A DNA stretch of 64,000 nucleotides from Novosphingobium sp. GTDB lineage: Bacteria > Pseudomonadota > Alphaproteobacteria > Sphingomonadales > Sphingomonadaceae. Made by a program: the position numbers and the translations under genes. Positions 1 to 64,000 of the stretch are shown piece by piece. Positions within the stretch are counted from its first letter, which is position 1; every line of letters begins with the position of its first letter. The stretch spans positions 1 to 64,000 of the forward strand of contig NZ_JAIEPN010000068.1 of NCBI RefSeq assembly GCF_019748365.1, read 5' to 3'. Under the pieces are notes generated by a model, which made no database searches, was not told where the DNA came from, and saw nothing but the letters and a program-made list of their open reading frames with translations.

Positions 1-351
1 TCTAGCAGGACTGGCCCATTTTTAATCCGGTGCTACCGGCCGATCCGTGGCCCCTTTTATTCCCGGTGTTCTCAGATCGAGACGCGGATCGAGGACCAGA
101 ACGCCCAGCTCCTTCAATCGCTCGAAAGCGCGACCCGCACCCAGCTGCGCCTGCAGCATCTCGTCGAAGGTTTCTCCACCGTCGCGATCACCTACTACGC
201 CGTCTCGCTGCTCGCCTATCTCAGCGGCGGCCTCGCGCTCTTTGGCGTTCATGTCGAGCACGATCTGTTCGCCGCGCTCGTCATCGTCCCCGTCTTCATC
301 ATGCTCTTCATCTACCTGCGCCGCGAACGCAGCCGCCTCGGCGCGCACTAG
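1..351 (+). CDS. DUF3422 family membrane protein, C-terminal fragment
   Basis: This is the 3' end of a gene that begins outside the window; it is open in frame from base 1 to the TAG at 349-351. From about base 73 the product reads as a charged helix (QIETRIEDQNAQLLQSL) followed by VEGFSTVAITYYAVSLLAY, a first membrane segment, a short loop, and a second membrane segment ending in a basic tail (LRRERSRLGAH). That arrangement, a coiled helix then a C-terminal membrane hairpin, matches the end of DUF3422 proteins, whose function is unknown. The first 24 codons do not look like the helix expected there, so the reading frame or the sequence may change near base 70. The family call rests on the last 90 residues only. 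Confidence 0.6.
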   Translation, partial: SSRTGPFLIRCYRPIRGPFYSRCSQIETRIEDQNAQLLQSLESATRTQLRLQHLVEGFSTVAITYYAVSLLAYLSGGLALFGVHVEHDLFAALVIVPVFIMLFIYLRRERSRLGAH

Positions 352-437
352 CAAATTTGCACCTCAAGCCCCGCTTTACGGCGCGCAAAAGGCAGGCAAT
401 AGCCTTCCGCAACAGACGTTTCCGGGAGTGCTGAGCC

Positions 438-1595
438 ATGGCTGAAGATGAAACCTTTGCAGATCTGCGCGAGGGCGTGCGCAAGCTCTGCGCGCGTTTC
501 CCCGGCAGCTACTGGCAAGCGCTCGACCGTGACCGGAAGTATCCCACCGAATTCGTGACGACGCTGGCGCAGGAAGGCTGGCTCTCCGTCCTCATTCCCG
601 AAGCTTACGGCGGCTCCGGCCTCGGCCTCGCGGCAGCAACAGCGGTGCTCGAGGAAGTCCACCGCTCCGGCTGCAACGGCGGCGCGGCGCACGCGCAGAT
701 GTACACGATGGGCACGCTGCTGCGCCACGGCTCAGAAGAACAGAAGGACCGCTATCTCCCCGCCATCGCGCGCGGAGACTTGCGCCTTCAGGCCTTCGGC
801 GTGACGGAGCCCACGAGCGGCACCGATACCACGCGCCTCACCACTTTCGCCCGCCGCGATGGCGACCGCTACGTGGTCAACGGCCAGAAGATCTGGATCA
901 GCCGCGCCGAACATTCCGATCTCATGGTCCTCCTCGTGCGCACCACCCCGCGCGAGGAATGCGCCAAGTCCACCGAGGGCATGAGCGTCCTCCTCGTCGA
1001 CATGCGCGAGGCGGTGGGCAAGGGCCTCACCATCCGCCCGATCCGCACCATGCTCAACCACGCGACGACAGAGCTGTTCTTCGATGATCTCTCCGTCCCT
1101 GCCGAAAACCTCATCGGCAAGGAAGGCGAGGGTTTCCGCTACATCCTTTCGGGCATGAACGCCGAGCGCATCCTCATTGCGTCGGAATGCATCGGCGATG
1201 CTCGCTTTTTCATCGACCGCGCGAGCGCCTATGCCAAGGACCGCAGCGTCTTCGGCCGCCCCATCGGCCAGAACCAGGGCGTCCAGTTCCCCATCGCCCG
1301 CGCCTATATCCAGACCACCGCCGCCGCGCAGATGGTGGCGGACGCCGCCGCGAAGTTCGATGCGGGCGAGGGCGCCGGCACCGAAGCCAACATGGCCAAG
1401 CTCCTTGCCTCCGAGGCCTCATGGTTCGCGGCGGACATGTGCGTGCAAACCCACGGCGGCTTCGGTTTCGCCGAGGAATACGACATCGAGCGCAAGTTCC
1501 GCGAAACCCGCCTCTATCAGGTCGCGCCGATCTCCTCGAACCTCATCCTCAGCCATGTGGCGACGCATGTGCTGGGCCTGCCCAAGAGCTTCTGA
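438..1595 (+). CDS. acyl-CoA dehydrogenase family protein
   Basis: FAD-dependent acyl-CoA dehydrogenase of 385 residues, the usual length. It would oxidise an acyl-CoA to the trans-2-enoyl-CoA in the cytoplasm, passing electrons to electron-transfer flavoprotein. The three parts of the fold are visible: an N-terminal helical domain, a central beta domain with FGVTEPTSGTDTTRL (flavin and substrate contacts) and VNGQKIWIS, and a C-terminal helical domain with FGRPIGQNQGVQFPIA and the late HGGFGFAEEYDIERKFRE segment. The ATG at 438 has a GGGAG about ten bases upstream. It stands alone between the DUF3422 tail and a CHRD gene, so the substrate cannot be read from context; short-chain, branched-chain and xenobiotic acyl-CoAs are all possible. 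Confidence 0.9.
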   Translation: MAEDETFADLREGVRKLCARFPGSYWQALDRDRKYPTEFVTTLAQEGWLSVLIPEAYGGSGLGLAAATAVLEEVHRSGCNGGAAHAQMYTMGTLLRHGSEEQKDRYLPAIARGDLRLQAFGVTEPTSGTDTTRLTTFARRDGDRYVVNGQKIWISRAEHSDLMVLLVRTTPREECAKSTEGMSVLLVDMREAVGKGLTIRPIRTMLNHATTELFFDDLSVPAENLIGKEGEGFRYILSGMNAERILIASECIGDARFFIDRASAYAKDRSVFGRPIGQNQGVQFPIARAYIQTTAAAQMVADAAAKFDAGEGAGTEANMAKLLASEASWFAADMCVQTHGGFGFAEEYDIERKFRETRLYQVAPISSNLILSHVATHVLGLPKSF

Positions 1596-1702
1596 GACAA
1601 ACCGTTGCGCGCGCAGCCGGGAGGCGTAGGATCACCCGGCGCGCGGAAACTTGGCCCGAGTCTGAAGGCCTTGGCCGTCTCGCCCTGCAAGGAGAAGATG
1701 CG

Positions 1703-2134
1703 ATGACCAAGCTCCCCGCCCTCGTACTCGGCGCCTGCGCCGCTGCCTTCGCGCTCGCCCCTGTGGCCGCTGCGGCGGAGACGGTAGTCCTCACGGCAAA
1801 CCTCTCCGGCGCCAACGAAGTCGGCGGCGGCGCTCCCGAAGGCAACGGCGCCTTCCGCGTCGAGATCAACACCGAAACCGGCGACTTCTGCTATACGCTC
1901 TATGGCGAGAAGATTTCCGCGCCGACCATGGCCCATGTCCACACCGGCGCCGCCGGCACCGACGGCGGCCCCGTCATCACGATGGACGTCACCGGCAAGG
2001 GCAGCGACATGTGCATCGCGGTCGAGCCCGACAAACTGAAGCCCATCATCGCCAACCCGGCCGGGTACTATGTGAACATCCACACCGCGGACTTCCCCGG
2101 CGGTGCGGTGCGCGGACAATTGGCGAAGGGGTAA
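1703..2134 (+). CDS. secreted CHRD domain-containing protein
   Basis: A 143-residue exported protein. Residues 1-24 form a Sec signal peptide (basic start, hydrophobic core, AAAA-type cleavage region). The rest is a single CHRD domain, recognisable from LSGANEV near the start, the AHVHTGAAG turn in the middle and NIHTADFPGGAVRGQL at the end. CHRD domains occur in chordin and in many small bacterial secreted proteins of unknown role. The start is set by GGAGAAG at 1691-1697 followed by ATG at 1703; the longer open frame upstream overlaps the acyl-CoA dehydrogenase and is not coding. It appears to be a single-gene unit. Confidence 0.85.
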   Translation: MTKLPALVLGACAAAFALAPVAAAAETVVLTANLSGANEVGGGAPEGNGAFRVEINTETGDFCYTLYGEKISAPTMAHVHTGAAGTDGGPVITMDVTGKGSDMCIAVEPDKLKPIIANPAGYYVNIHTADFPGGAVRGQLAKG

Positions 2135-2158
2135 GTCGTCCCCGCGCCGGAAGCGCCC

Positions 2159-2587
2159 TCAGGCGGCGGCGCCCGGTTCCTCCGCCGGTGCCTTGTCTCC
2201 CTCCCGCTTCGCGCGGTGCCGCTGCGGGCGGGGGGAGGGTAGCAGCAGCTGGTCGACCAGCGCCGCAAGCCGAGCCGTGCTCACTTGCTCCACCTCGTCC
2301 TGCAGCTTGCGATACTGCGCCAGGATCGCCTCGCCGAGCGGCGTCAGCTGCGCGCCCGCCTTCTGGTTCCCCGGCGTCGTCGCGACCAGCGGGCCCTGCC
2401 AGCACCGGTTCATCGCATCGACCAGCAGCCAGGTCCGCCGATAGCTCATCCCCATCGCCCGCCCTGCTGCCGAGATCGAGTGGTGCTGCGCAATCGCTTC
2501 CAGCAGATCGGCCTTGCCCGGACCCATGGCCACTTCATCGCCGCACAGGATCTGCAGTTTGAGCTTGAGGGGGAGCACCGATGTCAT
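2159..2587 (-). CDS. ModE-type winged-helix transcriptional regulator
   Basis: A 142-residue protein made of the N-terminal DNA-binding domain of the ModE family (LysR-like winged helix). Residues 25-60 give the helix-turn-helix (KADLLEAIAQHHSISAAGRA then MSYRRTWLLVDAMN), and the wing is followed by LTPLGEAILAQYRKLQ. The molybdate-binding TOBE domains of full-length ModE are absent; the tail after residue 110 is a disordered stretch rich in Arg, Pro and Ala. Single-domain homologues occur widely in Proteobacteria. It is next to no molybdate transporter, although a molybdenum hydroxylase (iorAB) lies elsewhere in the window. It converges on the CHRD gene; the 162 bases on its 5' side, shared with the divergent rlmJ, probably hold both promoters. 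Confidence 0.85.
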   Translation of the reverse strand: MTSVLPLKLKLQILCGDEVAMGPGKADLLEAIAQHHSISAAGRAMGMSYRRTWLLVDAMNRCWQGPLVATTPGNQKAGAQLTPLGEAILAQYRKLQDEVEQVSTARLAALVDQLLLPSPRPQRHRAKREGDKAPAEEPGAAA

Positions 2588-2749
2588 GCCCGCATTCTAG
2601 ACCGCCGCGCCTGCCAGTCCACCAGGAATGAACTTGCGCGCAGAAGGGCTTTGAAGCCTGCCGTCCGAATCTGTACCAGCACCCGTCTGGTCACGCCCAT
2701 CGCCTCCCGGCAGCCCCTGCAGGGCGGATCATCAGGATTCCGAGCCACC

Positions 2750-3580
2750 GTGAATTATCGCCATTCCTTCCATGCCGGTAACAGCGCCGATGTCGTGAAG
2801 CACAGCCTGCTGATCGCCCTCGTGCAGGCCCTGCAGCAAAAGCCAGGCGCGCTCACGCTTATCGATACCCATGCCGGCTGCGGGCTCTATGACCTCCACG
2901 GCGACGAGGCGGGGCGCACGGGTGAGGCCGCGCAAGGCGTGCTGCGCGCCATCGCCGATCCGACCCCCTTGCTCGCCGACTACCGCGCCGCCGTGCAGGC
3001 GGTGAATGCCGGGGCGGGGCCGCGGCTCTATCCCGGCTCGCCGCAGATCCTGTCACAGCTTCTGCGCCCGCAGGATTCGCTGATCCTCAACGAAAAGCAT
3101 CCCGCGGATGTCCAGACCCTGCGCCAGGCGATGCGCGGCACCTCTGCCGCCGTGCACGAGCGCGACGCCTACGAGTTCTGGCTGGCGATGCTGCCGCCGC
3201 GATCCCCGCGCGGCGTTGTGGTGGTCGATCCGCCCTACGAGCAGACAGACGAGCGCGAGCGGATTTCCGCCACGCTCGCTGCCGCCATGCGCAAATGGGC
3301 CCATGGCGTGACGGTGATCTGGTATCCGCTGAAAGACCGCAGCACGCATCAGCGGTGGAAGGCGCAATTGCGCAGGCTGGGTGTGCCCAAACTGCTGGGG
3401 GTGGAGCATTGGCTCTACGACAGCGACCAGCCCGGCCTCTATAACGGCGCGGGCCTGTTTATCGTCAACCCGCCCTATGCCTTCACGCAGGCGCTGCCGC
3501 CTTTGCTGGAAGCCTTGCGCGCCGCGCTGGCGCCCGAGGGGCATCGGGGCGAGCTCGCAGCCGCGTGGCTGAGCGATTGA
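2750..3580 (+). CDS. rlmJ: 23S rRNA (adenine(2030)-N(6))-methyltransferase RlmJ
   Basis: RlmJ uses S-adenosylmethionine to methylate N6 of A2030 in 23S rRNA. The 276-residue product starts MNYRHSFHAGNSADVVKHSL, the highly conserved N-terminus of the family. It carries LIDTHAGCGLYDL (SAM-binding loop), the catalytic DPPYE motif for N6-adenine methylation, and VIWYPLKD in the C-terminal half. The start is a GTG at 2750; the frame is open much further upstream, but that part overlaps the divergent ModE-type gene and does not resemble the family. Length and motif order are normal. Confidence 0.95.
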   Translation: MNYRHSFHAGNSADVVKHSLLIALVQALQQKPGALTLIDTHAGCGLYDLHGDEAGRTGEAAQGVLRAIADPTPLLADYRAAVQAVNAGAGPRLYPGSPQILSQLLRPQDSLILNEKHPADVQTLRQAMRGTSAAVHERDAYEFWLAMLPPRSPRGVVVVDPPYEQTDERERISATLAAAMRKWAHGVTVIWYPLKDRSTHQRWKAQLRRLGVPKLLGVEHWLYDSDQPGLYNGAGLFIVNPPYAFTQALPPLLEALRAALAPEGHRGELAAAWLSD

Positions 3581-3774
3581 AGCCCGGGCGCCGCCTGCCG
3601 TGCTGCTCCGCCTCCTTTCGCGAGAGGGCCCGGGATGGCGCAGCGGCAAAAAAAGGTAACGGTTCAAGACGAACGCTTGGCCTGAAGGCTGGTTAACGTT
3701 AGCTTGGCCTCGCCGCAGAATTTGGAGTGCGCGCCGTGTTTGAAAGCAAGTAGGAAAGGCGCTCCTCCGACGTG

Positions 3775-4980
3775 ATGCACGACTATTGGCGGACCCGGTT
3801 TTCGGCCAGCCATCCTGCTCGCAGCAAAGGCGGTTTTTGCACCATGCTGGGTGCGGCGGCCAGCCTTGGCGCGCTCCTGACCGGATGCTCGGGGGCGCCT
3901 GCCAAGCGTTCGCCGCCGACGCCCGAGGCGGGCTATGTCGTCCTGCGCGAGGAAGCTGTCGCGCTGCCGACGGTCCTTGCCGGCCGGACCGCCGCCTATG
4001 AAGTGTCCGAGGTCCGGCCGCAGGTGTCCGGCGTGATCCGGACCAGGCTGTTTACCGAAGGCGGTCAGGTCAGCGCCGGACAAACGCTTTATCAGATCGA
4101 CCCCAGCCTCTACCGCGCGGCGGCGGCCGAGGCTGAGGCCAATCTCGCCAGCGCGAGTGCCTTGCAGGCTTCGGCAGCGCAGAAGGCCGAGCGGCTGCGT
4201 CCGCTGGCCGAGATCGAGGCGGTGAGCAAGCAGGACTACACCGATGCCCTTGCCGCATCCCGGCAGGCATCCGCGAGCGTGGCGCAAATGCGCGCGCAGC
4301 TCGAAACGGCGCGGATCAACCTGCGTTTCACGCGTGTTCCCGCGCCGATCAGCGGGCGTATCGGCCGGTCACTCGCGACCACCGGCGCGCTGGTGACGGC
4401 CAATCAGGCCGCCCCGCTCACCACCATCGAGCGGCTGGACCCCATCTTTGTCGATATCCAGCAGTCCAGTGCCGATCTGCTGAGGCTGCGCCGCTCGCTG
4501 GCGTCAGGCTCGACCGCGCCGTCTTCGGCGGCGGTCAGCCTCACGCTGGAGGATGGCAGCCGCTACAGCCACACCGGCACCTTGCAGTTCACCGAGCCGA
4601 TGGTCGATCCCAACACCGGCACAGTGACCTTGCGCGCGCGCTTCCCCAATCCCGATGGCCTCCTGCTGCCGGGCATGTATGTCCGCGCGGTGCTGTCGCA
4701 GGCCACCGTCGCGCACGGCATGCTTGTGCCGCAAGCCGGCGTTTCGCGCGATGTGCGCGGGGGCGCCACGGTCATGCTCGTCGGCCCCGGAAACACGGCC
4801 AAACGCGCCGGCATCACGGCCGAGCAGACCATCGGCGACAAGTGGCTGGTGACCGGCGGACTGAAGCCGGGCGACCGGGTGATCGTCGAGGGGCTGGGCA
4901 AGATCAAGCCGGATGGCAAGATCATCCCTGTTCCCGCCGGTTCGAAGCCGGTGGCCGGCCCGAAACAGCCAAAGCCTTGA
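3775..4980 (+). CDS. efflux RND transporter periplasmic adaptor (MexA/AcrA type lipoprotein)
   Basis: This is the membrane-fusion subunit that links an RND pump to its outer-membrane channel. It has 401 residues. The N-terminus has a lipoprotein signal with a lipobox ending at Cys38 (ALLTGC), implying processing by signal peptidase II and anchoring in the inner membrane. Next come the biotinyl-lipoyl halves (VRPQVSGVIRTRLFTEGGQV and RVPAPISGRIGRS) flanking an alpha-helical hairpin (about residues 100-180), then beta-barrel and membrane-proximal domains. The ATG at 3775 directly follows a GTG at 3772; AGGAAAGG lies about 15 bases upstream. The ATG at 3844 is a possible shorter start. The pump gene begins 7 bases after the stop, so the two form an operon. 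Confidence 0.93.
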   Translation: MHDYWRTRFSASHPARSKGGFCTMLGAAASLGALLTGCSGAPAKRSPPTPEAGYVVLREEAVALPTVLAGRTAAYEVSEVRPQVSGVIRTRLFTEGGQVSAGQTLYQIDPSLYRAAAAEAEANLASASALQASAAQKAERLRPLAEIEAVSKQDYTDALAASRQASASVAQMRAQLETARINLRFTRVPAPISGRIGRSLATTGALVTANQAAPLTTIERLDPIFVDIQQSSADLLRLRRSLASGSTAPSSAAVSLTLEDGSRYSHTGTLQFTEPMVDPNTGTVTLRARFPNPDGLLLPGMYVRAVLSQATVAHGMLVPQAGVSRDVRGGATVMLVGPGNTAKRAGITAEQTIGDKWLVTGGLKPGDRVIVEGLGKIKPDGKIIPVPAGSKPVAGPKQPKP

Positions 4981-4987
4981 TCGGGGC

Positions 4988-7900
4988 ATGATCTCCCGCA
5001 TTTTCATCGATCGGCCCATCTTCGCGTGGGTCATCGCGATTGTCATCATGCTGGGCGGGCTGGGCGCGGTCTTCACCCTGCCGATCGAGCAATATCCCGA
5101 TATCGCGCCCCCTTCGGTCAATATCCGCGCCAGCTATCCGGGCGCTTCGGCCGAGACACTCGAATCCAGCGTCACGCAAGTCATCGAACAGCAGCTGACC
5201 GGCATCGATGGCCTGATCTACTTCACTTCGTCATCGAGCTCGTCCGGCTCGGCCACGATCACCGCGACCTTTGGCAAGGGCATCGATCCGGACATCGCGC
5301 AAGTGCAAGTGCAGAACAAGGTCCAGCAAGCGCTGGCCCGGCTGCCCCAGCAAGTGCAGCAGCAGGGGCTCACGGTCACCAAGGCCAGTTCCGACTTTCT
5401 GATGATCGTCACGGTCTACGATTCGACCGACCGGCTCAACAACAACGACGTCTCGGACTTCCTCGTCTCGAACCTGCAGGACCGGATCGGGCGGATCGAC
5501 GGCGTGGGCGATGTCAGCGTGTTCGGGTCGCAATATGCGATGCGCATCTGGCTCGATCCGTTCAAGCTTGCCGCGGTCAAGCTCATGCCCTCGGACGTGA
5601 CCGCCGCGATCCAGGCGCAGAATACCCAGGTTGCGGCCGGCCAGATCGGCGCGCAGCCTTCATCAAGCGAGCAGCGGCTGACGGCCACGGTCACCGCCCG
5701 TTCGCGGCTGACCACCCCCGAGGAATTCCGCAAGATCGTGCTCAAGACCCAGAGCGACGGGTCCCGCGTGCTGCTGCAGGACGTGGCGCGGATCGAGCTG
5801 GGCGCGGAAAGCTACAGCATCGTGAGCCGCTTCAACGGCCACCCGGGCGCCGGCCTTGCCGTCCAACTCGCGCCGGGCGCCGATGCGCTCAAGACAGCCG
5901 AGCTGGTCAAGGCCGAAGTTCAGGCCCGCTCGCCGACCTTCCCGGACGGGTTCAGGTTTACCTACCCGGTCGACAGCACGAAGTTCATTCGCCTCTCGGT
6001 CGAGGAAGTGGTCAAGACGCTGATCGAGGCCATCGTTCTGGTGGTCATCGTGATGTTCGTGTTTCTGCAGAGCTGGCGCGCCACGCTGATACCCGCGATC
6101 GCGGTGCCGGTTGTGCTGCTCGGCACCTTCGGCGTGCTCGCCATCGCCGGGTTCAGCATCAATACCCTGACCCTGTTCGGCATGGTGCTGTCGATCGGCC
6201 TGCTCGTCGACGATGCCATCGTGGTTGTCGAGAATGTCGAGCGGGTGATGGACGAGGAGCCCGAGATCTCGGCCCGCGATGCGACGATCAAGTCGATGGG
6301 CGAGATCCAGACAGCGCTCATTGCCATCGCCCTCGTTCTTTCCGCCGTGTTCCTCCCCATGGCGTTTTTCGGCGGTTCGGTCGGGGTGATCTACAAGCAG
6401 TTCTCGATCACCATCGTCGCCTCGATGGCGCTCTCGGTGATTGTCGCGCTGGTCCTGACCCCGGCGCTCACCTCGACCCTGCTCAAGCGCCCGGATGCCG
6501 AGGCAAGGCCGCAGACGGGCCTCGGCGCAAGGGCCGCGGTGCTGGGCGAACGCTTCAACGCCTGGTTCGCGCGCACTTCGGATCGCTACCGGGAACGCGT
6601 CGCGAAAACCATCGCGGGCGCGCGGGGGGCCATGGCCGCTTATGCCGCCATCGTCGGTCTGCTGGTGCTCGTCTTCAGCTTCCTCCCTTCGAGCTTCCTG
6701 CCGGTCGAGGATCAGGGCCGCGCCCAGCTGCAATACACGCTGCCCCCGGGCGCGACCCAGCCGCGCACCGAGGCGGCGGCGAAGATCATCCAGGACTACT
6801 TCGCCACATCGATGCGCGACGGGGTCGAGGCGGTCTACACCGTATCGGGCCAGGGCGGTGGCGGGGGCGGCGGGCAGAACGCCGGGCGCGGCTTCATCCT
6901 GCTCAAGCCGTGGGACGAGCGCACCAGCAGCGCGCTCACCTCCGATGCGATCACCAAGCGCGCCACGGCAGAGCTCGGCAAACGCTTGCGCGATGCCGAG
7001 TTCTTTGCGCTGGCGCCGCCCGCCGTGCGCGGCCTCGGCCAGTCGAACGGCTTCACCATGCAGTTCCTCAACACCGGGGGTTTGAGCCGCGCCGAGTTCA
7101 AGGCCCGGCGCGATGCTCTGGTGCAGGATGCGCAAAGCGATCCCGCACTCGCTGCCATCCGGCTCGGCACGCTGGAGGACAATCCGACGCTTGCCGTGAG
7201 CATCGACGACGAGAAGATCGGCGCGCTGGGGCTGACCTCAGCACAAGTCGACCAGACGCTCGCCACGGCATGGGGCGGCACCTATGTGAACGATTTCATC
7301 GACCGGGGCCGGGTCAAGCGCGTCTTTGTTCAGGGCGACGCGCCCTATCGCAGCCGGCCCGAAGACCTTGCCAACTGGTTCGTGCGCGGCAGCACGGGGA
7401 CCATGGCGCCCTTCTCCTCCTTCGCGAAAGTGAGCTGGGGGCAGGCGCCTTCGAACCTCTCCCGCTTCAACGCCACGCCGTCCTACCAGATCCAGGGGCA
7501 GGCGGCGCCGGGCCACAGTTCGGGCGAGGCGATGAACGCGATTGCCGCGCTGGCCGCAGGGCAGCCGGGCACCTCGGTCGCATGGTCGGACTTGTCCTAT
7601 CAGGAGCGCCTTTCGGGAAATCAGGCGCCGTTCCTTTATGCCATCTCGCTGCTGGTCGTGTTCCTGTGCCTTGCCGTGCTCTATGAAAGCTGGTCGATCC
7701 CGTTTGCGGTCATGCTGGTGATCCCCATCGGTCTGCTTGGCGCGGCGCTGGCCGTGTGGCTCCGGGGGCTCGACAACGACGTGTTCTTTCAGGTCGGCCT
7801 GCTCACCACGATGGGCCTTTCCGCCAAGAACGCGATCCTCATCATCGAATTTGCCGAGCAGGCCGAAAAGGCCGGGAAATCGGCGGTGGACGCCGCGCTC

Positions 7901-8128
7901 GAGGCCGCGCGGCTGCGGCTGCGCCCGATCATCATGACGAGCCTTGCCTTCATCTTCGGCGTCCTGCCGCTCGCAATCTCCACCGGCGCGGGGGCCAAGA
8001 GCCGGGTCGAGATCGGCACGGCCGTGATCGGCGGCATGGTCACGGCCACCGCGCTTGCCATCTTCTTCGTGCCGCTGTTCTTCGTGCTGGTCCGCCGGAT
8101 ATTCAGCCGCAGGAGCAAGCAGGCATGA
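4988..8128 (+). CDS. efflux RND transporter permease (AcrB/MexB family, HAE1)
   Basis: Proton-driven trimeric inner-membrane pump for hydrophobic and amphiphilic compounds. The 1046-residue product begins MISRIFIDRPIFAWVIAIVI, the typical first membrane helix. The proton-relay residues are visible: GLLVDDAIVVVENVERVM (two adjacent Asp in TM4) and the Lys of GLSAKNAILIIEFA in TM10. Two large periplasmic porter/docking regions sit between TM1-2 and TM7-8. A Gly-rich loop (GQGGGGGGGQNAG) in the second periplasmic half is longer than in AcrB. Substrates cannot be deduced. It follows the adaptor by 7 bases, and its TGA overlaps the next gene's ATG (ATGA), so all three pump parts are translated together. 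Confidence 0.96.
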   Translation: MISRIFIDRPIFAWVIAIVIMLGGLGAVFTLPIEQYPDIAPPSVNIRASYPGASAETLESSVTQVIEQQLTGIDGLIYFTSSSSSSGSATITATFGKGIDPDIAQVQVQNKVQQALARLPQQVQQQGLTVTKASSDFLMIVTVYDSTDRLNNNDVSDFLVSNLQDRIGRIDGVGDVSVFGSQYAMRIWLDPFKLAAVKLMPSDVTAAIQAQNTQVAAGQIGAQPSSSEQRLTATVTARSRLTTPEEFRKIVLKTQSDGSRVLLQDVARIELGAESYSIVSRFNGHPGAGLAVQLAPGADALKTAELVKAEVQARSPTFPDGFRFTYPVDSTKFIRLSVEEVVKTLIEAIVLVVIVMFVFLQSWRATLIPAIAVPVVLLGTFGVLAIAGFSINTLTLFGMVLSIGLLVDDAIVVVENVERVMDEEPEISARDATIKSMGEIQTALIAIALVLSAVFLPMAFFGGSVGVIYKQFSITIVASMALSVIVALVLTPALTSTLLKRPDAEARPQTGLGARAAVLGERFNAWFARTSDRYRERVAKTIAGARGAMAAYAAIVGLLVLVFSFLPSSFLPVEDQGRAQLQYTLPPGATQPRTEAAAKIIQDYFATSMRDGVEAVYTVSGQGGGGGGGQNAGRGFILLKPWDERTSSALTSDAITKRATAELGKRLRDAEFFALAPPAVRGLGQSNGFTMQFLNTGGLSRAEFKARRDALVQDAQSDPALAAIRLGTLEDNPTLAVSIDDEKIGALGLTSAQVDQTLATAWGGTYVNDFIDRGRVKRVFVQGDAPYRSRPEDLANWFVRGSTGTMAPFSSFAKVSWGQAPSNLSRFNATPSYQIQGQAAPGHSSGEAMNAIAALAAGQPGTSVAWSDLSYQERLSGNQAPFLYAISLLVVFLCLAVLYESWSIPFAVMLVIPIGLLGAALAVWLRGLDNDVFFQVGLLTTMGLSAKNAILIIEFAEQAEKAGKSAVDAALEAARLRLRPIIMTSLAFIFGVLPLAISTGAGAKSRVEIGTAVIGGMVTATALAIFFVPLFFVLVRRIFSRRSKQA

Positions 8129-9591
8129 GGCGCCCTGTGTCCCTCCAGCTGGTTGCGCTGCTCCCGGGCCTGCTCGGCGCCTGCAGTCTTCAGCCGAAAT
8201 ATGTGCGGCCCGATCCGGCCATTCCCGCAGGCTGGCGGATCGCTGACCCTGCCTTGCTCGCGAGCGAGAGCGATCTGGCCTCCCTCGGCTACCAAGCGGT
8301 GTTCCGGGATTCCCGGCTGCAGGCGCTGATCGGGCGCGGCCTAGAAAACAGCCAGAACCTGAAGGCAGCCGTGGCCAATGTCGCCGCCGCGCGCGGGCTC
8401 TACCGGGTCCAGCGGGCGGCGCTGCTTCCCGCGATCAACGGAACAGCGGCGGCCAGCGCCGTTGAGAACGGCAACGGCAACTTTTTCAATGGCGGTGCTG
8501 GCGGCGGTGCCGGCGGCGGGGCAGGCTCCGGCGGCCCGCGGGAGAATTACAGCGTCAATATCGGCGCATCGGCGTTCGAACTCGATCTGTTCGGGCGGCT
8601 GCGCAGCCTGAGCGATGCCCAGCTCAACGCCTACTTCGCCACCGAACAGGCCGCCCGCGCGACCCGGCTGACCCTGGCCGCCGACATTGCCGATGTCTAC
8701 TTCACGCTCGCCGCCGACCGCAGCCTGCTGGCGATCGCCCGGCAGACCGCGGCCAGCGCGCAGCGCAGCGTTGCCCTGACCAAGGCGCGGCTTTCCGGTG
8801 GTATCGCCCCCCGCACCGATCTGCGTCAGGCCGAAACGATCGAGGCGACCGCGCGTTCGGATGTGGCGAACCTGACGACCATCGTCGAGCAGGACCGCAA
8901 CGCGCTCGAGCTGCTGATCGGTGGCCCCGTCGCCGATAGCGAACTGCCCGCCGCGATCGAGAGCGTCGACGGCGCAGTCGGGCCGGTTCCGGTCGAGCTT
9001 TCATCGAGCATCCTGCTTCGCCGCCCGGACGTGGTGGAGGCCGAATACCAGCTGCGGGCCGCCAATGCTCGCATCGGTGCCGCCCGCGCCGCGTTCTTCC
9101 CGCGCATATCGCTGACCGCAACCGGCGGGCTTGCGAGTTCGGCGCTGTCCGCCCTCTTCACCGGCGGCGCGTTTGCCTACAACGCGGGCGCTTCGGCCAG
9201 CATCCCGATCTTCGCCGGTGGGGCCAACAGCGGCAATCTCGCGGCCGCGCGGGCGCAGGCGCAAGCCGCAATGGCGACCTACCAGCGCGCGATCCAGCTC
9301 GCTTTCCGCGACGTTTCGGACGCCCTTGCGCGGCGGGCGACGATTGCCGATCAGATCGCCGCGCAGACCGCGCTGGAGGCAGCGGCCCGCGATACAGCCT
9401 ATCTGACCACCGAGCGGTACAAGGGCGGCGTCGCGTCGTTCCTCGAAAGCCTTGATGCGCAGCGGTCGCTCTATGCGGCGCGACGCTCGCTGATCAGCAC
9501 GCGGCTGCTGCGGGCGAGCAATATGGTCGCGCTCTATCGCGCGCTGGGCGGTGACGATTTTTCCGGTACGGCGCTGTCTGCGCGGCCCTGA
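8125..9591 (+). CDS. efflux transporter outer membrane factor, NodT family lipoprotein
   Basis: Outer-membrane channel of the tripartite pump (OprM/TolC-like), 488 residues. The signal ends in a lipobox (LLGAC) near residue 20, followed by LQPKYVRPDP, the usual NodT/OprM start. Two repeated outer-membrane-factor halves follow, with NIGASAFELDLFGRLRSLSD before the first and ASASIPIFAGGANSGNL in the second, and the long helical barrel segments between. A Gly/Asn-rich insertion lies at about residues 113-137. The start overlaps the pump stop by four bases. The gene ends shortly before the convergent qhpE gene. Confidence 0.94.
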   Translation: MRRPVSLQLVALLPGLLGACSLQPKYVRPDPAIPAGWRIADPALLASESDLASLGYQAVFRDSRLQALIGRGLENSQNLKAAVANVAAARGLYRVQRAALLPAINGTAAASAVENGNGNFFNGGAGGGAGGGAGSGGPRENYSVNIGASAFELDLFGRLRSLSDAQLNAYFATEQAARATRLTLAADIADVYFTLAADRSLLAIARQTAASAQRSVALTKARLSGGIAPRTDLRQAETIEATARSDVANLTTIVEQDRNALELLIGGPVADSELPAAIESVDGAVGPVPVELSSSILLRRPDVVEAEYQLRAANARIGAARAAFFPRISLTATGGLASSALSALFTGGAFAYNAGASASIPIFAGGANSGNLAAARAQAQAAMATYQRAIQLAFRDVSDALARRATIADQIAAQTALEAAARDTAYLTTERYKGGVASFLESLDAQRSLYAARRSLISTRLLRASNMVALYRALGGDDFSGTALSARP

Positions 9592-9613
9592 AATCGGCGA
9601 GTCGGCCCGCTTT

Positions 9614-10261
9614 TCATCGACTTGCGGCTGGATTCGGGCTGACCGGTAGCAGGTTGGCGGCGGCAAGGCCGGTGACTTGCGCCGTCGCAAAGCTGATGCC
9701 GTGGAGGTTGCGCTGCTGCGGCACCCCCTCGATCGGGCGCGGATAGCCTGAGGCGTGGTAGACGCCGTCGTCCGCCAGCCGGACCGACCCGCGCGCCACG
9801 TCCCAATCGAGCCCCACCGCGATGATGCCCGCCAGCATGCCGGGCCAGCAGGGCGCGTCATCTGCTGCCGTTCGCGGTGCGACGATGCGCGCGGTGCTGC
9901 GGGCCACCGCCGCTGCAAAATGATCGGCATGCGCGGGATTGGTGGTGCCAAGGCTGAGATTGATGAAATCGGCGCCCTCGGCGCTCGCCCAGTCCATCGC
10001 GGCGATCAGCGCGCGCGGCGAGGCGCGCAAGGCATCGCGGAATACCCGGATCGGCAGGATCAGCGCCCGTGGGGCCAGTTCCTGAATCGCGGCGGTAACG
10101 GCAGTCCCATGGCCGACCCGGTCGAGCGCCGCGTTCGCGCCTTGCTCCGGCGTCCCATCGGGGAGGATCGTCACGCCGGGCAGCAGGCGGCTGGCGGCGA
10201 TATGCGGATGGCCGGGATGCACGCCGCTGTCGATCACGGCAATACGCACGGGATCAGCCAC
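9614..10261 (-). CDS. qhpE: subtilisin-like serine protease, QHNDH gamma-subunit leader peptidase QhpE
   Basis: Last gene of the quinohemoprotein amine dehydrogenase operon. QhpE is the S8-family protease known to remove the leader of the cross-linked gamma subunit in the cytoplasm before export. In this 215-residue protein the triad is visible: Asp11 (AVIDSG), His51 (RVGHGTAV) and Ser190 (GISFATAQVTG). It has no signal peptide or propeptide, so it is smaller than secreted subtilisins. The usual Asn-Gly oxyanion segment is not obvious. I chose the GTG at 10261 because GGAAGG sits nine bases upstream; an ATG at 10279, slightly inside qhpF, has no ribosome-binding site. Overlap with qhpF shows co-translation. 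Confidence 0.88.
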   Translation of the reverse strand: MADPVRIAVIDSGVHPGHPHIAASRLLPGVTILPDGTPEQGANAALDRVGHGTAVTAAIQELAPRALILPIRVFRDALRASPRALIAAMDWASAEGADFINLSLGTTNPAHADHFAAAVARSTARIVAPRTAADDAPCWPGMLAGIIAVGLDWDVARGSVRLADDGVYHASGYPRPIEGVPQQRNLHGISFATAQVTGLAAANLLPVSPNPAASR

Positions 10262-11942
10262 GCAGATTCGCCTTCCCATCGGTCAAGGTCACCACCATGT
10301 CAGCGCCTTCGGTCAGTGCGGGGCGGTGGGTGATCACGATCAGCGTGGCATCGGGCAGAGCTTCGCGCAATCCTTCGGCGACACGCTGTTCGGTAGCCGC
10401 ATCAAGTGCGGCGGTGGGTTCATCGAGCACCAGCACCGATGGCCGCCGCAGCAGCGCGCGGGCAATCGCGATGCGCTGACGTTCGCCGGCGGACAGCGAG
10501 AGGCCGCGCTCGCCAACCGGGGTCTGCAATCCCTGCGGCAGGCGCTGGAGCAGGGGGCCAAGCCCGGCGGCTTCGGCGGCGGCCTGCACGTCTGCGGTGG
10601 TCGCACTTTCCAGCGCGAAGGCGATGTTGGCGGCGATCGTCGCGTTGAACAGGAACGGTGCCTGATCGACCAGCAGCACTTCGCGGCGCAGATCGGCAAG
10701 CGCCAGATCGCGGATATCCGCCCCGTCGATGGTGATGCGCCCTGCCTGCGGGTCCTGCAGCCGGACCAGCAGATCGGCCATGGTCGATTTGCCCGCGCCG
10801 CTTTCGCCGAGCACCGCGCAATGCGCGCCCGCCGGAATGACGAGATCGACGCCGTCCAGCACCGCCTCACGGTCATGCCGGAAATGCACGCCTTCGAAGC
10901 GGATCGCGCCGCGTACCGGGCCCATGGGCAGCGGATCGGCGCGCTGGATCACTTCGGGCGCGGTATCGAACAGCTCGAAAATGCGGCCCAGCGAGACGCG
11001 GGTGGAGGCAAGCCCCGACGAGAGCCCCAGCAGGGCCTGCACCGGCGCGAAGAGGCGCGCATGATAGGCCATGAACGCGACCAGCGTGCCGATGGTAAGC
11101 TCGCCCGAGAAGACGCGCCAGCCGCCATAGAGCGTGACGGCGGCGGTCGAGATCGCCAGCAGCGCGCCGGGGAGGGCACCGGTCAGGAACGAGGCGACCT
11201 GCATGCGCAGCATGGTCTCGACAAAGCGGCCATTGGCTTCGCCGAAGCGGGACAGTTCGTGCCGCTCGGCGCCGAGCGCGCTGACGACACGCATGCCCAT
11301 CACCGTATCGACCAGCAGACTGCCGAGATCGGCCCCGCGCTCGCGCATCTCGCGCGTGATCTCGACCAGCCGTCGCTGCAGCCGCACGAAGGCGAGCACG
11401 GCGAGCGGCACCAGCACCGTGCCCACCAGAAACAGGCGCCAATCGAGCCAGAGCATCAGCACCACGCTGCCGATCAGGAACAGCACATTGCCCAGCGCCG
11501 CGAGCAGCGTATCGGCGGCGGCGCGCTGCACATCGCTGTCATCGCTGTTGATCCGGCTCATCAGATCGCCCAGCCGAAACCGGGCGTAGAAGCGCGGGCT
11601 CAGCATCTGCAGGTGGCGCAGCAGATCGACGCGGATATCGAACAGCATCGCCGCGGAGATCTTCACGTACCGGTAGCTGGAAGCGATATTCAGCGCGTAG
11701 CCGCCCAGCGTCACCCCGATTGTTGCTACCGCGATCCACCCCAGCGCCGCGAGATTGTGCCCGAGCAGCGCCTCATCGATCATCAGCTTTGAAAGGTAGG
11801 GCTGCGCCAGCGTGACCGCCGTCGCCATGAGACTGAGCGCGAGCACGAACAGCAGGCGGCCGCGATAGGGCAGGATGTAGGGCACGAGCCGGCGATAGGT
11901 GTGCCACTGCGCGACCGGTGGGGCGGGGTGGGCGCTGCTCAT
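10254..11942 (-). CDS. qhpF: ABC transporter (permease-ATPase fusion) of the QHNDH operon, QhpF
   Basis: A half-size ABC exporter of 562 residues: a six-helix membrane domain (about residues 20-310) and a nucleotide-binding domain. The latter shows Walker A (GESGAGKST), the signature region LSAGERQRIAIARALL, Walker B (VLVLDEPT) and the H-loop (VITHRPAL). In known qhp operons this protein is thought to export the matured gamma subunit, which lacks a Sec signal, to the periplasm. The ATG at 11942 overlaps the qhpG stop (ATGA); an open frame extends upstream but lies inside qhpG. Its own stop overlaps the start of qhpE. Family membership is certain; the substrate is inferred from the operon. Confidence 0.9.
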   Translation of the reverse strand: MSSAHPAPPVAQWHTYRRLVPYILPYRGRLLFVLALSLMATAVTLAQPYLSKLMIDEALLGHNLAALGWIAVATIGVTLGGYALNIASSYRYVKISAAMLFDIRVDLLRHLQMLSPRFYARFRLGDLMSRINSDDSDVQRAAADTLLAALGNVLFLIGSVVLMLWLDWRLFLVGTVLVPLAVLAFVRLQRRLVEITREMRERGADLGSLLVDTVMGMRVVSALGAERHELSRFGEANGRFVETMLRMQVASFLTGALPGALLAISTAAVTLYGGWRVFSGELTIGTLVAFMAYHARLFAPVQALLGLSSGLASTRVSLGRIFELFDTAPEVIQRADPLPMGPVRGAIRFEGVHFRHDREAVLDGVDLVIPAGAHCAVLGESGAGKSTMADLLVRLQDPQAGRITIDGADIRDLALADLRREVLLVDQAPFLFNATIAANIAFALESATTADVQAAAEAAGLGPLLQRLPQGLQTPVGERGLSLSAGERQRIAIARALLRRPSVLVLDEPTAALDAATEQRVAEGLREALPDATLIVITHRPALTEGADMVVTLTDGKANLRG

Positions 11943-12946
11943 GCCGGGACGCTGCGCGGGACGAGGCGGCTGCCGGTGAGCACGAAAGCAGGCTCCGGCT
12001 CCACCGCGAGCTGGCTGGTGCACCAGGCATGGCCCTCGGCGGTTACCCGCGCCTGTTCCTGCCACCACGCCCCCGAACCGCCGCGCTGATAGAACGGCAG
12101 GCACGCCGCGAGATGGCGGCGCAGCGCGGCGATCAGCATCGCGCGGTAGTGGCGCAGCAGCGGCGCGGGGTCCTCGCCCGCCGCAACTGCGCTGGCGGCG
12201 GCGCCTGCCAGAATGCCGCCGCGCGCGGCCATCGCGGTACCGTCGCCGCAGAGCGGATCGAAAGCCAGCGCGGCGGAGCCGAGCACCAGCCAGTCGTCCC
12301 CGACCAGCCGCTCCAGCACGCGCGGTGCCGTCTCGAACCGGGCCTCGACTGCGCCAAGCGCGGCAATCGCCGGCGCCACGAGGCGGCTTGCGGCCAAGAG
12401 CGCCTCCGGAGCATCGCCCACCGCCAGCAGCCACGCGTGATCCTCGCCCAGCGGGATCAGAAACAGCCAGCCCGCCGCCACCGCCTCAACCAGCACGGCC
12501 GCAGCATCGGCGCCCGGTGCCAGGGTGACAGGCGCCGCCGCAGCCTCACGCCGTCCGAAGCGATGCAGGGCAGGGCCCGGCGCGTGGGCGTGGAGCGTGA
12601 AGCGCGCCGGTGCGGGTAGGGGGCAATCCGTGGCAAAAGGCAGCGCGCCGAGCAGGTCCATGCCGGACACGGCCCAGGCCCGATGCGGGATCGCCACCGG
12701 CTCGGCCTCGTTCCATAGCACGATGCGCCGCGTGATCCGGTGCGATCCGGTGACGCGGCCCGCGCCGAACAGGCTGTCCAGCAGATGCAGCGCCTGCTCG
12801 CCCAGCATGACAACGGGCGCTGCGCCGCGCTGCGGGCCTTGTTCTGCGGAGAAACCGGAACCATTCTCGGCCAGCACCGCCTGTGCGGCTGCCACGCCAA
12901 CCCCGCGCCCCATGACATGCACGGACGACCGCCCGGCGGCGGTCAT
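11939..12946 (-). CDS. qhpG: FAD-dependent monooxygenase QhpG, quinone cofactor maturation
   Basis: Flavin-dependent monooxygenase-like protein of 335 residues. Near the N-terminus a Rossmann dinucleotide motif is seen (VHVMGRGVGVAAAQAVLA), and near the C-terminus FDPLCGDGTAMAARGG matches the second FAD-contact motif of the tryptophan-halogenase/geranylgeranyl-reductase-like group. In characterised qhp operons QhpG hydroxylates the gamma-subunit tryptophan that becomes the CTQ quinone, and its position here fits that role. The ATG at 12946 lies 10 bases after the qhpB stop; the stop overlaps qhpF by four bases. Here it sits between qhpB and qhpF. Sequence similarity is modest, so the call relies on the operon. 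Confidence 0.82.
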   Translation of the reverse strand: MTAAGRSSVHVMGRGVGVAAAQAVLAENGSGFSAEQGPQRGAAPVVMLGEQALHLLDSLFGAGRVTGSHRITRRIVLWNEAEPVAIPHRAWAVSGMDLLGALPFATDCPLPAPARFTLHAHAPGPALHRFGRREAAAAPVTLAPGADAAAVLVEAVAAGWLFLIPLGEDHAWLLAVGDAPEALLAASRLVAPAIAALGAVEARFETAPRVLERLVGDDWLVLGSAALAFDPLCGDGTAMAARGGILAGAAASAVAAGEDPAPLLRHYRAMLIAALRRHLAACLPFYQRGGSGAWWQEQARVTAEGHAWCTSQLAVEPEPAFVLTGSRLVPRSVPA

Positions 12947-12956
12947 GCAGCCGGTC

Positions 12957-14063
12957 TCACTTGAGGACCAGCATTCCGGCCATGGTTGCGTCGGCACCGA
13001 GATCCCAGGTCTTTTCCAGCTTCATGGTCTGCGCGTCATAGACCTCGATATCGTAGCTCGCACCGTAGATATAGAGCTTGGTACCATCGCCGGACATGCC
13101 GAGCTGGAAGCGCGAGCGGCAGGCGAACTCGACCTTGTCCTTGAGCTTGAGGCTGGTCATGTCGAACTTCCAGAACTCGCAGCGCTTGTTGCCGGTCTGG
13201 CCGTTGGTGACGACGGTGTAGCCGGTCTTGCCATCGGGCGTGATTTCAAGGCCGGACATGCCGGTGGTGATCGGCCCCATCGGCGTGAACTTGAACTTGC
13301 GCGTGTTGAGATCGAACTTGCCGAGACCGAAAACCTTGTTGTGCACATAGGGATCGGCGGCGGTGAACAGCGAGACAAGCTCGCCCGCATTGGTCATCTG
13401 AAAGGATTCGACGCCGCCGCCGAAGGCGACGTTTTCATAGCCGGTGGATTCGGGCTTCTGCACATCGATGCGGTCCACCACCTTGAGCTTGGCGGTATCG
13501 ACCAGCAGCACCTTGTCCTTGAACAGGTAGAGCGTCTTGCCATCGGGCGAGACCATCATCGGCGCGCGCCAGCCGCCGCTCAGCGCATCATCCTCGGGCT
13601 CGAGATCGGCGGTGCGCACCACTTTCCCGAGCTTGGTGTCGATCACCGCATACATCTGCTTGCTGACCTTCCAGCGGTCGATCAGCTTTTCCATGCGCAG
13701 CATCGTGGTGTAGAAATAGCGCCCGGTCGGATCGGGGGCGCCGCCGTTGAAGCGGTAGCGCGTTGTCGGCGTGTTGAGATCGAACTGGGTCGTGATGGTG
13801 CGGGACTTCGCGTCCATCACGATCACGCTGCTGTTGGTGATCGTCGTTGCGAAGATCTTCGCCTGATCAGGGGTGATCCGCAGCGAGACGGGGAGGCCGC
13901 CCGGTAGCTGGATCTTCTCGCCTATCTTGCCCGTCGCTTCATCGACCGTGAACAGCTTGTCCGGGTACGTGCCGAGCATCAAGGTGCCGGCCATGGCGGG
14001 CATGCTGGCGGCAAGGGCAAGGGCTGCGGTGCCGAGAACGGCCTTGCGGGCAAGCGTGATCAT
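12957..14063 (-). CDS. qhpB: quinohemoprotein amine dehydrogenase, beta subunit
   Basis: Periplasmic beta subunit (368 residues) of quinohemoprotein amine dehydrogenase. A Sec signal peptide (ALALAASMPAMA then GTL) precedes a seven-bladed beta-propeller of the YVTN-like type, visible as repeated blades such as RITPDQAKIFATTI, MVSPDGKTLYLFKD and EITPDGKTGYTVVT. In the known enzyme the beta propeller packs on the diheme alpha subunit and contributes to the pocket around the CTQ cofactor of the gamma subunit. AAGGGA lies nine bases before the ATG. The gene starts 45 bases after qhpC and is followed 10 bases later by qhpG. Confidence 0.92.
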   Translation of the reverse strand: MITLARKAVLGTAALALAASMPAMAGTLMLGTYPDKLFTVDEATGKIGEKIQLPGGLPVSLRITPDQAKIFATTITNSSVIVMDAKSRTITTQFDLNTPTTRYRFNGGAPDPTGRYFYTTMLRMEKLIDRWKVSKQMYAVIDTKLGKVVRTADLEPEDDALSGGWRAPMMVSPDGKTLYLFKDKVLLVDTAKLKVVDRIDVQKPESTGYENVAFGGGVESFQMTNAGELVSLFTAADPYVHNKVFGLGKFDLNTRKFKFTPMGPITTGMSGLEITPDGKTGYTVVTNGQTGNKRCEFWKFDMTSLKLKDKVEFACRSRFQLGMSGDGTKLYIYGASYDIEVYDAQTMKLEKTWDLGADATMAGMLVLK

Positions 14064-14108
14064 GCGAAAAGTCCCTTTGCAGTTCAGCAGCGCAGGCGGG
14101 CCGGATTC

Positions 14109-14438
14109 TTACGGGAAGACGATATCAAGGTTGCGCCAGTCCTTCGTCGCCGCCGCGCAGTTGCTGGCCCAGTCCGCCGAATAGTTGACATGGTCGGCCA
14201 TCTGCACCGGCCAGAAGCAGGTGACGTAACAGTCATAGATGTCGCGCTCGGCCGGCTGGCACAGGCCCGCCGTGCCGCCCGTGGCATCGACTTCCCAGCC
14301 CGGCGAGAACGAGAGCGAGCAGCCCAGCGGCACATGCGGACGCGGGGTCTGCTGCAGCGCGACGACATCCTCTTCCATCGAGGCCATGTCGGCCTCGATC
14401 TTGTGCGCCTTGGCGTTGAGCGGTTTCAGGTGCTTCAT
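14109..14438 (-). CDS. qhpC: quinohemoprotein amine dehydrogenase, gamma subunit precursor (CTQ-bearing peptide)
   Basis: This 109-residue peptide carries the catalytic quinone of the enzyme. A charged leader of about 30 residues, not a Sec signal, precedes the core from Cys40. The core contains PGWEVDATGG and DWRNLDIVFP, as in characterised gamma subunits. In mature numbering (Cys40 = C7) all modified residues are present: C7/E16, C27/D33 and C41/D49 for the Cys-acid thioether cross-links, and C37/W43 for cysteine tryptophylquinone. The ATG at 14438 overlaps the qhpD stop (ATGA), tying substrate to maturase. QhpD should form the cross-links, QhpG oxidise the Trp, QhpE cut the leader and QhpF export it. 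Confidence 0.95.
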   Translation of the reverse strand: MKHLKPLNAKAHKIEADMASMEEDVVALQQTPRPHVPLGCSLSFSPGWEVDATGGTAGLCQPAERDIYDCYVTCFWPVQMADHVNYSADWASNCAAATKDWRNLDIVFP

Positions 14439-15889
14439 GACAAGCCCTTTCGTTCGGCGAAACGTGTGAGAAATTCGGGATTGCGCTGGGCGAGCGCGCC
14501 GTAGATCTGCAGGCAGCGGTCGGTCCACTGGCGGATCCAGTCGCAGTAATGCAGGTTGGCATGGCCGGTATCGCCATAGCGGACGAAGGCTTCGTGGTGG
14601 CAGCCCCCGGCGCACATCGGGCGCGCCCAGCAGGTGCCGCATTCATATTTGGAGGCGACATGGCCGCGGGTGAGGAAGTCCTCGCGCTTGGTCTGGTCGA
14701 GCCCGGTATCGATATGGCCCAGCGTATGCGTATCGGCATCGGTGAAGCGGTGGCACGGCGAAAGATCGCCCGAGGGGCTCACGCCGAGGAGGCCGAGACC
14801 CGCGCCGCAGGGGTGCGACTTGTTGGTGCCCGCGATCAGTTCCGAAATGGTCTCCGAAACGTTGGTGAAGCCGTGGACCTTGCCTTGCAGCGCATAGTCC
14901 AGCCATTCGTCCGCCAGCGCTTCGAAATCGGCCAGAACGCCTGCCATGGCATCGCCATTGAGCGAATAATCGCGCTCCTCGGCGGTGGTGACGGGGGCGA
15001 AGCCGACTTCGTGGAAGCCGATATCGTGCTTCAAGTGCTGGTAGATGCGCTTCACGTCGGTCACCCCGGCGCTCAGCGTGACGCGCGCGGTGACGGCGCG
15101 GGTCTTGTGCCCGGCGATCAGCTTGCGCAGGCGCGGCTCCATCACCGCATAGCTGCCCTTGCCGTTCTTGTAGACGCGGCGGGCATCCTGCAACTCGGGC
15201 GGGCCGTCCATCGAGACGGTGACGCCGATCGCATGGTCCGAAAGGAAGGCGATGATCTCGTCTGTCAGCAGCGTGGCGTTGGTGGTCAGGCTGTAGGTGA
15301 TGCGCTTGCCTGCCGCCGCCGCCGCTTCATCGGCATAGAGCACGACATCGCGCAGCAGGCGGAAGTTCATCAGCGTCTCGCCGCCGAAGAAAGTGATGTG
15401 CACCGCCTCGCGCCGATCCGCGCTGCGCAGCAGAAAATCGACCGAGGACTTTGCCGTCTCCAGCGACATGTACTTCGGCTTGCCCGCCGGGGTCGCGATC
15501 TTGTCCGCGCCGAATTCGTAGCAATAGGTGCACGCGAGGTTGCACTGGTTGGTGACGTTGAGCACCAGCGCCTGAAGCGGATAGTCCGCCGGGGGCGCGG
15601 CGGGCATCAGCGCGTGACGAACCTGCGTAGACTCGATGGCCCGCGCCAGCCGCAGCTCGCGCACCAGTTCCTCGGCATCGGTGGCGGAAATGCCATCGGC
15701 GACCAGCGCGCGGACCAGATCGTCGTGATCCAGCTCGCCATGCTGCCCCAGCAGATCGAGCACCTTGCGGGTCATCTCGTCGGCCGCGAAGATCGCCCCT
15801 GCCGTGACAAGATAGATGAAGTCCGCGCCCTGCGCCCGGAACTCGTGGATTTCGCCGCTGCGATAGCGGTGGTTGAGGGTCGTGGTCAC
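14435..15889 (-). CDS. qhpD: radical SAM/SPASM peptide maturase QhpD
   Basis: QhpD forms the intrapeptidyl Cys-to-Asp/Glu thioether bonds of the gamma subunit. The 484-residue protein starts with a PqqD-like peptide-recognition region (about residues 5-85). The radical SAM core follows with CNLACTYC (about residues 116-123), then a SPASM C-terminal domain with the auxiliary-cluster cysteines (HPCGAG, LSPCHRF, YECGTCWARPMCAGGC). The frame is open from a GTG at 15913, but the GTG at 15889 overlaps the qhpA stop (GTGA) and has a G-rich Shine-Dalgarno-like run upstream, so I use it. Members of this group modify small RiPP-like substrates; here the substrate is the adjacent qhpC product. Confidence 0.94.
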   Translation of the reverse strand: MTTTLNHRYRSGEIHEFRAQGADFIYLVTAGAIFAADEMTRKVLDLLGQHGELDHDDLVRALVADGISATDAEELVRELRLARAIESTQVRHALMPAAPPADYPLQALVLNVTNQCNLACTYCYEFGADKIATPAGKPKYMSLETAKSSVDFLLRSADRREAVHITFFGGETLMNFRLLRDVVLYADEAAAAAGKRITYSLTTNATLLTDEIIAFLSDHAIGVTVSMDGPPELQDARRVYKNGKGSYAVMEPRLRKLIAGHKTRAVTARVTLSAGVTDVKRIYQHLKHDIGFHEVGFAPVTTAEERDYSLNGDAMAGVLADFEALADEWLDYALQGKVHGFTNVSETISELIAGTNKSHPCGAGLGLLGVSPSGDLSPCHRFTDADTHTLGHIDTGLDQTKREDFLTRGHVASKYECGTCWARPMCAGGCHHEAFVRYGDTGHANLHYCDWIRQWTDRCLQIYGALAQRNPEFLTRFAERKGLS

Positions 15890-17733
15890 TGCGATACCCC
15901 CGGATTGTCCCACCGCTTGTAGGCGGGCACCGTCACGACAAGGTAGGAACGCGCCGTCAGCGGCTGGCCGGTCGCATCCTTCTCGTCCTTCGCGGTCGCC
16001 ACCACCCAGACATCGCCGTAGTTGTTGCGATTGCCGCTGCGCTCGGGGTTCGGTCCGTCGCTTGCGGGGGTGAAGAAGCCGGTCGGCGTGAGCTTGCCGA
16101 CGAAGTCCTTGTCGTCGTCATAATAGGTCGCCTGGAATTCCTCGATGTGGAACTCGGCGGGCACCACGCCGACCTTGACGTCATCCGCAGTGTTGGGCTT
16201 GCCATCGGCGCCCGCGTCAAAGCCCCAGGCTTCGAACTGCGCGTAGCCCGGCGTGCGCTTGCCCGAACCCAGCCGCGAAATCCCGGTTTCTGGGCTGACC
16301 TTGAGGTAGGCAATTTTCTGGTAGACGGGCAGGGCATTGGCCAGCACCGCCGAGCCGACCGAGACATCGTGCACCGCAGGCTTCACGTCCGCCGCTGTAT
16401 CGACCGTGACGACGACTTCACCGGGCGCGGCCGAAACCAGCTTGGTCACGGTGATCCCGCTGCCCAGATCGACGTCCTTTGCCGTCAGCCCCGCCGGGAA
16501 GGCGTCGCCATAGATGTGCACCGTCTGCGCCTTGCTGCCGCCCTTGATCGAAGCGGGCCAGACCGCGCCGATCACCGGGCTGCCGTCGGCGCGGGTCAGC
16601 GTCACGTCGTAGCCGAATTCCTGATAATCGCCCCAGAACCAGCGGCCCGACGCACTGCGGCGGTCCGTGCCGAACATCATCGTGCTGCGCAGCGGCTGGT
16701 TGAAGGCATTGGGTGCGGTGGGGGCCGCTGCCGGTACCGACCGTCCGCGCCAGGCATAGCCGCCATAGACGAGCCCGCCGCCCGGTGCGCTGAGCACATC
16801 GCCATCGGCCAGGTTCTTCAGTGCGGTTTCGGTCTTGAACTCGCCCTCCGCAGCGCCCGGCGCTACGGTGAAGGTGCCGTAGAACAGGCCCTTGCCCGGC
16901 AGCCATGCGCTTGCCAGCCACTTGCCGGCAAGGCGCGGCGCCTGCTTGCGGCCTTCCCACGCGGTCCATTCCGGCGTCTTGAGCGGGGCAACCTTGCGCA
17001 GATACTCCAGTGCCACTTGTCCCGCTGTCACCGGGATCATGCCAGGCTTGTTCACGATCGGCTCGGTCTGGCCGAACACCGCGCCGGGGCGGTCTACCGC
17101 CGGGCGGCGATACTGGGCATCGGCCTGCGAATAGAGTGCGACGTGGAATTCCTGCAGGTTCTTCCATTCCGCCGCCGAACGCCGCCAAGATAGCGGCTGG
17201 GCAAAGGCGTGGCAGGCGGCGCAGCTGGTGCGCACGGATTCGCTCGGAATATTGGTTTCGTCGATCACCCGCTTCTCGACGAGGTATTGGACCGGCTTCG
17301 CTTCTTCGGGCGCAAGGCCATGCGTATCGGCGAGGTAGCGCACGATATGGCGCGCTTCTTCGGGTGTGAGCACAGCCCCGTTGAGCCGGACCATGCGCTT
17401 GATGGCCGAATCCCAGCCTTCGGGCGTAGTGCGGACCCACGAGATGCGCGAGAGATTGCCCTTGTCGTCCGCCGTGTGGCACGCGCCGCACTTCTCGCGG
17501 GTGAGGGCATCGGTCACCGGGATGCCGTCTTCCTTCTCGATCCCCTCGTCAGCGGGGAGGCCGGCCTGACCGATCACCGCCGAGGCGGAAAACAGGCTGG
17601 CCGCGCCAAACAGCAGCGCGGCGGTCAGGCGGCGAAGGATCGGGCTGCGGGACGAAGGCGCTGGCGGCGCAGGCGAGGCGAGGTCATGGCCGAGGGCCTG
17701 GAATGCATCGTCTGCCGCGCCTGGAACGTCCAT
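15886..17733 (-). CDS. qhpA: quinohemoprotein amine dehydrogenase, alpha subunit (diheme)
   Basis: Periplasmic diheme subunit (615 residues) of the enzyme, which oxidatively deaminates primary amines to aldehydes and passes electrons to a periplasmic carrier. Two c-type haem sites are visible: CGACH at residues 82-86 and CAACH at 171-175. They lie in an N-terminal cytochrome region followed by beta-rich Ig-like domains. The signal peptide core (LTAALLFGAASLFSASAVIG) sits unusually far in, at about residues 36-55, after a 35-residue Pro/Ser-rich extension; no later start codon fits, so the ATG at 17733 stands, with AGGGGG upstream. It is the first gene of the operon, and a GTACA-N2-TGTAC repeat lies about 60 bases upstream. 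Confidence 0.93.
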   Translation of the reverse strand: MDVPGAADDAFQALGHDLASPAPPAPSSRSPILRRLTAALLFGAASLFSASAVIGQAGLPADEGIEKEDGIPVTDALTREKCGACHTADDKGNLSRISWVRTTPEGWDSAIKRMVRLNGAVLTPEEARHIVRYLADTHGLAPEEAKPVQYLVEKRVIDETNIPSESVRTSCAACHAFAQPLSWRRSAAEWKNLQEFHVALYSQADAQYRRPAVDRPGAVFGQTEPIVNKPGMIPVTAGQVALEYLRKVAPLKTPEWTAWEGRKQAPRLAGKWLASAWLPGKGLFYGTFTVAPGAAEGEFKTETALKNLADGDVLSAPGGGLVYGGYAWRGRSVPAAAPTAPNAFNQPLRSTMMFGTDRRSASGRWFWGDYQEFGYDVTLTRADGSPVIGAVWPASIKGGSKAQTVHIYGDAFPAGLTAKDVDLGSGITVTKLVSAAPGEVVVTVDTAADVKPAVHDVSVGSAVLANALPVYQKIAYLKVSPETGISRLGSGKRTPGYAQFEAWGFDAGADGKPNTADDVKVGVVPAEFHIEEFQATYYDDDKDFVGKLTPTGFFTPASDGPNPERSGNRNNYGDVWVVATAKDEKDATGQPLTARSYLVVTVPAYKRWDNPGVSQ

Positions 17734-17791
17734 CTGCGTAAAGCCCCCTGAAGAATTATCCCCGTTACCCCTCCGGCACGACTCGAATTCT

Positions 17792-17803
17792 GTACAACTG
17801 TAC
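17792..17803. promoter_or_regulatory. inverted repeat GTACA-N2-TGTAC upstream of qhpA, candidate operator
   Basis: A 12-base inverted repeat, two 5-base arms with a two-base centre, lies in the 144-base gap between the iorB stop and the qhpA start, 59 bases before the ATG. The location suits control of the qhp operon. Known qhp operons have an AraC-type regulator gene (qhpR), which is not in this window. AraC proteins normally bind direct rather than inverted repeats, so this could equally belong to another regulator or be chance. Confidence 0.3.
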
Positions 17804-17877
17804 GGGATTGGTCAATCGTTAACTTGCGCCATTTTGTGCGTTTGCGAAGATTCGTTTTGCCCCGCGAAAAATGCTGT

Positions 17878-20070
17878 TCAGGCCAGTTGCAGCGGGAGGC
17901 TGCGCAGGCGCTTGCCGGTCGCGGCGCGGATCGCGTTCGCAACCGCGGGAATGACCGGGGGCAGCGTCGGCTCGCCAAGTCCGGTCGGCGGATAGTCGTT
18001 CTTGACCCAGCTGATCGCAATCTCGGCGGGCTTGGCATCCATGCGCAGCAGCGGGAAATCGCTGAACGTCACCGTCTGCACCGCGCCCGCTTCCTGCACC
18101 ACCGGCTGCCAGACCAGCGCCTGCGCCAGCCCGTCGATCGCCGCGCCCTGCGCCTGGTGCTCGGCGTTCAGGGGATTGATGATCTGCGAACCGATGTCGC
18201 CCGCGATCCACACCTTGTCGACCTTCACCGCCCCGTCCGTAACGGTCACGTCGACCACTTCGGCGAAGTAGCCACGGTGGCTGAAATAGAAGCCGAACCC
18301 GCGGCCCTTGCCGGGCACTGCCGAGGGCTTGCCCGTCCAGCCCGCAAAGGCCACCACGCGCTCGATCACCGCACGCGCGCGGGCCGTGCTGAACACCACG
18401 GTAGGGCGTTCGGTCGGCAGATCGCGCGGGGCGCCCAAAGTGCGCAGCATCAGCGCGGGAAGGTCGGTTCCCGCCGCCTCGGCCACTTCGTCCATGAAGC
18501 TCTGGTAGACAAACGCCATCGCGTTCGAGGTCGGCGCGCGCAGCCAGCCGGTGGTGAGGTTGGTCGTCAGGAATGATTGCGCCAGATGGGTATCGGGCAC
18601 GACCGAGGCGGGAAACTCCGATGCCGGCATGTCCGCCGCGCGGATCGCCTTGCCGTTCGCGCCGAAGGTCACGAAGTGGTCCTTGAACGCCACCAGCGCG
18701 CCGCTCGCATCGATCCCGGCAGTGAACCGGTGCCAGCCACCGGGCCGGTAATAGTCGTTGCGCATGTCGTCGGTGCGGTCGAACAGCAGCTTGACCGGAC
18801 GGCCCGGCACGGCCTTCGCGATCTGTCCGGCCATCACCATGTAGTCGTTCATCAGCCGCCGGCCGAACCCGCCGCCGATCCGCGTCATGTGGATGGTGAT
18901 CGCCTCGGGCGCGATGCCCATCATCGCCGCCACATCCTTGCGGCCATTGCCGGGGTTCTGCGTCGGCGCCCAGAATTCGACCGTCCCGCCTTCATGCCAC
19001 AGCGCCGTGCAGTTCTGCGGCTCGAGCGTGGCGTGGGCGAGGAAGGGATAGCTGTAATCGCCGGTGACGACCTTGGCCGCCTTGGCAAGGGCGGCATCGG
19101 CATCGCCCGCCTTGAACAAGGTGGCATCGGGCGCCTTGCCCAGCGCTTCGGCGGCCTGCCTGGCATAGAGTTCGGTCGAAAAACCCTGCTGCGCGGCGAT
19201 GTCCCACTGCACCACCAGCTTGTCGCGCAGCTTCTGCACCGCCCACCACGATGTGCCGACAATCGCCACCGCATCCTGCTTGCCCGCCGGGCACTGGCCG
19301 CTGCTGATCGGCACCACCGCGACGACGCCGCGCGCGGACTTGACCGCGCTGTCGTCATAGCTGGCCAGCGTGCCGCCGATTGCCGGGCACTTCACCATCG
19401 CGGCATGCAGCAGCCCCGGCAGCCGCGTATCGATCCCGAACAAGGGCTCCCCGCGCACGATCTTCGGCGTATCGACACCCTTTTTCGGCGTGCCGATGAT
19501 GTGGAATTCGTTCGGCTTCTTGAGCGGCACTTTGGCGAGATCGGGCGCCGGCTGCGCGGCGGCCGCCTTGGCCAGCGAGGCATAGGTCGCGCTGCGGCCC
19601 CCGGCCTTGTCGACGACGCGCCCGCCGGCGGTGGTCAAACTCGCGGCGTCGACCTTCCACTGCGCCGCCGCGGCGCTAACCAGCATCGCCCGCGCCGCCG
19701 CCCCCGCCTGCCGCGCGGGCAGCCAGTTCATCGGCGTCGCGGTGCTGCCACCGGCGACCTGCGGGCCATAGAGCTTCTCGTTGGCATCGGTCTGCTCGAT
19801 CTTCACCTGCTCCCAGCTCACATCGAGCTCGTCGGCCAGCAGCATCGGCAGCATCGTCTTGATGCCCTGGCCGATTTCCGGGTTCTTCGCCCCGATGATC
19901 ACGCTGTTGTCCGGCAGGATGCGGATGAACGCGTTGAGCATGGTCGCTTCCGCCACGCCCGGACCCGCCGCCAGCGCGATCTTCGCCTCGAACGTCAGCG
20001 CCGCACCCGCCGCGAGCGAGGCCGCGATGAACGAGCGGCGGTCGATCCCCTTGGTCCGGTCCCGGTTCAT
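17878..20070 (-). CDS. xanthine dehydrogenase family molybdopterin-binding subunit (isoquinoline 1-oxidoreductase large-subunit type)
   Basis: Large catalytic subunit (730 residues) of a two-subunit molybdenum hydroxylase of the IorB type. Such enzymes hydroxylate N-heterocycles or oxidise aldehydes with water as oxygen donor. The N-terminus has a twin-arginine signal (DRRSFIAASLAAGAALTFEA), so the folded cofactor-loaded protein should go to the periplasm by Tat. Molybdopterin-domain motifs include IGAKNPEIGQGIKTMLPML and IGGGFGRRLMNDYMVMAGQ. The ATG at 20070 overlaps the stop of the iron-sulfur subunit gene (ATGA). No third cytochrome c subunit is adjacent. The qhp operon follows on the same strand after 144 bases. 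The substrate is unknown. Confidence 0.92.
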   Translation of the reverse strand: MNRDRTKGIDRRSFIAASLAAGAALTFEAKIALAAGPGVAEATMLNAFIRILPDNSVIIGAKNPEIGQGIKTMLPMLLADELDVSWEQVKIEQTDANEKLYGPQVAGGSTATPMNWLPARQAGAAARAMLVSAAAAQWKVDAASLTTAGGRVVDKAGGRSATYASLAKAAAAQPAPDLAKVPLKKPNEFHIIGTPKKGVDTPKIVRGEPLFGIDTRLPGLLHAAMVKCPAIGGTLASYDDSAVKSARGVVAVVPISSGQCPAGKQDAVAIVGTSWWAVQKLRDKLVVQWDIAAQQGFSTELYARQAAEALGKAPDATLFKAGDADAALAKAAKVVTGDYSYPFLAHATLEPQNCTALWHEGGTVEFWAPTQNPGNGRKDVAAMMGIAPEAITIHMTRIGGGFGRRLMNDYMVMAGQIAKAVPGRPVKLLFDRTDDMRNDYYRPGGWHRFTAGIDASGALVAFKDHFVTFGANGKAIRAADMPASEFPASVVPDTHLAQSFLTTNLTTGWLRAPTSNAMAFVYQSFMDEVAEAAGTDLPALMLRTLGAPRDLPTERPTVVFSTARARAVIERVVAFAGWTGKPSAVPGKGRGFGFYFSHRGYFAEVVDVTVTDGAVKVDKVWIAGDIGSQIINPLNAEHQAQGAAIDGLAQALVWQPVVQEAGAVQTVTFSDFPLLRMDAKPAEIAISWVKNDYPPTGLGEPTLPPVIPAVANAIRAATGKRLRSLPLQLA

Positions 20071-20534
20071 GCTTTCGTCTCCAGCCCGGCGGCTTCGCGG
20101 ATGGCCCGCTCGATCCGCACATAGGTCGCGCAGCGGCAGATATTGCCGTTCATGCCGAGCAGGATGTCTTCCGCGCTCGGCTTCGGGTTCGCGGTCAGCA
20201 GCGCGGTGGCCGACATGATCTGCCCGGCCTGGCAATAGCCGCACTGCGGCACGTCGATCCTGGTCCAGGCCTCGACCACCTTCTGCCCGGCCGGCAGCGC
20301 GGTCACACCCTCGATCGTGGTGATCTGCTTGCCCGCCGCTTCGGAAATGAGGGTCTGGCACGAGCGGACCGCCTGACCATCGAGCAGGACGGTGCACGCC
20401 CCGCAGAGGCCCGCACCGCAGCCGAACTTGGTGCCCGGCATGTCCAGATCCTCGCGCAGGACCCACAGCAGCGGCTTGTCGGCATCGGCGTCCACGCTCC
20501 GTTTGCGGCGATTGACGGTCAGGACCATGGACAT
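20067..20534 (-). CDS. (2Fe-2S)-binding small subunit of the molybdenum hydroxylase (IorA type)
   Basis: A 155-residue electron-transfer subunit with two [2Fe-2S] clusters. The plant-ferredoxin-type cluster uses Cys39, Cys44, Cys47 ([13 protein letters not shown]) and Cys59. The second, in the C-terminal four-helix domain, uses QCGYCQAGQ and NICRCATYVRI. It takes electrons from the Mo centre of the large subunit. The frame is open from a TTG at 20540, but the ATG at 20534 has GGAG seven bases upstream and is preferred. It has no signal of its own; it would ride with the Tat-exported large subunit. Confidence 0.93.
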   Translation of the reverse strand: MSMVLTVNRRKRSVDADADKPLLWVLREDLDMPGTKFGCGAGLCGACTVLLDGQAVRSCQTLISEAAGKQITTIEGVTALPAGQKVVEAWTRIDVPQCGYCQAGQIMSATALLTANPKPSAEDILLGMNGNICRCATYVRIERAIREAAGLETKA

Positions 20535-20792
20535 AGGCAAACTCCGATTCGGCGAGCGTGCGGGGAGGCAGCGCCTCGGCGAAGTGAAATCTGAACAGTC
20601 TTCAAGGATTGCGTCAAGCGCTGAGGGTGGGGGGCTGTTTGCGGCGCTCTTGCTGGCAGGTTACGACCAATGTCGGTCAGTCACACCCGACCCAATGAGC
20701 GCCCGGTGCTCCTCTTAGCCGCAATTCCTCTTAGAGATAGTGCATCGACCGGGCACATAGCGGTCTTCAAGCGTGCCACTGTAGCCTCGAAG

Positions 20793-22259
20793 CTAGAAGT
20801 CGCTCCACTCGTCCTTGCGGTGAGTAGGTTTGATGGCGAGATTGCCGACCACGTGCGAAAGTGGAGCGGGAACCAGGCTGGTAGGCATGCGAGCAGCAGT
20901 TTCTGACGGTGCCAGGCGGTTATGCGCCGGACGAGTCCGTACTGACATGGAAACACCCGCTCCGTTCACCGTACCGCTCAACCGGAACTGTGAGACCAGA
21001 TCGCCCAGCCGCTGGGCTTCATTCGAAAGGCTGCGGGTTGCCGCAGTTGATTGCTGGACCATGGCTGCGTTCTGCTGGGTCATCCGACCGATAGTAGTGA
21101 CCGCAGAGTTCACCTGTTCGAGATTGGTCGCTTGCGCGGCGGTTGTCTCGGCGATTTCGTTCACCTGCTGAGTCATCGCGCCGACTTGTCCGACAATCTC
21201 GGCTAGCAAGGTGCCGGTCTCGCCTACCAAGCTTACCCCCTCAGCCACATGCGCAGTCGACGCTTCGATGAGGGTCTTGATATCACGCGCTGCGTCGGCC
21301 GAACGTTGGGCAAGCGCGCGGACCTCGTTGGCAACGACCGCAAAGCCTCTACCTGACTCGCCGGCGCGCGCCGCCTCGACACCCGCATTGAGGGCCAAGA
21401 GATTGGTCTGAAAGGAGATCCCGTCGATCACATCGATGATCTGCGTTATCTCCTTCGCCGATCGCTCAATCGCCCCCATCGCTACCACTGCCTTGCCGAC
21501 TACAACGCCGCCTTGAGTGGCACGAGTATGGGTCTGCATAATAGCCGATCGGGCTACACTGGCGCTGGCGGCTGCATGGCGCGTAAGGCTAACGGTCTGT
21601 CCGACCGCAGCAGTGGTCTCTTGGAGACTGGCGGCCTGCTGTTCGTTGCGCAAGGCAAGGTCTTCCGAAGCTGCACGGATCTCATCGGAGCCGTCCAGAA
21701 CATCCGTTGCCGTGGCGCGAACAGCGGCAATCATCTCTTCAAGTTTGCCAACCGCAGCGTTGAAGGCTGTGCCGATGGCGTCAAATTCTTCGATTCCGGT
21801 TGAGGGAACTTGCTGGTCGAGCTGACCTCGCTCAAGCGCCTGCATCGCGGTCAGAACGGTATTCCGAGCCTGGCGGTGCGGGCTGACATCGGTCGCGATC
21901 TTTACGACCCGTTCAACCTTACCCCGAGCGTCGAATGCCGGACCGTAGGTTGCCTGAATCCAGATTTCCTTGCCGGATTTAGTTATGCGGGGATAGCGCG
22001 CTGTAAAGCTCTTGCCTGCCCTGAGGTCAGCCCAGAACTCCTTGTATTCGGGGCTATCAGCAATCTCTGGCGCGCAAAACATGCGATGATGGCGGCCTTG
22101 GATCTCGCGAAGGCTGTACTCGACTACGCTGCAAAACGCCTCATTGGCCTCCAATATGGTTCCATCCGGCGAAAACTGGATTATTGCTTGGGTGTTTTTG
22201 ACAAGCTGCAACAGAGCATCATCGAATTTTGACAGCGCGGTGCTCCCAAAACCAAACAT
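20793..22259 (-). CDS. soluble PAS-domain methyl-accepting chemotaxis protein
   Basis: A 488-residue chemoreceptor without membrane segments. Residues about 12-130 form a PAS domain (QLVKNTQAIIQFSPDGTILE; KSGKEIWIQATYGP), then comes a HAMP-like stretch and the signalling domain. Its conserved tip contains ISFQTNLLALNAGVEAARAG and GRGFAVVANEVRALAQRSAD, which contact CheA and CheW. The C-terminus ends in EWSDF, matching the xWxxF pentapeptide that docks the CheR methyltransferase, after a Pro/Ser-rich linker. The ATG at 22259 is preferred to an earlier TTG. No che genes are nearby. The gene looks visibly less G+C-rich than its neighbours, which may mean recent acquisition. Confidence 0.9.
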   Translation of the reverse strand: MFGFGSTALSKFDDALLQLVKNTQAIIQFSPDGTILEANEAFCSVVEYSLREIQGRHHRMFCAPEIADSPEYKEFWADLRAGKSFTARYPRITKSGKEIWIQATYGPAFDARGKVERVVKIATDVSPHRQARNTVLTAMQALERGQLDQQVPSTGIEEFDAIGTAFNAAVGKLEEMIAAVRATATDVLDGSDEIRAASEDLALRNEQQAASLQETTAAVGQTVSLTRHAAASASVARSAIMQTHTRATQGGVVVGKAVVAMGAIERSAKEITQIIDVIDGISFQTNLLALNAGVEAARAGESGRGFAVVANEVRALAQRSADAARDIKTLIEASTAHVAEGVSLVGETGTLLAEIVGQVGAMTQQVNEIAETTAAQATNLEQVNSAVTTIGRMTQQNAAMVQQSTAATRSLSNEAQRLGDLVSQFRLSGTVNGAGVSMSVRTRPAHNRLAPSETAARMPTSLVPAPLSHVVGNLAIKPTHRKDEWSDF

Positions 22260-22515
22260 GATCAAGATATTCCAAGAATGAAGTGAATGTGGAGGTACGA
22301 GCGGTCTTGCACGCGCCTACCATTTACCCGCTAATGGATACGGAAATCTGCGTTACGTAAAAACCTGAGGTTCGGCGATCCGCTTTGAAAAACTTCAGCC
22401 TAGCGCGAACGTTGCTATCAAATGCCCGCTCCAAGCCGACGATCTGTGAGGAGGGTTCGACAGAAGATGCCTGCTGAGTGGCAAATCCTGCAACTCGGTT
22501 TTTGCAGAGTTGCCC

Positions 22516-22818
22516 GTTGAGAGCACTTTCCGACCAATCTGGCTCACCGTGACGGAGTCGATCTTGGCCCAAAGAACCAGACAGGGCGCAAGGCGAGAGG
22601 AGGGAGCTATGCTGGCCCATAGTGACCGACGATCAACGTGGCCATGGGCCAGAAGCGGCCCGCCCCTTCGGGGTTGCTTCAGGAAGCCCCTCGGCGAATG
22701 AAACTCAGGCAGCGTCGCGCCGCTGGCACGGGCTACCAGCCCGCACTGCATGGCCCTCCTTGCCGAGAAGGTTCCTGACGCAATCACGGAGAGCCAGATT
22801 GGTCGGAAAGGGCTCTAA
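22516..22818. repeat. 303-bp segment bounded by imperfect 36-bp inverted repeats
   Basis: The left arm, 22516-22551, starts GTTGAGAGCACTTTCCGACC; the right arm, 22784-22818, is its imperfect reverse complement, including AGCCAGATTGGTCGGAAAG. The arms differ at about three positions plus a one-base indel. They enclose about 230 bases with no credible gene. This is the layout of a miniature inverted-repeat element or of a decayed transposon, but I could not identify a target-site duplication, and an extended hairpin transcript is the alternative. Confidence 0.6.
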
Positions 22819-22928
22819 CGTCAGCTTTTAGTGATGTCGGTCTTACGACATGATGTTCTTGAACGACCGCTTCGTCCCACTTCGCGCCCTACGGCACAGC
22901 CAGCAACCCTTGGCCAAAGTCCGTCGCC

Positions 22929-22956
22929 ATAAATAACAGACGCGTCTGTTATTTAT
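22929..22956. promoter_or_regulatory. 28-bp perfect palindrome, operator-like
   Basis: Fourteen bases, ATAAATAACAGACG, are followed immediately by their exact reverse complement. The core ACAGACGCGTCTGT resembles operators of TetR/AcrR-family repressors, and the AT-rich flanks could overlap a -10 element. No regulator gene or obvious target gene is adjacent: the nearest real genes are the chemoreceptor (about 670 bases away) and argG (about 1.1 kb away). It may be the surviving operator of a lost gene pair, or a site acted on by an unlinked regulator. Confidence 0.5.
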
Positions 22957-23118
22957 AAAGCGCTGTCCTACATCTGCCGCTCTGCCGCATGATGGCGGGG
23001 TGTGTAGCGAATCGATCTCAGTGCCGCCGGTTTCAGCCGGTTGCAGGCAGGGGGGAGGGCCGTGTCAGGGCTTGGCAGTTTTTGCTCAGGACTGTGTCAA
23101 CCGTGTCAACCTCGTCCC

Positions 23119-23143
23119 GAAACCGGATTCCTCGGCCGGTTTC
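23119..23143. repeat. hairpin GAAACCGG / CCGGTTTC
   Basis: An 8-base stem (23119-23126 with 23136-23143) closes a 9-base loop. It is preceded by a tandem pair of GTGTCAAC (23094-23101 and 23103-23110). It has no following T-run, so it does not look like an intrinsic terminator. Confidence 0.4.
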
Positions 23144-23212
23144 TGGTGGGAGTATGCCCGAAGGCGAGAGCCGGAAAGCGGAGGCGGGAAACCGGTTGCC
23201 CCGAAAGCCAAA

Positions 23213-23240
23213 TGGGGGCCGGCATTGCTGCCGGCCCCCA
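23213..23240. repeat. strong G+C hairpin, 12-bp stem with TTGC loop
   Basis: TGGGGGCCGGCA (23213-23224) pairs perfectly with TGCCGGCCCCCA (23229-23240) around a four-base loop. No U-tract follows on either strand. It marks the left edge of the pyrimidine-biased segment and would be a very stable RNA stem if transcribed. Confidence 0.5.
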
Positions 23241-23918
23241 CTGTCGCCGCTGCTGGCACTCTGGCTTTCCAGCGCCTGAGCTCACCGCGTCCTTCCGCCG
23301 TTCCCTGCCCTTCGGTTCCCGTCCTTTCGAACGGTCTTCCTCCAGTCCGCTTCGCCGTCCGGTCCCGCCTGCAAGCAGGCGCTTCCTTGTCCGCTCAGCC
23401 TTCAGTCCTGCGGCGTCCGCAGTTCCTGACCACATGGGCCTGGCAGTCGCTGGTGCCCGTACCGCGTTCTGCGCGTTGCCGCGCGTCCTGCCGCTGCGAG
23501 CGTGTTTCCTTGCGCTCTTCCTCGGGCGCCGCTCCCGTCAGCCCGGCCTTGCGGCCTCACCTTCGGACGGTTCCTCCCGGGGGGAGACAAGGGCCCTTCC
23601 GCGCGGCTTGGCGTGCTGCCCCTCGCTCCGTTTCCGCCGGCGCTTGCCCCCGGTCTTGCGACCATCGGCCTTGCCGCTTTCACTGTGCTTCGGGACGCCA
23701 TTCCGGCCTCCGGAGCCAGCCCTTCCGGTTTGCAATCCGCCGCTTCCAAAGCGCGCCTCAGCACGCCGAAAGTGGTTTCATTGCATACTTTCCAGTCTAG
23801 CCCGATCAGGAAATTTATGCCTTTCAATCAGTGCCTTGCGGCGCTTTTTTCAGGCTTCGTTTCCCTCTCGACAAGACAGATGCTGCGCTTCGTGGGTGAG
23901 TCGCACAAGCAGGAAAAT

Positions 23919-23963
23919 GCGAAGTTATCCACAGGCAGCCGAATGGCTGGTGGACAACTTCGC
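23919..23963. other. long hairpin containing an inverted pair of DnaA-box-like sequences
   Basis: The left arm holds TTATCCACA (23925-23933), identical to the consensus DnaA box. The right arm holds, in inverse orientation, TTGTCCACC (reverse complement of 23949-23957), a near-match. The outer stem GCGAAGTT/AACTTCGC and the inner stem CAGCC/GGCTG with a GAAT loop make an almost continuous 18-19 bp stem, interrupted by one mismatch and a three-base bulge. It sits about 50 bases beyond the argG stop. One box pair is too few for a chromosomal origin; a DnaA-titration site or a plasmid or phage origin remnant is possible, or it may just act as a terminator. Confidence 0.45.
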
Positions 23964-24013
23964 AAGCTGCGGAATCCGCTTTGTTTTAGTTTTGTGACGA
24001 TTCGTCGCGGCGC

Positions 24014-25228
24014 TTATTGCCCGCGCTGCGCCAGCAACCGGAGGCGGAGGGCATTGAGCTTGATGAAGCCCGCCGCGTCCTTCTGGTCATAGGCGCCGGC
24101 ATCGTCCTCGAAGGTCACGTGGCGCTCGGAATAGAGGCTGTCGGGCGACTTGCGGCCCACCACGCTGGCGTTGCCCTTGTAGAGCTTGAGGCGGACGGTG
24201 CCGTTCACCTTGGCCTGGCTGTGGTCGATCGCGGCCTGCAGCATCTCGCGCTCCGGGCTGAACCAGAAGCCGTTGTAGATGAGCTCGGCATACTTGGGCA
24301 TGAGCTCGTCCTTGAGGTGCGCGGCGCCCCGGTCGAGCGTGATGCTCTCGATCCCGCGGTGGGCGCGGGCATAGATTTCGCCGCCGGGCGTCTCGTACAT
24401 CCCGCGGCTCTTCATGCCGACGAAGCGGTTCTCGACCAGATCGAGGCGGCCGATGCCGTGCTTGCGGCCAAGCTCATTGAGCGCGGCGAGCAGCGTGGCG
24501 GGCGACATCGCCTCGCCATTGAGCGCGGTGCCGTCGCCCTTCTCGAAGTCGATGGTGATGTATTCCGGCGTGTCCGGCGCGTCCTCGGGATTGACCGTGC
24601 GGCTGTAGACGTAGTCCGGCGTCTCCTGCCACGGATCCTCGAGCACTTTGCCTTCGGACGAAGTGTGGAGGAGGTTCGCGTCGGTCGAGAACGGGCTTTC
24701 GCCGCGCTTGTCCTTCGGCACCGGGATCTGATGTGCCTCTGCCCAGGCGATGAGGGCGGTGCGGCTGGTCAGATCCCACTCGCGCCACGGAGCGATGACC
24801 TTGATGCCCGGCTCCAGCGCATAGGCGGACAGCTCGAAGCGCACCTGATCATTGCCCTTGCCGGTGGCGCCGTGGGCGACGGCATCGGCACCGGTCTCGC
24901 GGGCGATCTCGATCAGGCGCTTGGAAATGAGCGGGCGCGCGATCGAGGTGCCGAGGAGGTAATCGCCTTCGTAGCGGGCATTGGCGCGCATCATCGGGAA
25001 CACGAAATCGCGCACGAATTCCTCGCGCAGGTCGTCGATGTAGATGTGCTCTGCCTTCACGCCCATGAGTTCGGCCTTGGCGCGGGCCGGCGCCAGCTCC
25101 TCACCCTGTCCGAGATCGGCGGTGAACGTCACCACCTCGCAGCCATAGGTCACCTGCAGCCACTTGAGGATGACGCTGGTATCGAGACCGCCGGAGTAGG
25201 CGAGGACGACGCGCTTGATATCGGACAT
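24014..25228 (-). CDS. argG: argininosuccinate synthase
   Basis: ArgG joins citrulline and aspartate with ATP to give argininosuccinate, the penultimate step of arginine synthesis, in the cytoplasm. The 404-residue product has the N-type ATP pyrophosphatase motif ([15 protein letters not shown], residues 10-24). The synthetase domain carries [17 protein letters not shown] and [18 protein letters not shown]. Length and motifs are normal. It starts at the ATG at 25228, preceded by an 82-base gap to the cfa stop on the same strand, so the two may be co-transcribed or separate. Confidence 0.97.
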
Positions 25229-25310
25229 GGCAGCCAGCTTCCCGTGGACAGGTACAGAATGGCGCGGCGGCTAGCAGGGCCGCGCGCGCGGTGCAACCTG
25301 TTGGGAGCGA

Positions 25311-26555
25311 TCAGCCCTTACGCGCGGCGCGGTAGCCCAGTTCGGTCTCGTTGATGTAGTTGCGCGTCAGCGGCAGGGCATCACGGTTGCGCACGATCTG
25401 GAGCTGGAAATTGAGGAGATCGGCGTGTTCGAAGCCGGTCGCAGCGCCCGCGAGATAAAACTGCCACATGCGGAAGAAGCGCGCGTCGTAGATGCGCGTG
25501 ATCGTCTCTTCCTGCTCGGCGCAGCGCTTGTACCATTCGCGCAGGGTCAGCGCGTAGTGGCGGCGCAGGACCTCGCAATCGGTGAGCATGAGCTTGCACG
25601 GCTCGATCGCCTTCACCGTCTCGCTGAGCGAGGGGATATAGCTGCCGGGGAAGATATACTTGCGGGTGAAATCGTCGGTGACGCTGGGCGGACCTGCGCG
25701 GCCGATGGTGTGGAGCAGCATCACGCCGTCCTCGCTGAGCAGATCGTGGCACTTGCGGAAGAAGGTCTCGTATTGCGGCACGCCGACATGTTCGAACATG
25801 CCGACCGAGACGATCCGGTCGAACGGGCCCTGCTGCTCGCGGTAATCGGTGAGGCTGAAGGTCACCTTGTCGGCGACGCCTTCCCGCTCCGCCCAGGCCT
25901 TGGCGTAGCCGATCTGCTCGACGCTCAGCGAGATGCCGTGGATGCTGGCGCCCGAGATCTTGTGAAGGTGCAGCGCGAGGCCACCCCAGCCGCAGCCGAT
26001 ATCGAGCACGCGCATGCCGGGCTTCAGGTCGAGCTTGGCGGCGATGTGGTCCATTTTGGCGAGCTGGGCTTCTTCCAGCGTGGTGACGCCTTCGTCCCAG
26101 TAGGCGCAGGAATACTGTCGCGCGGGATCGAGGAAGAGATCGTAGAGCCGGTCGTCGAGATCGTAGTGGTGCGCGACGTTGCGCTGTGAGGAGCGGCGCT
26201 GGTTGATCTGGCCGATCCGGTTGGTGATTCTCACGCGGGCCTTGTCGAACAAGTTGAGGTTGTCGAGATCGCCGCCCTTGTCCCACGGGTTGTTGCGCCG
26301 GATGAAGCCGACGAAATCCATGATGTCGCCGTTCTCGATCGTGACGCGCCCGTCCATGAAGCATTCGGCCATGCCGAGGCTGGGATTGCGGGCGATGGTG
26401 CCGGGCACGCGCGCATCATGGAGCTTGAGCCCGAGATCGGGCCAGCCCGGGGCCGCTGTGCCATAACGGCGCTTGCGGCCCGAGGACTCGGTAAGGGTGA
26501 GCGTGCCGTGCTTCACCAGACGGCGCAGCGCGGCATCAAGCAAAATCATCGACAT
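25311..26555 (-). CDS. cyclopropane-fatty-acyl-phospholipid synthase family protein
   Basis: SAM-dependent enzyme that adds a methylene bridge to unsaturated acyl chains of membrane phospholipids. The 414-residue protein has a lipid-binding N-terminal domain, then the methyltransferase domain with the SAM loop VLDIGCGWGGLALHL and conserved segments HYDLDDRLYDLFLD, YSCAYW and SVGMFEHVG, all typical of CFA synthases. Two ATGs are possible: 26567, and 26555, which has GAGG six bases upstream and is used here. Related enzymes methylate or cyclopropanate mycolic or hopanoid-linked lipids, so the exact lipid substrate is inferred. Confidence 0.92.
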   Translation of the reverse strand: MSMILLDAALRRLVKHGTLTLTESSGRKRRYGTAAPGWPDLGLKLHDARVPGTIARNPSLGMAECFMDGRVTIENGDIMDFVGFIRRNNPWDKGGDLDNLNLFDKARVRITNRIGQINQRRSSQRNVAHHYDLDDRLYDLFLDPARQYSCAYWDEGVTTLEEAQLAKMDHIAAKLDLKPGMRVLDIGCGWGGLALHLHKISGASIHGISLSVEQIGYAKAWAEREGVADKVTFSLTDYREQQGPFDRIVSVGMFEHVGVPQYETFFRKCHDLLSEDGVMLLHTIGRAGPPSVTDDFTRKYIFPGSYIPSLSETVKAIEPCKLMLTDCEVLRRHYALTLREWYKRCAEQEETITRIYDARFFRMWQFYLAGAATGFEHADLLNFQLQIVRNRDALPLTRNYINETELGYRAARKG

Positions 26556-26645
26556 CGGCGACCTCATTGACCGGTAAGAACGTTAAGCGGCCTATGGCGC
26601 GCCATGGCCGCGCGGGCAAGCCACGCAGCGCATAAGAGCGATGCG

Positions 26646-27017
26646 TCAGCGGCAGCGCGAGCCGCTGCGTTCGATTTCCCGGCCGAGCAGGGCGCCGCCT
26701 GCCGCCCCGAGCAGGGTGCCGAGCGTGCGATCACCGCGCGTATCAATGGCGCGGCCGACGAGAGCACCGCCGACGGCGCCGATCACGAGGCCGGTCGTGC
26801 CGTTGCTGCGCTTGCAATAGTAGCGCCCGTCGCGGCCGCGCCAGACCTGATCCCGGCTGTTGATAGGACGTGGTTCGACGTAGCGCCCATACTGATCGTA
26901 TTCGCCGCTCTGGGCGCGTCGGCCGTTGGCCGGGGCCCACGACGGGGGATCGGCGAGCGCCGGAGCGGCGCCAAGTGTGGTTGCGGCAAGGACTGCGGCC
27001 GTGATGAACCTGTTCAT
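26646..27017 (-). CDS. glycine-zipper 2TM domain protein
   Basis: A 123-residue exported protein of unknown function. A Sec signal peptide (about residues 1-22, ending ALA) is followed by a basic, Tyr/Arg-rich middle (QVWRGRDGRYYCKRSNGT). Two glycine-zipper helices come next, GLVIGAVGGALVGRAID and LGTLLGAAGGALLGREIE, as in Rickettsia 17-kDa-antigen/OsmB-like proteins that insert in the outer membrane or envelope. AAGGA lies nine bases before the ATG at 27017. The open frame extends upstream, but the signal peptide fixes the start. Confidence 0.85.
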   Translation of the reverse strand: MNRFITAAVLAATTLGAAPALADPPSWAPANGRRAQSGEYDQYGRYVEPRPINSRDQVWRGRDGRYYCKRSNGTTGLVIGAVGGALVGRAIDTRGDRTLGTLLGAAGGALLGREIERSGSRCR

Positions 27018-27151
27018 GGAGAAGCATCCTTCTTGATGATCTTCGACGTGACGGACTTCTTCGCTCGAACCTGCGGACATGATGCCCAACCACAGATGAA
27101 CGCGGCCGCAAAGGCGACAAGGCGAGGGCAGAGTGCGACGAACTGGGATAG

Positions 27152-27180
27152 TGGTTCACATAGCTTTCCTACATGAACCA
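27152..27180. promoter_or_regulatory. inverted repeat TGGTTCA-N15-TGAACCA in a divergent intergenic region
   Basis: Two 7-base arms, 15 bases apart, lie in the 219-base gap between the divergent glycine-zipper gene and the phage-tail-like gene, 56 bases before the latter's ATG. The spacing places both arms on one face of the helix, as for a dimeric regulator. No regulator gene is adjacent. Confidence 0.3.
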
Positions 27181-27236
27181 AATGGGTTATTCCTGATCTT
27201 GCCAGTCCCTTCTGCCCATCTGTCTGGAGAGAATTC

Positions 27237-28385
27237 ATGCCCAATCCGCCTGTCACCTTCCCTGCGCTCTTCACGCCCGCAAATGCGGTTGCCTTTACCA
27301 ATGCCGACGGCACAGCCCAGACTGTCAGCACCGACGCTCCGCTGCCCGTTGCGTTTGCCGGCAGTGTGGGGACCCAAGCGGTGAGTGCAGTCAGCCTCCC
27401 GCTTCCAAACGGCGCGGCAACCGCTGCGAACCAGACAACGACCAACACCTCGCTCGCTGCGATTTCCGGGCAGCTTCCCGCCAGCCTGGGGCTCAAGACA
27501 GCAGCGGCAAGCCTTTCGGTGGGCCTGGCGAGCGATCTTGCCAACCTCGAGCCCGCTGCAACCGCCATCACCGGCACCACGATGCCCACTGGCGGGACAG
27601 GTCTCACCGGTTGGCTTTCGGCCATCTACCGTTCGTGCAGCGAAGGCGCGACGCTGGCGGGCAGCGTGACATCGGCTGCCGTCGTGGTTTCAACGAGCAA
27701 CAATCTCTACATGGGTGGCTCGTTTCAGGTCACCAGCGCCGGAACTTCCTGCACGATCACGTACGAGCAATCGAACGATGGCATCAATTGGGTGACGCTT
27801 CCGGTCATTTCTGCCGCCGTGGCCAATGCGGCACCGGCTACCACCTCGACCGCTGCAGGCATCTATACCTACGTCTCCTCGGCTGCTTTCGTGCGCGCGC
27901 GCGTTTCTACATACACAAGCGGGACGGTATCGGTGGTGCTCAGCCAGAAGCAGGAGGTTGCCCCGTCGAGCGGTGTCTCGCTCGCCGGGGGCAGTGCGGG
28001 CATCGGCAGCGTTTCGGTGACCGGCACGGCGACAATCTCGGGCAGTGTCAACCTTGGCAACGGCTTCACCGATAGCACGACCGCGCTGGCCGCCTCGGCG
28101 ACGTTCACAGGGACGGGCAGGGCCAACAGTGCAGCCCAGTTCGCCTTTTTCAATGCGACGGCGTTCGCCGATCAGGCTGGTACGCTTTTCATCGACCAGT
28201 CGCTCGATACCGGCACAAGCTATCAGGCGATCGCCAGCCAGGCCTTGGCGGCGGGCAGCGGTGCCAATCTCTCGGTGCGCTTGTGCGGGGCGGTCGGCAC
28301 GGCGACGCTGTACCGCGTGCGCTATGTCAACGGCGCGGGCGCGCAGACGACCTTCCGGCTTTCGAGCAGCTTTTCGGCAAGCTGA
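27237..28385 (+). CDS. hypothetical phage-tail/baseplate-like protein
   Basis: A 382-residue protein without signal peptide or membrane segments, rich in Ala, Ser, Thr and Gly. The N-terminal 120 residues include AATAANQTTTNTSLAAISGQ, LPASLGLKTAAASLSVGLAS and GTTMPTGGTGLTGWLSAIYR. Such strings are typical of tail-associated and structural proteins in phages of environmental bacteria. The C-terminal half looks like beta-sandwich domains (YEQSNDGINWVTLP). GGAGAG lies five bases before the ATG, so it looks translated. There are no other phage genes beside it; it sits between the glycine-zipper gene and rlmN. The phage link rests on remembered sequence style and is not proven; a surface-exposed protein is the alternative. 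Confidence 0.65.
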   Translation: MPNPPVTFPALFTPANAVAFTNADGTAQTVSTDAPLPVAFAGSVGTQAVSAVSLPLPNGAATAANQTTTNTSLAAISGQLPASLGLKTAAASLSVGLASDLANLEPAATAITGTTMPTGGTGLTGWLSAIYRSCSEGATLAGSVTSAAVVVSTSNNLYMGGSFQVTSAGTSCTITYEQSNDGINWVTLPVISAAVANAAPATTSTAAGIYTYVSSAAFVRARVSTYTSGTVSVVLSQKQEVAPSSGVSLAGGSAGIGSVSVTGTATISGSVNLGNGFTDSTTALAASATFTGTGRANSAAQFAFFNATAFADQAGTLFIDQSLDTGTSYQAIASQALAAGSGANLSVRLCGAVGTATLYRVRYVNGAGAQTTFRLSSSFSAS

Positions 28386-28391
28386 TCGCCC

Positions 28392-29660
28392 TCAGCCGAG
28401 CGCGGCCTGCTTCTCTTCAAGGAGCCGGTCGACCTCGGCGCGGGACTTGCGTTCGGCCGCGGTCTTGAGCTGCCCGCAGGCAGCATCGATATCGCGGCCG
28501 CGCGGCGTGCGCACCGGGGCGGAGATACCCGCGTCGAACACGATCTTGGCGAAGCTCTTGATCCGCTCCGGGGTCGAGCATTCGTAAGGCGCGCCGGGCC
28601 AGGGATTGAACGGGATGAGGTTCACCTTGGCGGGAAGGCCATACTGCTTGATCAGGCGGACCAGTTCGTGCGCATCGCTGTCGCGGTCGTTCTTGTCCCT
28701 GAGCATCACATATTCGAACGTGATGCGGCGGGCGTTGGACGCGCCGGGATAATCGGCGCAGGCCTGCAGCAGTTCCTCGATGCCGTACTTGCGGTTGATC
28801 GGCACGATCTCGTCGCGCACCTCCTTGGTGACGGCATGGAGCGAGACGGCGAGGTTGACGCCGATTTCCTCGCCCGCGCGGGCCATCATCGGGACGACGC
28901 CGCTGGTCGAAAGCGTGATGCGGCGCTTTGACAAGGCAAGGCCGTCGCCGTCCATCACCACTTTCAGCGCATCGCGGACGTGGTCAAAGTTGTAGAGCGG
29001 CTCGCCCATGCCCATCATCACGATGTTGGTGAGCAGGCGACCATCGGGGGTGTAGTCCGATGCCTCGTCGTCCTCGGCATCATCAAAGTCCAGACCCGCC
29101 ATCGAACCGCGCGGCCATTCGCCTAGCACATCGCGCGCGAGCATGACCTGGCCGACAATCTCGCCCGGCGTGAGATTGCGCACGAGCCGCATCGTACCGG
29201 TGTGGCAGAAGCGGCAGTTGAGTGTGCAGCCGACCTGGCTCGAGACGCAGAGCGTGCCGCGCGTGGCGTCGGGAATGAACACCATCTCGAAATCGTGATT
29301 GTCCGCCGTGCGCAGCAGCCATTTGCGGGTGCCGTCGCTGGAGACTTGCGCCTCGACCACTTCGGGGCGACCGATCACGAAGCGCTCCGCCAGCCATGGG
29401 CGCATGGTCTTGGCGATATCGGTCATCGCCTCGAACTCGGTCACGCCGCGGTGATAGAGCCAGTGGAACACCTGCTTGGCGCGCAGCTTGGCGGCCTTGG
29501 CATCGAGCCCGGCCTGCTCGAAAACAGCAATGATCTGCTTGCGGCTGAGGCCGATCAGATCGACGCGTCCATCGGCGCGCGGGGTCACCTCACGCGGGAC
29601 GGGGACGGGATCGATCAGTCCCGGGATCGGCATCGGCGTTATCTGCTGCATCGCGCGCAT
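28392..29660 (-). CDS. rlmN: 23S rRNA (adenine(2503)-C(2))-methyltransferase RlmN
   Basis: Radical SAM enzyme that methylates C2 of A2503 in 23S rRNA and also A37 of some tRNAs. The 422-residue product has the iron-sulfur motif CTLNCRFC with family context [19 protein letters not shown]. The [13 protein letters not shown] segment and the C-terminal catalytic Cys in [14 protein letters not shown] are present. ATG codons at 29660 and 29651 are both possible starts. The stop lies six bases from the stop of the convergent phage-tail-like gene. Confidence 0.96.
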
Positions 29661-29693
29661 ATAGGGCCAAGCGCGCGCCCGTGCAAACCGGCC

Positions 29694-30176
29694 CTAGTTC
29701 TGCGCGCAGCCGAGCAGTGCGGCGTCCATCGCGGAGGCGGCGCCGGCGAGCGTGTAGGTATCGGTGAAATTGCGCCCTGCGCTGCGCACCGTCACGCTCA
29801 TGCTGGAGGCCGAGCGCATTGCGGCGACGACGGCTGCGTCCATGCGCCGGTCTGCGGACCAGGCATCGGCGGCGCCTGCGACGAGCGAGAAGCGCTGCCC
29901 GCCGACCGAGAGCGTGACCGTGGCGCCGGGGCCGATCTTGCGCGAGAGGCGAACGTGGATCTCGCCGCGCGCGCCGCGGCGGGGCCAGTTGCCGACGGTG
30001 AAGTAGGGCTGCAGCTCGTTCATCCGGCCCTCGACCTTGTCGGCCATGGCGATGGCATAGCAGCGCGGGACGCCGGCATCGGAAAAGGCGCCCCAGTTGT
30101 TCCAGATGCCGAGGCTGTCGCGTGCCATGGCGGGGGATGCGACGAGCAGCGCGGCAGCGAGAAGGGCGCGCCTCAT
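29694..30176 (-). CDS. invasion-associated locus B (IalB)-like periplasmic protein
   Basis: A 160-residue exported protein. A signal peptide (RRALLAAALLVASPAMA) precedes a beta-rich domain with YFTVGNWPRRGARGEIHVRL and ending in a conserved Cys (AALLGCAQN). This resembles the IalB family, small periplasmic proteins of alphaproteobacteria named from Bartonella; the molecular role is unknown. It is last in a four-gene minus-strand unit, and its ATG overlaps the stop of the 67-aa gene (ATGA), so expression is tied to the histidine phosphatase and DUF4169 genes. Confidence 0.72.
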   Translation of the reverse strand: MRRALLAAALLVASPAMARDSLGIWNNWGAFSDAGVPRCYAIAMADKVEGRMNELQPYFTVGNWPRRGARGEIHVRLSRKIGPGATVTLSVGGQRFSLVAGAADAWSADRRMDAAVVAAMRSASSMSVTVRSAGRNFTDTYTLAGAASAMDAALLGCAQN

Positions 30177-30376
30177 GGATCGACCAGATCGAGATAGGCG
30201 ACGACGTCGTTGTCGGTCGCGATGAAAAGATCGGCCTGAATCTCTTCGGGCTGCTGCGCGGCGAGGGCGAGCGCTTCGGCGAGGGTGCCATAGAGCAGCG
30301 TCTGTGCCGCGCCGCCCTCGGGGCCGTCCGAGAGGTGGTAGAGCCGGACGCTGGTGTCCTCGCTGGTGGAGCGCAT
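30173..30376 (-). CDS. conserved small protein, 67 aa
   Basis: I do not recognise this family. The 67-residue acidic protein (RLYHLSDGPEGGAAQTLLYG; EALALAAQQPEEIQADLFIA) has no signal or membrane segment. It is convincingly a gene because its ATG shares a base with the stop of the DUF4169 gene (TGATG) and its own stop overlaps the IalB-like start (ATGA). The predicted fold would be alpha/beta, like small DUF proteins in alphaproteobacteria. Confidence 0.75.
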   Translation of the reverse strand: MRSTSEDTSVRLYHLSDGPEGGAAQTLLYGTLAEALALAAQQPEEIQADLFIATDNDVVAYLDLVDP

Positions 30377-30558
30377 CAGTCGTGTCCCTCGCGCTTGGCG
30401 CCGTCGAGCAGGCGGGTGGCGCGCTCCGCTTCGGTGCGGGTTGCTTCGCGCTCGGTGCGGGTGCGGCCATGGGCGAGGCGGTTGGCGGCGGCCTCGGCCT
30501 CCTTGCTGCGGCGCGCGGCGGCCTTGCGGGCAAGGCGCAGATTGACGATCTCGGCCAT
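30376..30558 (-). CDS. DUF4169 family protein
   Basis: A 60-residue, highly charged helical protein (MAEIVNLRLARKAAARRSKE; HGRTRTEREATRTEAERATR), matching DUF4169, a small family of alphaproteobacteria of unknown function often found near fumarase or ribbon-helix-helix genes. It lies between the histidine phosphatase and the 67-aa gene with one-base stop/start overlaps (TGATG) on both sides. High Arg/Lys content suggests nucleic-acid contact, but that is conjecture. Confidence 0.88.
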   Translation of the reverse strand: MAEIVNLRLARKAAARRSKEAEAAANRLAHGRTRTEREATRTEAERATRLLDGAKREGHD

Positions 30559-31187
30559 CAGGCGTGCTCGCTGCCCCGCTCGGAGCCGAACAGGACAGTC
30601 TCGCGGCCATCCTGCACCAGCGCGATCGAGCCCTGCACCAGCGAAGGGGCGATGGGCGCGCCGAGATCGGGGTGGACCGGATAGCCCGCCATCATCCCCC
30701 GCAGCACGCGGCTCGATATGCCGTGCATGACGACCACGTGATCGCCCGGCGCATCGCCCACTTCGGCCAGCCAGTTGGCGAGGCGGGCGGCGATCATCGG
30801 GTAGTCCTCGCCATCGGGGGCGGGGCGCAGCAGGTGATCGGCGATAACGATGGGGCCGACTTCGGTCTCGACATCGTCGTAGAGCCGTCCGCACCACGAG
30901 CCCATGTCGATTTCCTTGAGATCGTGCGTGCGACGGGCCGCGAACCAGTCGAGCCCCAGCACATCGGCGATCATCGCCATGGTCTGCAGCGCACGGCCGG
31001 TTTCGGAGACGTGGAGCGTGACATCGGGACGGTCCCCCAGCACACCGCGCAGCGCGGCGCCCATCGCCAAGGCCTGCTCCGCGCCGAGGCGGGTGAGGGG
31101 GGTGTGGATGTGGTTCGCCTGAAGGCGGCGGGCGGCATTATAGACCGTCTCGCCGTGGCGCATGATGAAGAAGCGGGGGCTGGCCAT
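30558..31187 (-). CDS. histidine phosphatase family protein
   Basis: Phosphoglycerate-mutase-like phosphatase of 209 residues. The phosphate pocket is marked by IMRHGETVYN (catalytic His10) near the start, the acid in HDLKEIDMGSWCG, and the second His in VVVMHGISSRVLRG. The substrate is not evident; relatives act on sugar phosphates, alpha-ribazole phosphate or phosphoproteins. It is the first gene of a four-gene overlapping unit (phosphatase, DUF4169, 67-aa, IalB-like). Confidence 0.9.
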   Translation of the reverse strand: MASPRFFIMRHGETVYNAARRLQANHIHTPLTRLGAEQALAMGAALRGVLGDRPDVTLHVSETGRALQTMAMIADVLGLDWFAARRTHDLKEIDMGSWCGRLYDDVETEVGPIVIADHLLRPAPDGEDYPMIAARLANWLAEVGDAPGDHVVVMHGISSRVLRGMMAGYPVHPDLGAPIAPSLVQGSIALVQDGRETVLFGSERGSEHA

Positions 31188-31344
31188 GGCGGGTCTGATA
31201 GCGGCTGGGGCTGCGGAAGGCGAGGGGTGAGCGGCCTATTCCTGGGCGGCATGGATATTCTGAGAATGTGCGGCGATGTGCGTGTCCGTCGATCGCTTAT
31301 TCTGCCCCCAGCGATCCCGAGGGGATCCCAGTGGAGAACAGGAC

Positions 31345-32115
31345 ATGGCCAAGTTTGCAACCTATCGCGACGCTTTCCCCAATGCCCGGCTGAGCCGCAA
31401 GGACAACGGCGTGCTTGAGGTGACTTTCCACACCGGCGGCGAGAAGCTGGTGTTCGACGGGCACACGCACGAGCAGTTCGTCGACCTGTTCCACGCCATC
31501 GGCGAGGACCGCGAGAACCGTGCGGTCATCCTGACCGGTTCGGGCGATGCCTTCATGGATTCGATCAGCCCGGAAGGGTTCGATTTCTTCAGCCCGCAAG
31601 GCTTCGACAAGATCCTGCGCGAGGGGCGCAAGGTGCTCTCCAACATCCTCGACATCGAAGTGCCGATGATCAGCGCGCTTAATGGCCCGGTGCTGCTGCA
31701 TAGCGAATATGTGCTGCTGACCGACATCGTGCTGGCGACGCCCGAGACGGTGTTTCAGGACAAGCCGCACTTCGAATTCGGCATTGTGCCCGGCGACGGG
31801 GTGAACCTGCTGTGGCCCGAAGTGATCGGCTCGATCCGCGGGCGCTATTTCATCCTGACGCGGCAGGTGCTCGATGCCGAGACCGCACAGGCATGGGGCG
31901 CGGTGAACGAGATCGTCCCGCAGGAGCGGCTGCTGGCGCGCGCGCACGAGATTGCCGACGGCATCGCCGCGCTGCCGCCGCTGACGGGCCGCTACACCCG
32001 CATCGCGCTGACACAGAAGCTACGCCGGATCATCGATGGCGGCGCGGGCTATGGTCTGGCGCTGGAAGGCATCAGTGCTGCCGATGTTGGCCGGATGATG
32101 GCGGCGAATGGCTGA
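31345..32115 (+). CDS. crotonase-family hydrolase, 6-oxocamphor-hydrolase-like
   Basis: A 256-residue member of the enoyl-CoA hydratase/isomerase superfamily. It aligns by eye better with 6-oxocamphor hydrolase, a C-C bond beta-diketone hydrolase that needs no CoA, than with true hydratases. His119, His142 and Asp151 (NGPVLLHSEY; DKPHFEFGIVPGDG) occupy the places of His122, His145 and Asp154 in that enzyme, at a constant offset of three. Other shared segments are EDRENRAVILTGSG, RGRYFILT and AQAWGAVNEIV. GGAG and AGGA lie upstream of the ATG at 31345. It is a single gene, so the natural substrate (terpenoid or cyclic diketone) is unknown. Confidence 0.85.
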   Translation: MAKFATYRDAFPNARLSRKDNGVLEVTFHTGGEKLVFDGHTHEQFVDLFHAIGEDRENRAVILTGSGDAFMDSISPEGFDFFSPQGFDKILREGRKVLSNILDIEVPMISALNGPVLLHSEYVLLTDIVLATPETVFQDKPHFEFGIVPGDGVNLLWPEVIGSIRGRYFILTRQVLDAETAQAWGAVNEIVPQERLLARAHEIADGIAALPPLTGRYTRIALTQKLRRIIDGGAGYGLALEGISAADVGRMMAANG

Positions 32116-32230
32116 GCCCTGCCTCAATTGGCGCGCAAGGGTTTCCGGCAGCCTGCCGTCAGGAACCCATGATTGCCCGATCCATGCGGGAGGCTGAAAA
32201 GGCTGTTGCGCCGGCGGCAAACCTGTCAGA

Positions 32231-32743
32231 ATGCGGTTTGCTTTCCTCCCGCATGATCGGCGCTCTCCCGTGATATCGACACCCGTTCTCGTTGCCGCCG
32301 GCGGCGCGATTGCTCTTGGCGCTGTGGGCGGGCTGATGACGCCGATCGGGCCCTGGTACGCGAACCTCCGTAAACCCCGCCTGCAGCCGCCGAACTGGCT
32401 GTTCGGCCCGGCGTGGACGGTGATCCTGGGGCTGGCGGCGTGGTCTGCGGCGGCGGCGTGGGAGGCGGCGGTGGATGATGCGGCGCGGATGAGCGTGGTC
32501 ATCCTGTTTGCCACCAATGCGCTGTTTCACCTCCTGTGGAGCCCGCTGTTCTTCAAGCTGCGGCGGCCGGACTGGGCGCTGATCGAGGTGGTGTTCCTGT
32601 GGTCCTCGCTGGTGGCGCTGGTCGTGGGCCTGTGGCCGATCTCGCCCTTCGCGGCGAAGCTGATCCTGCCTTATCTGGCGTGGGTGAGCTTTGCGGCTTG
32701 GCTCAATTGGGCGATTGTGCGGCTCAACGCGCCGTTTCGCTGA
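32231..32743 (+). CDS. TspO/MBR family membrane protein
   Basis: Five-helix membrane protein of about 157-170 residues, related to TspO and the mitochondrial benzodiazepine receptor, which bind porphyrins and sterol-like ligands. The family signature is clear: WYANLRKPRLQPPNWLFGPA in the first loop, then NALFHLLWSPLFFKL and an aromatic-rich last helix (WVSFAAWLNW). The ATG at 32231 gives a short basic N-terminus; the GTG at 32270 would start directly before the first helix and is equally plausible. In alphaproteobacteria TspO often modulates tetrapyrrole or pigment metabolism; no such genes are here. Confidence 0.9.
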   Translation: MRFAFLPHDRRSPVISTPVLVAAGGAIALGAVGGLMTPIGPWYANLRKPRLQPPNWLFGPAWTVILGLAAWSAAAAWEAAVDDAARMSVVILFATNALFHLLWSPLFFKLRRPDWALIEVVFLWSSLVALVVGLWPISPFAAKLILPYLAWVSFAAWLNWAIVRLNAPFR

Positions 32744-32773
32744 TTACCCCTCCGACCCGCCTGCGGCGAGCCA

Positions 32774-32806
32774 CCTCCCCATTTGTGCTTCGCAAAAATG
32801 GAGAGG
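32774..32806. repeat. REP-like imperfect hairpin between convergent TspO and greB genes
   Basis: CCTC-C-CCATTT-G-TGC pairs with GCA-A-AAATGG-A-GAGG around a TTC loop (13 pairs, two mismatches). It is preceded by CTCCGACCCGCCTGC, a string that I recall as part of dispersed intergenic palindromes in sphingomonads. It lies between two gene ends and may also act as a bidirectional terminator. Confidence 0.5.
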
Positions 32807-32809
32807 AAT

Positions 32810-33295
32810 TCAGCCCTCGGGATACGTGATTGCGATCACTTCCCATTCCTTTTCGCCGCCGGGGAGCTTGACCTTGCGCAAGTCTCCCACCTTGGCGCCG
32901 CGCAGGGCGCGGGCGATGGGGGCGCTCCAGCCGATGCGGCGGGCGGTGGCGTCCTGCTCGTCGTCGCCGACGAGGGTGAGGGTCAGCCGCGCGTCGTCTT
33001 CGTCGGCGATCTCGACGGTGGCGCCGAAGAGGACGCGGGTCTTGTCCGGCTGGCTGGCGGGATCGATGACGCGGGCCGCCTTCATCCGTTTGGCGAGGAA
33101 GTTGAGCTCGCGGTCGATCTCGCGCATGCGCTTGCGGCCGTAGAGGTAGTCGCCGTTTTCCGAGCGATCGCCGTTGCCCGCGGCCCAGCTGACAACCTCG
33201 ACGATGGCAGGCCGCTCGGTGCCGAGCAGGTGGTCATAGCGGGCGCGCAGCGCGGCCATGCCGGCGGGGGTGATCGGGTTGCCATCTACTTGCAT
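32810..33295 (-). CDS. greB: transcription elongation factor GreB
   Basis: Cleavage factor that rescues backtracked RNA polymerase by inserting a coiled-coil into the secondary channel. The 161-residue product has the N-terminal coiled coil (about residues 9-75) with the tip residues in NGDRSENGDYLYGRKRM, and the FKBP-like C-terminal domain (SPIARALRGAKVGD-like segment, KLPGGEKEWEVIAI). The length and the basic coiled coil (REIDRELNFLAKRMKAARVI) fit GreB better than GreA. It is transcribed on its own, divergent from the small gene at 33391. Confidence 0.92.
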   Translation of the reverse strand: MQVDGNPITPAGMAALRARYDHLLGTERPAIVEVVSWAAGNGDRSENGDYLYGRKRMREIDRELNFLAKRMKAARVIDPASQPDKTRVLFGATVEIADEDDARLTLTLVGDDEQDATARRIGWSAPIARALRGAKVGDLRKVKLPGGEKEWEVIAITYPEG

Positions 33296-33390
33296 TGTTC
33301 GCCGTGTAGCGGGGGATGGCCGTGCTTGGAAGGTTGCCCCGGTGCCTGGGTGCGCCTAGGGCGGGGCATCATATTGCCGACGAGGAATTT

Positions 33391-33594
33391 ATGGCCAAGA
33401 CCATCGCGCTGACACTGACCGAAGACGAACTCGAAATCCTGGTGGACGCGCTGGAAGCGGACCTCGAAGGCTATGCCGAGGCGATCGAGGAAGCCAAGGC
33501 CGACAACAATAAGGAAGACGTCGAGACCTTCAAGCTGGCGGCGCTCAACATCCAGAAGCTGCTCGCGCGGCTGCAGGATATGCTGCCGGAGTAA
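33391..33594 (+). CDS. small conserved hypothetical protein, 67 aa
   Basis: A 67-residue acidic helical protein (MAKTIALTLTEDELEILVDA; EAKADNNKEDVETFKLAALN). GAGGA lies five bases before the ATG at 33391, and the protein reads as a compact helical bundle, so it is very likely expressed. I do not know its function. The longer open frame from 33316 overlaps the greB promoter region and is not preferred. Confidence 0.75.
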   Translation: MAKTIALTLTEDELEILVDALEADLEGYAEAIEEAKADNNKEDVETFKLAALNIQKLLARLQDMLPE

Positions 33595-33617
33595 GGCGCT
33601 GACAGGCCCACCCCCGG

Positions 33618-33639
33618 CCCCTCCCGCATGCGGGAGGGG
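33618..33639. terminator. 22-bp perfect palindrome between convergent genes
   Basis: CCCCTCCCGCA is followed immediately by its reverse complement. It lies in the 47-base gap between the ends of the 67-aa gene and the lytic transglycosylase gene, where it can fold on either strand and probably works as a bidirectional terminator. The surrounding CACCCCCGGCCCCTCCCGC string is, from memory, a frequent dispersed intergenic repeat in Sphingomonadaceae, so it is also a REP-like element. Confidence 0.6.
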
Positions 33640-33641
33640 AG

Positions 33642-35657
33642 TTAGCCGGGCGTGGGTTTGCCGAGGAAATGGCTGAGCGGATTGGCGCCGGTGTAGCTGG
33701 CCTTGTCCGGGTACATGGCTTCGTAGACCACTGCGTTTTCCATCACGCGCTGGACATAGTTGCGCGTTTCGGAAAGCGGGATGCGCTCGATCCAGTCGAT
33801 CCAGCCGATGCCACCTGCACGCGGATCGCCATTGGCGCGCAGCCACTTGTTCACATTGCCCGCGCCCGCGTTGTAGGCGGCGACGGCCAGCGGGTAGCTG
33901 CCATTGTAGTAGGTCAGCAGGCGCTGGAAATAGGCGCCGCCGACTTGCAGGTTGAACCCCGCATCGTCGATCAGCGCGGAGCTGGAGTAGGAGAGGCCGA
34001 GCTTGCCCGCCTGCTCGTTGGCGGTGGCCGGCATCAGCTGCATCAGGCCCCGCGCGCCGGCATGGCTGACGGCGTTCTGCGCGAACTGGCTTTCCTGCCG
34101 GGCGATGGCGTGGATCATCGTCCAGGCGTGTTCATAGCCCTGCGGCACCGGGATCACCGGGAAGGCGACGTGCTGGAAATCGAGATATCCGCGCGCGGCG
34201 GCGGCCTGCCCGACGATCACGCCGAGATCGCGCCGGCCGAGGTCGCGCGCGAGCTGCGCGACAAGGATGTGCTGGCCCTTGGTCTGCTGCTGGTCGCTGA
34301 TGGCACGGAAGAAGCGGACTGTGGTGCGCCATTCGGCGTCGCGCGCGGCTTCGCGCACGGCCTGGGTGAGGAGCGAGGCGTTGAAACTGGCGCGTTCCTG
34401 CGGCGTCGGCTGGACATCGGCATCGGCCACGAAGCGCGGGACCGGGCGGCCCAGTCGCTCGAGCGCGAGGAGGCCGTAGAACTGGTCGGCATAGGCGGCT
34501 GCCATTTCGAAATAGCGCTGCGCATCGTTCGCCTGTCCGCCCTGCGCAGCGGCGAGGCCCGCCCAGTAGAAGCCCTTGGAACGCGTGCCGGGCGTGCGCG
34601 CCGCCGAACCATAGCGCCAGAACAGCGGCGCGGCGTCGGCTCCGTTGTTCAGCTGGCGCAGCGCCTGCTGACCGCCCAGCCACATCAGCGAGGTATAGTC
34701 GTCGCGCAGATCGTAGGGCATCTGGCTGACGTCCTCGCCCCCTGCGAAGGCATCATCGATCCCGGCGGCAATGCGCCAGGCCGAGCGGGCATCGCCTGCC
34801 GCAGCCGCGCCGCGCGCGTTGGCGAGGAGTTCCTCAACCCACTTGTCCCGGCTCAGTGGAGGACGGGCGAGCAGCGGGCGATTGGCGATCAGCGCCTGCG
34901 CGGCGGCGCCGTTGCCCTTGCGGCGCAGCTGGCGCGCGCGGGAATAGATGAAGCCGGGGTCGGAGTTGAGCACATCCGTGCCGATGCCTTCGGCGGCGGT
35001 ATAGGGATCGAGCCCGATGAGCGTCGCCTGCCGCGCGGCGAAGAGTCCGCGCCGGGCGGCACTGACCCGCGCGGTCTGGCGTGCTGCAGGAGAGGGGTTC
35101 CCCGCCCAGAGCAGCGCGTCCATCCGCGCATCCTCGTCATCCGGCGTGAAAGTGCCGCCCCAGCCGGCGAGGATGGCCGCTTCGGCCGCCTCGCTCATCG
35201 CGCCGCCGCGCCAGGCCGCGCGGGCCATGGCATCGGCTTCGGGACGGCCGAGCGCCTTCAGGGCAAGGGCATATTGCGCGCGCGCCGGATTGGTCAGCGG
35301 TGGCACGCGGTCGAAGAAGGTGACAACGGCGCTGGCATCGGCGCTCTGGCGATCGAGCGCGGCTTCGGCGGCGCGGCGCAGCTTCTCCTCCTCGGGAAAG
35401 CCGCGATAGCTGAGGATGAAGCCCGAATAGTCGCTGAAGGCATAGCGATCGGACGCGGTGAGCATCTGCCAGCGGCTGATCGCCTGCGCCATCGGGCCCT
35501 GGCCTTGCGCGATAAGCTTGGCGCGCGCGGCGTCCCACGCGGTGGCACCGGTATCCACATCGCTGGCATGGCAGGCTGCCGAAGCGGCCAGCGCGGGGAG
35601 CAATGCACCGCTCAGCAGCAGCTTTCGCAAGCTCACACTCATCTCCATGCTGGACAT
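33642..35657 (-). CDS. soluble lytic murein transglycosylase (Slt70-like)
   Basis: Periplasmic enzyme that cleaves peptidoglycan between MurNAc and GlcNAc with formation of 1,6-anhydromuropeptides. The 671-residue protein has a signal peptide (LRKLLLSGALLPALAASAAC) and a long alpha-superhelical region. The C-terminal catalytic domain contains Glu522 (IARQESQFAQNAVSHAGARG), GLMQLMPATANEQAG and AVAAYNAGAGNVNKWL, as in Slt family 1. ATGs at 35657, 35648 and 35642 are possible starts; the first is used. It is divergent from dapA. Confidence 0.92.
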   Translation of the reverse strand: MSSMEMSVSLRKLLLSGALLPALAASAACHASDVDTGATAWDAARAKLIAQGQGPMAQAISRWQMLTASDRYAFSDYSGFILSYRGFPEEEKLRRAAEAALDRQSADASAVVTFFDRVPPLTNPARAQYALALKALGRPEADAMARAAWRGGAMSEAAEAAILAGWGGTFTPDDEDARMDALLWAGNPSPAARQTARVSAARRGLFAARQATLIGLDPYTAAEGIGTDVLNSDPGFIYSRARQLRRKGNGAAAQALIANRPLLARPPLSRDKWVEELLANARGAAAAGDARSAWRIAAGIDDAFAGGEDVSQMPYDLRDDYTSLMWLGGQQALRQLNNGADAAPLFWRYGSAARTPGTRSKGFYWAGLAAAQGGQANDAQRYFEMAAAYADQFYGLLALERLGRPVPRFVADADVQPTPQERASFNASLLTQAVREAARDAEWRTTVRFFRAISDQQQTKGQHILVAQLARDLGRRDLGVIVGQAAAARGYLDFQHVAFPVIPVPQGYEHAWTMIHAIARQESQFAQNAVSHAGARGLMQLMPATANEQAGKLGLSYSSSALIDDAGFNLQVGGAYFQRLLTYYNGSYPLAVAAYNAGAGNVNKWLRANGDPRAGGIGWIDWIERIPLSETRNYVQRVMENAVVYEAMYPDKASYTGANPLSHFLGKPTPG

Positions 35658-35749
35658 TCCGGCTTTCGTCTTCCTATCAGGCGCGTGTTACGGCCGTGAA
35701 ATGACGCGCCGCTCAGACGCCTATTGGCGCAGATCGAAGGGTAAAGTCC

Positions 35750-36631
35750 ATGTTTTCCGGCTCCATTCCGGCTTTGGTGACACCTTTTCGCGGCGGTGTG
35801 TTCGACGAGAAAGCGTTTCGCCGGCTGGTTGACTGGCAGATCGAGAACGGCTCTTCGGCGCTGGTTCCCTGCGGCACGACGGGCGAAGCGAGCACGCTTT
35901 CCAATGCCGAGCACCACCGCGTGATCGAGGTCTGCGTGGAGCAGGCGGCGGGGCGCGTGCCGGTCATCGCGGGCTGCGGAAGCAACGACACGATGAACGC
36001 GCACCTGCACATGACCTTCTCGCGCAAGAGCGGCGCCAAGGCCGCGCTCTGCGTCGCGCCCTATTACAACCGGCCGAGCCAGGCGGGGCTCATCGCACAT
36101 TTCGGATATCTCGCCGAGAACAACGACCTGCCGATCATTCTCTACAATGTGCCCGGCCGCACGGTGACTGATATCCTGCCCGAGACGGTGTGCGAACTCG
36201 CGCGCCGCTATCCGGACAAGATCGTCGGCATCAAGGACGCAAGCGGCGACCTCAGTCGCGTCACCGACCACCGCATGGGCATCGGCAAGAACTTCTGCCA
36301 GCTTTCGGGCGATGACGAGCTCGCGCTGCCGGCCAACGCGGCAGGCGCGGTCGGGTGCATTTCGGTGACCGCCAACGTCGCGCCGCGCCTCTGCGCCGAT
36401 TTTCAGGCGGCCTGCGCGGCGGGGGACTTCGAAAAGGCGCGCGAGATCAACGATCTGCTCTACCCGCTGCACTACGCGATGTTCGAGGATGCCTCACCCG
36501 GCCCGGTCAAGTACGCGCTCAGCCGGGTGCATGACTACCTGACGGACGAACTGCGCCTGCCGCTGGTGCCCTGCAGCGACAAGGCGCGCGCCGAAGTGGA
36601 CGCGGCCTTGAAGCATGCGGGGCTGATCTGA
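35750..36631 (+). CDS. dapA: 4-hydroxy-tetrahydrodipicolinate synthase
   Basis: DapA condenses pyruvate and aspartate semialdehyde, the first committed step to lysine and meso-diaminopimelate. The 293-residue TIM barrel shows SIPALVTPF at the start, the pyruvate-binding GTTGEASTL, Tyr132 (IILYNVPGRT) and Schiff-base Lys162 (VGIKDASGDL), matching E. coli Tyr133 and Lys161. It starts 92 bases from the divergent transglycosylase gene, which also concerns cell-wall metabolism. Confidence 0.97.
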   Translation: MFSGSIPALVTPFRGGVFDEKAFRRLVDWQIENGSSALVPCGTTGEASTLSNAEHHRVIEVCVEQAAGRVPVIAGCGSNDTMNAHLHMTFSRKSGAKAALCVAPYYNRPSQAGLIAHFGYLAENNDLPIILYNVPGRTVTDILPETVCELARRYPDKIVGIKDASGDLSRVTDHRMGIGKNFCQLSGDDELALPANAAGAVGCISVTANVAPRLCADFQAACAAGDFEKAREINDLLYPLHYAMFEDASPGPVKYALSRVHDYLTDELRLPLVPCSDKARAEVDAALKHAGLI

Positions 36632-36640
36632 GCGCAGCAG

Positions 36641-37600
36641 TTAGCGAGCGGGTTCCAGCTTGGTGTTGAGGACCCAGCCAACGTTGTCGTTGTCGTCCGC
36701 CACTTCCCACCACAAGCCGTTCTTGTTGCCGGTGGGATAGACGGTCGAGCCCGGCGCAAGGGTGCGGATGACCGCGCCGCTGGCGGCCGCGGTCTTGCGC
36801 ATCGTGCTGGGGGCAATCGTCACATAGCTCTTGGTCGGCGATGCTTCGGCGGTGCCTTCAGCGCCTTGCTGGATACCGCCAAGATCGTTCACCAGCTTCG
36901 AATAGGCATCGATGAAGGCTAGCGTGACGATCCGGCCGATGTCGGTGTTGTCATACCCGCCGCCGACCGCGCCGACGCCAATCCCTGCGAAAAAGCCGCC
37001 ACCGCCGCCGAAGCCGATGTCGTTCTTGGCCGCATAGCCCTCGACCGTGGCAATCGTTTCGGTGGTGCGCACATTGGTGACCGAAAGCACTGTGTTGGCC
37101 TCAAGCTTGCGACTGCGGATGCCGCCGATGAGGCCGCCGAAGGCACCGCCGATGATCCCGCCGACCGCCGCCGCGCCCCCGCTGCCCTGTGCATTGCTGT
37201 TGGCGGCCTGCACTTCGGCGACGAGCACATAGTCGGCCGCCTTGATCTGGTTCTGCCCGACGTTCGAGCGCCGCTGGAGGCCCAGCGTGTTGCCGATCTC
37301 GCGCTCGGTCTTGGCGGCATCGAGCCCGCTGCCGCGATCGACAAGGTTGAAGCAGCCGGAGCGCTGCACGATGACCTTGAGCAGCTTTTGCGGCGGGGCC
37401 AGATTGAACTGGGTCCAGCCGCTGGGATCATCACCATCGATGATCGAGATCGTACCGAGCTTGCGTGTGCAGTGCGGCACATCGTTCACAGCCTGCCGCT
37501 GCAGCTTTTCGGCATTCGATGCCTTGGCCTGACGGGGCTCGGCCAAGGCAGGTGTGGCCACCAGAGAAAGGGCAGCCGCCGACGCAATAAGGTTCTTCAT
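36641..37600 (-). CDS. exported CsgG-like protein with C-terminal SH3 domain
   Basis: A 319-residue exported protein. After a signal peptide (SAAALSLVATPALA) comes a domain resembling CsgG/curli-assembly proteins: KVIVQRSGCFNLVDRGSG, the Gly-rich region VGGIIGGAFGGLIGGI and TLAFIDAYSKLVNDL. The last about 70 residues form an SH3b-like domain (VIRTLAPGSTVYPTGNKNG; WWEVADDNDNVGWV). A Gly-rich patch (GFGGGGGFFAGIGVGAVGGG) may be membrane-active. No curlin subunit genes are nearby, so a role in curli is unlikely; an envelope lipoprotein-like or peptidoglycan-binding function fits better. A G-rich Shine-Dalgarno precedes the ATG at 37600. Confidence 0.78.
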   Translation of the reverse strand: MKNLIASAAALSLVATPALAEPRQAKASNAEKLQRQAVNDVPHCTRKLGTISIIDGDDPSGWTQFNLAPPQKLLKVIVQRSGCFNLVDRGSGLDAAKTEREIGNTLGLQRRSNVGQNQIKAADYVLVAEVQAANSNAQGSGGAAAVGGIIGGAFGGLIGGIRSRKLEANTVLSVTNVRTTETIATVEGYAAKNDIGFGGGGGFFAGIGVGAVGGGYDNTDIGRIVTLAFIDAYSKLVNDLGGIQQGAEGTAEASPTKSYVTIAPSTMRKTAAASGAVIRTLAPGSTVYPTGNKNGLWWEVADDNDNVGWVLNTKLEPAR

Positions 37601-37770
37601 CAAGTCCCCCCGGGATGAGATACGAATCGTGCGCCCTTGATTTGAGAATGTGCCTGCCCGCGCCATATGACAACGGCGGGACTTCATCTTTTTGCGCCGT
37701 GCGGTCAATCGCGCTCCGGATCGACCGACCGGTCATCAGGCGCTGGCGCGCCGTCTTGTCGCGTCGCCGT

Positions 37771-39102
37771 TCACATATGCCGATAGATCGCCCGTTCGTG
37801 GCTGAACGCCTTGAAACCGAAGTAGCCGTGATAGCTGCCGGTGCCACTGGCGTTGACGCCGCCGAAGGGCAGGTGGTTTTCAAGGTAGTGCGAGAACACG
37901 CCGTTGATCGTCATGCCGCCCGATGAGGTGCGGCTGATCACCTTCTCGATATTGGCCTCGTCGTCCGAGTAGACGTAGAGCGCGAGCGGCTTGTCGCGCG
38001 CGGCGATGTAGTCGATCGCCTGATCCAGGCTCTCGTAGTTCATGACCGGCAGCACGGGGGCGAAGATTTCTTCCTGCAGGATCTTCATCTGCGGGGTGAC
38101 GCCGGTCAGCAGCGTGGGGTGGATGGTAAGGTCGCTCTCGTCCAGCGTGCCGCCGACGGCGACGGTCGCGCCTTGCGCCACGGCATCGTCGAACAGCGCT
38201 TTCACGCGGTTGAAGTTTGCCTGATTGACGATCTGGGCGATGCTTTCCTTCTTGATCGCGCCGGTCTCGTCATAGAGGTTCTTGGCGACGTTGGTCTTGA
38301 AGCCTTCGACGAGCTGCGCCTGCTGTTCTGCGCGCACGAAGACATAGTCCGGGCTGATGCAGGCCTGCCCGCCGTTGAACTGCTTGGCCCCGGCAAGCTG
38401 CGCCGCGACCTTGTCGATATCTGCGCCCGAATCGAGGATGACCGGTGACTTGCCGCCGAGTTCGAGCGTGACGCTGGCGAGGTGCTTCGCGGCGGCGGCC
38501 ATGATGATCTTGCCGACGCGGGTGCTGCCGGTGAAGAACACGTGGTTGAACGGCAGTTCGAGCAGCGCGGTGGCGACGCTGACATCGCCTTCGACCAGCG
38601 CGACTTCGTTTTCATCGAAGGCCTGCGTGATGATGCTGGCGGCGACCTTTGCAGTGGCAGGGCAGAGGTCGGTGAGCTTCACCACGGCGGTGTTGCCCGC
38701 CGCGACGGCAGCCGCGAGCGGCCCGAGCGCGAGGCCGAGCGGGAAGTTCCACGGCCCGAGGATCAGGCAGACCCCGCGCGCTTCATAGCGGATCTGCGCG
38801 CGGTCGTTCGGGTTCAAGGAGGGGGCGACTTCGGTCGGCGCCATCCATGCATCGAGATTGTCGATATTGCGCTGGATATTGGCGGTGACGTTCATCACCT
38901 CGGTCACGCGAATCTCGCCCTCGGGCTTGCGCGTGTCTTCGAGCACGGCGGCGACGATGGCATCGGCATGGGCCTCGACTGCGGCCTTCAGCCCCGCCAG
39001 CTTGGCCTTGCGCACTTCGGCGCTGGAGGCCTTCACGTTCCACTGGTTCGCCTGCTGGAGTTCGAAGATGCGGAGGAGATCGGCAGTGGTCGGGTTGGTC
39101 AT
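37771..39102 (-). CDS. aldehyde dehydrogenase family protein (class-3-like, coniferyl-aldehyde type)
   Basis: NAD(P)-dependent aldehyde dehydrogenase, 443 residues, the short form related to class 3 and coniferyl aldehyde dehydrogenases. Catalytic Cys248 lies in NGGQACISPDYVFVR, the general base Glu214 in VTLELGGKSPVI, and the coenzyme loop in FFTGSTRVGK. The usual coenzyme-binding K-P-S-E string is replaced by VVKLTDLCPAT, which may change cofactor preference. The C-terminal half carries LPFGGVNASGTGSYHG. The gene stands alone; oxidation of fatty or aromatic aldehydes is likely, possibly including those from amine oxidation by the qhp enzyme, but that link is speculative. Confidence 0.9.
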   Translation of the reverse strand: MTNPTTADLLRIFELQQANQWNVKASSAEVRKAKLAGLKAAVEAHADAIVAAVLEDTRKPEGEIRVTEVMNVTANIQRNIDNLDAWMAPTEVAPSLNPNDRAQIRYEARGVCLILGPWNFPLGLALGPLAAAVAAGNTAVVKLTDLCPATAKVAASIITQAFDENEVALVEGDVSVATALLELPFNHVFFTGSTRVGKIIMAAAAKHLASVTLELGGKSPVILDSGADIDKVAAQLAGAKQFNGGQACISPDYVFVRAEQQAQLVEGFKTNVAKNLYDETGAIKKESIAQIVNQANFNRVKALFDDAVAQGATVAVGGTLDESDLTIHPTLLTGVTPQMKILQEEIFAPVLPVMNYESLDQAIDYIAARDKPLALYVYSDDEANIEKVISRTSSGGMTINGVFSHYLENHLPFGGVNASGTGSYHGYFGFKAFSHERAIYRHM

Positions 39103-39347
39103 GGTTTTGCCTGCGCTTGCTTGGGGCCGGAGCGGCCGGGTCTGGATTCCCGGATGCTTTAGCCCAGCCGCGTGGTCAATGTAAGGTGACCTAACGGATC
39201 ATGCTGTGCAACTTTGTGGGGGATGGGGTGTGCCTGGGCGGGACTGTCCGATTCTAGCTGGTCACTACCATATCGTATTGTTGTGGTTCTATTCCCACTC
39301 TGTTGGTCGGAAGGCCAATTCGTTGCTGTCGCTCAAACGAACGATGT

Positions 39348-40136
39348 TCATGCGCCCGCTGATTTCGGTTGCGGCACAAGAGCAACCAAGAGGACGATCG
39401 CCACGATCAGAAGCGCAGAAGCGATCGGACGGCTCAGCTCAAGACCGCCACTTCCAACCGGCTTGTCGAGAAAGTCTCCCACGGTCGCACCAAGCGGGCG
39501 TGTGAGAATGAAGGAGGCCCAGAACAATGCCACTCTGCTGAACGCCGTTCGCCAATAGAGCAGGGCCAAAGCGGCCAGCGCGGAACCAAACACCGTTGCG
39601 GCTCCAAGATACCCCAGCGGGCCATCAGCCAGCCAATCACCTAGCGCGGTGCCCAATGTTTGGGAGAGGGTGATCGTCACCCAATAGAACGCTTCCGCGC
39701 GCGGAGCGTGAATGTCCGCAACATTGATTGAGCCCATCGCGCGATACCAAAGCCAGAGGCTGGCCAATACCATGCTGAAAAGCAGTGCACTGCCACCCGG
39801 GTAGCCGATGCCTATCGACCGGGTCGCGAAGTCGGCCATCGTGGTTCCCGCAGTAGTGGAAGCGATGATTGTGCTCCAGTAGAGCCAGGGATGAAAGTTG
39901 CGCGCCCGTATCTGTGCTGCGACCAGCACCAAGAGCAGACTTGCGAAAATCGCGGTTCCGACGAGGTACCCATTGATGCCGCTCTGGCCCGCAGTTGCAG
40001 TCGTTTCCCCCAGCCAACTCATACTCACGGTATCACCGGCAGTTTCGCCGAACGTTGTGGCAAGAATCTTGATGATCCAGAAGCCTAGTGTGATCGCGGG
40101 AACCTTGCTCAAGGCAGTAGTCTCTGACGTGTTCAT
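39348..40136 (-). CDS. multi-spanning membrane protein with four internal G-x-x-x-(G/A)-D repeats (COG4705-like)
   Basis: A 262-residue integral membrane protein with about eight hydrophobic helices. Four related motifs recur: TTFGETAGD (27-35), TTAGTTMAD (94-102), QTLGTALGD (159-167) and RPLGATVGD (213-221). Each sits at a helix start, suggesting a fourfold internal duplication with Asp residues that could line an ion path. It resembles COG4705, uncharacterised membrane-anchored proteins; the function is unknown. The gene and its flanks look less G+C-rich and less codon-biased than neighbours, which suggests acquisition. It is isolated: 245 bases from aldehyde dehydrogenase and 153 from the dehydrogenase at 40290; I see no gene in either gap. 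Confidence 0.8.
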   Translation of the reverse strand: MNTSETTALSKVPAITLGFWIIKILATTFGETAGDTVSMSWLGETTATAGQSGINGYLVGTAIFASLLLVLVAAQIRARNFHPWLYWSTIIASTTAGTTMADFATRSIGIGYPGGSALLFSMVLASLWLWYRAMGSINVADIHAPRAEAFYWVTITLSQTLGTALGDWLADGPLGYLGAATVFGSALAALALLYWRTAFSRVALFWASFILTRPLGATVGDFLDKPVGSGGLELSRPIASALLIVAIVLLVALVPQPKSAGA

Positions 40137-40289
40137 AGCTTATCTCGCATCGCCGACGACCAGTGCTTTGAAGCCTCGGGCGGTGAACGAGGGGTGAATT
40201 GTCGCTCACCCACCAGTCTCTACCATCCGACTGGCTCCCCCGCGATTTCCACAAGCGGTCCTTCGTTCCCGGCAAATCCGCCCAAGTCC

Positions 40290-41072
40290 CTACCCCATCG
40301 ACCACCCATGGCTCGCCACCAGCGACTGCCCGGTAAGCGCATTGCTCGGGAACGCGGCAAAGAACAGCGCGAGTTCGGCGATGTCATCCACGGTGGTGAA
40401 CTCGCCGTCGACCGTCTGGCCGAGCATGACTTTCTTGACGACTTCGTCCTCGCTGATGCCCAGTTCCTTGGCCTGTTCGGGGATCTGCTTGTCCACCAGC
40501 GGGGTGCGGACGAAGCCGGGGCAGATCACGTTGGTGCGCACGCCGTGGGGGCCGCCTTCCTTGGCGATCGTGCGGCAGAGGCCAAGGAGGCCGTGCTTGG
40601 CGGTGACATAGGCGCTCTTGAGCGGGCTCGCTTCCTTCGAATGGACCGAGCCCATGAACAGGATCGCGCCGGAGCCCTGCTTGTACATATGCGGAATCAC
40701 CGCCTTGCTGGTGAGGAACGCGCCGTCGAGGTGGATGGCGAGCATCTTCTTCCAATCGGCAAAGGCGAAGGATTCGATGGGGTTGACGATCTGGATGCCT
40801 GCATTGGAGACGAGCACATCGACCGTGCCCCAGGCCGCGACCACGGCGGCGACGCCGGCGTTCACCTGATCCTCGTCGGTCACGTTCATGGCGACGGCCA
40901 TCGCCGCGCCGGGGTAATCCGCATTGATCCCGGCGGCGGCGGCCTCGGCGGCTTCCAGCATGAGATCGGCAATGGCGACCTTGGCGCCCGCCGCTGCATA
41001 GCGCTTGGCAATGGCAAGGCCGATGCCGCTGGCGGCGCCGGTGACAATGGCGATCTTGTTGGTGAGGTCCAT
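40290..41072 (-). CDS. 3-hydroxybutyrate dehydrogenase
   Basis: Short-chain dehydrogenase of 260 residues that interconverts 3-hydroxybutyrate and acetoacetate with NAD. The Rossmann motif is [16 protein letters not shown]; the Ser-Tyr-Lys triad is in [20 protein letters not shown] followed by KHG. NAG is present in [13 protein letters not shown]. The C-terminal substrate lid ([20 protein letters not shown]) is the part specific to 3-hydroxybutyrate dehydrogenases. AAGGAG lies eight bases before the ATG at 41072; the open frame further upstream is inside the patatin gene. It follows the patatin-like gene by 19 bases, so hydrolysis of a lipid or polyhydroxybutyrate and use of the monomer may be coupled. 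Confidence 0.92.
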
Positions 41073-41091
41073 GGGGAGGCTCCTTTGCGGT

Positions 41092-42213
41092 TCAGGCGAG
41101 ATCGAGTGTGACGATGCCGCAATCGTGGATCTTGCGGTTCTTCCAGCGCGGGCTGGCGAGCGAGCGTTCGACGTCCGCGCGGCCTGAGGTCCAGTGGCCC
41201 TCAACCGTCCCGCGCGAGAATTCGTAGTCCTTGCTGTGCGATTCGAAATTTTCGCTGCGGTTGATCAGGTGGAGGATCGTCACCGGCCAATCGCAGGCGT
41301 GGCTCGTCAGTTCCATGAGGTCCGGATCGGCGCGCAATTCTTCGGGCAGGCGCGCGGCGAGGCGGGCGGCGGCGGCGGTCATCGCCTCCAGTCGCACCTG
41401 CAGATCGGTGCCGAGCCGGGTGCGGCTTGAGAAGCGGATATCCTTCTCGCGCTGTATGGCCTCGCTGAGCGAACGCGGCATCATCCCGCGCGCGCTGAAC
41501 AGATCGACCTGAAAGACCAGCAGCGGCGAAGTGCCGTCGCGCGTATCGAGCACATATTGCAGCGGAGTGTTGGAGACGATGCCGCCATCCCAATAGGGCT
41601 CGCCATCGATCATCACGGCGGGGAAGCCGGGGGGCAGGGCGCCGCTGGCCATCACGTGCTCAGGCCCGATCAGGCGCTCGCGGTTGTCGAAATAGGTGAA
41701 GTTGCCCGAGAGCACGTTCACCGCGCCGACGCTGAAGCGCATCGGGCCGTTGTTGAGCAGGTCGAAATCGACAAGCTCCAGCAACGTCTCGCGCAAGGGG
41801 GCAGTGTCATAGAGGCTGGTGGCTTCGGCCGATCCGGGGAGGGCGAGCCACGGCGGCATGAGGCGCGGGGAAAAGAAGCCGGGGATGCCGCTCATCGCGA
41901 TCACGCCGGCGGCGGCTTCGTTGAACAGCCGGCGGCCCCAGCCATCGTCAAATGGCGAGAAGAACGGAACGCGCGAGGACGTGCGCTCCCAGAAAGTGCG
42001 CAGGGCTTCGAGGCGGCGCTCCGGCGGATTGCCGGCGATCAGCGCGGCGTTGATCGCACCGATCGAAATGCCCGCAACCCATGAGGGTTCGTGCCCGGCG
42101 GCGGCCAGCGCCTCGAACACGCCGGCCTGATAGGCGCCGAGCGCGCCGCCGCCCTGGAGCACAAGCACGTGCGCTTCGGCGTGATGGGGAGAAGGGGTAT
42201 TCGTGCCGGCCAT
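41092..42213 (-). CDS. patatin-like phospholipase (with DUF3734-type C-terminus)
   Basis: A 373-residue lipid acyl hydrolase. The patatin Ser-Asp dyad is clear: oxyanion loop [18 protein letters not shown], nucleophile [18 protein letters not shown] (G-x-S-x-G) and Asp in [17 protein letters not shown]. The C-terminal third, with [20 protein letters not shown], matches the extension usual in proteins encoded beside 3-hydroxybutyrate dehydrogenase. AGGA lies ten bases before the ATG at 42213. The open frame continues far upstream over the opposite-strand smpB, but that part is not coding. It forms a two-gene operon with the 3-hydroxybutyrate dehydrogenase. Confidence 0.92.
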
Positions 42214-42408
42214 GCCGCTTGATCCTTGTCGCGCCGATGTTGCGCCCTGATTGCGTCTTGCCCGCCCCCGCTGCCTTTTGTGCGCTGCAGCGCGGGCTTG
42301 GCAAGTCCTGATTGCTCCGGTGTTCGCGCCGGAACGGCAAAAGGTTATGGCAATGCGACGGCGGCCTCCCTTTTCTTTCAGGCAGCAGCGGCCTACATGG
42401 CGATGACC

Positions 42409-42891
42409 ATGGTCCGTCCTACTCCGCCCGCCTTCGACAAGAAGAAGATCGTTGCCGAAAACCGCCGCGCGCGCTTCGAGTACTTCATCGAGGATGTCTA
42501 CGAGGCGGGCATCGCGCTGACGGGCACCGAAGTGAAGTCGCTGCGCTTCGGCGAGGGCTCGATCGCGGAGAGCTATGCCGAGGTGAAGGACGGCGAGGTC
42601 TGGCTGGTCAATTCCAACGTGCCCGAATTCAGCCACGGCAACCGCTACAACCACGAGCCCAAGCGGCCGCGCAAGCTCTTGCTGAAAGAGCGCGAGATTG
42701 CCCGGTTCACCGGCGCGGTGGAGCGCAAGGGCATGACGCTGGTGCCGCTTTCGGTCTATTTCAACGGGCGCGGGCGCGCCAAGGTCGAGCTTGCCCTCGC
42801 CAAGGGCAAGAACAACGCCGACAAGCGCGCCACGATCAAGGACCGCGACTGGCAGCGTGACAAGGCGCGCATCATGCGCGAACATGGCTGA
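42409..42891 (+). CDS. smpB: SsrA-binding protein SmpB
   Basis: Binds tmRNA and brings it to stalled ribosomes for trans-translation. The 160-residue product carries [38 protein letters not shown], the central beta-barrel ([20 protein letters not shown]) and a basic C-terminal tail ([20 protein letters not shown]) that enters the mRNA channel. Three in-frame ATGs (42397, 42403, 42409) are present; 42409 gives the canonical N-terminus and length. The stop shares a base with the next start (TGATG). The tmRNA gene itself is not in the window. Confidence 0.96.
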
Positions 42892-43481
42892 TGGCGCGTT
42901 CGGAGCGGGATGATCGCAGCGAAATGAAGGGCGGACTTTCCGGCTGGGCGCGGCGAATGATCCCGACGCGCGAAACGCTGGTGAAAAGCCGCTTCGTCCG
43001 CCCGCTGGCGGCCCGCCCCGAACTGTGGCGCTACAATCGCCGCTCGGTGCCGCGCGGCATTGCGGTGGGGCTGTTCGTCGGCATCTTTGCGATGATCCCG
43101 GGCGTCCAGATCGTCGGCGCGGCGCTGATGTGCGTGCCGTTTCGCGGCAACGTGCCGCTCGCCGCAGCAGCAACGCTCCTTTCGAACCCGGCGACGACAC
43201 CGATGATCCTGCTTTGCGCCCTTTGGGTCGGGAGCTTCTTCGGTTTCGATGCCGATCTTGCCACTTTTCAGGCACTGATCGACCGGGGGGCGGGTTTTGG
43301 CGAGTGGGCGAACTGGCTGGTCTCCGCCGCCGCGCCCGCGCTGGTGCTGGGGCTGCTGGCCATCGCGGTGGTTTCGGCAGTGGTCGGTTATGGTGCCGCA
43401 ATCGTGATCTGGCGCTGGTGGACCGGGCGGCGGCGGCGCCTGCGGCTCACCCGGAGTCCTGCGAGGACCCCGCGGGCATGA
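42891..43481 (+). CDS. DUF2062 domain-containing membrane protein
   Basis: A 196-residue inner-membrane protein. A basic N-terminal segment precedes the DUF2062 region with SVPRGIAVGLFVGIFAMIPG, then hydrophobic helices (VPLAAAATLLSNPATTPMIL; LVLGLLAIAVVSAVVGYGAA) and an Arg-rich C-terminal tail. The function of DUF2062 proteins is unknown. It is translationally coupled on both sides, TGATG with smpB and ATGA with cckA, so it is made together with the cell-cycle kinase. Confidence 0.88.
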   Translation: MARSERDDRSEMKGGLSGWARRMIPTRETLVKSRFVRPLAARPELWRYNRRSVPRGIAVGLFVGIFAMIPGVQIVGAALMCVPFRGNVPLAAAATLLSNPATTPMILLCALWVGSFFGFDADLATFQALIDRGAGFGEWANWLVSAAAPALVLGLLAIAVVSAVVGYGAAIVIWRWWTGRRRRLRLTRSPARTPRA

Positions 43482-45964
43482 GCGTGAATGCGTTGACCGC
43501 CGACACAGACGGCCCACGGGAATCGCGCTGGCGCGAGCGGCTCACGGTCGCCTTTGCCGTGCTGGCAAGCGCGCTGCTGCTGTGGCTGGCTTCGGGACAG
43601 GCGGTTACCGCGCTGGCATATGCGCTGGGCGTGGGCTGCCTTGCCATCGCGCTCAGCTTTGCCACGCGCCCGCGCGAGGTGGCGGAAGCAAACGAATTTG
43701 CGCCGCCCGACTGGTCAGTCACCCATGCCGCGATCGAACGCGGTGAGGAAGCGACCGCCATCATCGACCGCGCGGGCCGCCTGACTTGCGCCAATGCGCG
43801 CTTTGCCGAATGCTTCGGCATCGGCGCAGCGCCGCCGCGGATTTCGGGGCTGGAAAGCGCAGCCAACGAGGCGCTTGAAAGTGCCGCGCGCGCCGCCTGG
43901 CGCGATGGCAAGGCTGCTATCGAGCCGATCATCGCCGGTGGGCGCGAATGGCGGCTGGAAATCGAGCGGGCCGGACGCGGGCAGGACTTCCTGATCTGGC
44001 GCTTTGCCCCGTTGGTACGCCGTGATCCGCTGCAGGATGTGATGGGCCACGTGCGCGGTAAAGTCGGCAAGGCGCTGGGGCGCGAAGGCATTCAGATTGC
44101 CGTCGTCGCGCCGGACGGGCTCATCCACGCGGCCAATTCCCTGTTCGCGCTGCGTGCCACCGGCGAGGCTGAGGCAGACATCGCGGGCAGCGACTTTGTC
44201 GGCTACTTCAGCGCCGACGAACAGGAGCGCATCTTCTATGCGCGCGAGGGCAATCGCGGGTCATCTGTGCGCATGCTCCATGTGCCGATTGCCGATCCCG
44301 AGGCCGTGGCGACAAGTTCTGTGGCGGCTGATCCGGCGCAGACGGCCTCACTGTTTCTTCTGATCGACAATCAGGGCGGGGTGGGTGACACCCGCACCGG
44401 CATTCCGCAGATCGAGGCCCTGCTCGCGCGCCTGCCGCTGGGCCTGGCGATGACCGACCGCGACGGGCGGTTCCTGTTTGCCAACAAGGCCTTCCTGCGC
44501 GCCGCCGGGCACGACGAGAGCGGCCCGCCGCCCTATCCGTCAGACCTCGTGATCCGCGAGGACAAGGGCGCACTCGCCGATGCGGTGCGCCGGTTTGCGC
44601 AAGGCAGCGGTGGCGCAGGCGATGTGGCGGTGCGGCTGCGCACCGCGCCCGAGGATCCGGTTTCGCTCAGCCTTGCCGGGGTGCGCGGGCTGGGCGAGGG
44701 CGCGGTGATCCTCAGCCTCAAGGATTCGTCCGAGGAAACCCGCCTCAAGCGCGAGATCGCGCAGGCGACCAAGATGCAGGCGGTCGGCCAGCTGGCAGGC
44801 GGCGTCGCGCACGATTTCAACAACGTGCTGACCGCGATCATCGGCTACTGCGATCTCATGCTGATGCGCCACACGCCGGGCGATAGCGACTACGACGACA
44901 TCCAGCAGATCCGCGCCAATTCGAACCGCGCGGCGAGCCTCACGCGCCAGCTGCTCGCCTTCTCGCGCCAGCAGACCTTGCGGCCCGAAGTGTTGCAGCT
45001 GCCCGATGTGGTGGCGGAAATCTCCACCCTGCTGAAGCGCCTGCTGGGCGAGAAGATCCTGCTCGAAGTGACGCATGACCGCGGCCTCGGGCTGGTGCGG
45101 GCGGACCCGGTGCAGCTCGAGCAGGTGCTCCTCAACCTCGCGGTCAATGCGCGCGATGCCATGACCGGCAATGGCGCGCCGGGCGGCATTCCGGCGACCA
45201 AGGGCGGTGGCGTGCTCCGGCTCAAGACCAAGCGGGTCACCGCCGCCGACGTGCGTTCGATGAAGAGCGAGATTCTTCCCATCGGCGATTATACCGCGCT
45301 GATCGTGGAGGATACCGGGCACGGCATTCCCCCGGCGCAGATCGGCAAGATATTCGAACCGTTCTTCACCACCAAGGAGAAGGGCAAGGGCACCGGGCTC
45401 GGGCTTTCCACGGTCTACGGCATCGTCAAGCAATCGGGCGGGTTCATCTTTGCCGAAAGCGAAGTGGGCAAGGGCACGCGCTTCTCGATCTACTTCCCGG
45501 TCCACGTCCCCGATGCAGCCGATGCCGAGGAAGCGGCAGCTGCGGCGACCGCCGCCAAGCTGCCGCCCAAGCGCAAGCAATGGTCCGGTGGCGGACGCGT
45601 GCTGCTGGTGGAGGACGAGGACACTGTGCGCGCGGTCGCCGAACGCGCGCTGGTGCGGCAAGGCTATGAGGTGACCACCGCGAGCGACGGCGAAGACGGG
45701 CTGGAGGCATTGGGCCGCGCTATCTCGGCTGCCGAGGAGTTCGACCTCGTCGTCTCCGACGTGGTCATGCCGAGCATGGACGGCCCTGCCATGGCCCGCG
45801 AGATTCGCGCGCTGCGGCCAGAGCTGCCGGTGCTGTTCATGTCGGGCTATGCCGAGGAGCAGCTGCGGCGCGAGATCGACATTCCCAACATGTACTTCCT
45901 CGCCAAGCCCTTCAGTGTGGCGCAGATCTGCACGGCGGTGGAAGACGTTCTGAAAGCGCGCTGA
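43478..45964 (+). CDS. cckA: cell-cycle hybrid histidine kinase CckA
   Basis: CckA is the bifunctional hybrid kinase/phosphatase that feeds phosphate through ChpT to the master regulator CtrA in alphaproteobacteria. The 828-residue protein has two N-terminal membrane helices (about residues 20-65), PAS-like sensor regions (about 80-200, 215-300 and 310-420) and a dimerisation/phosphoacceptor helix with His445 (LAGGVAHDFNNVLTAIIGYC). The ATPase domain has NLAVNARDAM, DTGHGIPPAQIGKIFEPFFT and GTGLGLSTVYGIVKQSGG, and a receiver domain follows with Asp761 (LVVSDVVMPSMDGPAM). The HDFNN box and the smpB linkage distinguish it from other hybrid kinases. The ATG overlaps the DUF2062 stop. Confidence 0.93.
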   Translation: MSVNALTADTDGPRESRWRERLTVAFAVLASALLLWLASGQAVTALAYALGVGCLAIALSFATRPREVAEANEFAPPDWSVTHAAIERGEEATAIIDRAGRLTCANARFAECFGIGAAPPRISGLESAANEALESAARAAWRDGKAAIEPIIAGGREWRLEIERAGRGQDFLIWRFAPLVRRDPLQDVMGHVRGKVGKALGREGIQIAVVAPDGLIHAANSLFALRATGEAEADIAGSDFVGYFSADEQERIFYAREGNRGSSVRMLHVPIADPEAVATSSVAADPAQTASLFLLIDNQGGVGDTRTGIPQIEALLARLPLGLAMTDRDGRFLFANKAFLRAAGHDESGPPPYPSDLVIREDKGALADAVRRFAQGSGGAGDVAVRLRTAPEDPVSLSLAGVRGLGEGAVILSLKDSSEETRLKREIAQATKMQAVGQLAGGVAHDFNNVLTAIIGYCDLMLMRHTPGDSDYDDIQQIRANSNRAASLTRQLLAFSRQQTLRPEVLQLPDVVAEISTLLKRLLGEKILLEVTHDRGLGLVRADPVQLEQVLLNLAVNARDAMTGNGAPGGIPATKGGGVLRLKTKRVTAADVRSMKSEILPIGDYTALIVEDTGHGIPPAQIGKIFEPFFTTKEKGKGTGLGLSTVYGIVKQSGGFIFAESEVGKGTRFSIYFPVHVPDAADAEEAAAAATAAKLPPKRKQWSGGGRVLLVEDEDTVRAVAERALVRQGYEVTTASDGEDGLEALGRAISAAEEFDLVVSDVVMPSMDGPAMAREIRALRPELPVLFMSGYAEEQLRREIDIPNMYFLAKPFSVAQICTAVEDVLKAR

Positions 45965-45970
45965 GACGGA

Positions 45971-46993
45971 TCAGGGGGCTGCGTCGAAGCTTGGGACCGG
46001 CTTGTCCTTCCACGCTTTTGCCACCACCGCGAGATTGTTGGCGTGGGCATCGCGATAGGGCCACCAGAGGCTGACATCGCCGCGCTTGATCGCATCGCCG
46101 ACGAAGCTGGCGAGCGGCTGTTTCTGGAAATCGGCGTCGTGCGAATGCTCGACCAGCGCGCGGATATAGGCGCGCGTCGTGTCGATCAGGCCGAGTCCGT
46201 AGCCGCCGGCCGCGATCACCGCGGGATTGCCATGGTTGGGCAGGATCTTCGTGAAGCCCCAGCCGCGCATGGCACCCAGCGCCGCGTATTGCTGCGGGAT
46301 CGAGTCCGGCTCGGCCACAAAAGTCGCGGTGTCTTCCAGCGTATCGCCGGCGAGGAGCAGCTTGTCGTCCGGCAGTTCGATCACGAGGCCGTCGGCGGAG
46401 TGGATCGCGACCGGGTGGAGTTTGACCTGCACGCCACCGATCATCAGCGTCACCACGCTGTCGTTCGCAATCCCGACGTTCGGCAGGATCAGCGGGCGGA
46501 TGGCGGGAGGGCCTTCCTCGGTGCCGGCCTCGATCGCGGCACGCTTCACGGTGAGTTTCACCCGGGTCGCCTCGGTCGCGATGCGCATGCTGTCGGCATA
46601 GACCACGTTGCCGCCGATGTGATCGAGGTGCCAGTGGCTGGTGGCAAGGATGAAGCGCTTCACACCGGCCTTGGTGAGCCAATCGCGCACCCACTGCGCC
46701 GAGGCGGGATCGGTGAAAGTGTCGTAGACCAGCGCCGTATCGCCGTCATGAATGGCGTAAGTCGCGACGCCAACGAAGATCGCGCCGAGATCGGGCCAGC
46801 GGCGTGGGCCCGGCGGCACCGAGGCTTCTTCCGGGCGCCCCTGATAGAAGGCGGTGAGGTGATCGTTGATCGCGATTGCGCGGACAGCATGTGCTGCATC
46901 CTGCGCGGCGGCCGGCGAAACGTGCGCGAGGCACGATGCGGCAAATGCGAAAACTGCCACAGATTTGATCAAGATACTTCCGCCTGTGCTCAT
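45971..46993 (-). CDS. periplasmic MBL-fold metallo-hydrolase
   Basis: A 340-residue exported metallo-beta-lactamase-fold protein. The signal peptide is SVAVFAFAASCLAHVSPAAA. The zinc site is shown by ATSHWHLDHIGGN (H-x-H-x-D-H), LHPVAIHSADGLVIELPDDK (third His) and LLAGDTLEDTATF, with KILPNHGNPAVI as a late His. The substrate is unclear; the sequence suggests a general hydrolase rather than a known carbapenemase, although a beta-lactamase activity cannot be excluded by eye. It converges on cckA with only six bases between the stops, and the 147-base gap upstream is shared with the divergent GH38 gene. Confidence 0.87.
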   Translation of the reverse strand: MSTGGSILIKSVAVFAFAASCLAHVSPAAAQDAAHAVRAIAINDHLTAFYQGRPEEASVPPGPRRWPDLGAIFVGVATYAIHDGDTALVYDTFTDPASAQWVRDWLTKAGVKRFILATSHWHLDHIGGNVVYADSMRIATEATRVKLTVKRAAIEAGTEEGPPAIRPLILPNVGIANDSVVTLMIGGVQVKLHPVAIHSADGLVIELPDDKLLLAGDTLEDTATFVAEPDSIPQQYAALGAMRGWGFTKILPNHGNPAVIAAGGYGLGLIDTTRAYIRALVEHSHDADFQKQPLASFVGDAIKRGDVSLWWPYRDAHANNLAVVAKAWKDKPVPSFDAAP

Positions 46994-47102
46994 GGTTTGA
47001 TCATGGTGCGCTGCAGCACAGATTAGGGGTGCCCCAATGTCTGTCAATCTTGCTTGCCGGTTTACCACCAATCTGTTCGTTTCTTGTCATAAGCGCGTGG
47101 TA

Positions 47103-47127
47103 TTTTCGAATTGGCGCGATTCGAAAA
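47103..47127. promoter_or_regulatory. inverted repeat TTTTCGAAT-N7-ATTCGAAAA before the GH38-like gene
   Basis: Two perfect 9-base arms with a 7-base spacer end 13 bases before the ATG at 47141. The symmetry and position suit an operator that would block transcription or translation of the glycosidase gene, as in sugar-responsive repression. No repressor gene is adjacent, and a hairpin in the 5' leader is an alternative reading. Confidence 0.45.
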
Positions 47128-47140
47128 AGATTGGTTTACC

Positions 47141-49747
47141 ATGCGTTTAACATCTGTTCTGGTCCTGCTTTTTGCAGGATGTGCCACTGTGTCCGCTGCT
47201 CCGGCAACAGCCGCCGAAGTGCCCAAGCGCATCTACATCGCGCCTGATGACCACACCGACTACATGTGGTCTGCGAGTGCCGAAGCCTATTCCGACTATT
47301 TCCCCCGCGCGCTCGATGCCTATCTTGATCAAATCGATGCGACTGCGATGCTCCCGCCCGACCAGCAGGCCCGCTGGAACACCGACGGCTCGCTGTGGAT
47401 GTGGGAATATGAGCGCCAGCGGACGCCGGCGCAGATGCAGCGACTGATGAACCGCGTGCGCGACGGGCACATCTCGATGCCGCTCAACACCCTCGTCGAA
47501 GTGCGCGGATCGATGCCGCTCGAAGCGCAGCTGCGCGACATGTACTACGCTGGCCGTCTGGAGCGCCGTTTTGGTGTGCGTTTCACGCTCGGCATTGCGA
47601 TGGAGAACCAGACCCAGCCGCTGGGCCTGGGCTCGGTCTTTGCCGGCGCCGGCGCGCTCTACAGCTGGAGGGGCGTCTGCGCCTGCGCGACGCAAGTGAC
47701 GGCCTCGGGGCAGCGGCTCAACCCGGCCTACTGGTGGACCGGGCCCGACGGCTCGCGCCTGCTCACCAAATGGATGTCGCTCGAACACCGGCTTCCCTCG
47801 GCGGTGGACGCAAACGGCAACCAGGGCCCGGGCGGCTATGCCGAGGCGCGCTATCCGCGTGAAGTGGTGCCGTTTGTCACGAGCGATGCCACCTTCCGCA
47901 GCCATTGGCCCTACGATGTGATCGGGCTGATCGGGCAGGGCTGGGACGATGCCGAACAGATCGTGCCGCTGAGCGACCGGGTGAACAGCTTCCCGGCCGT
48001 CGCGCAGGATCTTTCCGATGCCGACCGCCGCGTGATCGTCTCCAACACCGAGGACTTCTTCCGCGATTTCGAGAAGACCTATGGCGCCACGCTGCCATCC
48101 GAACAGGTGAGCTATGGCAACGAGTGGGAACTCGCGCTGGCCTCGATTGCCGAGAAATCGGCGCGTGTGCGGCGCGCGATCGAGAAACTGCGCAGCGCCG
48201 AGGCCATGGCAACCGTGGTCGCCTTGCAGGATCCGGCCTTCCTGAGCGGTCGCGATGCCGCGCGCGATGCGGCATGGCGCTCGGTGGGGCTGTTCTTCGA
48301 GCACGACATCGTGGGCGGCGGCGTTATCGGCGATGGTGCGCGGATCGTCTTCCAGGAAGCGCAAGTCGCCACGATCGAGCGCTACGTCGATACGCTGCTC
48401 GCCGATGCGTCGGCGAGGATGAGCCAGTTGGTGCCCGGCACGACTGCAGGCAGGCGCTTCTTTGTGTTCAATGCGCTCGGCTATTCGCGCACCGCGCCGG
48501 CCGAAGTGCCCTATCCCGGCACGGGGCCTTTCAGCGTTGTCGTCGCGGGCACAACCACTCCCCTGCCGGCAGAAGCGATCGGTTCCGGTTCCGAGCGGCG
48601 CATCCGCTTTCTTGCAACATCGGTGCCTTCGATCGGCTACCGGCTTTACGACATTCGCGATGTCGCTGCGTCGTCCGCATTGCCTGATACGGCGCGCTTT
48701 GAAGGCGGCGTGCTGATCACCTCGCGCTACCGGATCGTCATGGACGGGCGCGGTGCGATCCAGTCGCTGGTCGAGCCGGGGCGCGCCGGGCGCGAATGGG
48801 TGCGGCCTGACGGCGGCCGTGCGCTCAACGATCTGGGCGAGGGGGCCGGCACGGTCGTGCTCGAATCGAACGGCCCGGTTTCGGCCACTTTGCGTGCCGA
48901 CATCGATGGGCCGCAGCCGCGCACGGTGCGCCTGACGGTCTATGCCGGCTCGGGCCGGATCGATCTCGAGAACCGGATTGCCGCCGGGTTCAATGATCTG
49001 AAGACCTACAGCTTCCCCTTCGCGATCGACAGGCCGCTGGTGCGGCATGAGGAAGTGGGCGCGGTGATTCCGGCCCGCCAGGCCGCTTCGGGCGGGCTCA
49101 GCACGCGCACGCAGAACACGCTCTACGAGTGGCTCACGCTGGGCCACTTTGCCGACATGACATCGGGCAGCGGTCGGGATGGCGTCACGCTCTCCAACAG
49201 CGATGCCTATTTCATGCGGCTGGGTACGTCCGATCCGCATCGGCTGGATATCACGACTCCGCGGATCGATGTGCTGGCTGGCGGTCGGATCAACGGGCTC
49301 GGCCTCCCCGGCCAAGGGGGCGATACCCAGTTCCTCCATCGCTTCTCGCTGCTGCCGCACGCCGCCTACAACCAGAACATCGCGATGCGGTTTGCGCTTG
49401 AGGCGCAGAATCCGTTTGTGACGGGGCCGGCGACCGGGCCGCTCAAGGGCGCGCTGCTTGCCTCGAAAGCGTGGAGCCTGCTTTCCCCAAATTCCGCCCA
49501 GGCGCTGGTCTGGGCGGTCAAGCCTGCCGAGGAAGGGATCGGGGCTGGGGTGATCGTGCGGCTGTGGAACCAGAACCGGCTGCCGGTGACGGCGGGCCTG
49601 CGCCTCCAGCAACGCTATACGGCCGCCACGATCCAGCGTACCACGAGCATCGAGACCGACGTCGCGGCGGATGATCCGGTCGCGATGCCAGATCCCACCG
49701 CACTGCGCGGCAACCAGATCGGGACCTTCCGAATCAAGCTTCCCTGA
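47141..49747 (+). CDS. glycoside hydrolase family 38-like protein, exported
   Basis: An 868-residue exported protein related to GH38 alpha-mannosidases. The signal ends in FAGC at residue 14, so it may be a lipoprotein. The N-terminal catalytic barrel shows the metal-binding His-x-Asp of the family in IAPDDHTDYMWSASAEAYSD (His38, Asp40) and DGSLWMWEYERQRTPAQMQR. The C-terminal half contains the beta-sandwich domains of GH38 (RFFVFNALGYSRTAPAEVPY; GRIDLENRIA). The canonical nucleophile segment is not clear to me, so activity on alpha-mannosides is inferred from the fold. No transporter or other sugar genes are nearby. A 9-bp inverted repeat directly upstream may control it. Confidence 0.78.
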   Translation: MRLTSVLVLLFAGCATVSAAPATAAEVPKRIYIAPDDHTDYMWSASAEAYSDYFPRALDAYLDQIDATAMLPPDQQARWNTDGSLWMWEYERQRTPAQMQRLMNRVRDGHISMPLNTLVEVRGSMPLEAQLRDMYYAGRLERRFGVRFTLGIAMENQTQPLGLGSVFAGAGALYSWRGVCACATQVTASGQRLNPAYWWTGPDGSRLLTKWMSLEHRLPSAVDANGNQGPGGYAEARYPREVVPFVTSDATFRSHWPYDVIGLIGQGWDDAEQIVPLSDRVNSFPAVAQDLSDADRRVIVSNTEDFFRDFEKTYGATLPSEQVSYGNEWELALASIAEKSARVRRAIEKLRSAEAMATVVALQDPAFLSGRDAARDAAWRSVGLFFEHDIVGGGVIGDGARIVFQEAQVATIERYVDTLLADASARMSQLVPGTTAGRRFFVFNALGYSRTAPAEVPYPGTGPFSVVVAGTTTPLPAEAIGSGSERRIRFLATSVPSIGYRLYDIRDVAASSALPDTARFEGGVLITSRYRIVMDGRGAIQSLVEPGRAGREWVRPDGGRALNDLGEGAGTVVLESNGPVSATLRADIDGPQPRTVRLTVYAGSGRIDLENRIAAGFNDLKTYSFPFAIDRPLVRHEEVGAVIPARQAASGGLSTRTQNTLYEWLTLGHFADMTSGSGRDGVTLSNSDAYFMRLGTSDPHRLDITTPRIDVLAGGRINGLGLPGQGGDTQFLHRFSLLPHAAYNQNIAMRFALEAQNPFVTGPATGPLKGALLASKAWSLLSPNSAQALVWAVKPAEEGIGAGVIVRLWNQNRLPVTAGLRLQQRYTAATIQRTTSIETDVAADDPVAMPDPTALRGNQIGTFRIKLP

Positions 49748-49873
49748 TAATTTTTTTGCACCGTTTAGGCGAGATCTGGCCTGTGCGGTGATGGAAACCG
49801 GTCTTGCGCGCGGAAATTCCTTTGGAATATCCGTGATGTGAGACCGGTTTCTGCCGATTTTGCAAGGAACGCC

Positions 49874-49888
49874 GTTCCCCTCTTGTTC
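49874..49888. promoter_or_regulatory. LexA (SOS) box GTTC-N7-GTTC in front of recA
   Basis: GTTCCCCTCTTGTTC fits the alphaproteobacterial LexA consensus GTTC-N7-GTTC exactly and ends 40 bases before the recA ATG. An overlapping inverted repeat, TTGTTC-N5-GAACAA (49883-49899), follows. DNA damage would relieve LexA repression here. The lexA gene is not in the window. Confidence 0.88.
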
Positions 49889-49928
49889 CAACAGAACAAA
49901 ATGGGTACAAGGCTGGTGTTGACGGTTC

Positions 49929-51032
49929 ATGTCAGCCATCTCTAGCAAGGGGAAGCAAGCCATGGCGGCGCAGTTGAAGCTTATCCAGGAAGGCAAAGAC
50001 AAGGACATGGATCGTCAGAAAGCGCTCGATGCAGCGCTCGCACAGATCGACAAGGCATTCGGCAAGGGCTCGGCCATGCGGCTGGGCTCGAAACAGACCA
50101 TGCAGGTCGAGGCGATCTCGACCGGTTCGCTCGGGCTCGATATCGCGCTCGGTGTGGGCGGACTGCCGCGTGGGCGCGTGATCGAGGTCTACGGGCCGGA
50201 AAGCTCGGGCAAGACGACGCTCGCGCTCCACGTGATCGCAGAGGCGCAGAAGACGGGCGGCACCGCTGCCTTCGTCGATGCCGAGCATGCGCTTGATCCG
50301 GTCTATGCCAAGAAGCTGGGCGTCAACATCGACGAACTGATCGTTTCGCAGCCCGACACTGGCGAGCAGGCGCTGGAGATCGTCGATACGCTGGTGCGTT
50401 CGAACGCGATCGACGTGCTCGTGGTCGACTCGGTCGCCGCGCTGGTGCCCCGTGCGGAAATCGAAGGCGAGATGGGCGATAGCCATGTGGGCCTTCAGGC
50501 GCGCCTCATGTCGCAGAGCCTGCGCAAGCTGACCGGCTCGATCAGCCGCTCGCGCTGTATGGTGATCTTCATCAACCAGCTGCGCATGAAGATCGGCGTG
50601 ATGTACGGCAACCCGGAGACGACGACGGGCGGTAACGCGCTCAAGTTCTATGCCTCGGTCCGCCTCGATATCCGCCGCACCGGCCAGATCAAGGACCGCG
50701 ACGATATCGTTGGCAACGCCACCCGCGTGAAGGTCGTCAAGAACAAGGTCGCCCCGCCGTTCAAGCAGGTCGAGTTCGACATCATGTACGGCGAGGGCAT
50801 TTCGAAGATCGGCGAGATTCTCGATCTCGGCGTCAAGGCCGGGGTCGTCGAGAAGTCGGGCGCCTGGTTCAGCTACGATTCGATCCGGATCGGGCAGGGC
50901 CGCGAGAACGCCAAGAACTACCTGCGCGAAAATCGTGAACTTTGCGACAAGTTGGAAGCCGCGATCCGCGGCCAGACCGACAAGGTCGCCGAAGGGCTGA
51001 TGGCTGGTCCGGACGCGGACGACGACATCTGA
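49929..51032 (+). CDS. recA: recombinase RecA
   Basis: RecA forms filaments on single-stranded DNA, catalyses strand exchange and triggers LexA self-cleavage. The 367-residue product has Walker A GPESSGKT (89-96), the [20 protein letters not shown] segment with Walker B, loop L1/L2 residues in [20 protein letters not shown], and the acidic C-terminal tail (AGPDADDDI). ATG at 49929 or 49962 could start it; the first adds a short extension common in alphaproteobacteria. A LexA box lies upstream and an intrinsic terminator downstream, so it is a single-gene SOS unit. Confidence 0.98.
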
Positions 51033-51086
51033 TCCTTCAGGCGGCGGGCCCCCTCTATCCCCCCGCACCCTGCCGCCAGTCCAAAG

Positions 51087-51121
51087 ACCGGCGCGTTCCC
51101 CGGAAGGAACGCGCCGGTTTT
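51087..51121 (+). terminator. intrinsic terminator after recA
   Basis: ACCGGCGCGTTCC (51087-51099) pairs perfectly with GGAACGCGCCGGT (51106-51118) around a six-base loop, and TTTT follows. The 13-bp stem lies 55 bases beyond the recA stop. The T-run is short, but the stem is very strong. Confidence 0.8.
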
Positions 51122-51246
51122 GGCTTGAGGGGTGGAGGGAAGGGCGCTCGCAGGCATCGTGGTGTCAAATCGATTGTTCTTCGGCTTCCCTGCCTCGCGG
51201 AAAACACCTAGCTTGCGGCCAAGACCAAACACGGGAAGGAAGCCTG

Positions 51247-51873
51247 ATGTCGATCATCCTCCATCACCTCAACAACAGCCGCTCACAGCGCATCCTCTGG
51301 ATGCTGGAGGAGCTGGGCGTTCCCTATGAACTGAAGCACTATCAACGCGATGCGGAGACCAACCTGGCGCCGCCGGAACTGAAGGCGGTGCACCCGCTCG
51401 GCAAGTCGCCGCTGCTTGAGGTTGATGGGCGGGTGATCGAGGAATCGGGGGCGATCGTGCAGTATCTGTGCGACACTTATGGCGACGGCAAATGGCAGCC
51501 CGCGCCGGGCACCGACGATGCGCTGCGGCACAACGAACTGATGCACTTCGCCGAGGGCTCGGTGATGACCCCGATCCTGCTCAACCTCTACGTCTCGCGG
51601 CTTGGCGATGCGGGGGCACCGCTGCGTCCGCGCATCGATGAGCAGCTTGCTGCCCACTTCGGCTATCTTGAACAGATCCTGCGTCCTTCGGGCCACTTCA
51701 TCGGCGATGACTGGACCGGTGCGGATGTCATGCTGAGTTTCCCCGCCGAAGTCGTGGTCATGCAGGGCATGAGCGCGGCTTACCCGAAGCTTGCCGCTTT
51801 CGTCGCGGCGATCCACGCGCGGCCCGCGTGGCAGGCAGCGCGCGCCAAGGCTGGTCCCTATTTCGCAACCTGA
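51247..51873 (+). CDS. glutathione S-transferase family protein
   Basis: A 208-residue GST. The thioredoxin-like N-terminal domain has HHLNNSRSQRILWMLEELGV (probable catalytic Ser at residue 10 or 12), then the glutathione-contact VHPLGKSPLLEVDGRVIEES. The helical C-terminal domain includes FIGDDWTGADVMLSFPAEVV, the usual N-capping Asp motif. Relatives detoxify electrophiles or act as stress proteins; the substrate is unknown. It is a single gene between recA and a methyltransferase. Confidence 0.9.
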   Translation: MSIILHHLNNSRSQRILWMLEELGVPYELKHYQRDAETNLAPPELKAVHPLGKSPLLEVDGRVIEESGAIVQYLCDTYGDGKWQPAPGTDDALRHNELMHFAEGSVMTPILLNLYVSRLGDAGAPLRPRIDEQLAAHFGYLEQILRPSGHFIGDDWTGADVMLSFPAEVVVMQGMSAAYPKLAAFVAAIHARPAWQAARAKAGPYFAT

Positions 51874-51930
51874 CCGGTTTTGCCCGATTAACGCTTGCCG
51901 GGTGGGCCACCGAGGCATAGCCTGCATGGC

Positions 51931-52755
51931 ATGACGGGTGCGCAAGAGTGGCAAGGCCGGGTCGGCCAGAATTGGGCGGCAGAGTGGGAGCGGACCGACC
52001 GCAGCTTTGCCGCGCTTACGCCCTATCTTCTGGAGGCTATCGCGGCCGAACCCGGCAAGCGGGTGATCGATGTGGGCTGCGGCGCGGGCGAGCTTTCGCT
52101 GGCGGTTGCTGCTGCCCGGCCCGAAGCCCAGGTGACCGGCGTCGACATCTCCGGGGAATTGATCGAGGCGGCGCGGAACCGTTCGGCAGGGCTTGGCAAC
52201 CTCGCCTTCACGGTGGCGGATGCTGCCACGTGGCAGGCAGATGGCGCAGCGCCCGATCTCTATATCTCGCGGCACGGCGTGATGTTCTTTACTGATCCGC
52301 CCGCCGCCTTTGCTCATTTGTCGGCCAAGGCCGCGCCGGGCGCGCGGATGGTGTTTTCCTGCTTCCGCCCCGCTGCGGAAAACCCCTGGGCGATGGACAT
52401 CGCGCGGTTGCTGCCGCCTGCCAAGCCTGCGCCCGCGCTCGAATTTCCACCGGGGCCGTTCGCTTTTGCCGAGCCCGATCATATGCGGCGCTGCCTCAAG
52501 GGCTGGCGCGACATCGAGTTCAAGCCCCTCGACTTTGCCTACGTCGCGGGATCGGGGACCAATCCGGTTGCGGATGCGCTCTCGTTCTTCAGCCGGATCG
52601 GCCCGGCCGCAGCGGCCATCCGCATCCTGCCGGATCAGGCACGCGCGGCCTTCGAGCGGGGGCTGCTGGAGCTTGTCCAATCGCGCAGCGTTGGCGGGCG
52701 GGTCTGTTTTCCCGCGGCCGCCTGGCTGGTGACGGCGACCGCCGACAACACCTGA
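51931..52755 (+). CDS. class I SAM-dependent methyltransferase
   Basis: A 274-residue methyltransferase of the UbiE/type-11 group. The N-terminus (WQGRVGQNWAAEWERTDRSF) is typical of a small subfamily. Motif I is VIDVGCGAGELSLAVAAARP, followed by the acidic ribose contact VTGVDISGELIEAARNR and a post-motif segment LYISRHGVMFF. The substrate is not known. The ATG at 51931 is chosen over a TTG at 51895. It is transcribed towards alaS, which starts 95 bases later. Confidence 0.87.
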   Translation: MTGAQEWQGRVGQNWAAEWERTDRSFAALTPYLLEAIAAEPGKRVIDVGCGAGELSLAVAAARPEAQVTGVDISGELIEAARNRSAGLGNLAFTVADAATWQADGAAPDLYISRHGVMFFTDPPAAFAHLSAKAAPGARMVFSCFRPAAENPWAMDIARLLPPAKPAPALEFPPGPFAFAEPDHMRRCLKGWRDIEFKPLDFAYVAGSGTNPVADALSFFSRIGPAAAAIRILPDQARAAFERGLLELVQSRSVGGRVCFPAAAWLVTATADNT

Positions 52756-52850
52756 GAATCGGGATCTGACCCATCCATGATGGGGACAAGCGCACGCGCA
52801 GGGCCGAAACGTGCTTGTTCCGCGCCGAGGCCTCGCCTAATCGGCATGGC

Positions 52851-55502
52851 ATGACTTCGACGAACGAAATCCGCCGGTCCTTCCTCGACTACTTCGGCTC
52901 CGCCGGGCACGAGATAGTGCCTTCCGCGCCGCTGGTGCCGTACAACGACCCGACGCTGATGTTCACCAATGCGGGCATGGTCCCGTTCAAGAACGTGTTC
53001 ACCGGGCTCGAGACGCGGGCGACCAAGCGGGCGACCTCATCGCAGAAGTGCGTTCGCGCCGGTGGCAAGCACAACGATCTCGACAACGTGGGCTACACCG
53101 CGCGGCACCACACGTTCTTCGAGATGCTCGGCAATTTCTCGTTCGGCGACTACTTCAAGGATCAGGCGATCACCCATGCCTGGACCCTGCTGACGCGCGA
53201 ATGGGGGCTGCCCAAGGACAAGCTGCTGGTCACGGTCTATCACACCGACGACGAAGCGTTCGGCCTGTGGAAGAAGATCGCGGGCCTTTCGGACGACCGC
53301 ATCATCCGCATTCCGACTTCGGACAACTTCTGGTCGATGGGCGATACGGGGCCGTGCGGGCCGTGCTCGGAGATCTTCTACGATCACGGCGATCATATCT
53401 TCGGCGGGCCTCCGGGATCGCCGGACGAGGATGGCGACCGCTTCATCGAGATCTGGAACCTTGTGTTCATGCAGTTCGAGCAGGCCGCCGACGGCACCCG
53501 CACGAACCTGCCGAGCCCCAGCATCGATACCGGCATGGGCATCGAACGCATCGCCGCGGTGCTGCAGGGCGAGCATGACAACTACGACACCGACACCTTC
53601 CGCGCGCTGATCGCGGCGTCGGAAAGCCTGACCGGCACCAAGGCCGAAGGTGAGAGCCGCGCGAGCCACCGCGTGATCGCGGACCATCTGCGCTCGTCGA
53701 GCTTCCTGCTGGCCGATGGCGTGCTGCCGAGCAATGAGGGCCGCGGCTATGTGCTGCGCCGGATCATGCGCCGGGCGATGCGCCACGCGCACCTGCTGGG
53801 CGCGAGGGAGCCCTTGATGCACCGGCTGGTGGGTTCGCTCGTCACCGAAATGGGCCAGGCGTTCCCTGAACTGGGCCGCGCGCAGCCGCTGGTCGAAGAG
53901 ACCTTGCTGCGCGAGGAAGTGCAGTTCCGCCGCACGCTGGCGAACGGGCTCAAGCTGCTCGACGAGGAAGCAGGCGATCTGGGCGAGGGCGACAGCCTGC
54001 CCGGTGCGACGGCGTTCAAGCTCTATGACACCTACGGTTTCCCATATGACCTGACCGAAGACGCTCTGCGCGCGCGCGGGGTGAGCGTCGACCGCGCCGG
54101 ATTTGAAGCGGCCATGGCGCAGCAGAAGGCGGCGGCACGCGCGGCGTGGAAGGGCTCCGGTCAGACCGCTGACAGCGAAGTATGGTTCGACATCGCCGAG
54201 CGCGAGGGCGCGACCGAGTTCACCGGCTACACCGCCAATATCGGCGAGGGCGTCGTCGTTGCGCTGGTCAAGGGCGGCAAGGAAGTGGCTGAGGCGGGGG
54301 CGGGCGAAACCGTCACCGTGATCACCAACCAGACCCCGTTCTACGCCGAAAGCGGCGGTCAGATGGGCGATGCCGGCACGATCAGCACTGTCGAGGGCCT
54401 GCGCATTGCGGTGAACGATACCGCCAAGCCGCTGGGGCGCCTGCATGCGCATCAGGGCACGGTCGAGGCCGGCTCCGTCAAGGTCGGCGATGCGGTGCAG
54501 CTGGCCATCGACGTTGCACGGCGCGATGCGACGCGCGCGAACCATTCGGCGACGCACTTGCTGCACGAGGCACTGCGCCGGCGGCTCGGCGCGCATGTGA
54601 CGCAGAAGGGCTCGATGGTTTCGGCCGATCGGCTGCGCTTCGACTTCTCGCACCCGGCGGCGCTGACCGCGGACGACATTGCGGCGGTCGAGGATGAAGT
54701 GAACGCCGAGATCCTGGCCAATGCGCCGGTGACGACGCGCCTCATGAGCCCCGAGGACGCGATTGCGGCCGGTGCCATGGCGCTGTTTGGCGAGAAGTAT
54801 GGCGACGAAGTGCGCGTGCTGAGCATGGGCACGGGAGCAAAGCCTTACTCGGTCGAACTATGCGGCGGCACCCACGTGCGTGCGCTCGGCGATATCGGCT
54901 TGTTGCGTGTGGTGAGCGAAAGCGCGGTGTCTTCAGGCGTGCGGCGCATCGAGGCGCTGACCGGGGCAGGCGCGCGGGCCTATCTGGTGGGCCGCGAGGA
55001 AGCGCTGCGGCGCACGGCCGGCCTGCTGCGCGCTTCGCCCGATGAAGTGGAAGCGCGCGTGGCAGCGCTGGTCGATGAACGGCGCAAGCTGGAGCGCGAA
55101 CTGGCCGAGGCAAAGAAGGCGCTGGCACTGGCCGGTGCATCGGGCGGCGGCACGGCGGCGGCTCCGGCGGATGAGCAGGTCGGCGGCGTGACGTTCTCGG
55201 GTCAGGTGCTCGAAGGCATGGATCCCAAGGAACTGCGCGGGCTGCTTGATCAGGCGAAGACGCGCATGGGCTCGGGCGTCGCAGTGATCGTGGCGGTCAA
55301 CGAAGGCAAGGCGAGCATCGCGGCTGCCGTGACCGAGGATCTTGTCGGCAAGGTCAGCGCAGTCGATCTGGTGCGCGCGGGCGTCGAGGCTCTGGGCGGC
55401 AAGGGCGGCGGCGGGCGGCCGGACATGGCGCAGGGCGGCGGTCCGGATGGCGCCAAGGCGGCCGAGGCGATTGCAGCGGCGAAGGGTGTGCTTGGGGCCT
55501 AG
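52851..55502 (+). CDS. alaS: alanine--tRNA ligase
   Basis: Charges tRNA-Ala and edits Ser/Gly mischarging. The 883-residue protein has the class II core ([58 protein letters not shown]). The tRNA-recognition helical region and an editing domain with the zinc ligands in [12 protein letters not shown] and [13 protein letters not shown] follow, and the C-terminal DHHA1 oligomerisation domain is last ([20 protein letters not shown]). The start ATG at 52851 gives the canonical [15 protein letters not shown]. Its TAG stop shares CTAG with the stop of the convergent antiporter gene. Confidence 0.98.
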
Positions 55503-57265
55503 CGGTCCCTCAGCCCAGCCGCTTTCAGGCGCGGTTTCTGCTCGAGCCCGCCGCCCTGCATGATCGCCTCGCGCAGTTCGTCGCGCATTTCGTGGATCGA
55601 GGCGATCACGGGGCCCATGGGGACGCCCATATCGACAAGCACGGCTTCGGAGAGCTGGAGCGAGCTTTCGAGCGTTTCGGGAACGGCATCGCTGGCGCCG
55701 GCGCGGTAGAGTTCGGCGGCGTGATCCGCATCGCGGGCGCGCACGATGATTGGCAGCTCCGGGTGTGCGGCGCGGATGCGGCGGACGGTGCGGCTGACGA
55801 GTACGGGTTCGTCCATGGTGACGATGACGGCGCGGGCGGATTCGAGGTGGAGCTTTTCCAGCAAGGCCGCATTGGCGACATTCCCGTAGATGACCGGATC
55901 GCCTGCGATGCGGGCCTGTGTGACGAGGGCTGGATCGGCGTCGACTGCAAGCCAGGGCACGTCATGCCGCGCGAGCATTGCGCCGACGAGGCGGCCGACG
56001 CGGCCGTAGCCGAAGACAAGCGCCTGGCCTGAGGCATCGCTGGGGGCGGCAGCGACCGGGGCATCACCGGGGCGGTCCACCGCGCTGGCGATGCGGCGGC
56101 CCAGCATGGCAAGCAGCGGCGTGAGCGTGAGGCCAAGCGCGGTGATGATCTGCCAGAACTGGGCATTCTGCGGGCTGATGAGGCCCGCAACTGCAGCGGC
56201 AGACAGCACGATCAGGGTGGTTTCGGACGGGGAGGCGAGGAGCAGTCCGACTTCGGCAGCAACGCCCCGGCTCGCCCCGCCGACGCGCAGCAGCAGTGCG
56301 GTGACGACCGCCTTGGCAGCCAGCACGGATGCGACGCCGAGCGCGATCTGGCCAAGCTGGCGCCAGATTTCGCCCACATCGATGCTCATGCCGACGGTGA
56401 TCAGGAACACACCGAGTGCGAGGCCCTTGAACGGCGCGGTCAGCGCTTCGACTTCGCGCGAGTAGTCGGTTTCGGCGATAAGGAGGCCGGCAAGGAGCGC
56501 GCCCATGATCGGCGAGAGGCCGGCGCCCGCGGTGGCGAGCGCGGCGGCGATCACCACGAGCAGGCTGAAGGCGAGAAACAGTTCGGGGCTTTTGGTGCGC
56601 GCGGCGCTGGCGAAGAGGCGGGGGAGGAGGAAGCGGCCGAGCGTGAGCATCACGGTGACAATGATCGCGCCGCGCCAGAGCGTCGCGAAGAGCGCGGCGC
56701 CGCTTGTCCCGCCGGGCCCGAACGCGCCAAGCACGAAGATGATCGGGACGAGCGCGATGTCCTCGAGCAGCAGCATGGCAAGCGCTCGGCGGCCGACCGG
56801 GCTTTGCGTACCGGCGATGGGCAGAACCAGCGCGGTGGACGAAAGCGCGAGCGCAATGCCGAGCCCGGCGGCGGCAGGGATATCGTGGCGCATCGCGAGG
56901 AGCACGAGTGTGAGCAGCGCTGCGGAGAGCAGCAGCTTTGCCGCGCCAAGGCCGAAGACTTGCGCGCGCATGGCCCACAAGCGGCCGAAGCTGAGTTCGA
57001 GCCCGATCTCGAACAGCAGGAGGATCACGCCAAGCTCGGCGAACGGGGCGATCGCCTCGGGCCGGGTGATCGTGACGTAATAGAGCGCGGGAAACTGGCC
57101 GACGATCCGGCCAAGCCCGAACGGGCCAACCAATACGCCGACAAGGATGAAGCCGATCACCGGAGTGATGCGCGCGCGGGCGAAAGCCGGAATGACGATT
57201 CCTGCCGCCCCGAGGACGACGAGAACGTCGCTCATCGAGGTATTGAATTCGAGATGGCCTGCCAT
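55499..57265 (-). CDS. KefB/KefC-type monovalent cation:proton antiporter with RCK domain
   Basis: A 588-residue CPA2-family transporter, probably a K+/H+ antiporter of the glutathione-gated type. About 12 membrane helices occupy the first 390 residues, including [32 protein letters not shown] and [15 protein letters not shown]. An RCK/TrkA-N domain follows with the nucleotide-binding loop [20 protein letters not shown]. The C-terminus lacks a long extension. ATGs at 57265 and 57235 are both possible starts without strong Shine-Dalgarno sequences. No separate KefF/KefG ancillary gene is adjacent. It converges on alaS with overlapping stop codons. Confidence 0.92.
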
Positions 57266-57377
57266 CGTAACATTCTAGCCGGATAGGCCGTAATGTCATG
57301 GGAATAAGGTGCCGATTGCCTGCCCTGCGATCGTGTGGTTAGTCTTGACGCTTGTCCGGTTTCTTGGGGGAATTTCA

Positions 57378-59402
57378 ATGGCGACAACGACATGGCGCAA
57401 GGGTCTTGGCTGGGGCATGGCGGCTTGCGCACTGGCCGGGGCACTGCCGGCGATGGCTGAAGGCGGTGCGCCCGCAGTTCGCCATCCGGTCACGATCGAC
57501 GACATTCTGGCGCTCCGTTCGCTCTCCGGGCTCGAATGCGCGCCGGATGGCAAACAGGCCGTCTATGTGGTGGGCGAGGCCGATCTCAAGGCCGACAAGC
57601 GGCGCAGCGCGCTGTGGCTGGCGGACCTTGCCGGCGGCGCGCCGCTGCAGCTGACGAGCGGCGAGGACAGCGCGAGTGCGCCTTCGTTCAGCCCCGATGG
57701 CACGCGGATCGCGTTTCTATCCAAGCGCGGGAAGGACAAGCTGGCGCAGATCTGGCTGCTCGATCGCCGCGGGGGTGAGGCGAGCAGGCTGACCGATGTG
57801 AAGGGCGATATCGCCGGATTCCGTTGGTCGCCGGATTCGAAGTCCCTGCTGCTGATGATCACCGATCCTGCGCCCGAGCCGCCCAAGGATGACCCGGAAC
57901 GGCCGCTGCCGGTGGTGGTCGATGACGTGAAGTTCAAGGAAGACGGGACCGGCTTCATCACCGCAAAGGACCATGCGCATCTGGCGCTGTTCGATGTGGC
58001 AACCAAGGCCGAGATGCGGTTGACCGCCACGGATTCGTTCGATGTGACCACCGCCGAATGGTCGCCGGACGGCAAGACCATCGCCTATCTCGCCAACCAT
58101 GCGCTCGACACGGATGCACCGGCAACGGAGTGGCTGACCGTGGTGGAAGCGAAGGCGGGCGCGCAGCCGCGCGTGGTGGCCAGGATACCTTCGGCATCGG
58201 GGCAGTCGCTGATCTGGTCGGCCGACGGGGCGAAGATCACGCATCTGATGGGCAACGAGCCCAAGCTCAACCAGTATAACCAGCCGCATCTGGCCCAGAC
58301 CGAAGTGGCCAGCGGCAAGACCCGGCTCATCGTCTCGACAGCCGATATCTATTTGCAGCGGCTGGTCGATTTAGGCGGCGGACGGGTTGGCGCGATCCTT
58401 GCCGAGGACCGGCACGAGATCGCGGCGGTGATTGATCCTGTCTCGGGCGTGATCCAGCGGCTCGGCGATGGCAAGCTGGCCGTTGCGGACCAGTGTGGCA
58501 GCAGCAGCCCGAAAGCGCCACGCGCGGTGATCGCCAGCGGCGATGCCGTGATGCCCGAACTTTATGTGGTGGAAGGCGGCGCCATGCGCGTGCTGACGGC
58601 ACACAACCGCGCCCTGAATGCCGGCATCGCCTGGTCCCCGGTGCGCGATTTTGCCGCGAAGACGAGCGATGGTAGCGAGGTTCATGGCCTGCTGACGCTC
58701 CCTGCGGGCTATGCCGAGGGGCAGCGCTATCCCACGGTGCTGTGGATCCACGGCGGGCCGACCGCGCAGGATGCGCACGAGATCGATACGATGCGCCAGT
58801 GGATTGCGGCGCAGGGCTATGCGGTGCTCGCGGTGAATTATCGCGGCAGTTCGGGGCGCGGCGATGCCTATGGCACGTCCATCGCGGCTGACTGGGGCAA
58901 CAAGGAAGTGCTCGACCTTAACGCCGCGACCGACTGGGCGGTGGCGCAAGGCATTGCCGATCCGGCCCGCCTGATGGTGGGCGGCTGGAGCTATGGCGGC
59001 ATCCTCACCGATTTCCTCATCGTGCGCGACAACCGCTTCAAGGCGGCCTTCAGCGGGGCGGGCGAGGGCAATATCTTCGCGCTGTTCGGGGTGGATCAGT
59101 ACATCCAGCAATATGCGCAGGAAGTGGGCGCGCCGTGGAAGGAACCCGAATTGTGGATGCGGCTTTCGGAACCGCTGCTCCATGCCGACCGGATCAAGAC
59201 GCCGACGCTGTTCATGGGCGGGATTGCCGATGACAACGTGCCGCTGATCGGCGGGCAGCAGCTCTATCAGGCGCTCAAGCTCACCGGCGTGCCGACCCGG
59301 CTGGTCGGTTATCCGGACGAGAACCATGGGATTGCGCGGCCGAGCTTTCAGCGTGACCGGTTGGAACGGATTGTCGACTGGTTCAAGCAACATCTGAAAT
59401 GA
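57378..59402 (+). CDS. exported S9 family prolyl oligopeptidase-like peptidase
   Basis: A 674-residue exported serine peptidase of the dipeptidyl/acylaminoacyl-peptidase group. A signal peptide ([16 protein letters not shown]) precedes a seven-bladed propeller with WD40-like/TolB-like repeats ([38 protein letters not shown]). The C-terminal alpha/beta hydrolase domain has the nucleophile Ser in [16 protein letters not shown], Asp in [13 protein letters not shown] and His in [18 protein letters not shown] lies six bases before the ATG at 57378. It would trim peptides in the periplasm. The glutaminase gene begins 13 bases after its stop, suggesting joint expression for nitrogen scavenging. Confidence 0.93.
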
Positions 59403-59415
59403 GGTCTGCAAGTTC

Positions 59416-60354
59416 GTGACTGACATTGGCTCTATTGTTGCCGAGATCACGGCAGAAATGCGCGAGGCGACCGAGCGCGGGCGTGTGGCGGACTATATTC
59501 CGCCGCTGGCCTGCATCTCGCGCGACCGGTTCGGGATCGCGGTGGTCATGGCGGACGGCACGCTCCATCTCGGCGGCAATGCCGAGGAGCCGTTCTCGAT
59601 CCAGTCGGTCTCCAAGGTCTTTTCGCTGACGCTTGCGCTGGGCATGGTCGGCGATGCGCTGTGGAGCCGCGTGGGGCGCGAGCCTTCGGGCAGCGCGTTC
59701 AACTCGATCGTGCAGCTGGAAACGGAGCACGGCATTCCGCGCAACCCGTTCATCAATGCGGGCGCCATCGTGGTGGCCGACGTGCTGCTGGCCGGCGGCG
59801 CCCCGGCCGAGGCGATCGCGGGCGTGCTCCGCTTCGTGCGCACGCTGGCGGCAGACGAGACGATCACCATCGATGCCAAAGTCGCCGCGGCCGAGCTTGC
59901 GACGGGCTATCGCAACATGGCGCTCGCCAACTACATGCGCGCGTTCGGCAATCTGCAGCACCCGGTGGAGCAGGCGCTGGGCGTCTATTTCCACCAGTGC
60001 GCGCTCGCGATGAGCTGTCGGCAACTGGCCATGGCGGGGCGGTTCCTCGCGCATGATGGGCGCGATCCGGCGACCGGGCGGTGCATCGTGACCCCGCAGC
60101 GCGCGCGGCGGATCAATGCGCTGATGATGCTGTGCGGGCACTACGACAATTCGGGCGAATTCGCCTTCCGCGTCGGCTTTCCGGGCAAATCGGGCGTGGG
60201 CGGCGGCATTCTGGCGGTGGTGCCGGGCACGGCCAGCATCGCGGTTTGGTCGCCCGGCCTCAATGCGAAGGGCAACTCGCAGCTTGGTTCGCTGGCGCTC
60301 GAGCGGCTGGCGGCAAAGACGGGCTGGTCCGTGTTCGAAGCCTGCCACGGCTAA
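59416..60354 (+). CDS. glsA: glutaminase
   Basis: Hydrolyses L-glutamine to glutamate and ammonia. The 312-residue product belongs to the serine-dependent beta-lactamase-like glutaminase family: Ser-x-x-Lys in [17 protein letters not shown], the [15 protein letters not shown] segment, and [18 protein letters not shown] near the C-terminus. Start is a GTG at 59416, 13 bases after the S9 peptidase stop. No signal peptide is seen, so it is cytoplasmic. Confidence 0.95.
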
Positions 60355-60430
60355 ATCGGGGAATAGCCTCAAGGCTGGACTCGTATTCCGCGCAGGTGCG
60401 TCTTATTTCCCGCTCCCACTGGAGGATTTC

Positions 60431-61402
60431 ATGGCTACCACGCACAAGACCCGCATGCTGATCATCGGTTCCGGCCCGGCCGGACTTTCCGCCGCCATCT
60501 ATGGCGCGCGCGCGGGGATGGAGCCGATTGTGGTGCAGGGCCTGCAGCCCGGCGGACAGCTCACGATCACGACGGACGTCGAGAACTATCCGGGCTTCCG
60601 CGATGTGATCCAGGGCCCGTGGCTGATGCAGGAAATGCAGGCGCAGGCCGAACATGTCGGCACGCGGATGCTGTGGGACACGATCACTGAAGTGAGCCTC
60701 GATGGCCCCCCGTTTCGCGCGCAGGGCGACAGCGGCGATGTCTATGAAGGCCAAGTGCTGGTGATCGCGACCGGCGCGCAGGCGCGCTGGCTGGGTGTGG
60801 AAGGCGAGCAGGAGTTCGGCGGCAAGGGTGTTTCGGCTTGCGCGACCTGCGACGGCTTCTTCTATCGCGGCAAGAAGGTGGTGGTGATCGGCGGCGGCAA
60901 CACCGCAGTCGAGGAAGCGCTCTATCTCACCAACCATTCGCCCGAAGTGACGCTGATCCACCGCCGCGACAGCCTGCGGGCGGAAAAGATCCTGCAGGAC
61001 CGCCTGATGAGCAATCCGCGCATCAAGGTGCTGTGGAACAAGGCGGTTGAACGCTTCACCGGCGCGCCGGGCGGTGTGCTCGAAGCGGTTGAACTGGTCG
61101 ATACGGTGACGGGCGAAAAGTCCTCGCTGGCAACTGACGGTGCGTTTGTGGCGATCGGCCACGCGCCGGCGACCGAACTGTTCAAGGGCAAGCTGGAGCT
61201 CGACGAGAGCGGCTACATCGTGGTGCAGCCGGGCACGCCGAAGACGGCGATTCCGGGTGTGTTTGCCTGTGGTGACGTGATGGACCACACCTATCGTCAG
61301 GCCGTGACGGCTGCGGGGACGGGGTGCATGGCGGCGCTGGATGCCGAGCGCTTCCTGGCCGAGCACGCCTTTGCGGCTGCACAGGCGGTGGCGGCGGAGT
61401 AA
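60431..61402 (+). CDS. trxB: thioredoxin-disulfide reductase
   Basis: NADPH-dependent flavoprotein that reduces thioredoxin. The 323-residue product has the FAD motif IIGSGPAGLSAAIYGARAG, the redox pair Cys137-Ala-Thr-Cys140 (SACATCDGFFY), the NADPH motif VVVIGGGNTAVEEALYL with HRRDSLRAEKI, and the C-terminal GVFACGDVMDHTYRQAVTAA. GGAGGA sits directly upstream of the ATG at 60431. It is 76 bases after glsA and converges on the exosortase-associated operon. Confidence 0.97.
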   Translation: MATTHKTRMLIIGSGPAGLSAAIYGARAGMEPIVVQGLQPGGQLTITTDVENYPGFRDVIQGPWLMQEMQAQAEHVGTRMLWDTITEVSLDGPPFRAQGDSGDVYEGQVLVIATGAQARWLGVEGEQEFGGKGVSACATCDGFFYRGKKVVVIGGGNTAVEEALYLTNHSPEVTLIHRRDSLRAEKILQDRLMSNPRIKVLWNKAVERFTGAPGGVLEAVELVDTVTGEKSSLATDGAFVAIGHAPATELFKGKLELDESGYIVVQPGTPKTAIPGVFACGDVMDHTYRQAVTAAGTGCMAALDAERFLAEHAFAAAQAVAAE

Positions 61403-61407
61403 CCAGT

Positions 61408-62184
61408 CTAGCGAGTGGCGTCGATCAGCCGCTCCAGCAGCCATGTTTGCGCTTCCTCGCCGGCGAAGCTGTGGCCGCTGCTGGCGTGACGCTGGATACG
61501 CGGGTCGCTGGCGGGCCACACGGCTTCGAACATCTGCGCGGTGCGGTCTCCGGTAGCTAGGAGGATCGTGACCGGGCCGGTGAAACGGGTCAGGCTCGCA
61601 GCCATCCTATCGACCAGCGATGATTTGACCGGGGCGGAGGCCGCTTGGCGAAGGCCGCGCGCAAGCTTGGCGAGGTTCACCCCGCCGGTGAGGAGACGCA
61701 GGACCTCGCGCGGGTTGGCGAGTTTGGCGAGATAGCGCTGGCGCAGCGCCGCGGGGGGGGCCGCATCGGCCTCGTCCGTTTCCAGCGTCCACGGATTGGC
61801 GAGGACAAGGCCATCAAGCCCCAGATCGGCGCCGTGGAGCATCAAGGCGGCAGCAGCGTCGCAATTGCCGAAAGCGATCACCCGGCGTAGCGTTGGCACG
61901 GCGGCGCGGAAAGCGGCGAGCGCGGCGGCGATATCCTCGCGGGTGTGCTGGAAACCGGGATCGGTGCCGTCGCTCTCGCCCACGCCGCGTCGGTCGTAGC
62001 GGAACACGGGGATGCCTTCGGCAGCAAGTCTAGCCGCGATCTGTGTCTGTCCGCCCCAGCTGCCCGAACGGATTTCGCGTCCGCCCGAGACGAGCAGCAC
62101 GCCGGTGGCGCCGGTCGCGGCTTCCATGTCGAGCGTGCCGACAAGGGTGTCCGGGCCGCATCGGAATGTAAGGTGGCGGCGCAT
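61408..62184 (-). CDS. hydrolase 1, exosortase A system-associated
   Basis: A 258-residue alpha/beta-hydrolase of the type encoded with exosortase-A (PEP-CTERM/polysaccharide) loci. Segments include LLVSGGREIRSGSWGGQTQI and VFRYDRRGVGESDGTDPGFQ. The nucleophile elbow reads AFGNCDAAAALML, with Cys in place of Ser, as is usual in this subfamily. His near the end is in SSGHSFAGEEAQTW. Its role is unproven; processing of a lipid- or polymer-linked intermediate is a guess. The ATG at 62184 shares a base with the hydrolase 2 stop (TGATG), and it is the last gene of the operon before trxB on the other strand. Confidence 0.86.
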   Translation of the reverse strand: MRRHLTFRCGPDTLVGTLDMEAATGATGVLLVSGGREIRSGSWGGQTQIAARLAAEGIPVFRYDRRGVGESDGTDPGFQHTREDIAAALAAFRAAVPTLRRVIAFGNCDAAAALMLHGADLGLDGLVLANPWTLETDEADAAPPAALRQRYLAKLANPREVLRLLTGGVNLAKLARGLRQAASAPVKSSLVDRMAASLTRFTGPVTILLATGDRTAQMFEAVWPASDPRIQRHASSGHSFAGEEAQTWLLERLIDATR

Positions 62185-62855
62185 CAGCCTTGCGCCTCTG
62201 CGGCGATCAGGCGGGCAAGCGCGGCGGATTGGGCGGGGTCCTCGCCGGGTTCGCTGCGCAGCCAGAGCGCGCTGCCGCCAAGATCGGACTGGCGGATCAC
62301 GCGCTGCCCCTCGTCCTGCGGCACGGCGGCGTCGAGCCCGGCGACAAGTGCCGCGCTGAGGCGGTAGCCCGCGAGTTCAAGGCCCTTGTTGCGGCCCTGT
62401 TCGAGCAGATCCGCGCTGCTTTCCTCGCGCCCGGCTTCCTTGGCCGAGAGGACGCGGGCGCGTAGGAGCTGGCGCAGGATCGAGGCGCCTTTTTGCGGTT
62501 CGAGCACCCAGCCGGGCAGGCCGGTCGGAAACACCAGCGCGCCTCCGCGCACGGCAAGGACATGGGTCGCGCCAAAGTGCCGGGCGGCCGTGGCCATGGC
62601 ATCGCGCCAGCTGCCAAGGCTCTGCGCCGAGAAGACTTGGCCGCTTTCGTTGCAGCCGGGGAGATCGGGCAGCATCGAATCCACGCCGAGCCCGTCCAAT
62701 TGGCGCTGGGTTTCGACCAGCATGCGCCGCGTGCGGTTCATTTCCTCGAACAGCGGCGGCACGATCAGCAGGCGGACGGCGCGCGCGCGGTCGAACAGGA
62801 CGGCGTATTCATCCGCAATGCCGGAAGGACCGGGGCAAGGCCAGGTTGCCGGCAT
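62184..62855 (-). CDS. hydrolase 2, exosortase A system-associated
   Basis: A 223-residue alpha/beta-hydrolase-fold protein of the second exosortase-A-associated type. Recognisable parts are RLLIVPPLFEEMNRTRRMLV and SMLPDLPGCNESGQVFSAQS. At the nucleophile-elbow position the sequence reads VLAVRGGALVFP without a Ser or Cys, so catalysis may be lost or use other residues. The ATG at 62855 follows the acyl carrier protein stop by 10 bases; the frame is open further upstream, inside the acp gene. It is coupled to hydrolase 1 by TGATG. Confidence 0.83.
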   Translation of the reverse strand: MPATWPCPGPSGIADEYAVLFDRARAVRLLIVPPLFEEMNRTRRMLVETQRQLDGLGVDSMLPDLPGCNESGQVFSAQSLGSWRDAMATAARHFGATHVLAVRGGALVFPTGLPGWVLEPQKGASILRQLLRARVLSAKEAGREESSADLLEQGRNKGLELAGYRLSAALVAGLDAAVPQDEGQRVIRQSDLGGSALWLRSEPGEDPAQSAALARLIAAEAQG

Positions 62856-62865
62856 ACGCTTCGGC

Positions 62866-63135
62866 TCAGGCCTCGCCGCGCTTGCGGGCGATGAAGGCGA
62901 GGAGATCGCCATAAGTGCCGAGCATGTCGCCATCGACTTCGTCATCATCGATCACGATATCGAAGCGGTCCTCGATTTCGGTGAGCAGTCCGGCAACGGC
63001 CATCGAGTCGAGCTCGGGAAGCGCGCCGAACAGGCCGCTGTCTGCCGTCAGCGCGGCAGCGCGGGCGGCGCCAAGGCCGAGCACGTCGTTCAACAGGCTG
63101 CGCAGGTCGGTGTCGGTCTGGTCGGTCGAAGTCAC
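62866..63135 (-). CDS. acyl carrier protein (exosortase-associated)
   Basis: An 89-residue carrier protein. The phosphopantetheine attachment Ser is in ALPELDSMAVAGLLTEIEDR, the Asp-Ser-Met form of the DSL motif, followed by the acidic helix DIVIDDDEVDGDMLGTYG. Such acyl carrier proteins sit beside an acyl-CoA ligase and hydrolases in exosortase-A loci. Start is a GTG at 63135 with AAGG eight bases upstream. It lies 36 bases after the GNAT-like gene. Confidence 0.9.
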   Translation of the reverse strand: MTSTDQTDTDLRSLLNDVLGLGAARAAALTADSGLFGALPELDSMAVAGLLTEIEDRFDIVIDDDEVDGDMLGTYGDLLAFIARKRGEA

Positions 63136-63171
63136 GATTAAAGCCTTGTGATGAAAGGATTGGTGCGCGCC

Positions 63172-64000
63172 TTAACCAGCGGCCTGCGGGGAAACAAGCG
63201 CATCGCCGGCACGGGGGCGCAGCATGCGACGGGCTGCCAGGCGGGCGAGTGCTGGCCAGTGGCCGACGGCGGCGGGGCGATAGAACCGGAGCGCGTAGCG
63301 CGGGCGCTGCGCTTCCATCCAGTCCCGCTTGTAGGGATCGTCGCCGGTGCCGAAATCGACGGTGTGGACGTCGTCCTCGTCGATGACGTGGCGGAAAAGC
63401 GCGGCGGTGAGCAGGGTCCCTGGGGAATGGGCACGGTGGGCCTCATCGTGCGCAAGCTTGTGGATCCATGCGGTGCCGCCCTCGACCGTCCAGAACTGCG
63501 CGGCGACGGGCTGGCCATCGATCTCGGCGACCCCCATCCGCAGCGCGCCGGCGGCGCTTTCGGCCTTTGCAAAGGCACGCAGGAATGCGGGGTTTCCTTC
63601 CTGCGGCTTCCAGCTCTTCGCGTAGATCGCCTCGTAAGCGGCCCAATCGGCCTCGCCGAAAACCGTCTCGATACGCAGGGAAACCTTGCCGCGCGCGGTT
63701 TTGCGACGGACGGTTTCGCGCAATTGACCGGGGCGGGCGGCCCAGTATTCGGCGAAGCTGCGGCCCGCGAGCGAGAGGATGTGGTTGGTGTCGCAAGGTT
63801 CGGCCACGCCGATCCAGCCGGCGGCGCGGAACGCCTTGGCAAGCGATGCGGCTTCGGCTTCCGGCATGGGCGCGAGCTGGACAGCGCCGGTCGGGGCGAG
63901 GCTGCGGGCCAGCGCTTCGAGAAGCGTGGGGGCCTTTGCGGGATCACTTGCCAGCGGCCGCACGAAGAAGCTGTACCAGGTGCCGAGCGGGGCGGCGCCG
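63172..64000 (-). CDS. GNAT/FemAB-like N-acyltransferase, exosortase-associated (truncated by window end)
   Basis: The frame is open to the last base of the window, so the N-terminus is missing; an internal GTG at 63963 is unlikely to be the start because the upstream residues (PLGTWYSFFVRPLASDP) continue a plausible protein. About 276 residues are visible. The C-terminal part has the double-GNAT/FemAB-like core (GVAEIDGQPVAAQFWTVEGG; WIHKLAHDEAHRAHSPGTLL; VDFGTGDDPYKRDWM) found in acyltransferases of PEP-CTERM/exosortase loci and cellulose-related CelD proteins. It heads the operon acp, hydrolase 2, hydrolase 1 as seen here, and other exosortase genes should lie just beyond. Confidence 0.85.
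   Translation of the reverse strand, partial: GAAPLGTWYSFFVRPLASDPAKAPTLLEALARSLAPTGAVQLAPMPEAEAASLAKAFRAAGWIGVAEPCDTNHILSLAGRSFAEYWAARPGQLRETVRRKTARGKVSLRIETVFGEADWAAYEAIYAKSWKPQEGNPAFLRAFAKAESAAGALRMGVAEIDGQPVAAQFWTVEGGTAWIHKLAHDEAHRAHSPGTLLTAALFRHVIDEDDVHTVDFGTGDDPYKRDWMEAQRPRYALRFYRPAAVGHWPALARLAARRMLRPRAGDALVSPQAAG

Follow-up and report, generated by a model that had tools for sequence, protein, structure and literature searches.

The window (the whole stretch of 64,000 nucleotides analyzed here, from a Novosphingobium sp. genome of 4.55 Mb in 208 contigs) contains seven intact open reading frames on the minus strand, at positions 17733-9614, in the order qhpA-D-C-B-G-F-E. Together, they form a full gene set for a quinohemoprotein amine dehydrogenase (QHNDH), as proposed for this region in the initial annotation. 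The qhp operons of Pseudomonas putida and Paracoccus denitrificans (1JMX, 1JJU) likewise comprise genes for the three subunits and four maturation factors. The family matches of the seven genes, as judged from their sequences, are far beyond chance. The gene identities given in the initial annotation agreed with the profile searches, in which the correct families were hit and QhpA, QhpD, and QhpC passed the curated cut-offs; QhpB, QhpG, and QhpE scored under theirs.

The alpha subunit of 615 aa is encoded by qhpA (17733-15886, minus strand). The protein passes the TIGR03908 model (563.5 bits, cut-off 274) and has four QHNDH alpha domains as defined in Pfam, CxxCH haem c sites at two places (CGACH and CAACH), and a putative signal peptide located behind an N-terminal extension. 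Its match among solved structures is 1jmx_A (E 1.4e-64). The gamma subunit precursor of 109 aa is encoded by qhpC (14438-14109, minus strand), which passes NF037958 (136.8 bits, cut-off 50) and matches 1jju_C (E 5.2e-21). QhpA shares its two haem c sites with the 1JMX and 1JJU systems, and the QhpC residues for the cross-links and CTQ are spaced identically there. The beta-propeller subunit, encoded by qhpB (14063-12957, minus strand), is divergent. TIGR03907 is still its best family match, at 65.7 bits and under the cut-off of 223.2, and its best solved match is the QHNDH beta chain 1jju_B (E 8e-6).

Among the maturation proteins, the radical SAM/SPASM maturase QhpD (15913-14435, minus strand) passes TIGR03906 by 205 bits (658.5 bits, cut-off 453). 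The second-best NCBIfam model for this protein is that of the PapB family ranthipeptide maturases (276.5 bits, under the PapB cut-off of 340); PapB makes Cys-Asp bonds (PMC8172795). The ABC exporter QhpF (11942-10254, minus strand) has a membrane domain and an ATPase domain (PF00664 and PF00005) and is MsbA-like according to the MsbA-type models. The subtilisin-like leader protease QhpE (10279-9614, minus strand) contains the subtilase domain PF00082; NF049966 is its best family match, with 157 bits just under the cut-off of 165. The scores of QhpB and QhpE were counted against the maturation scheme proposed below.

Stop/start overlap, described in the initial annotation for most junctions, was found at four of six: A/D, D/C (ATGA), G/F (ATGA), and F/E (26 bases). 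At the first of these, an alternative GTG start of qhpD at 15889 (minus strand) lies in a GTGA overlapping the qhpA stop. The other two junctions are short gaps of 45 bases (C/B) and 10 bases (B/G).

The position of qhpG between qhpB and qhpF, singled out in the initial annotation, turned out to be the rule in this lineage. The order A-D-C-B-G-F-E was found in 70 of 80 related loci and is thus normal for the lineage. A shorter order was found in eight loci, each ending at a contig end (L002, L003, L006, L034, L061, L064, L074, and L078). In L077, a Terriglobia MAG, the genes are ordered A, C, B, D, with G, E, and F on the opposite strand. In the uncut locus L076, from a Gammaproteobacteria MAG, the genes A, D, C, and B are followed by 3.2 kb with no match to G, F, or E, which was also counted against the scheme. 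In the classical operons inspected, the genes for the hydroxylase, protease, and exporter occupy other positions, in agreement with the variable arrangement of qhp genes reported previously (PMC7876137).

Lineage split and distribution of the qhp operons

A FastTree phylogeny of 97 QhpD sequences separates 88 sequences of the window's type from nine Pseudomonas/Paracoccus-like, or classical, ones. The split has a support value of 1.0, its branch measures 1.6 substitutions per site, and it recurs in the QhpC alignment. By these sequence comparisons, the operon of the window is a second, deep-branching type of qhp operon. The two types are called here type I (classical) and type II (the window's); both names were coined in this analysis. 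In addition to this distance in QhpD, the operon differs from those of P. putida and P. denitrificans in its gene order, in the low scores of QhpB and QhpG, and in two QhpC residues described below. Ten cysteine columns of QhpD are invariant across both types and the SPASM cysteines are present; an additional cysteine, residue 467, occurs in 84 of 87 type II rows.

The scan with the window's QhpD gave 88 relatives, and 80 loci were kept. The four nearest full-length loci (QhpD identity 91-94%) belong to Sphingomonadaceae MAGs and Novosphingobium, in line with the sphingomonad-like source suggested earlier from the sequence. The type II lineage also takes in Sphingobium, Sphingomonas, Acetobacter, Komagataeibacter, and Phenylobacterium. 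Within the same genus, qhpC was found in 54 of 195 genomes, the window's own counted. In even samples of the phylum (398 genomes) and the class (385 genomes), it was found in seven genomes each, again with the window's own counted; the others were classical where read, and one, L126, escaped the pattern used.

The 80 loci were collected using patterns of the window's QhpD, and the 120 QhpC homologues considered below are the best 120 of 1197 matches, so both sets lean to type II. Rows duplicating the window or a classical locus were left out before counting, as were L074 and L078, in which a gene is cut. In the open-access literature searched (titles and abstract openings), only the Pseudomonas/Paracoccus type of the CTQ pathway was characterized, and no description was found of type II, of a naturally minimal QhpG, or of a fifth QhpC cysteine. 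The interest of the operon lies in these last two features, a naturally minimal tryptophan hydroxylase, predicted as such, and the fifth cysteine of the gamma subunit.

The fifth cysteine of the gamma subunit

All cross-link pairs and CTQ residues of QhpC, as named in PMC8172795, are present in the window's protein: Cys7/Glu16, Cys27/Asp33, Cys41/Asp49, and Cys37/Trp43. These eight residues were found in 88/88 type II rows and are invariant in both types. Three further positions are characteristic of type II. Residue 42 is Phe in place of Trp42 in all 88 rows; among the best 120 of 1197 matches together with the window, 118 have Phe and 3 have Tyr at this position. Asp36 replaces Gly in 88/88 rows. 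Finally, a fifth cysteine, Cys61 (residue 94 of the window's precursor), is present in 88/88 rows, 71 of them distinct, and in 121/121 chains of the set made of the best 120 of 1197 matches and the window. It is present in 0 of 15 classical chains (seven aligned rows, three plasmid operons, and five of the six chains of the class-wide sample). We infer a role for Cys61.

One candidate partner is Asp67, which occurs alongside Cys61 in 88/88 type II rows and in 121/121 chains of the larger set (the best 120 of 1197 matches and the window). The spacing of Cys61 and Asp67 equals that of Cys27 and Asp33. A fourth thioether between these residues was not accepted as established, because Asp67 is also present in 12 of the 15 classical chains that lack Cys61 and may be conserved for another reason. 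Such a bond is thus hypothetical. The AlphaFold model of QhpC (chain without the first Met; pLDDT 46) is too poor for use here.

Alternatively, Cys61 could form a disulfide with an extra cysteine of QhpB, clamping the gamma subunit to the beta subunit. In type II QhpB, there are extra cysteines at residues 295 and 315, each found in 86 of 88 rows, and these two and Cys61 are all in subunits expected to be periplasmic. The QhpB cysteines are a pair, however, and could bond to each other, in which case Cys61 would have no obvious partner; an intersubunit bond would leave one of the pair unpaired. Also listed against such a clamp is the cysteine content of QhpA, limited to the haem sites (residues 82, 85, 171, and 174). 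On balance, the clamp seems somewhat unlikely.

Compact QhpG and the proposed maturation route

The qhpG-like gene (12946-11939, minus strand) encodes a protein of 335 aa with a predicted compact flavoprotein monooxygenase fold. No Pfam family was matched at E 0.001. The best family match, NF049967, gives 47.4 bits against a cut-off of 240 and covers residues 139-332, versus 407-588 bits in six of six type I genomes. The GoxB model matches weakly (25.6 bits, cut-off 400; residues 206-287 only); the flavoproteins GoxB and LodB are needed for CTQ in other enzymes, in the maturation of glycine and lysine oxidases (PMC7876137). The AlphaFold model of the protein (pLDDT 92.4, pTM 0.91) has a flavin-monooxygenase fold close to that of the peptidyl tryptophan dihydroxylase QhpG, which is its best Foldseek match (7ctq, E 3.9e-16). 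In total, 149 database matches to the window's QhpG were found. Most of the 120 listed are 330-350 residues long, and among them the named genus, where given, is Novosphingobium. The few source names listed are mostly 'hypothetical protein'. With such names, and with a model score so far under the cut-off, type II operons may look incomplete in automatic annotation even where all seven genes are present.

The compact proteins were compared with six type I sequences using 80 rows chosen from the best 120 of 149 matches, in 7CTQ numbering. In these rows, Arg70, Val72, Trp74, Trp181, Pro267, Gly270, and Arg314 are kept in 80/80, Phe322 in 79/80, and Arg36 in 61/80. Of these, Arg70, Val72, Trp74, Trp181, Arg314, and Phe322 belong to the substrate channel of 7CTQ, with Arg70 and Arg314 at its entrance, and Pro267 is on the flavin re-face. 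The dinucleotide loop glycines 10 and 12 are present in 79/80. Other residues of 7CTQ are changed in the same rows from the best 120 of 149. Glu42 is replaced by Val, Ile, or Leu, Trp183 by Phe, and Asn271 by Asp, each in 80/80. At three further positions replaced in 80/80, the new residue is Ala or Gly (Glu84), mostly Gly or Glu (Arg89), and mostly Ser or Thr (Asp260). Ser269 is replaced by Cys in 79/80, Arg47 is replaced in 79/80 with one row keeping it, and Arg240 corresponds to an alignment gap in 80/80. The window's own protein has Val, Gln, and Phe at the positions of Glu42, Arg47, and Trp183. In P. putida QhpG, substitution of Glu42, Trp183, Arg47, Arg70, or Arg314 caused an almost complete loss of activity and/or weaker binding of QhpC (PMC7876137). 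Two of these five residues, Arg70 and Arg314, are kept in the compact type, and three are not.

The compact proteins are also shorter in two regions. The residues following Tyr323 number 43-70 (median 49) in the rows from the best 120 of 149, versus 104-112 in type I. Since so few residues remain, the compact type lacks the winged-helix domain, located at 349-429 in 7CTQ (PMC7876137); the C-terminus of the window's model consists of one helix and two short strands. The interval from Arg89 to Trp181 has a median of 66 residues (62-118) in the same rows, versus 88-97 in type I, and is about 30 residues shorter than in 7CTQ. In the absence of the winged-helix domain and with most lid and FAD-contact side chains changed, the published activity of QhpG, taken as standard in the initial annotation, is not simply transferable to the compact protein. 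Binding of FAD is likewise not assured, because Glu42, Trp183, and Arg47 are replaced, as is Arg89, and Arg240 falls in a gap (FAD diphosphate contact and si-face lid).

The divergence of qhpG could be read as decay of the operon, with the gene left as a truncated remnant. Its identity to the three nearest loci is indeed the lowest of the genes compared (62-78%, versus 91-95% for qhpD). However, its dN/dS to L002, L004, and L005 is 0.16, 0.21, and 0.27, every one of the 75 loci having both qhpB and qhpF contains it, and 80 homologues of similar length could be aligned from the best 120 of 149. This conservation across genera refutes decay, which is given practically no credence; judging from these sequence data, qhpG is a maintained gene.

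The favored reading is that the operon is a complete qhp operon of the second type, whose products likely assemble a periplasmic amine dehydrogenase with a tryptophylquinone predicted to be made by QhpD and the compact QhpG. We infer each reaction below, and the binding of FAD, by analogy with the P. putida and P. denitrificans systems. In this scheme, QhpD would form the three cross-links of the QhpC precursor (Cys7-Glu16, Cys27-Asp33, and Cys41-Asp49). The compact QhpG would then dock on the QhpD-QhpC complex and, as an FAD monooxygenase, would insert two oxygens into Trp43 through the channel with the retained residues Arg70, Trp74, and Arg314. As no winged helix covers this pocket, the missing wall would likely come from QhpD, a suggestion based on the ternary complex of QhpC, QhpD, and QhpG described in P. 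putida (PMC7876137). The leader would be removed by QhpE and the chain exported by QhpF, after which QhpC would be joined by QhpA and QhpB in the periplasm.

In MADH and LodA/GoxA, the first hydroxylation is thought to be autocatalytic. The compact QhpG could be a pseudoenzyme, a non-catalytic scaffold holding the cross-linked QhpC for QhpD or the exporter, with Trp43 oxygenated autocatalytically or by another enzyme. The loss of Glu42, Arg89, Arg240, and the winged helix in 80/80 rows, and of Arg47 in 79/80, from the best 120 of 149 is consistent with this, as is the ability of P. putida QhpG to promote the QhpD reaction as well (PMC7876137). The search of the genome for a second QhpG gave, besides this gene, 25 more hits with the QhpG model, all weak and under the cut-off, which were also taken in favor of the scaffold. 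In contrast, the residues of the channel and the stretch around Pro267 on the flavin re-face are invariant in the rows from the best 120 of 149, the first two dinucleotide-loop glycines are kept in all but one of them, and no other hydroxylase gene was seen within the operon. A purely structural QhpG appears quite improbable.

The simplest alternative is an ordinary QHNDH operon that has merely diverged, with unchanged chemistry and with Cys61 as a buried structural residue. The seven genes, the cross-link residues, and the fold are all the same, which agrees with such an explanation. The absence of a whole domain and the consistent replacements at residues that matter elsewhere exceed drift, however, and the distribution of Cys61 described above also argues against it. 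Plain divergence is a possible explanation, although a doubtful one.

A more far-reaching form of the second-type reading is a distinct CTQ route in sphingomonads, acetic acid bacteria, and an acidobacterial lineage. Such a route would combine a fifth covalent anchor at Cys61 (for example, a Cys61-Asp67 bond made by QhpD) with hydroxylation of Trp43 by a minimal QhpG that has no winged helix and no Glu42/Arg240 lid, carries a cysteine on the flavin re-face, and closes its site only when QhpD and QhpC are bound. Taken as a whole, this combination is speculative and unlikely. 

A conserved hydroxylase lacking the domain and the key residues, as in the favored reading, would identify features of the published mechanism that cannot hold universally, and the compact QhpG offers a smaller protein for structural study of the conversion of Trp to a quinone.

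Neighboring genes and predicted amine oxidation

A promoter-like TTGACC-17-CAGAAT, at 17787-17815 on the minus strand, is located between qhpA and the upstream genes; it is a consensus match only, and three such matches were found in 9300-21000 versus 1.1 expected. As a conserved upstream operator, TGTACA was considered and rejected, being present in the 400 bases that precede qhpA at 5 of 73 loci, which is too few. No qhpR-type regulator was found among the flanking genes scanned (4913-9591 and 17878-22265), and the lack of an amine-responsive regulator adjoining the operon was counted against the scheme above.

The genes upstream of qhpA encode two subunits of a predicted molybdenum aldehyde dehydrogenase. 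The molybdopterin-binding large subunit (17878-20070, minus strand; PF02738/PF20256) has a Tat-like RRSFIAAS signal and lies 144 bases upstream of qhpA on the same strand. The [2Fe-2S] small subunit (20067-20540, minus strand; PF01799/PF00111) precedes it. The best solved relative of the large subunit is 8gy3_C, annotated as 'large subunit of aldehyde dehydrogenase' (E 6.6e-63), which aligns with residues 11-733 of the frame 17878-20085 and suggests, at the level of sequence, the use of aldehydes. The operons of Paracoccus pantotrophus and Leisingera instead have a gene of the aldehyde dehydrogenase family together with a regulator of the AraC or helix-turn-helix kind.

Both the molybdenum enzyme and the aldehyde dehydrogenase of the classical operons point to an aldehyde product, consistent with oxidation of amines by the window's QHNDH. 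Use of primary amines by the host may fairly be supposed, and this is strengthened by the location directly upstream of the molybdenum enzyme, which was left out of the initial annotation of the operon. In the periplasm, the assembled dehydrogenase would convert amines to aldehydes, and the neighboring molybdenum enzyme likely oxidizes these to acids, which suggests a periplasmic amine-to-acid route. Relatives of the molybdenum enzyme were found in 30 of the 71 loci for which the sequence preceding qhpA exceeds 3 kb. They lie upstream of qhpA in 26 of the 30, including 14 on the same strand and within 210 bases.

Genes upstream of qhpA

A promoter-like site precedes qhpA in the window (17787-17815, minus strand), and the repeat GTACAG-TT-GTACAG spans its spacer and -10 element. 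Of 73 related loci, only 5 carry the motif TGTACA in the 400 bases ahead of qhpA. Directly upstream of qhpA, a minus-strand gene pair (17878-20540) encodes a predicted molybdenum aldehyde dehydrogenase with a Tat-like signal. Relatives of its large subunit are present at 30 of the 71 qhp loci that have more than 3 kb of sequence upstream of qhpA. A gene upstream of the molybdenum enzyme, also on the minus strand (20793-22265), encodes a methyl-accepting chemotaxis protein with a PAS domain.

Genes beyond qhpE

In the window, an RND multidrug-type efflux pump and a NodT-type outer membrane channel are encoded on the plus strand (4913-9591), convergent with qhpE. In L010, a qhp locus of another genome, the place of this pump downstream of qhpE is taken by a TPR-sulfotransferase (L010, 16397-18430) and a TonB-dependent receptor (L010, 18615-21476). 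The TPR-sulfotransferase was found 3' of qhpE in 38 loci, as was the TonB-dependent receptor (38 loci).

QhpD and type II loci of differing gene order

QhpD, the radical SAM/SPASM maturase (14435-15913), contains an extra Cys near the C-terminus, at residue 467, which is found in 84 of the 87 sequences of type II, the deep-branching type represented in the window. In contrast, all six type I (classical) QhpD sequences have Gly at this position.

The type II locus of a Gammaproteobacteria MAG (L076) has the order qhpA-D-C-B, and its QhpC contains the extra fifth cysteine, Cys61. Matches to QhpG, QhpF, and QhpE are absent from the 3.2 kb following qhpB; the corresponding genes may be located elsewhere. 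The type II operon of a Terriglobia MAG (L077) is rearranged, with qhpG, qhpE, and qhpF on the opposite strand and a second QhpA-like frame at 16153-17835.

Annotation and copy number in other genomes

The QhpD match on a Bradyrhizobium plasmid (NZ_CP088279.1, 125526-126803) spans genes annotated as a radical SAM protein and a tryptophan 7-halogenase. The latter annotation is also carried by a likely QhpG, the flavoprotein tryptophan hydroxylase, adjoining peaA in Leisingera (NZ_CP081085.1, 34629-35987). Two qhpC copies (L098 and L099), separated by about 30 kb, were found in one genome (G304).
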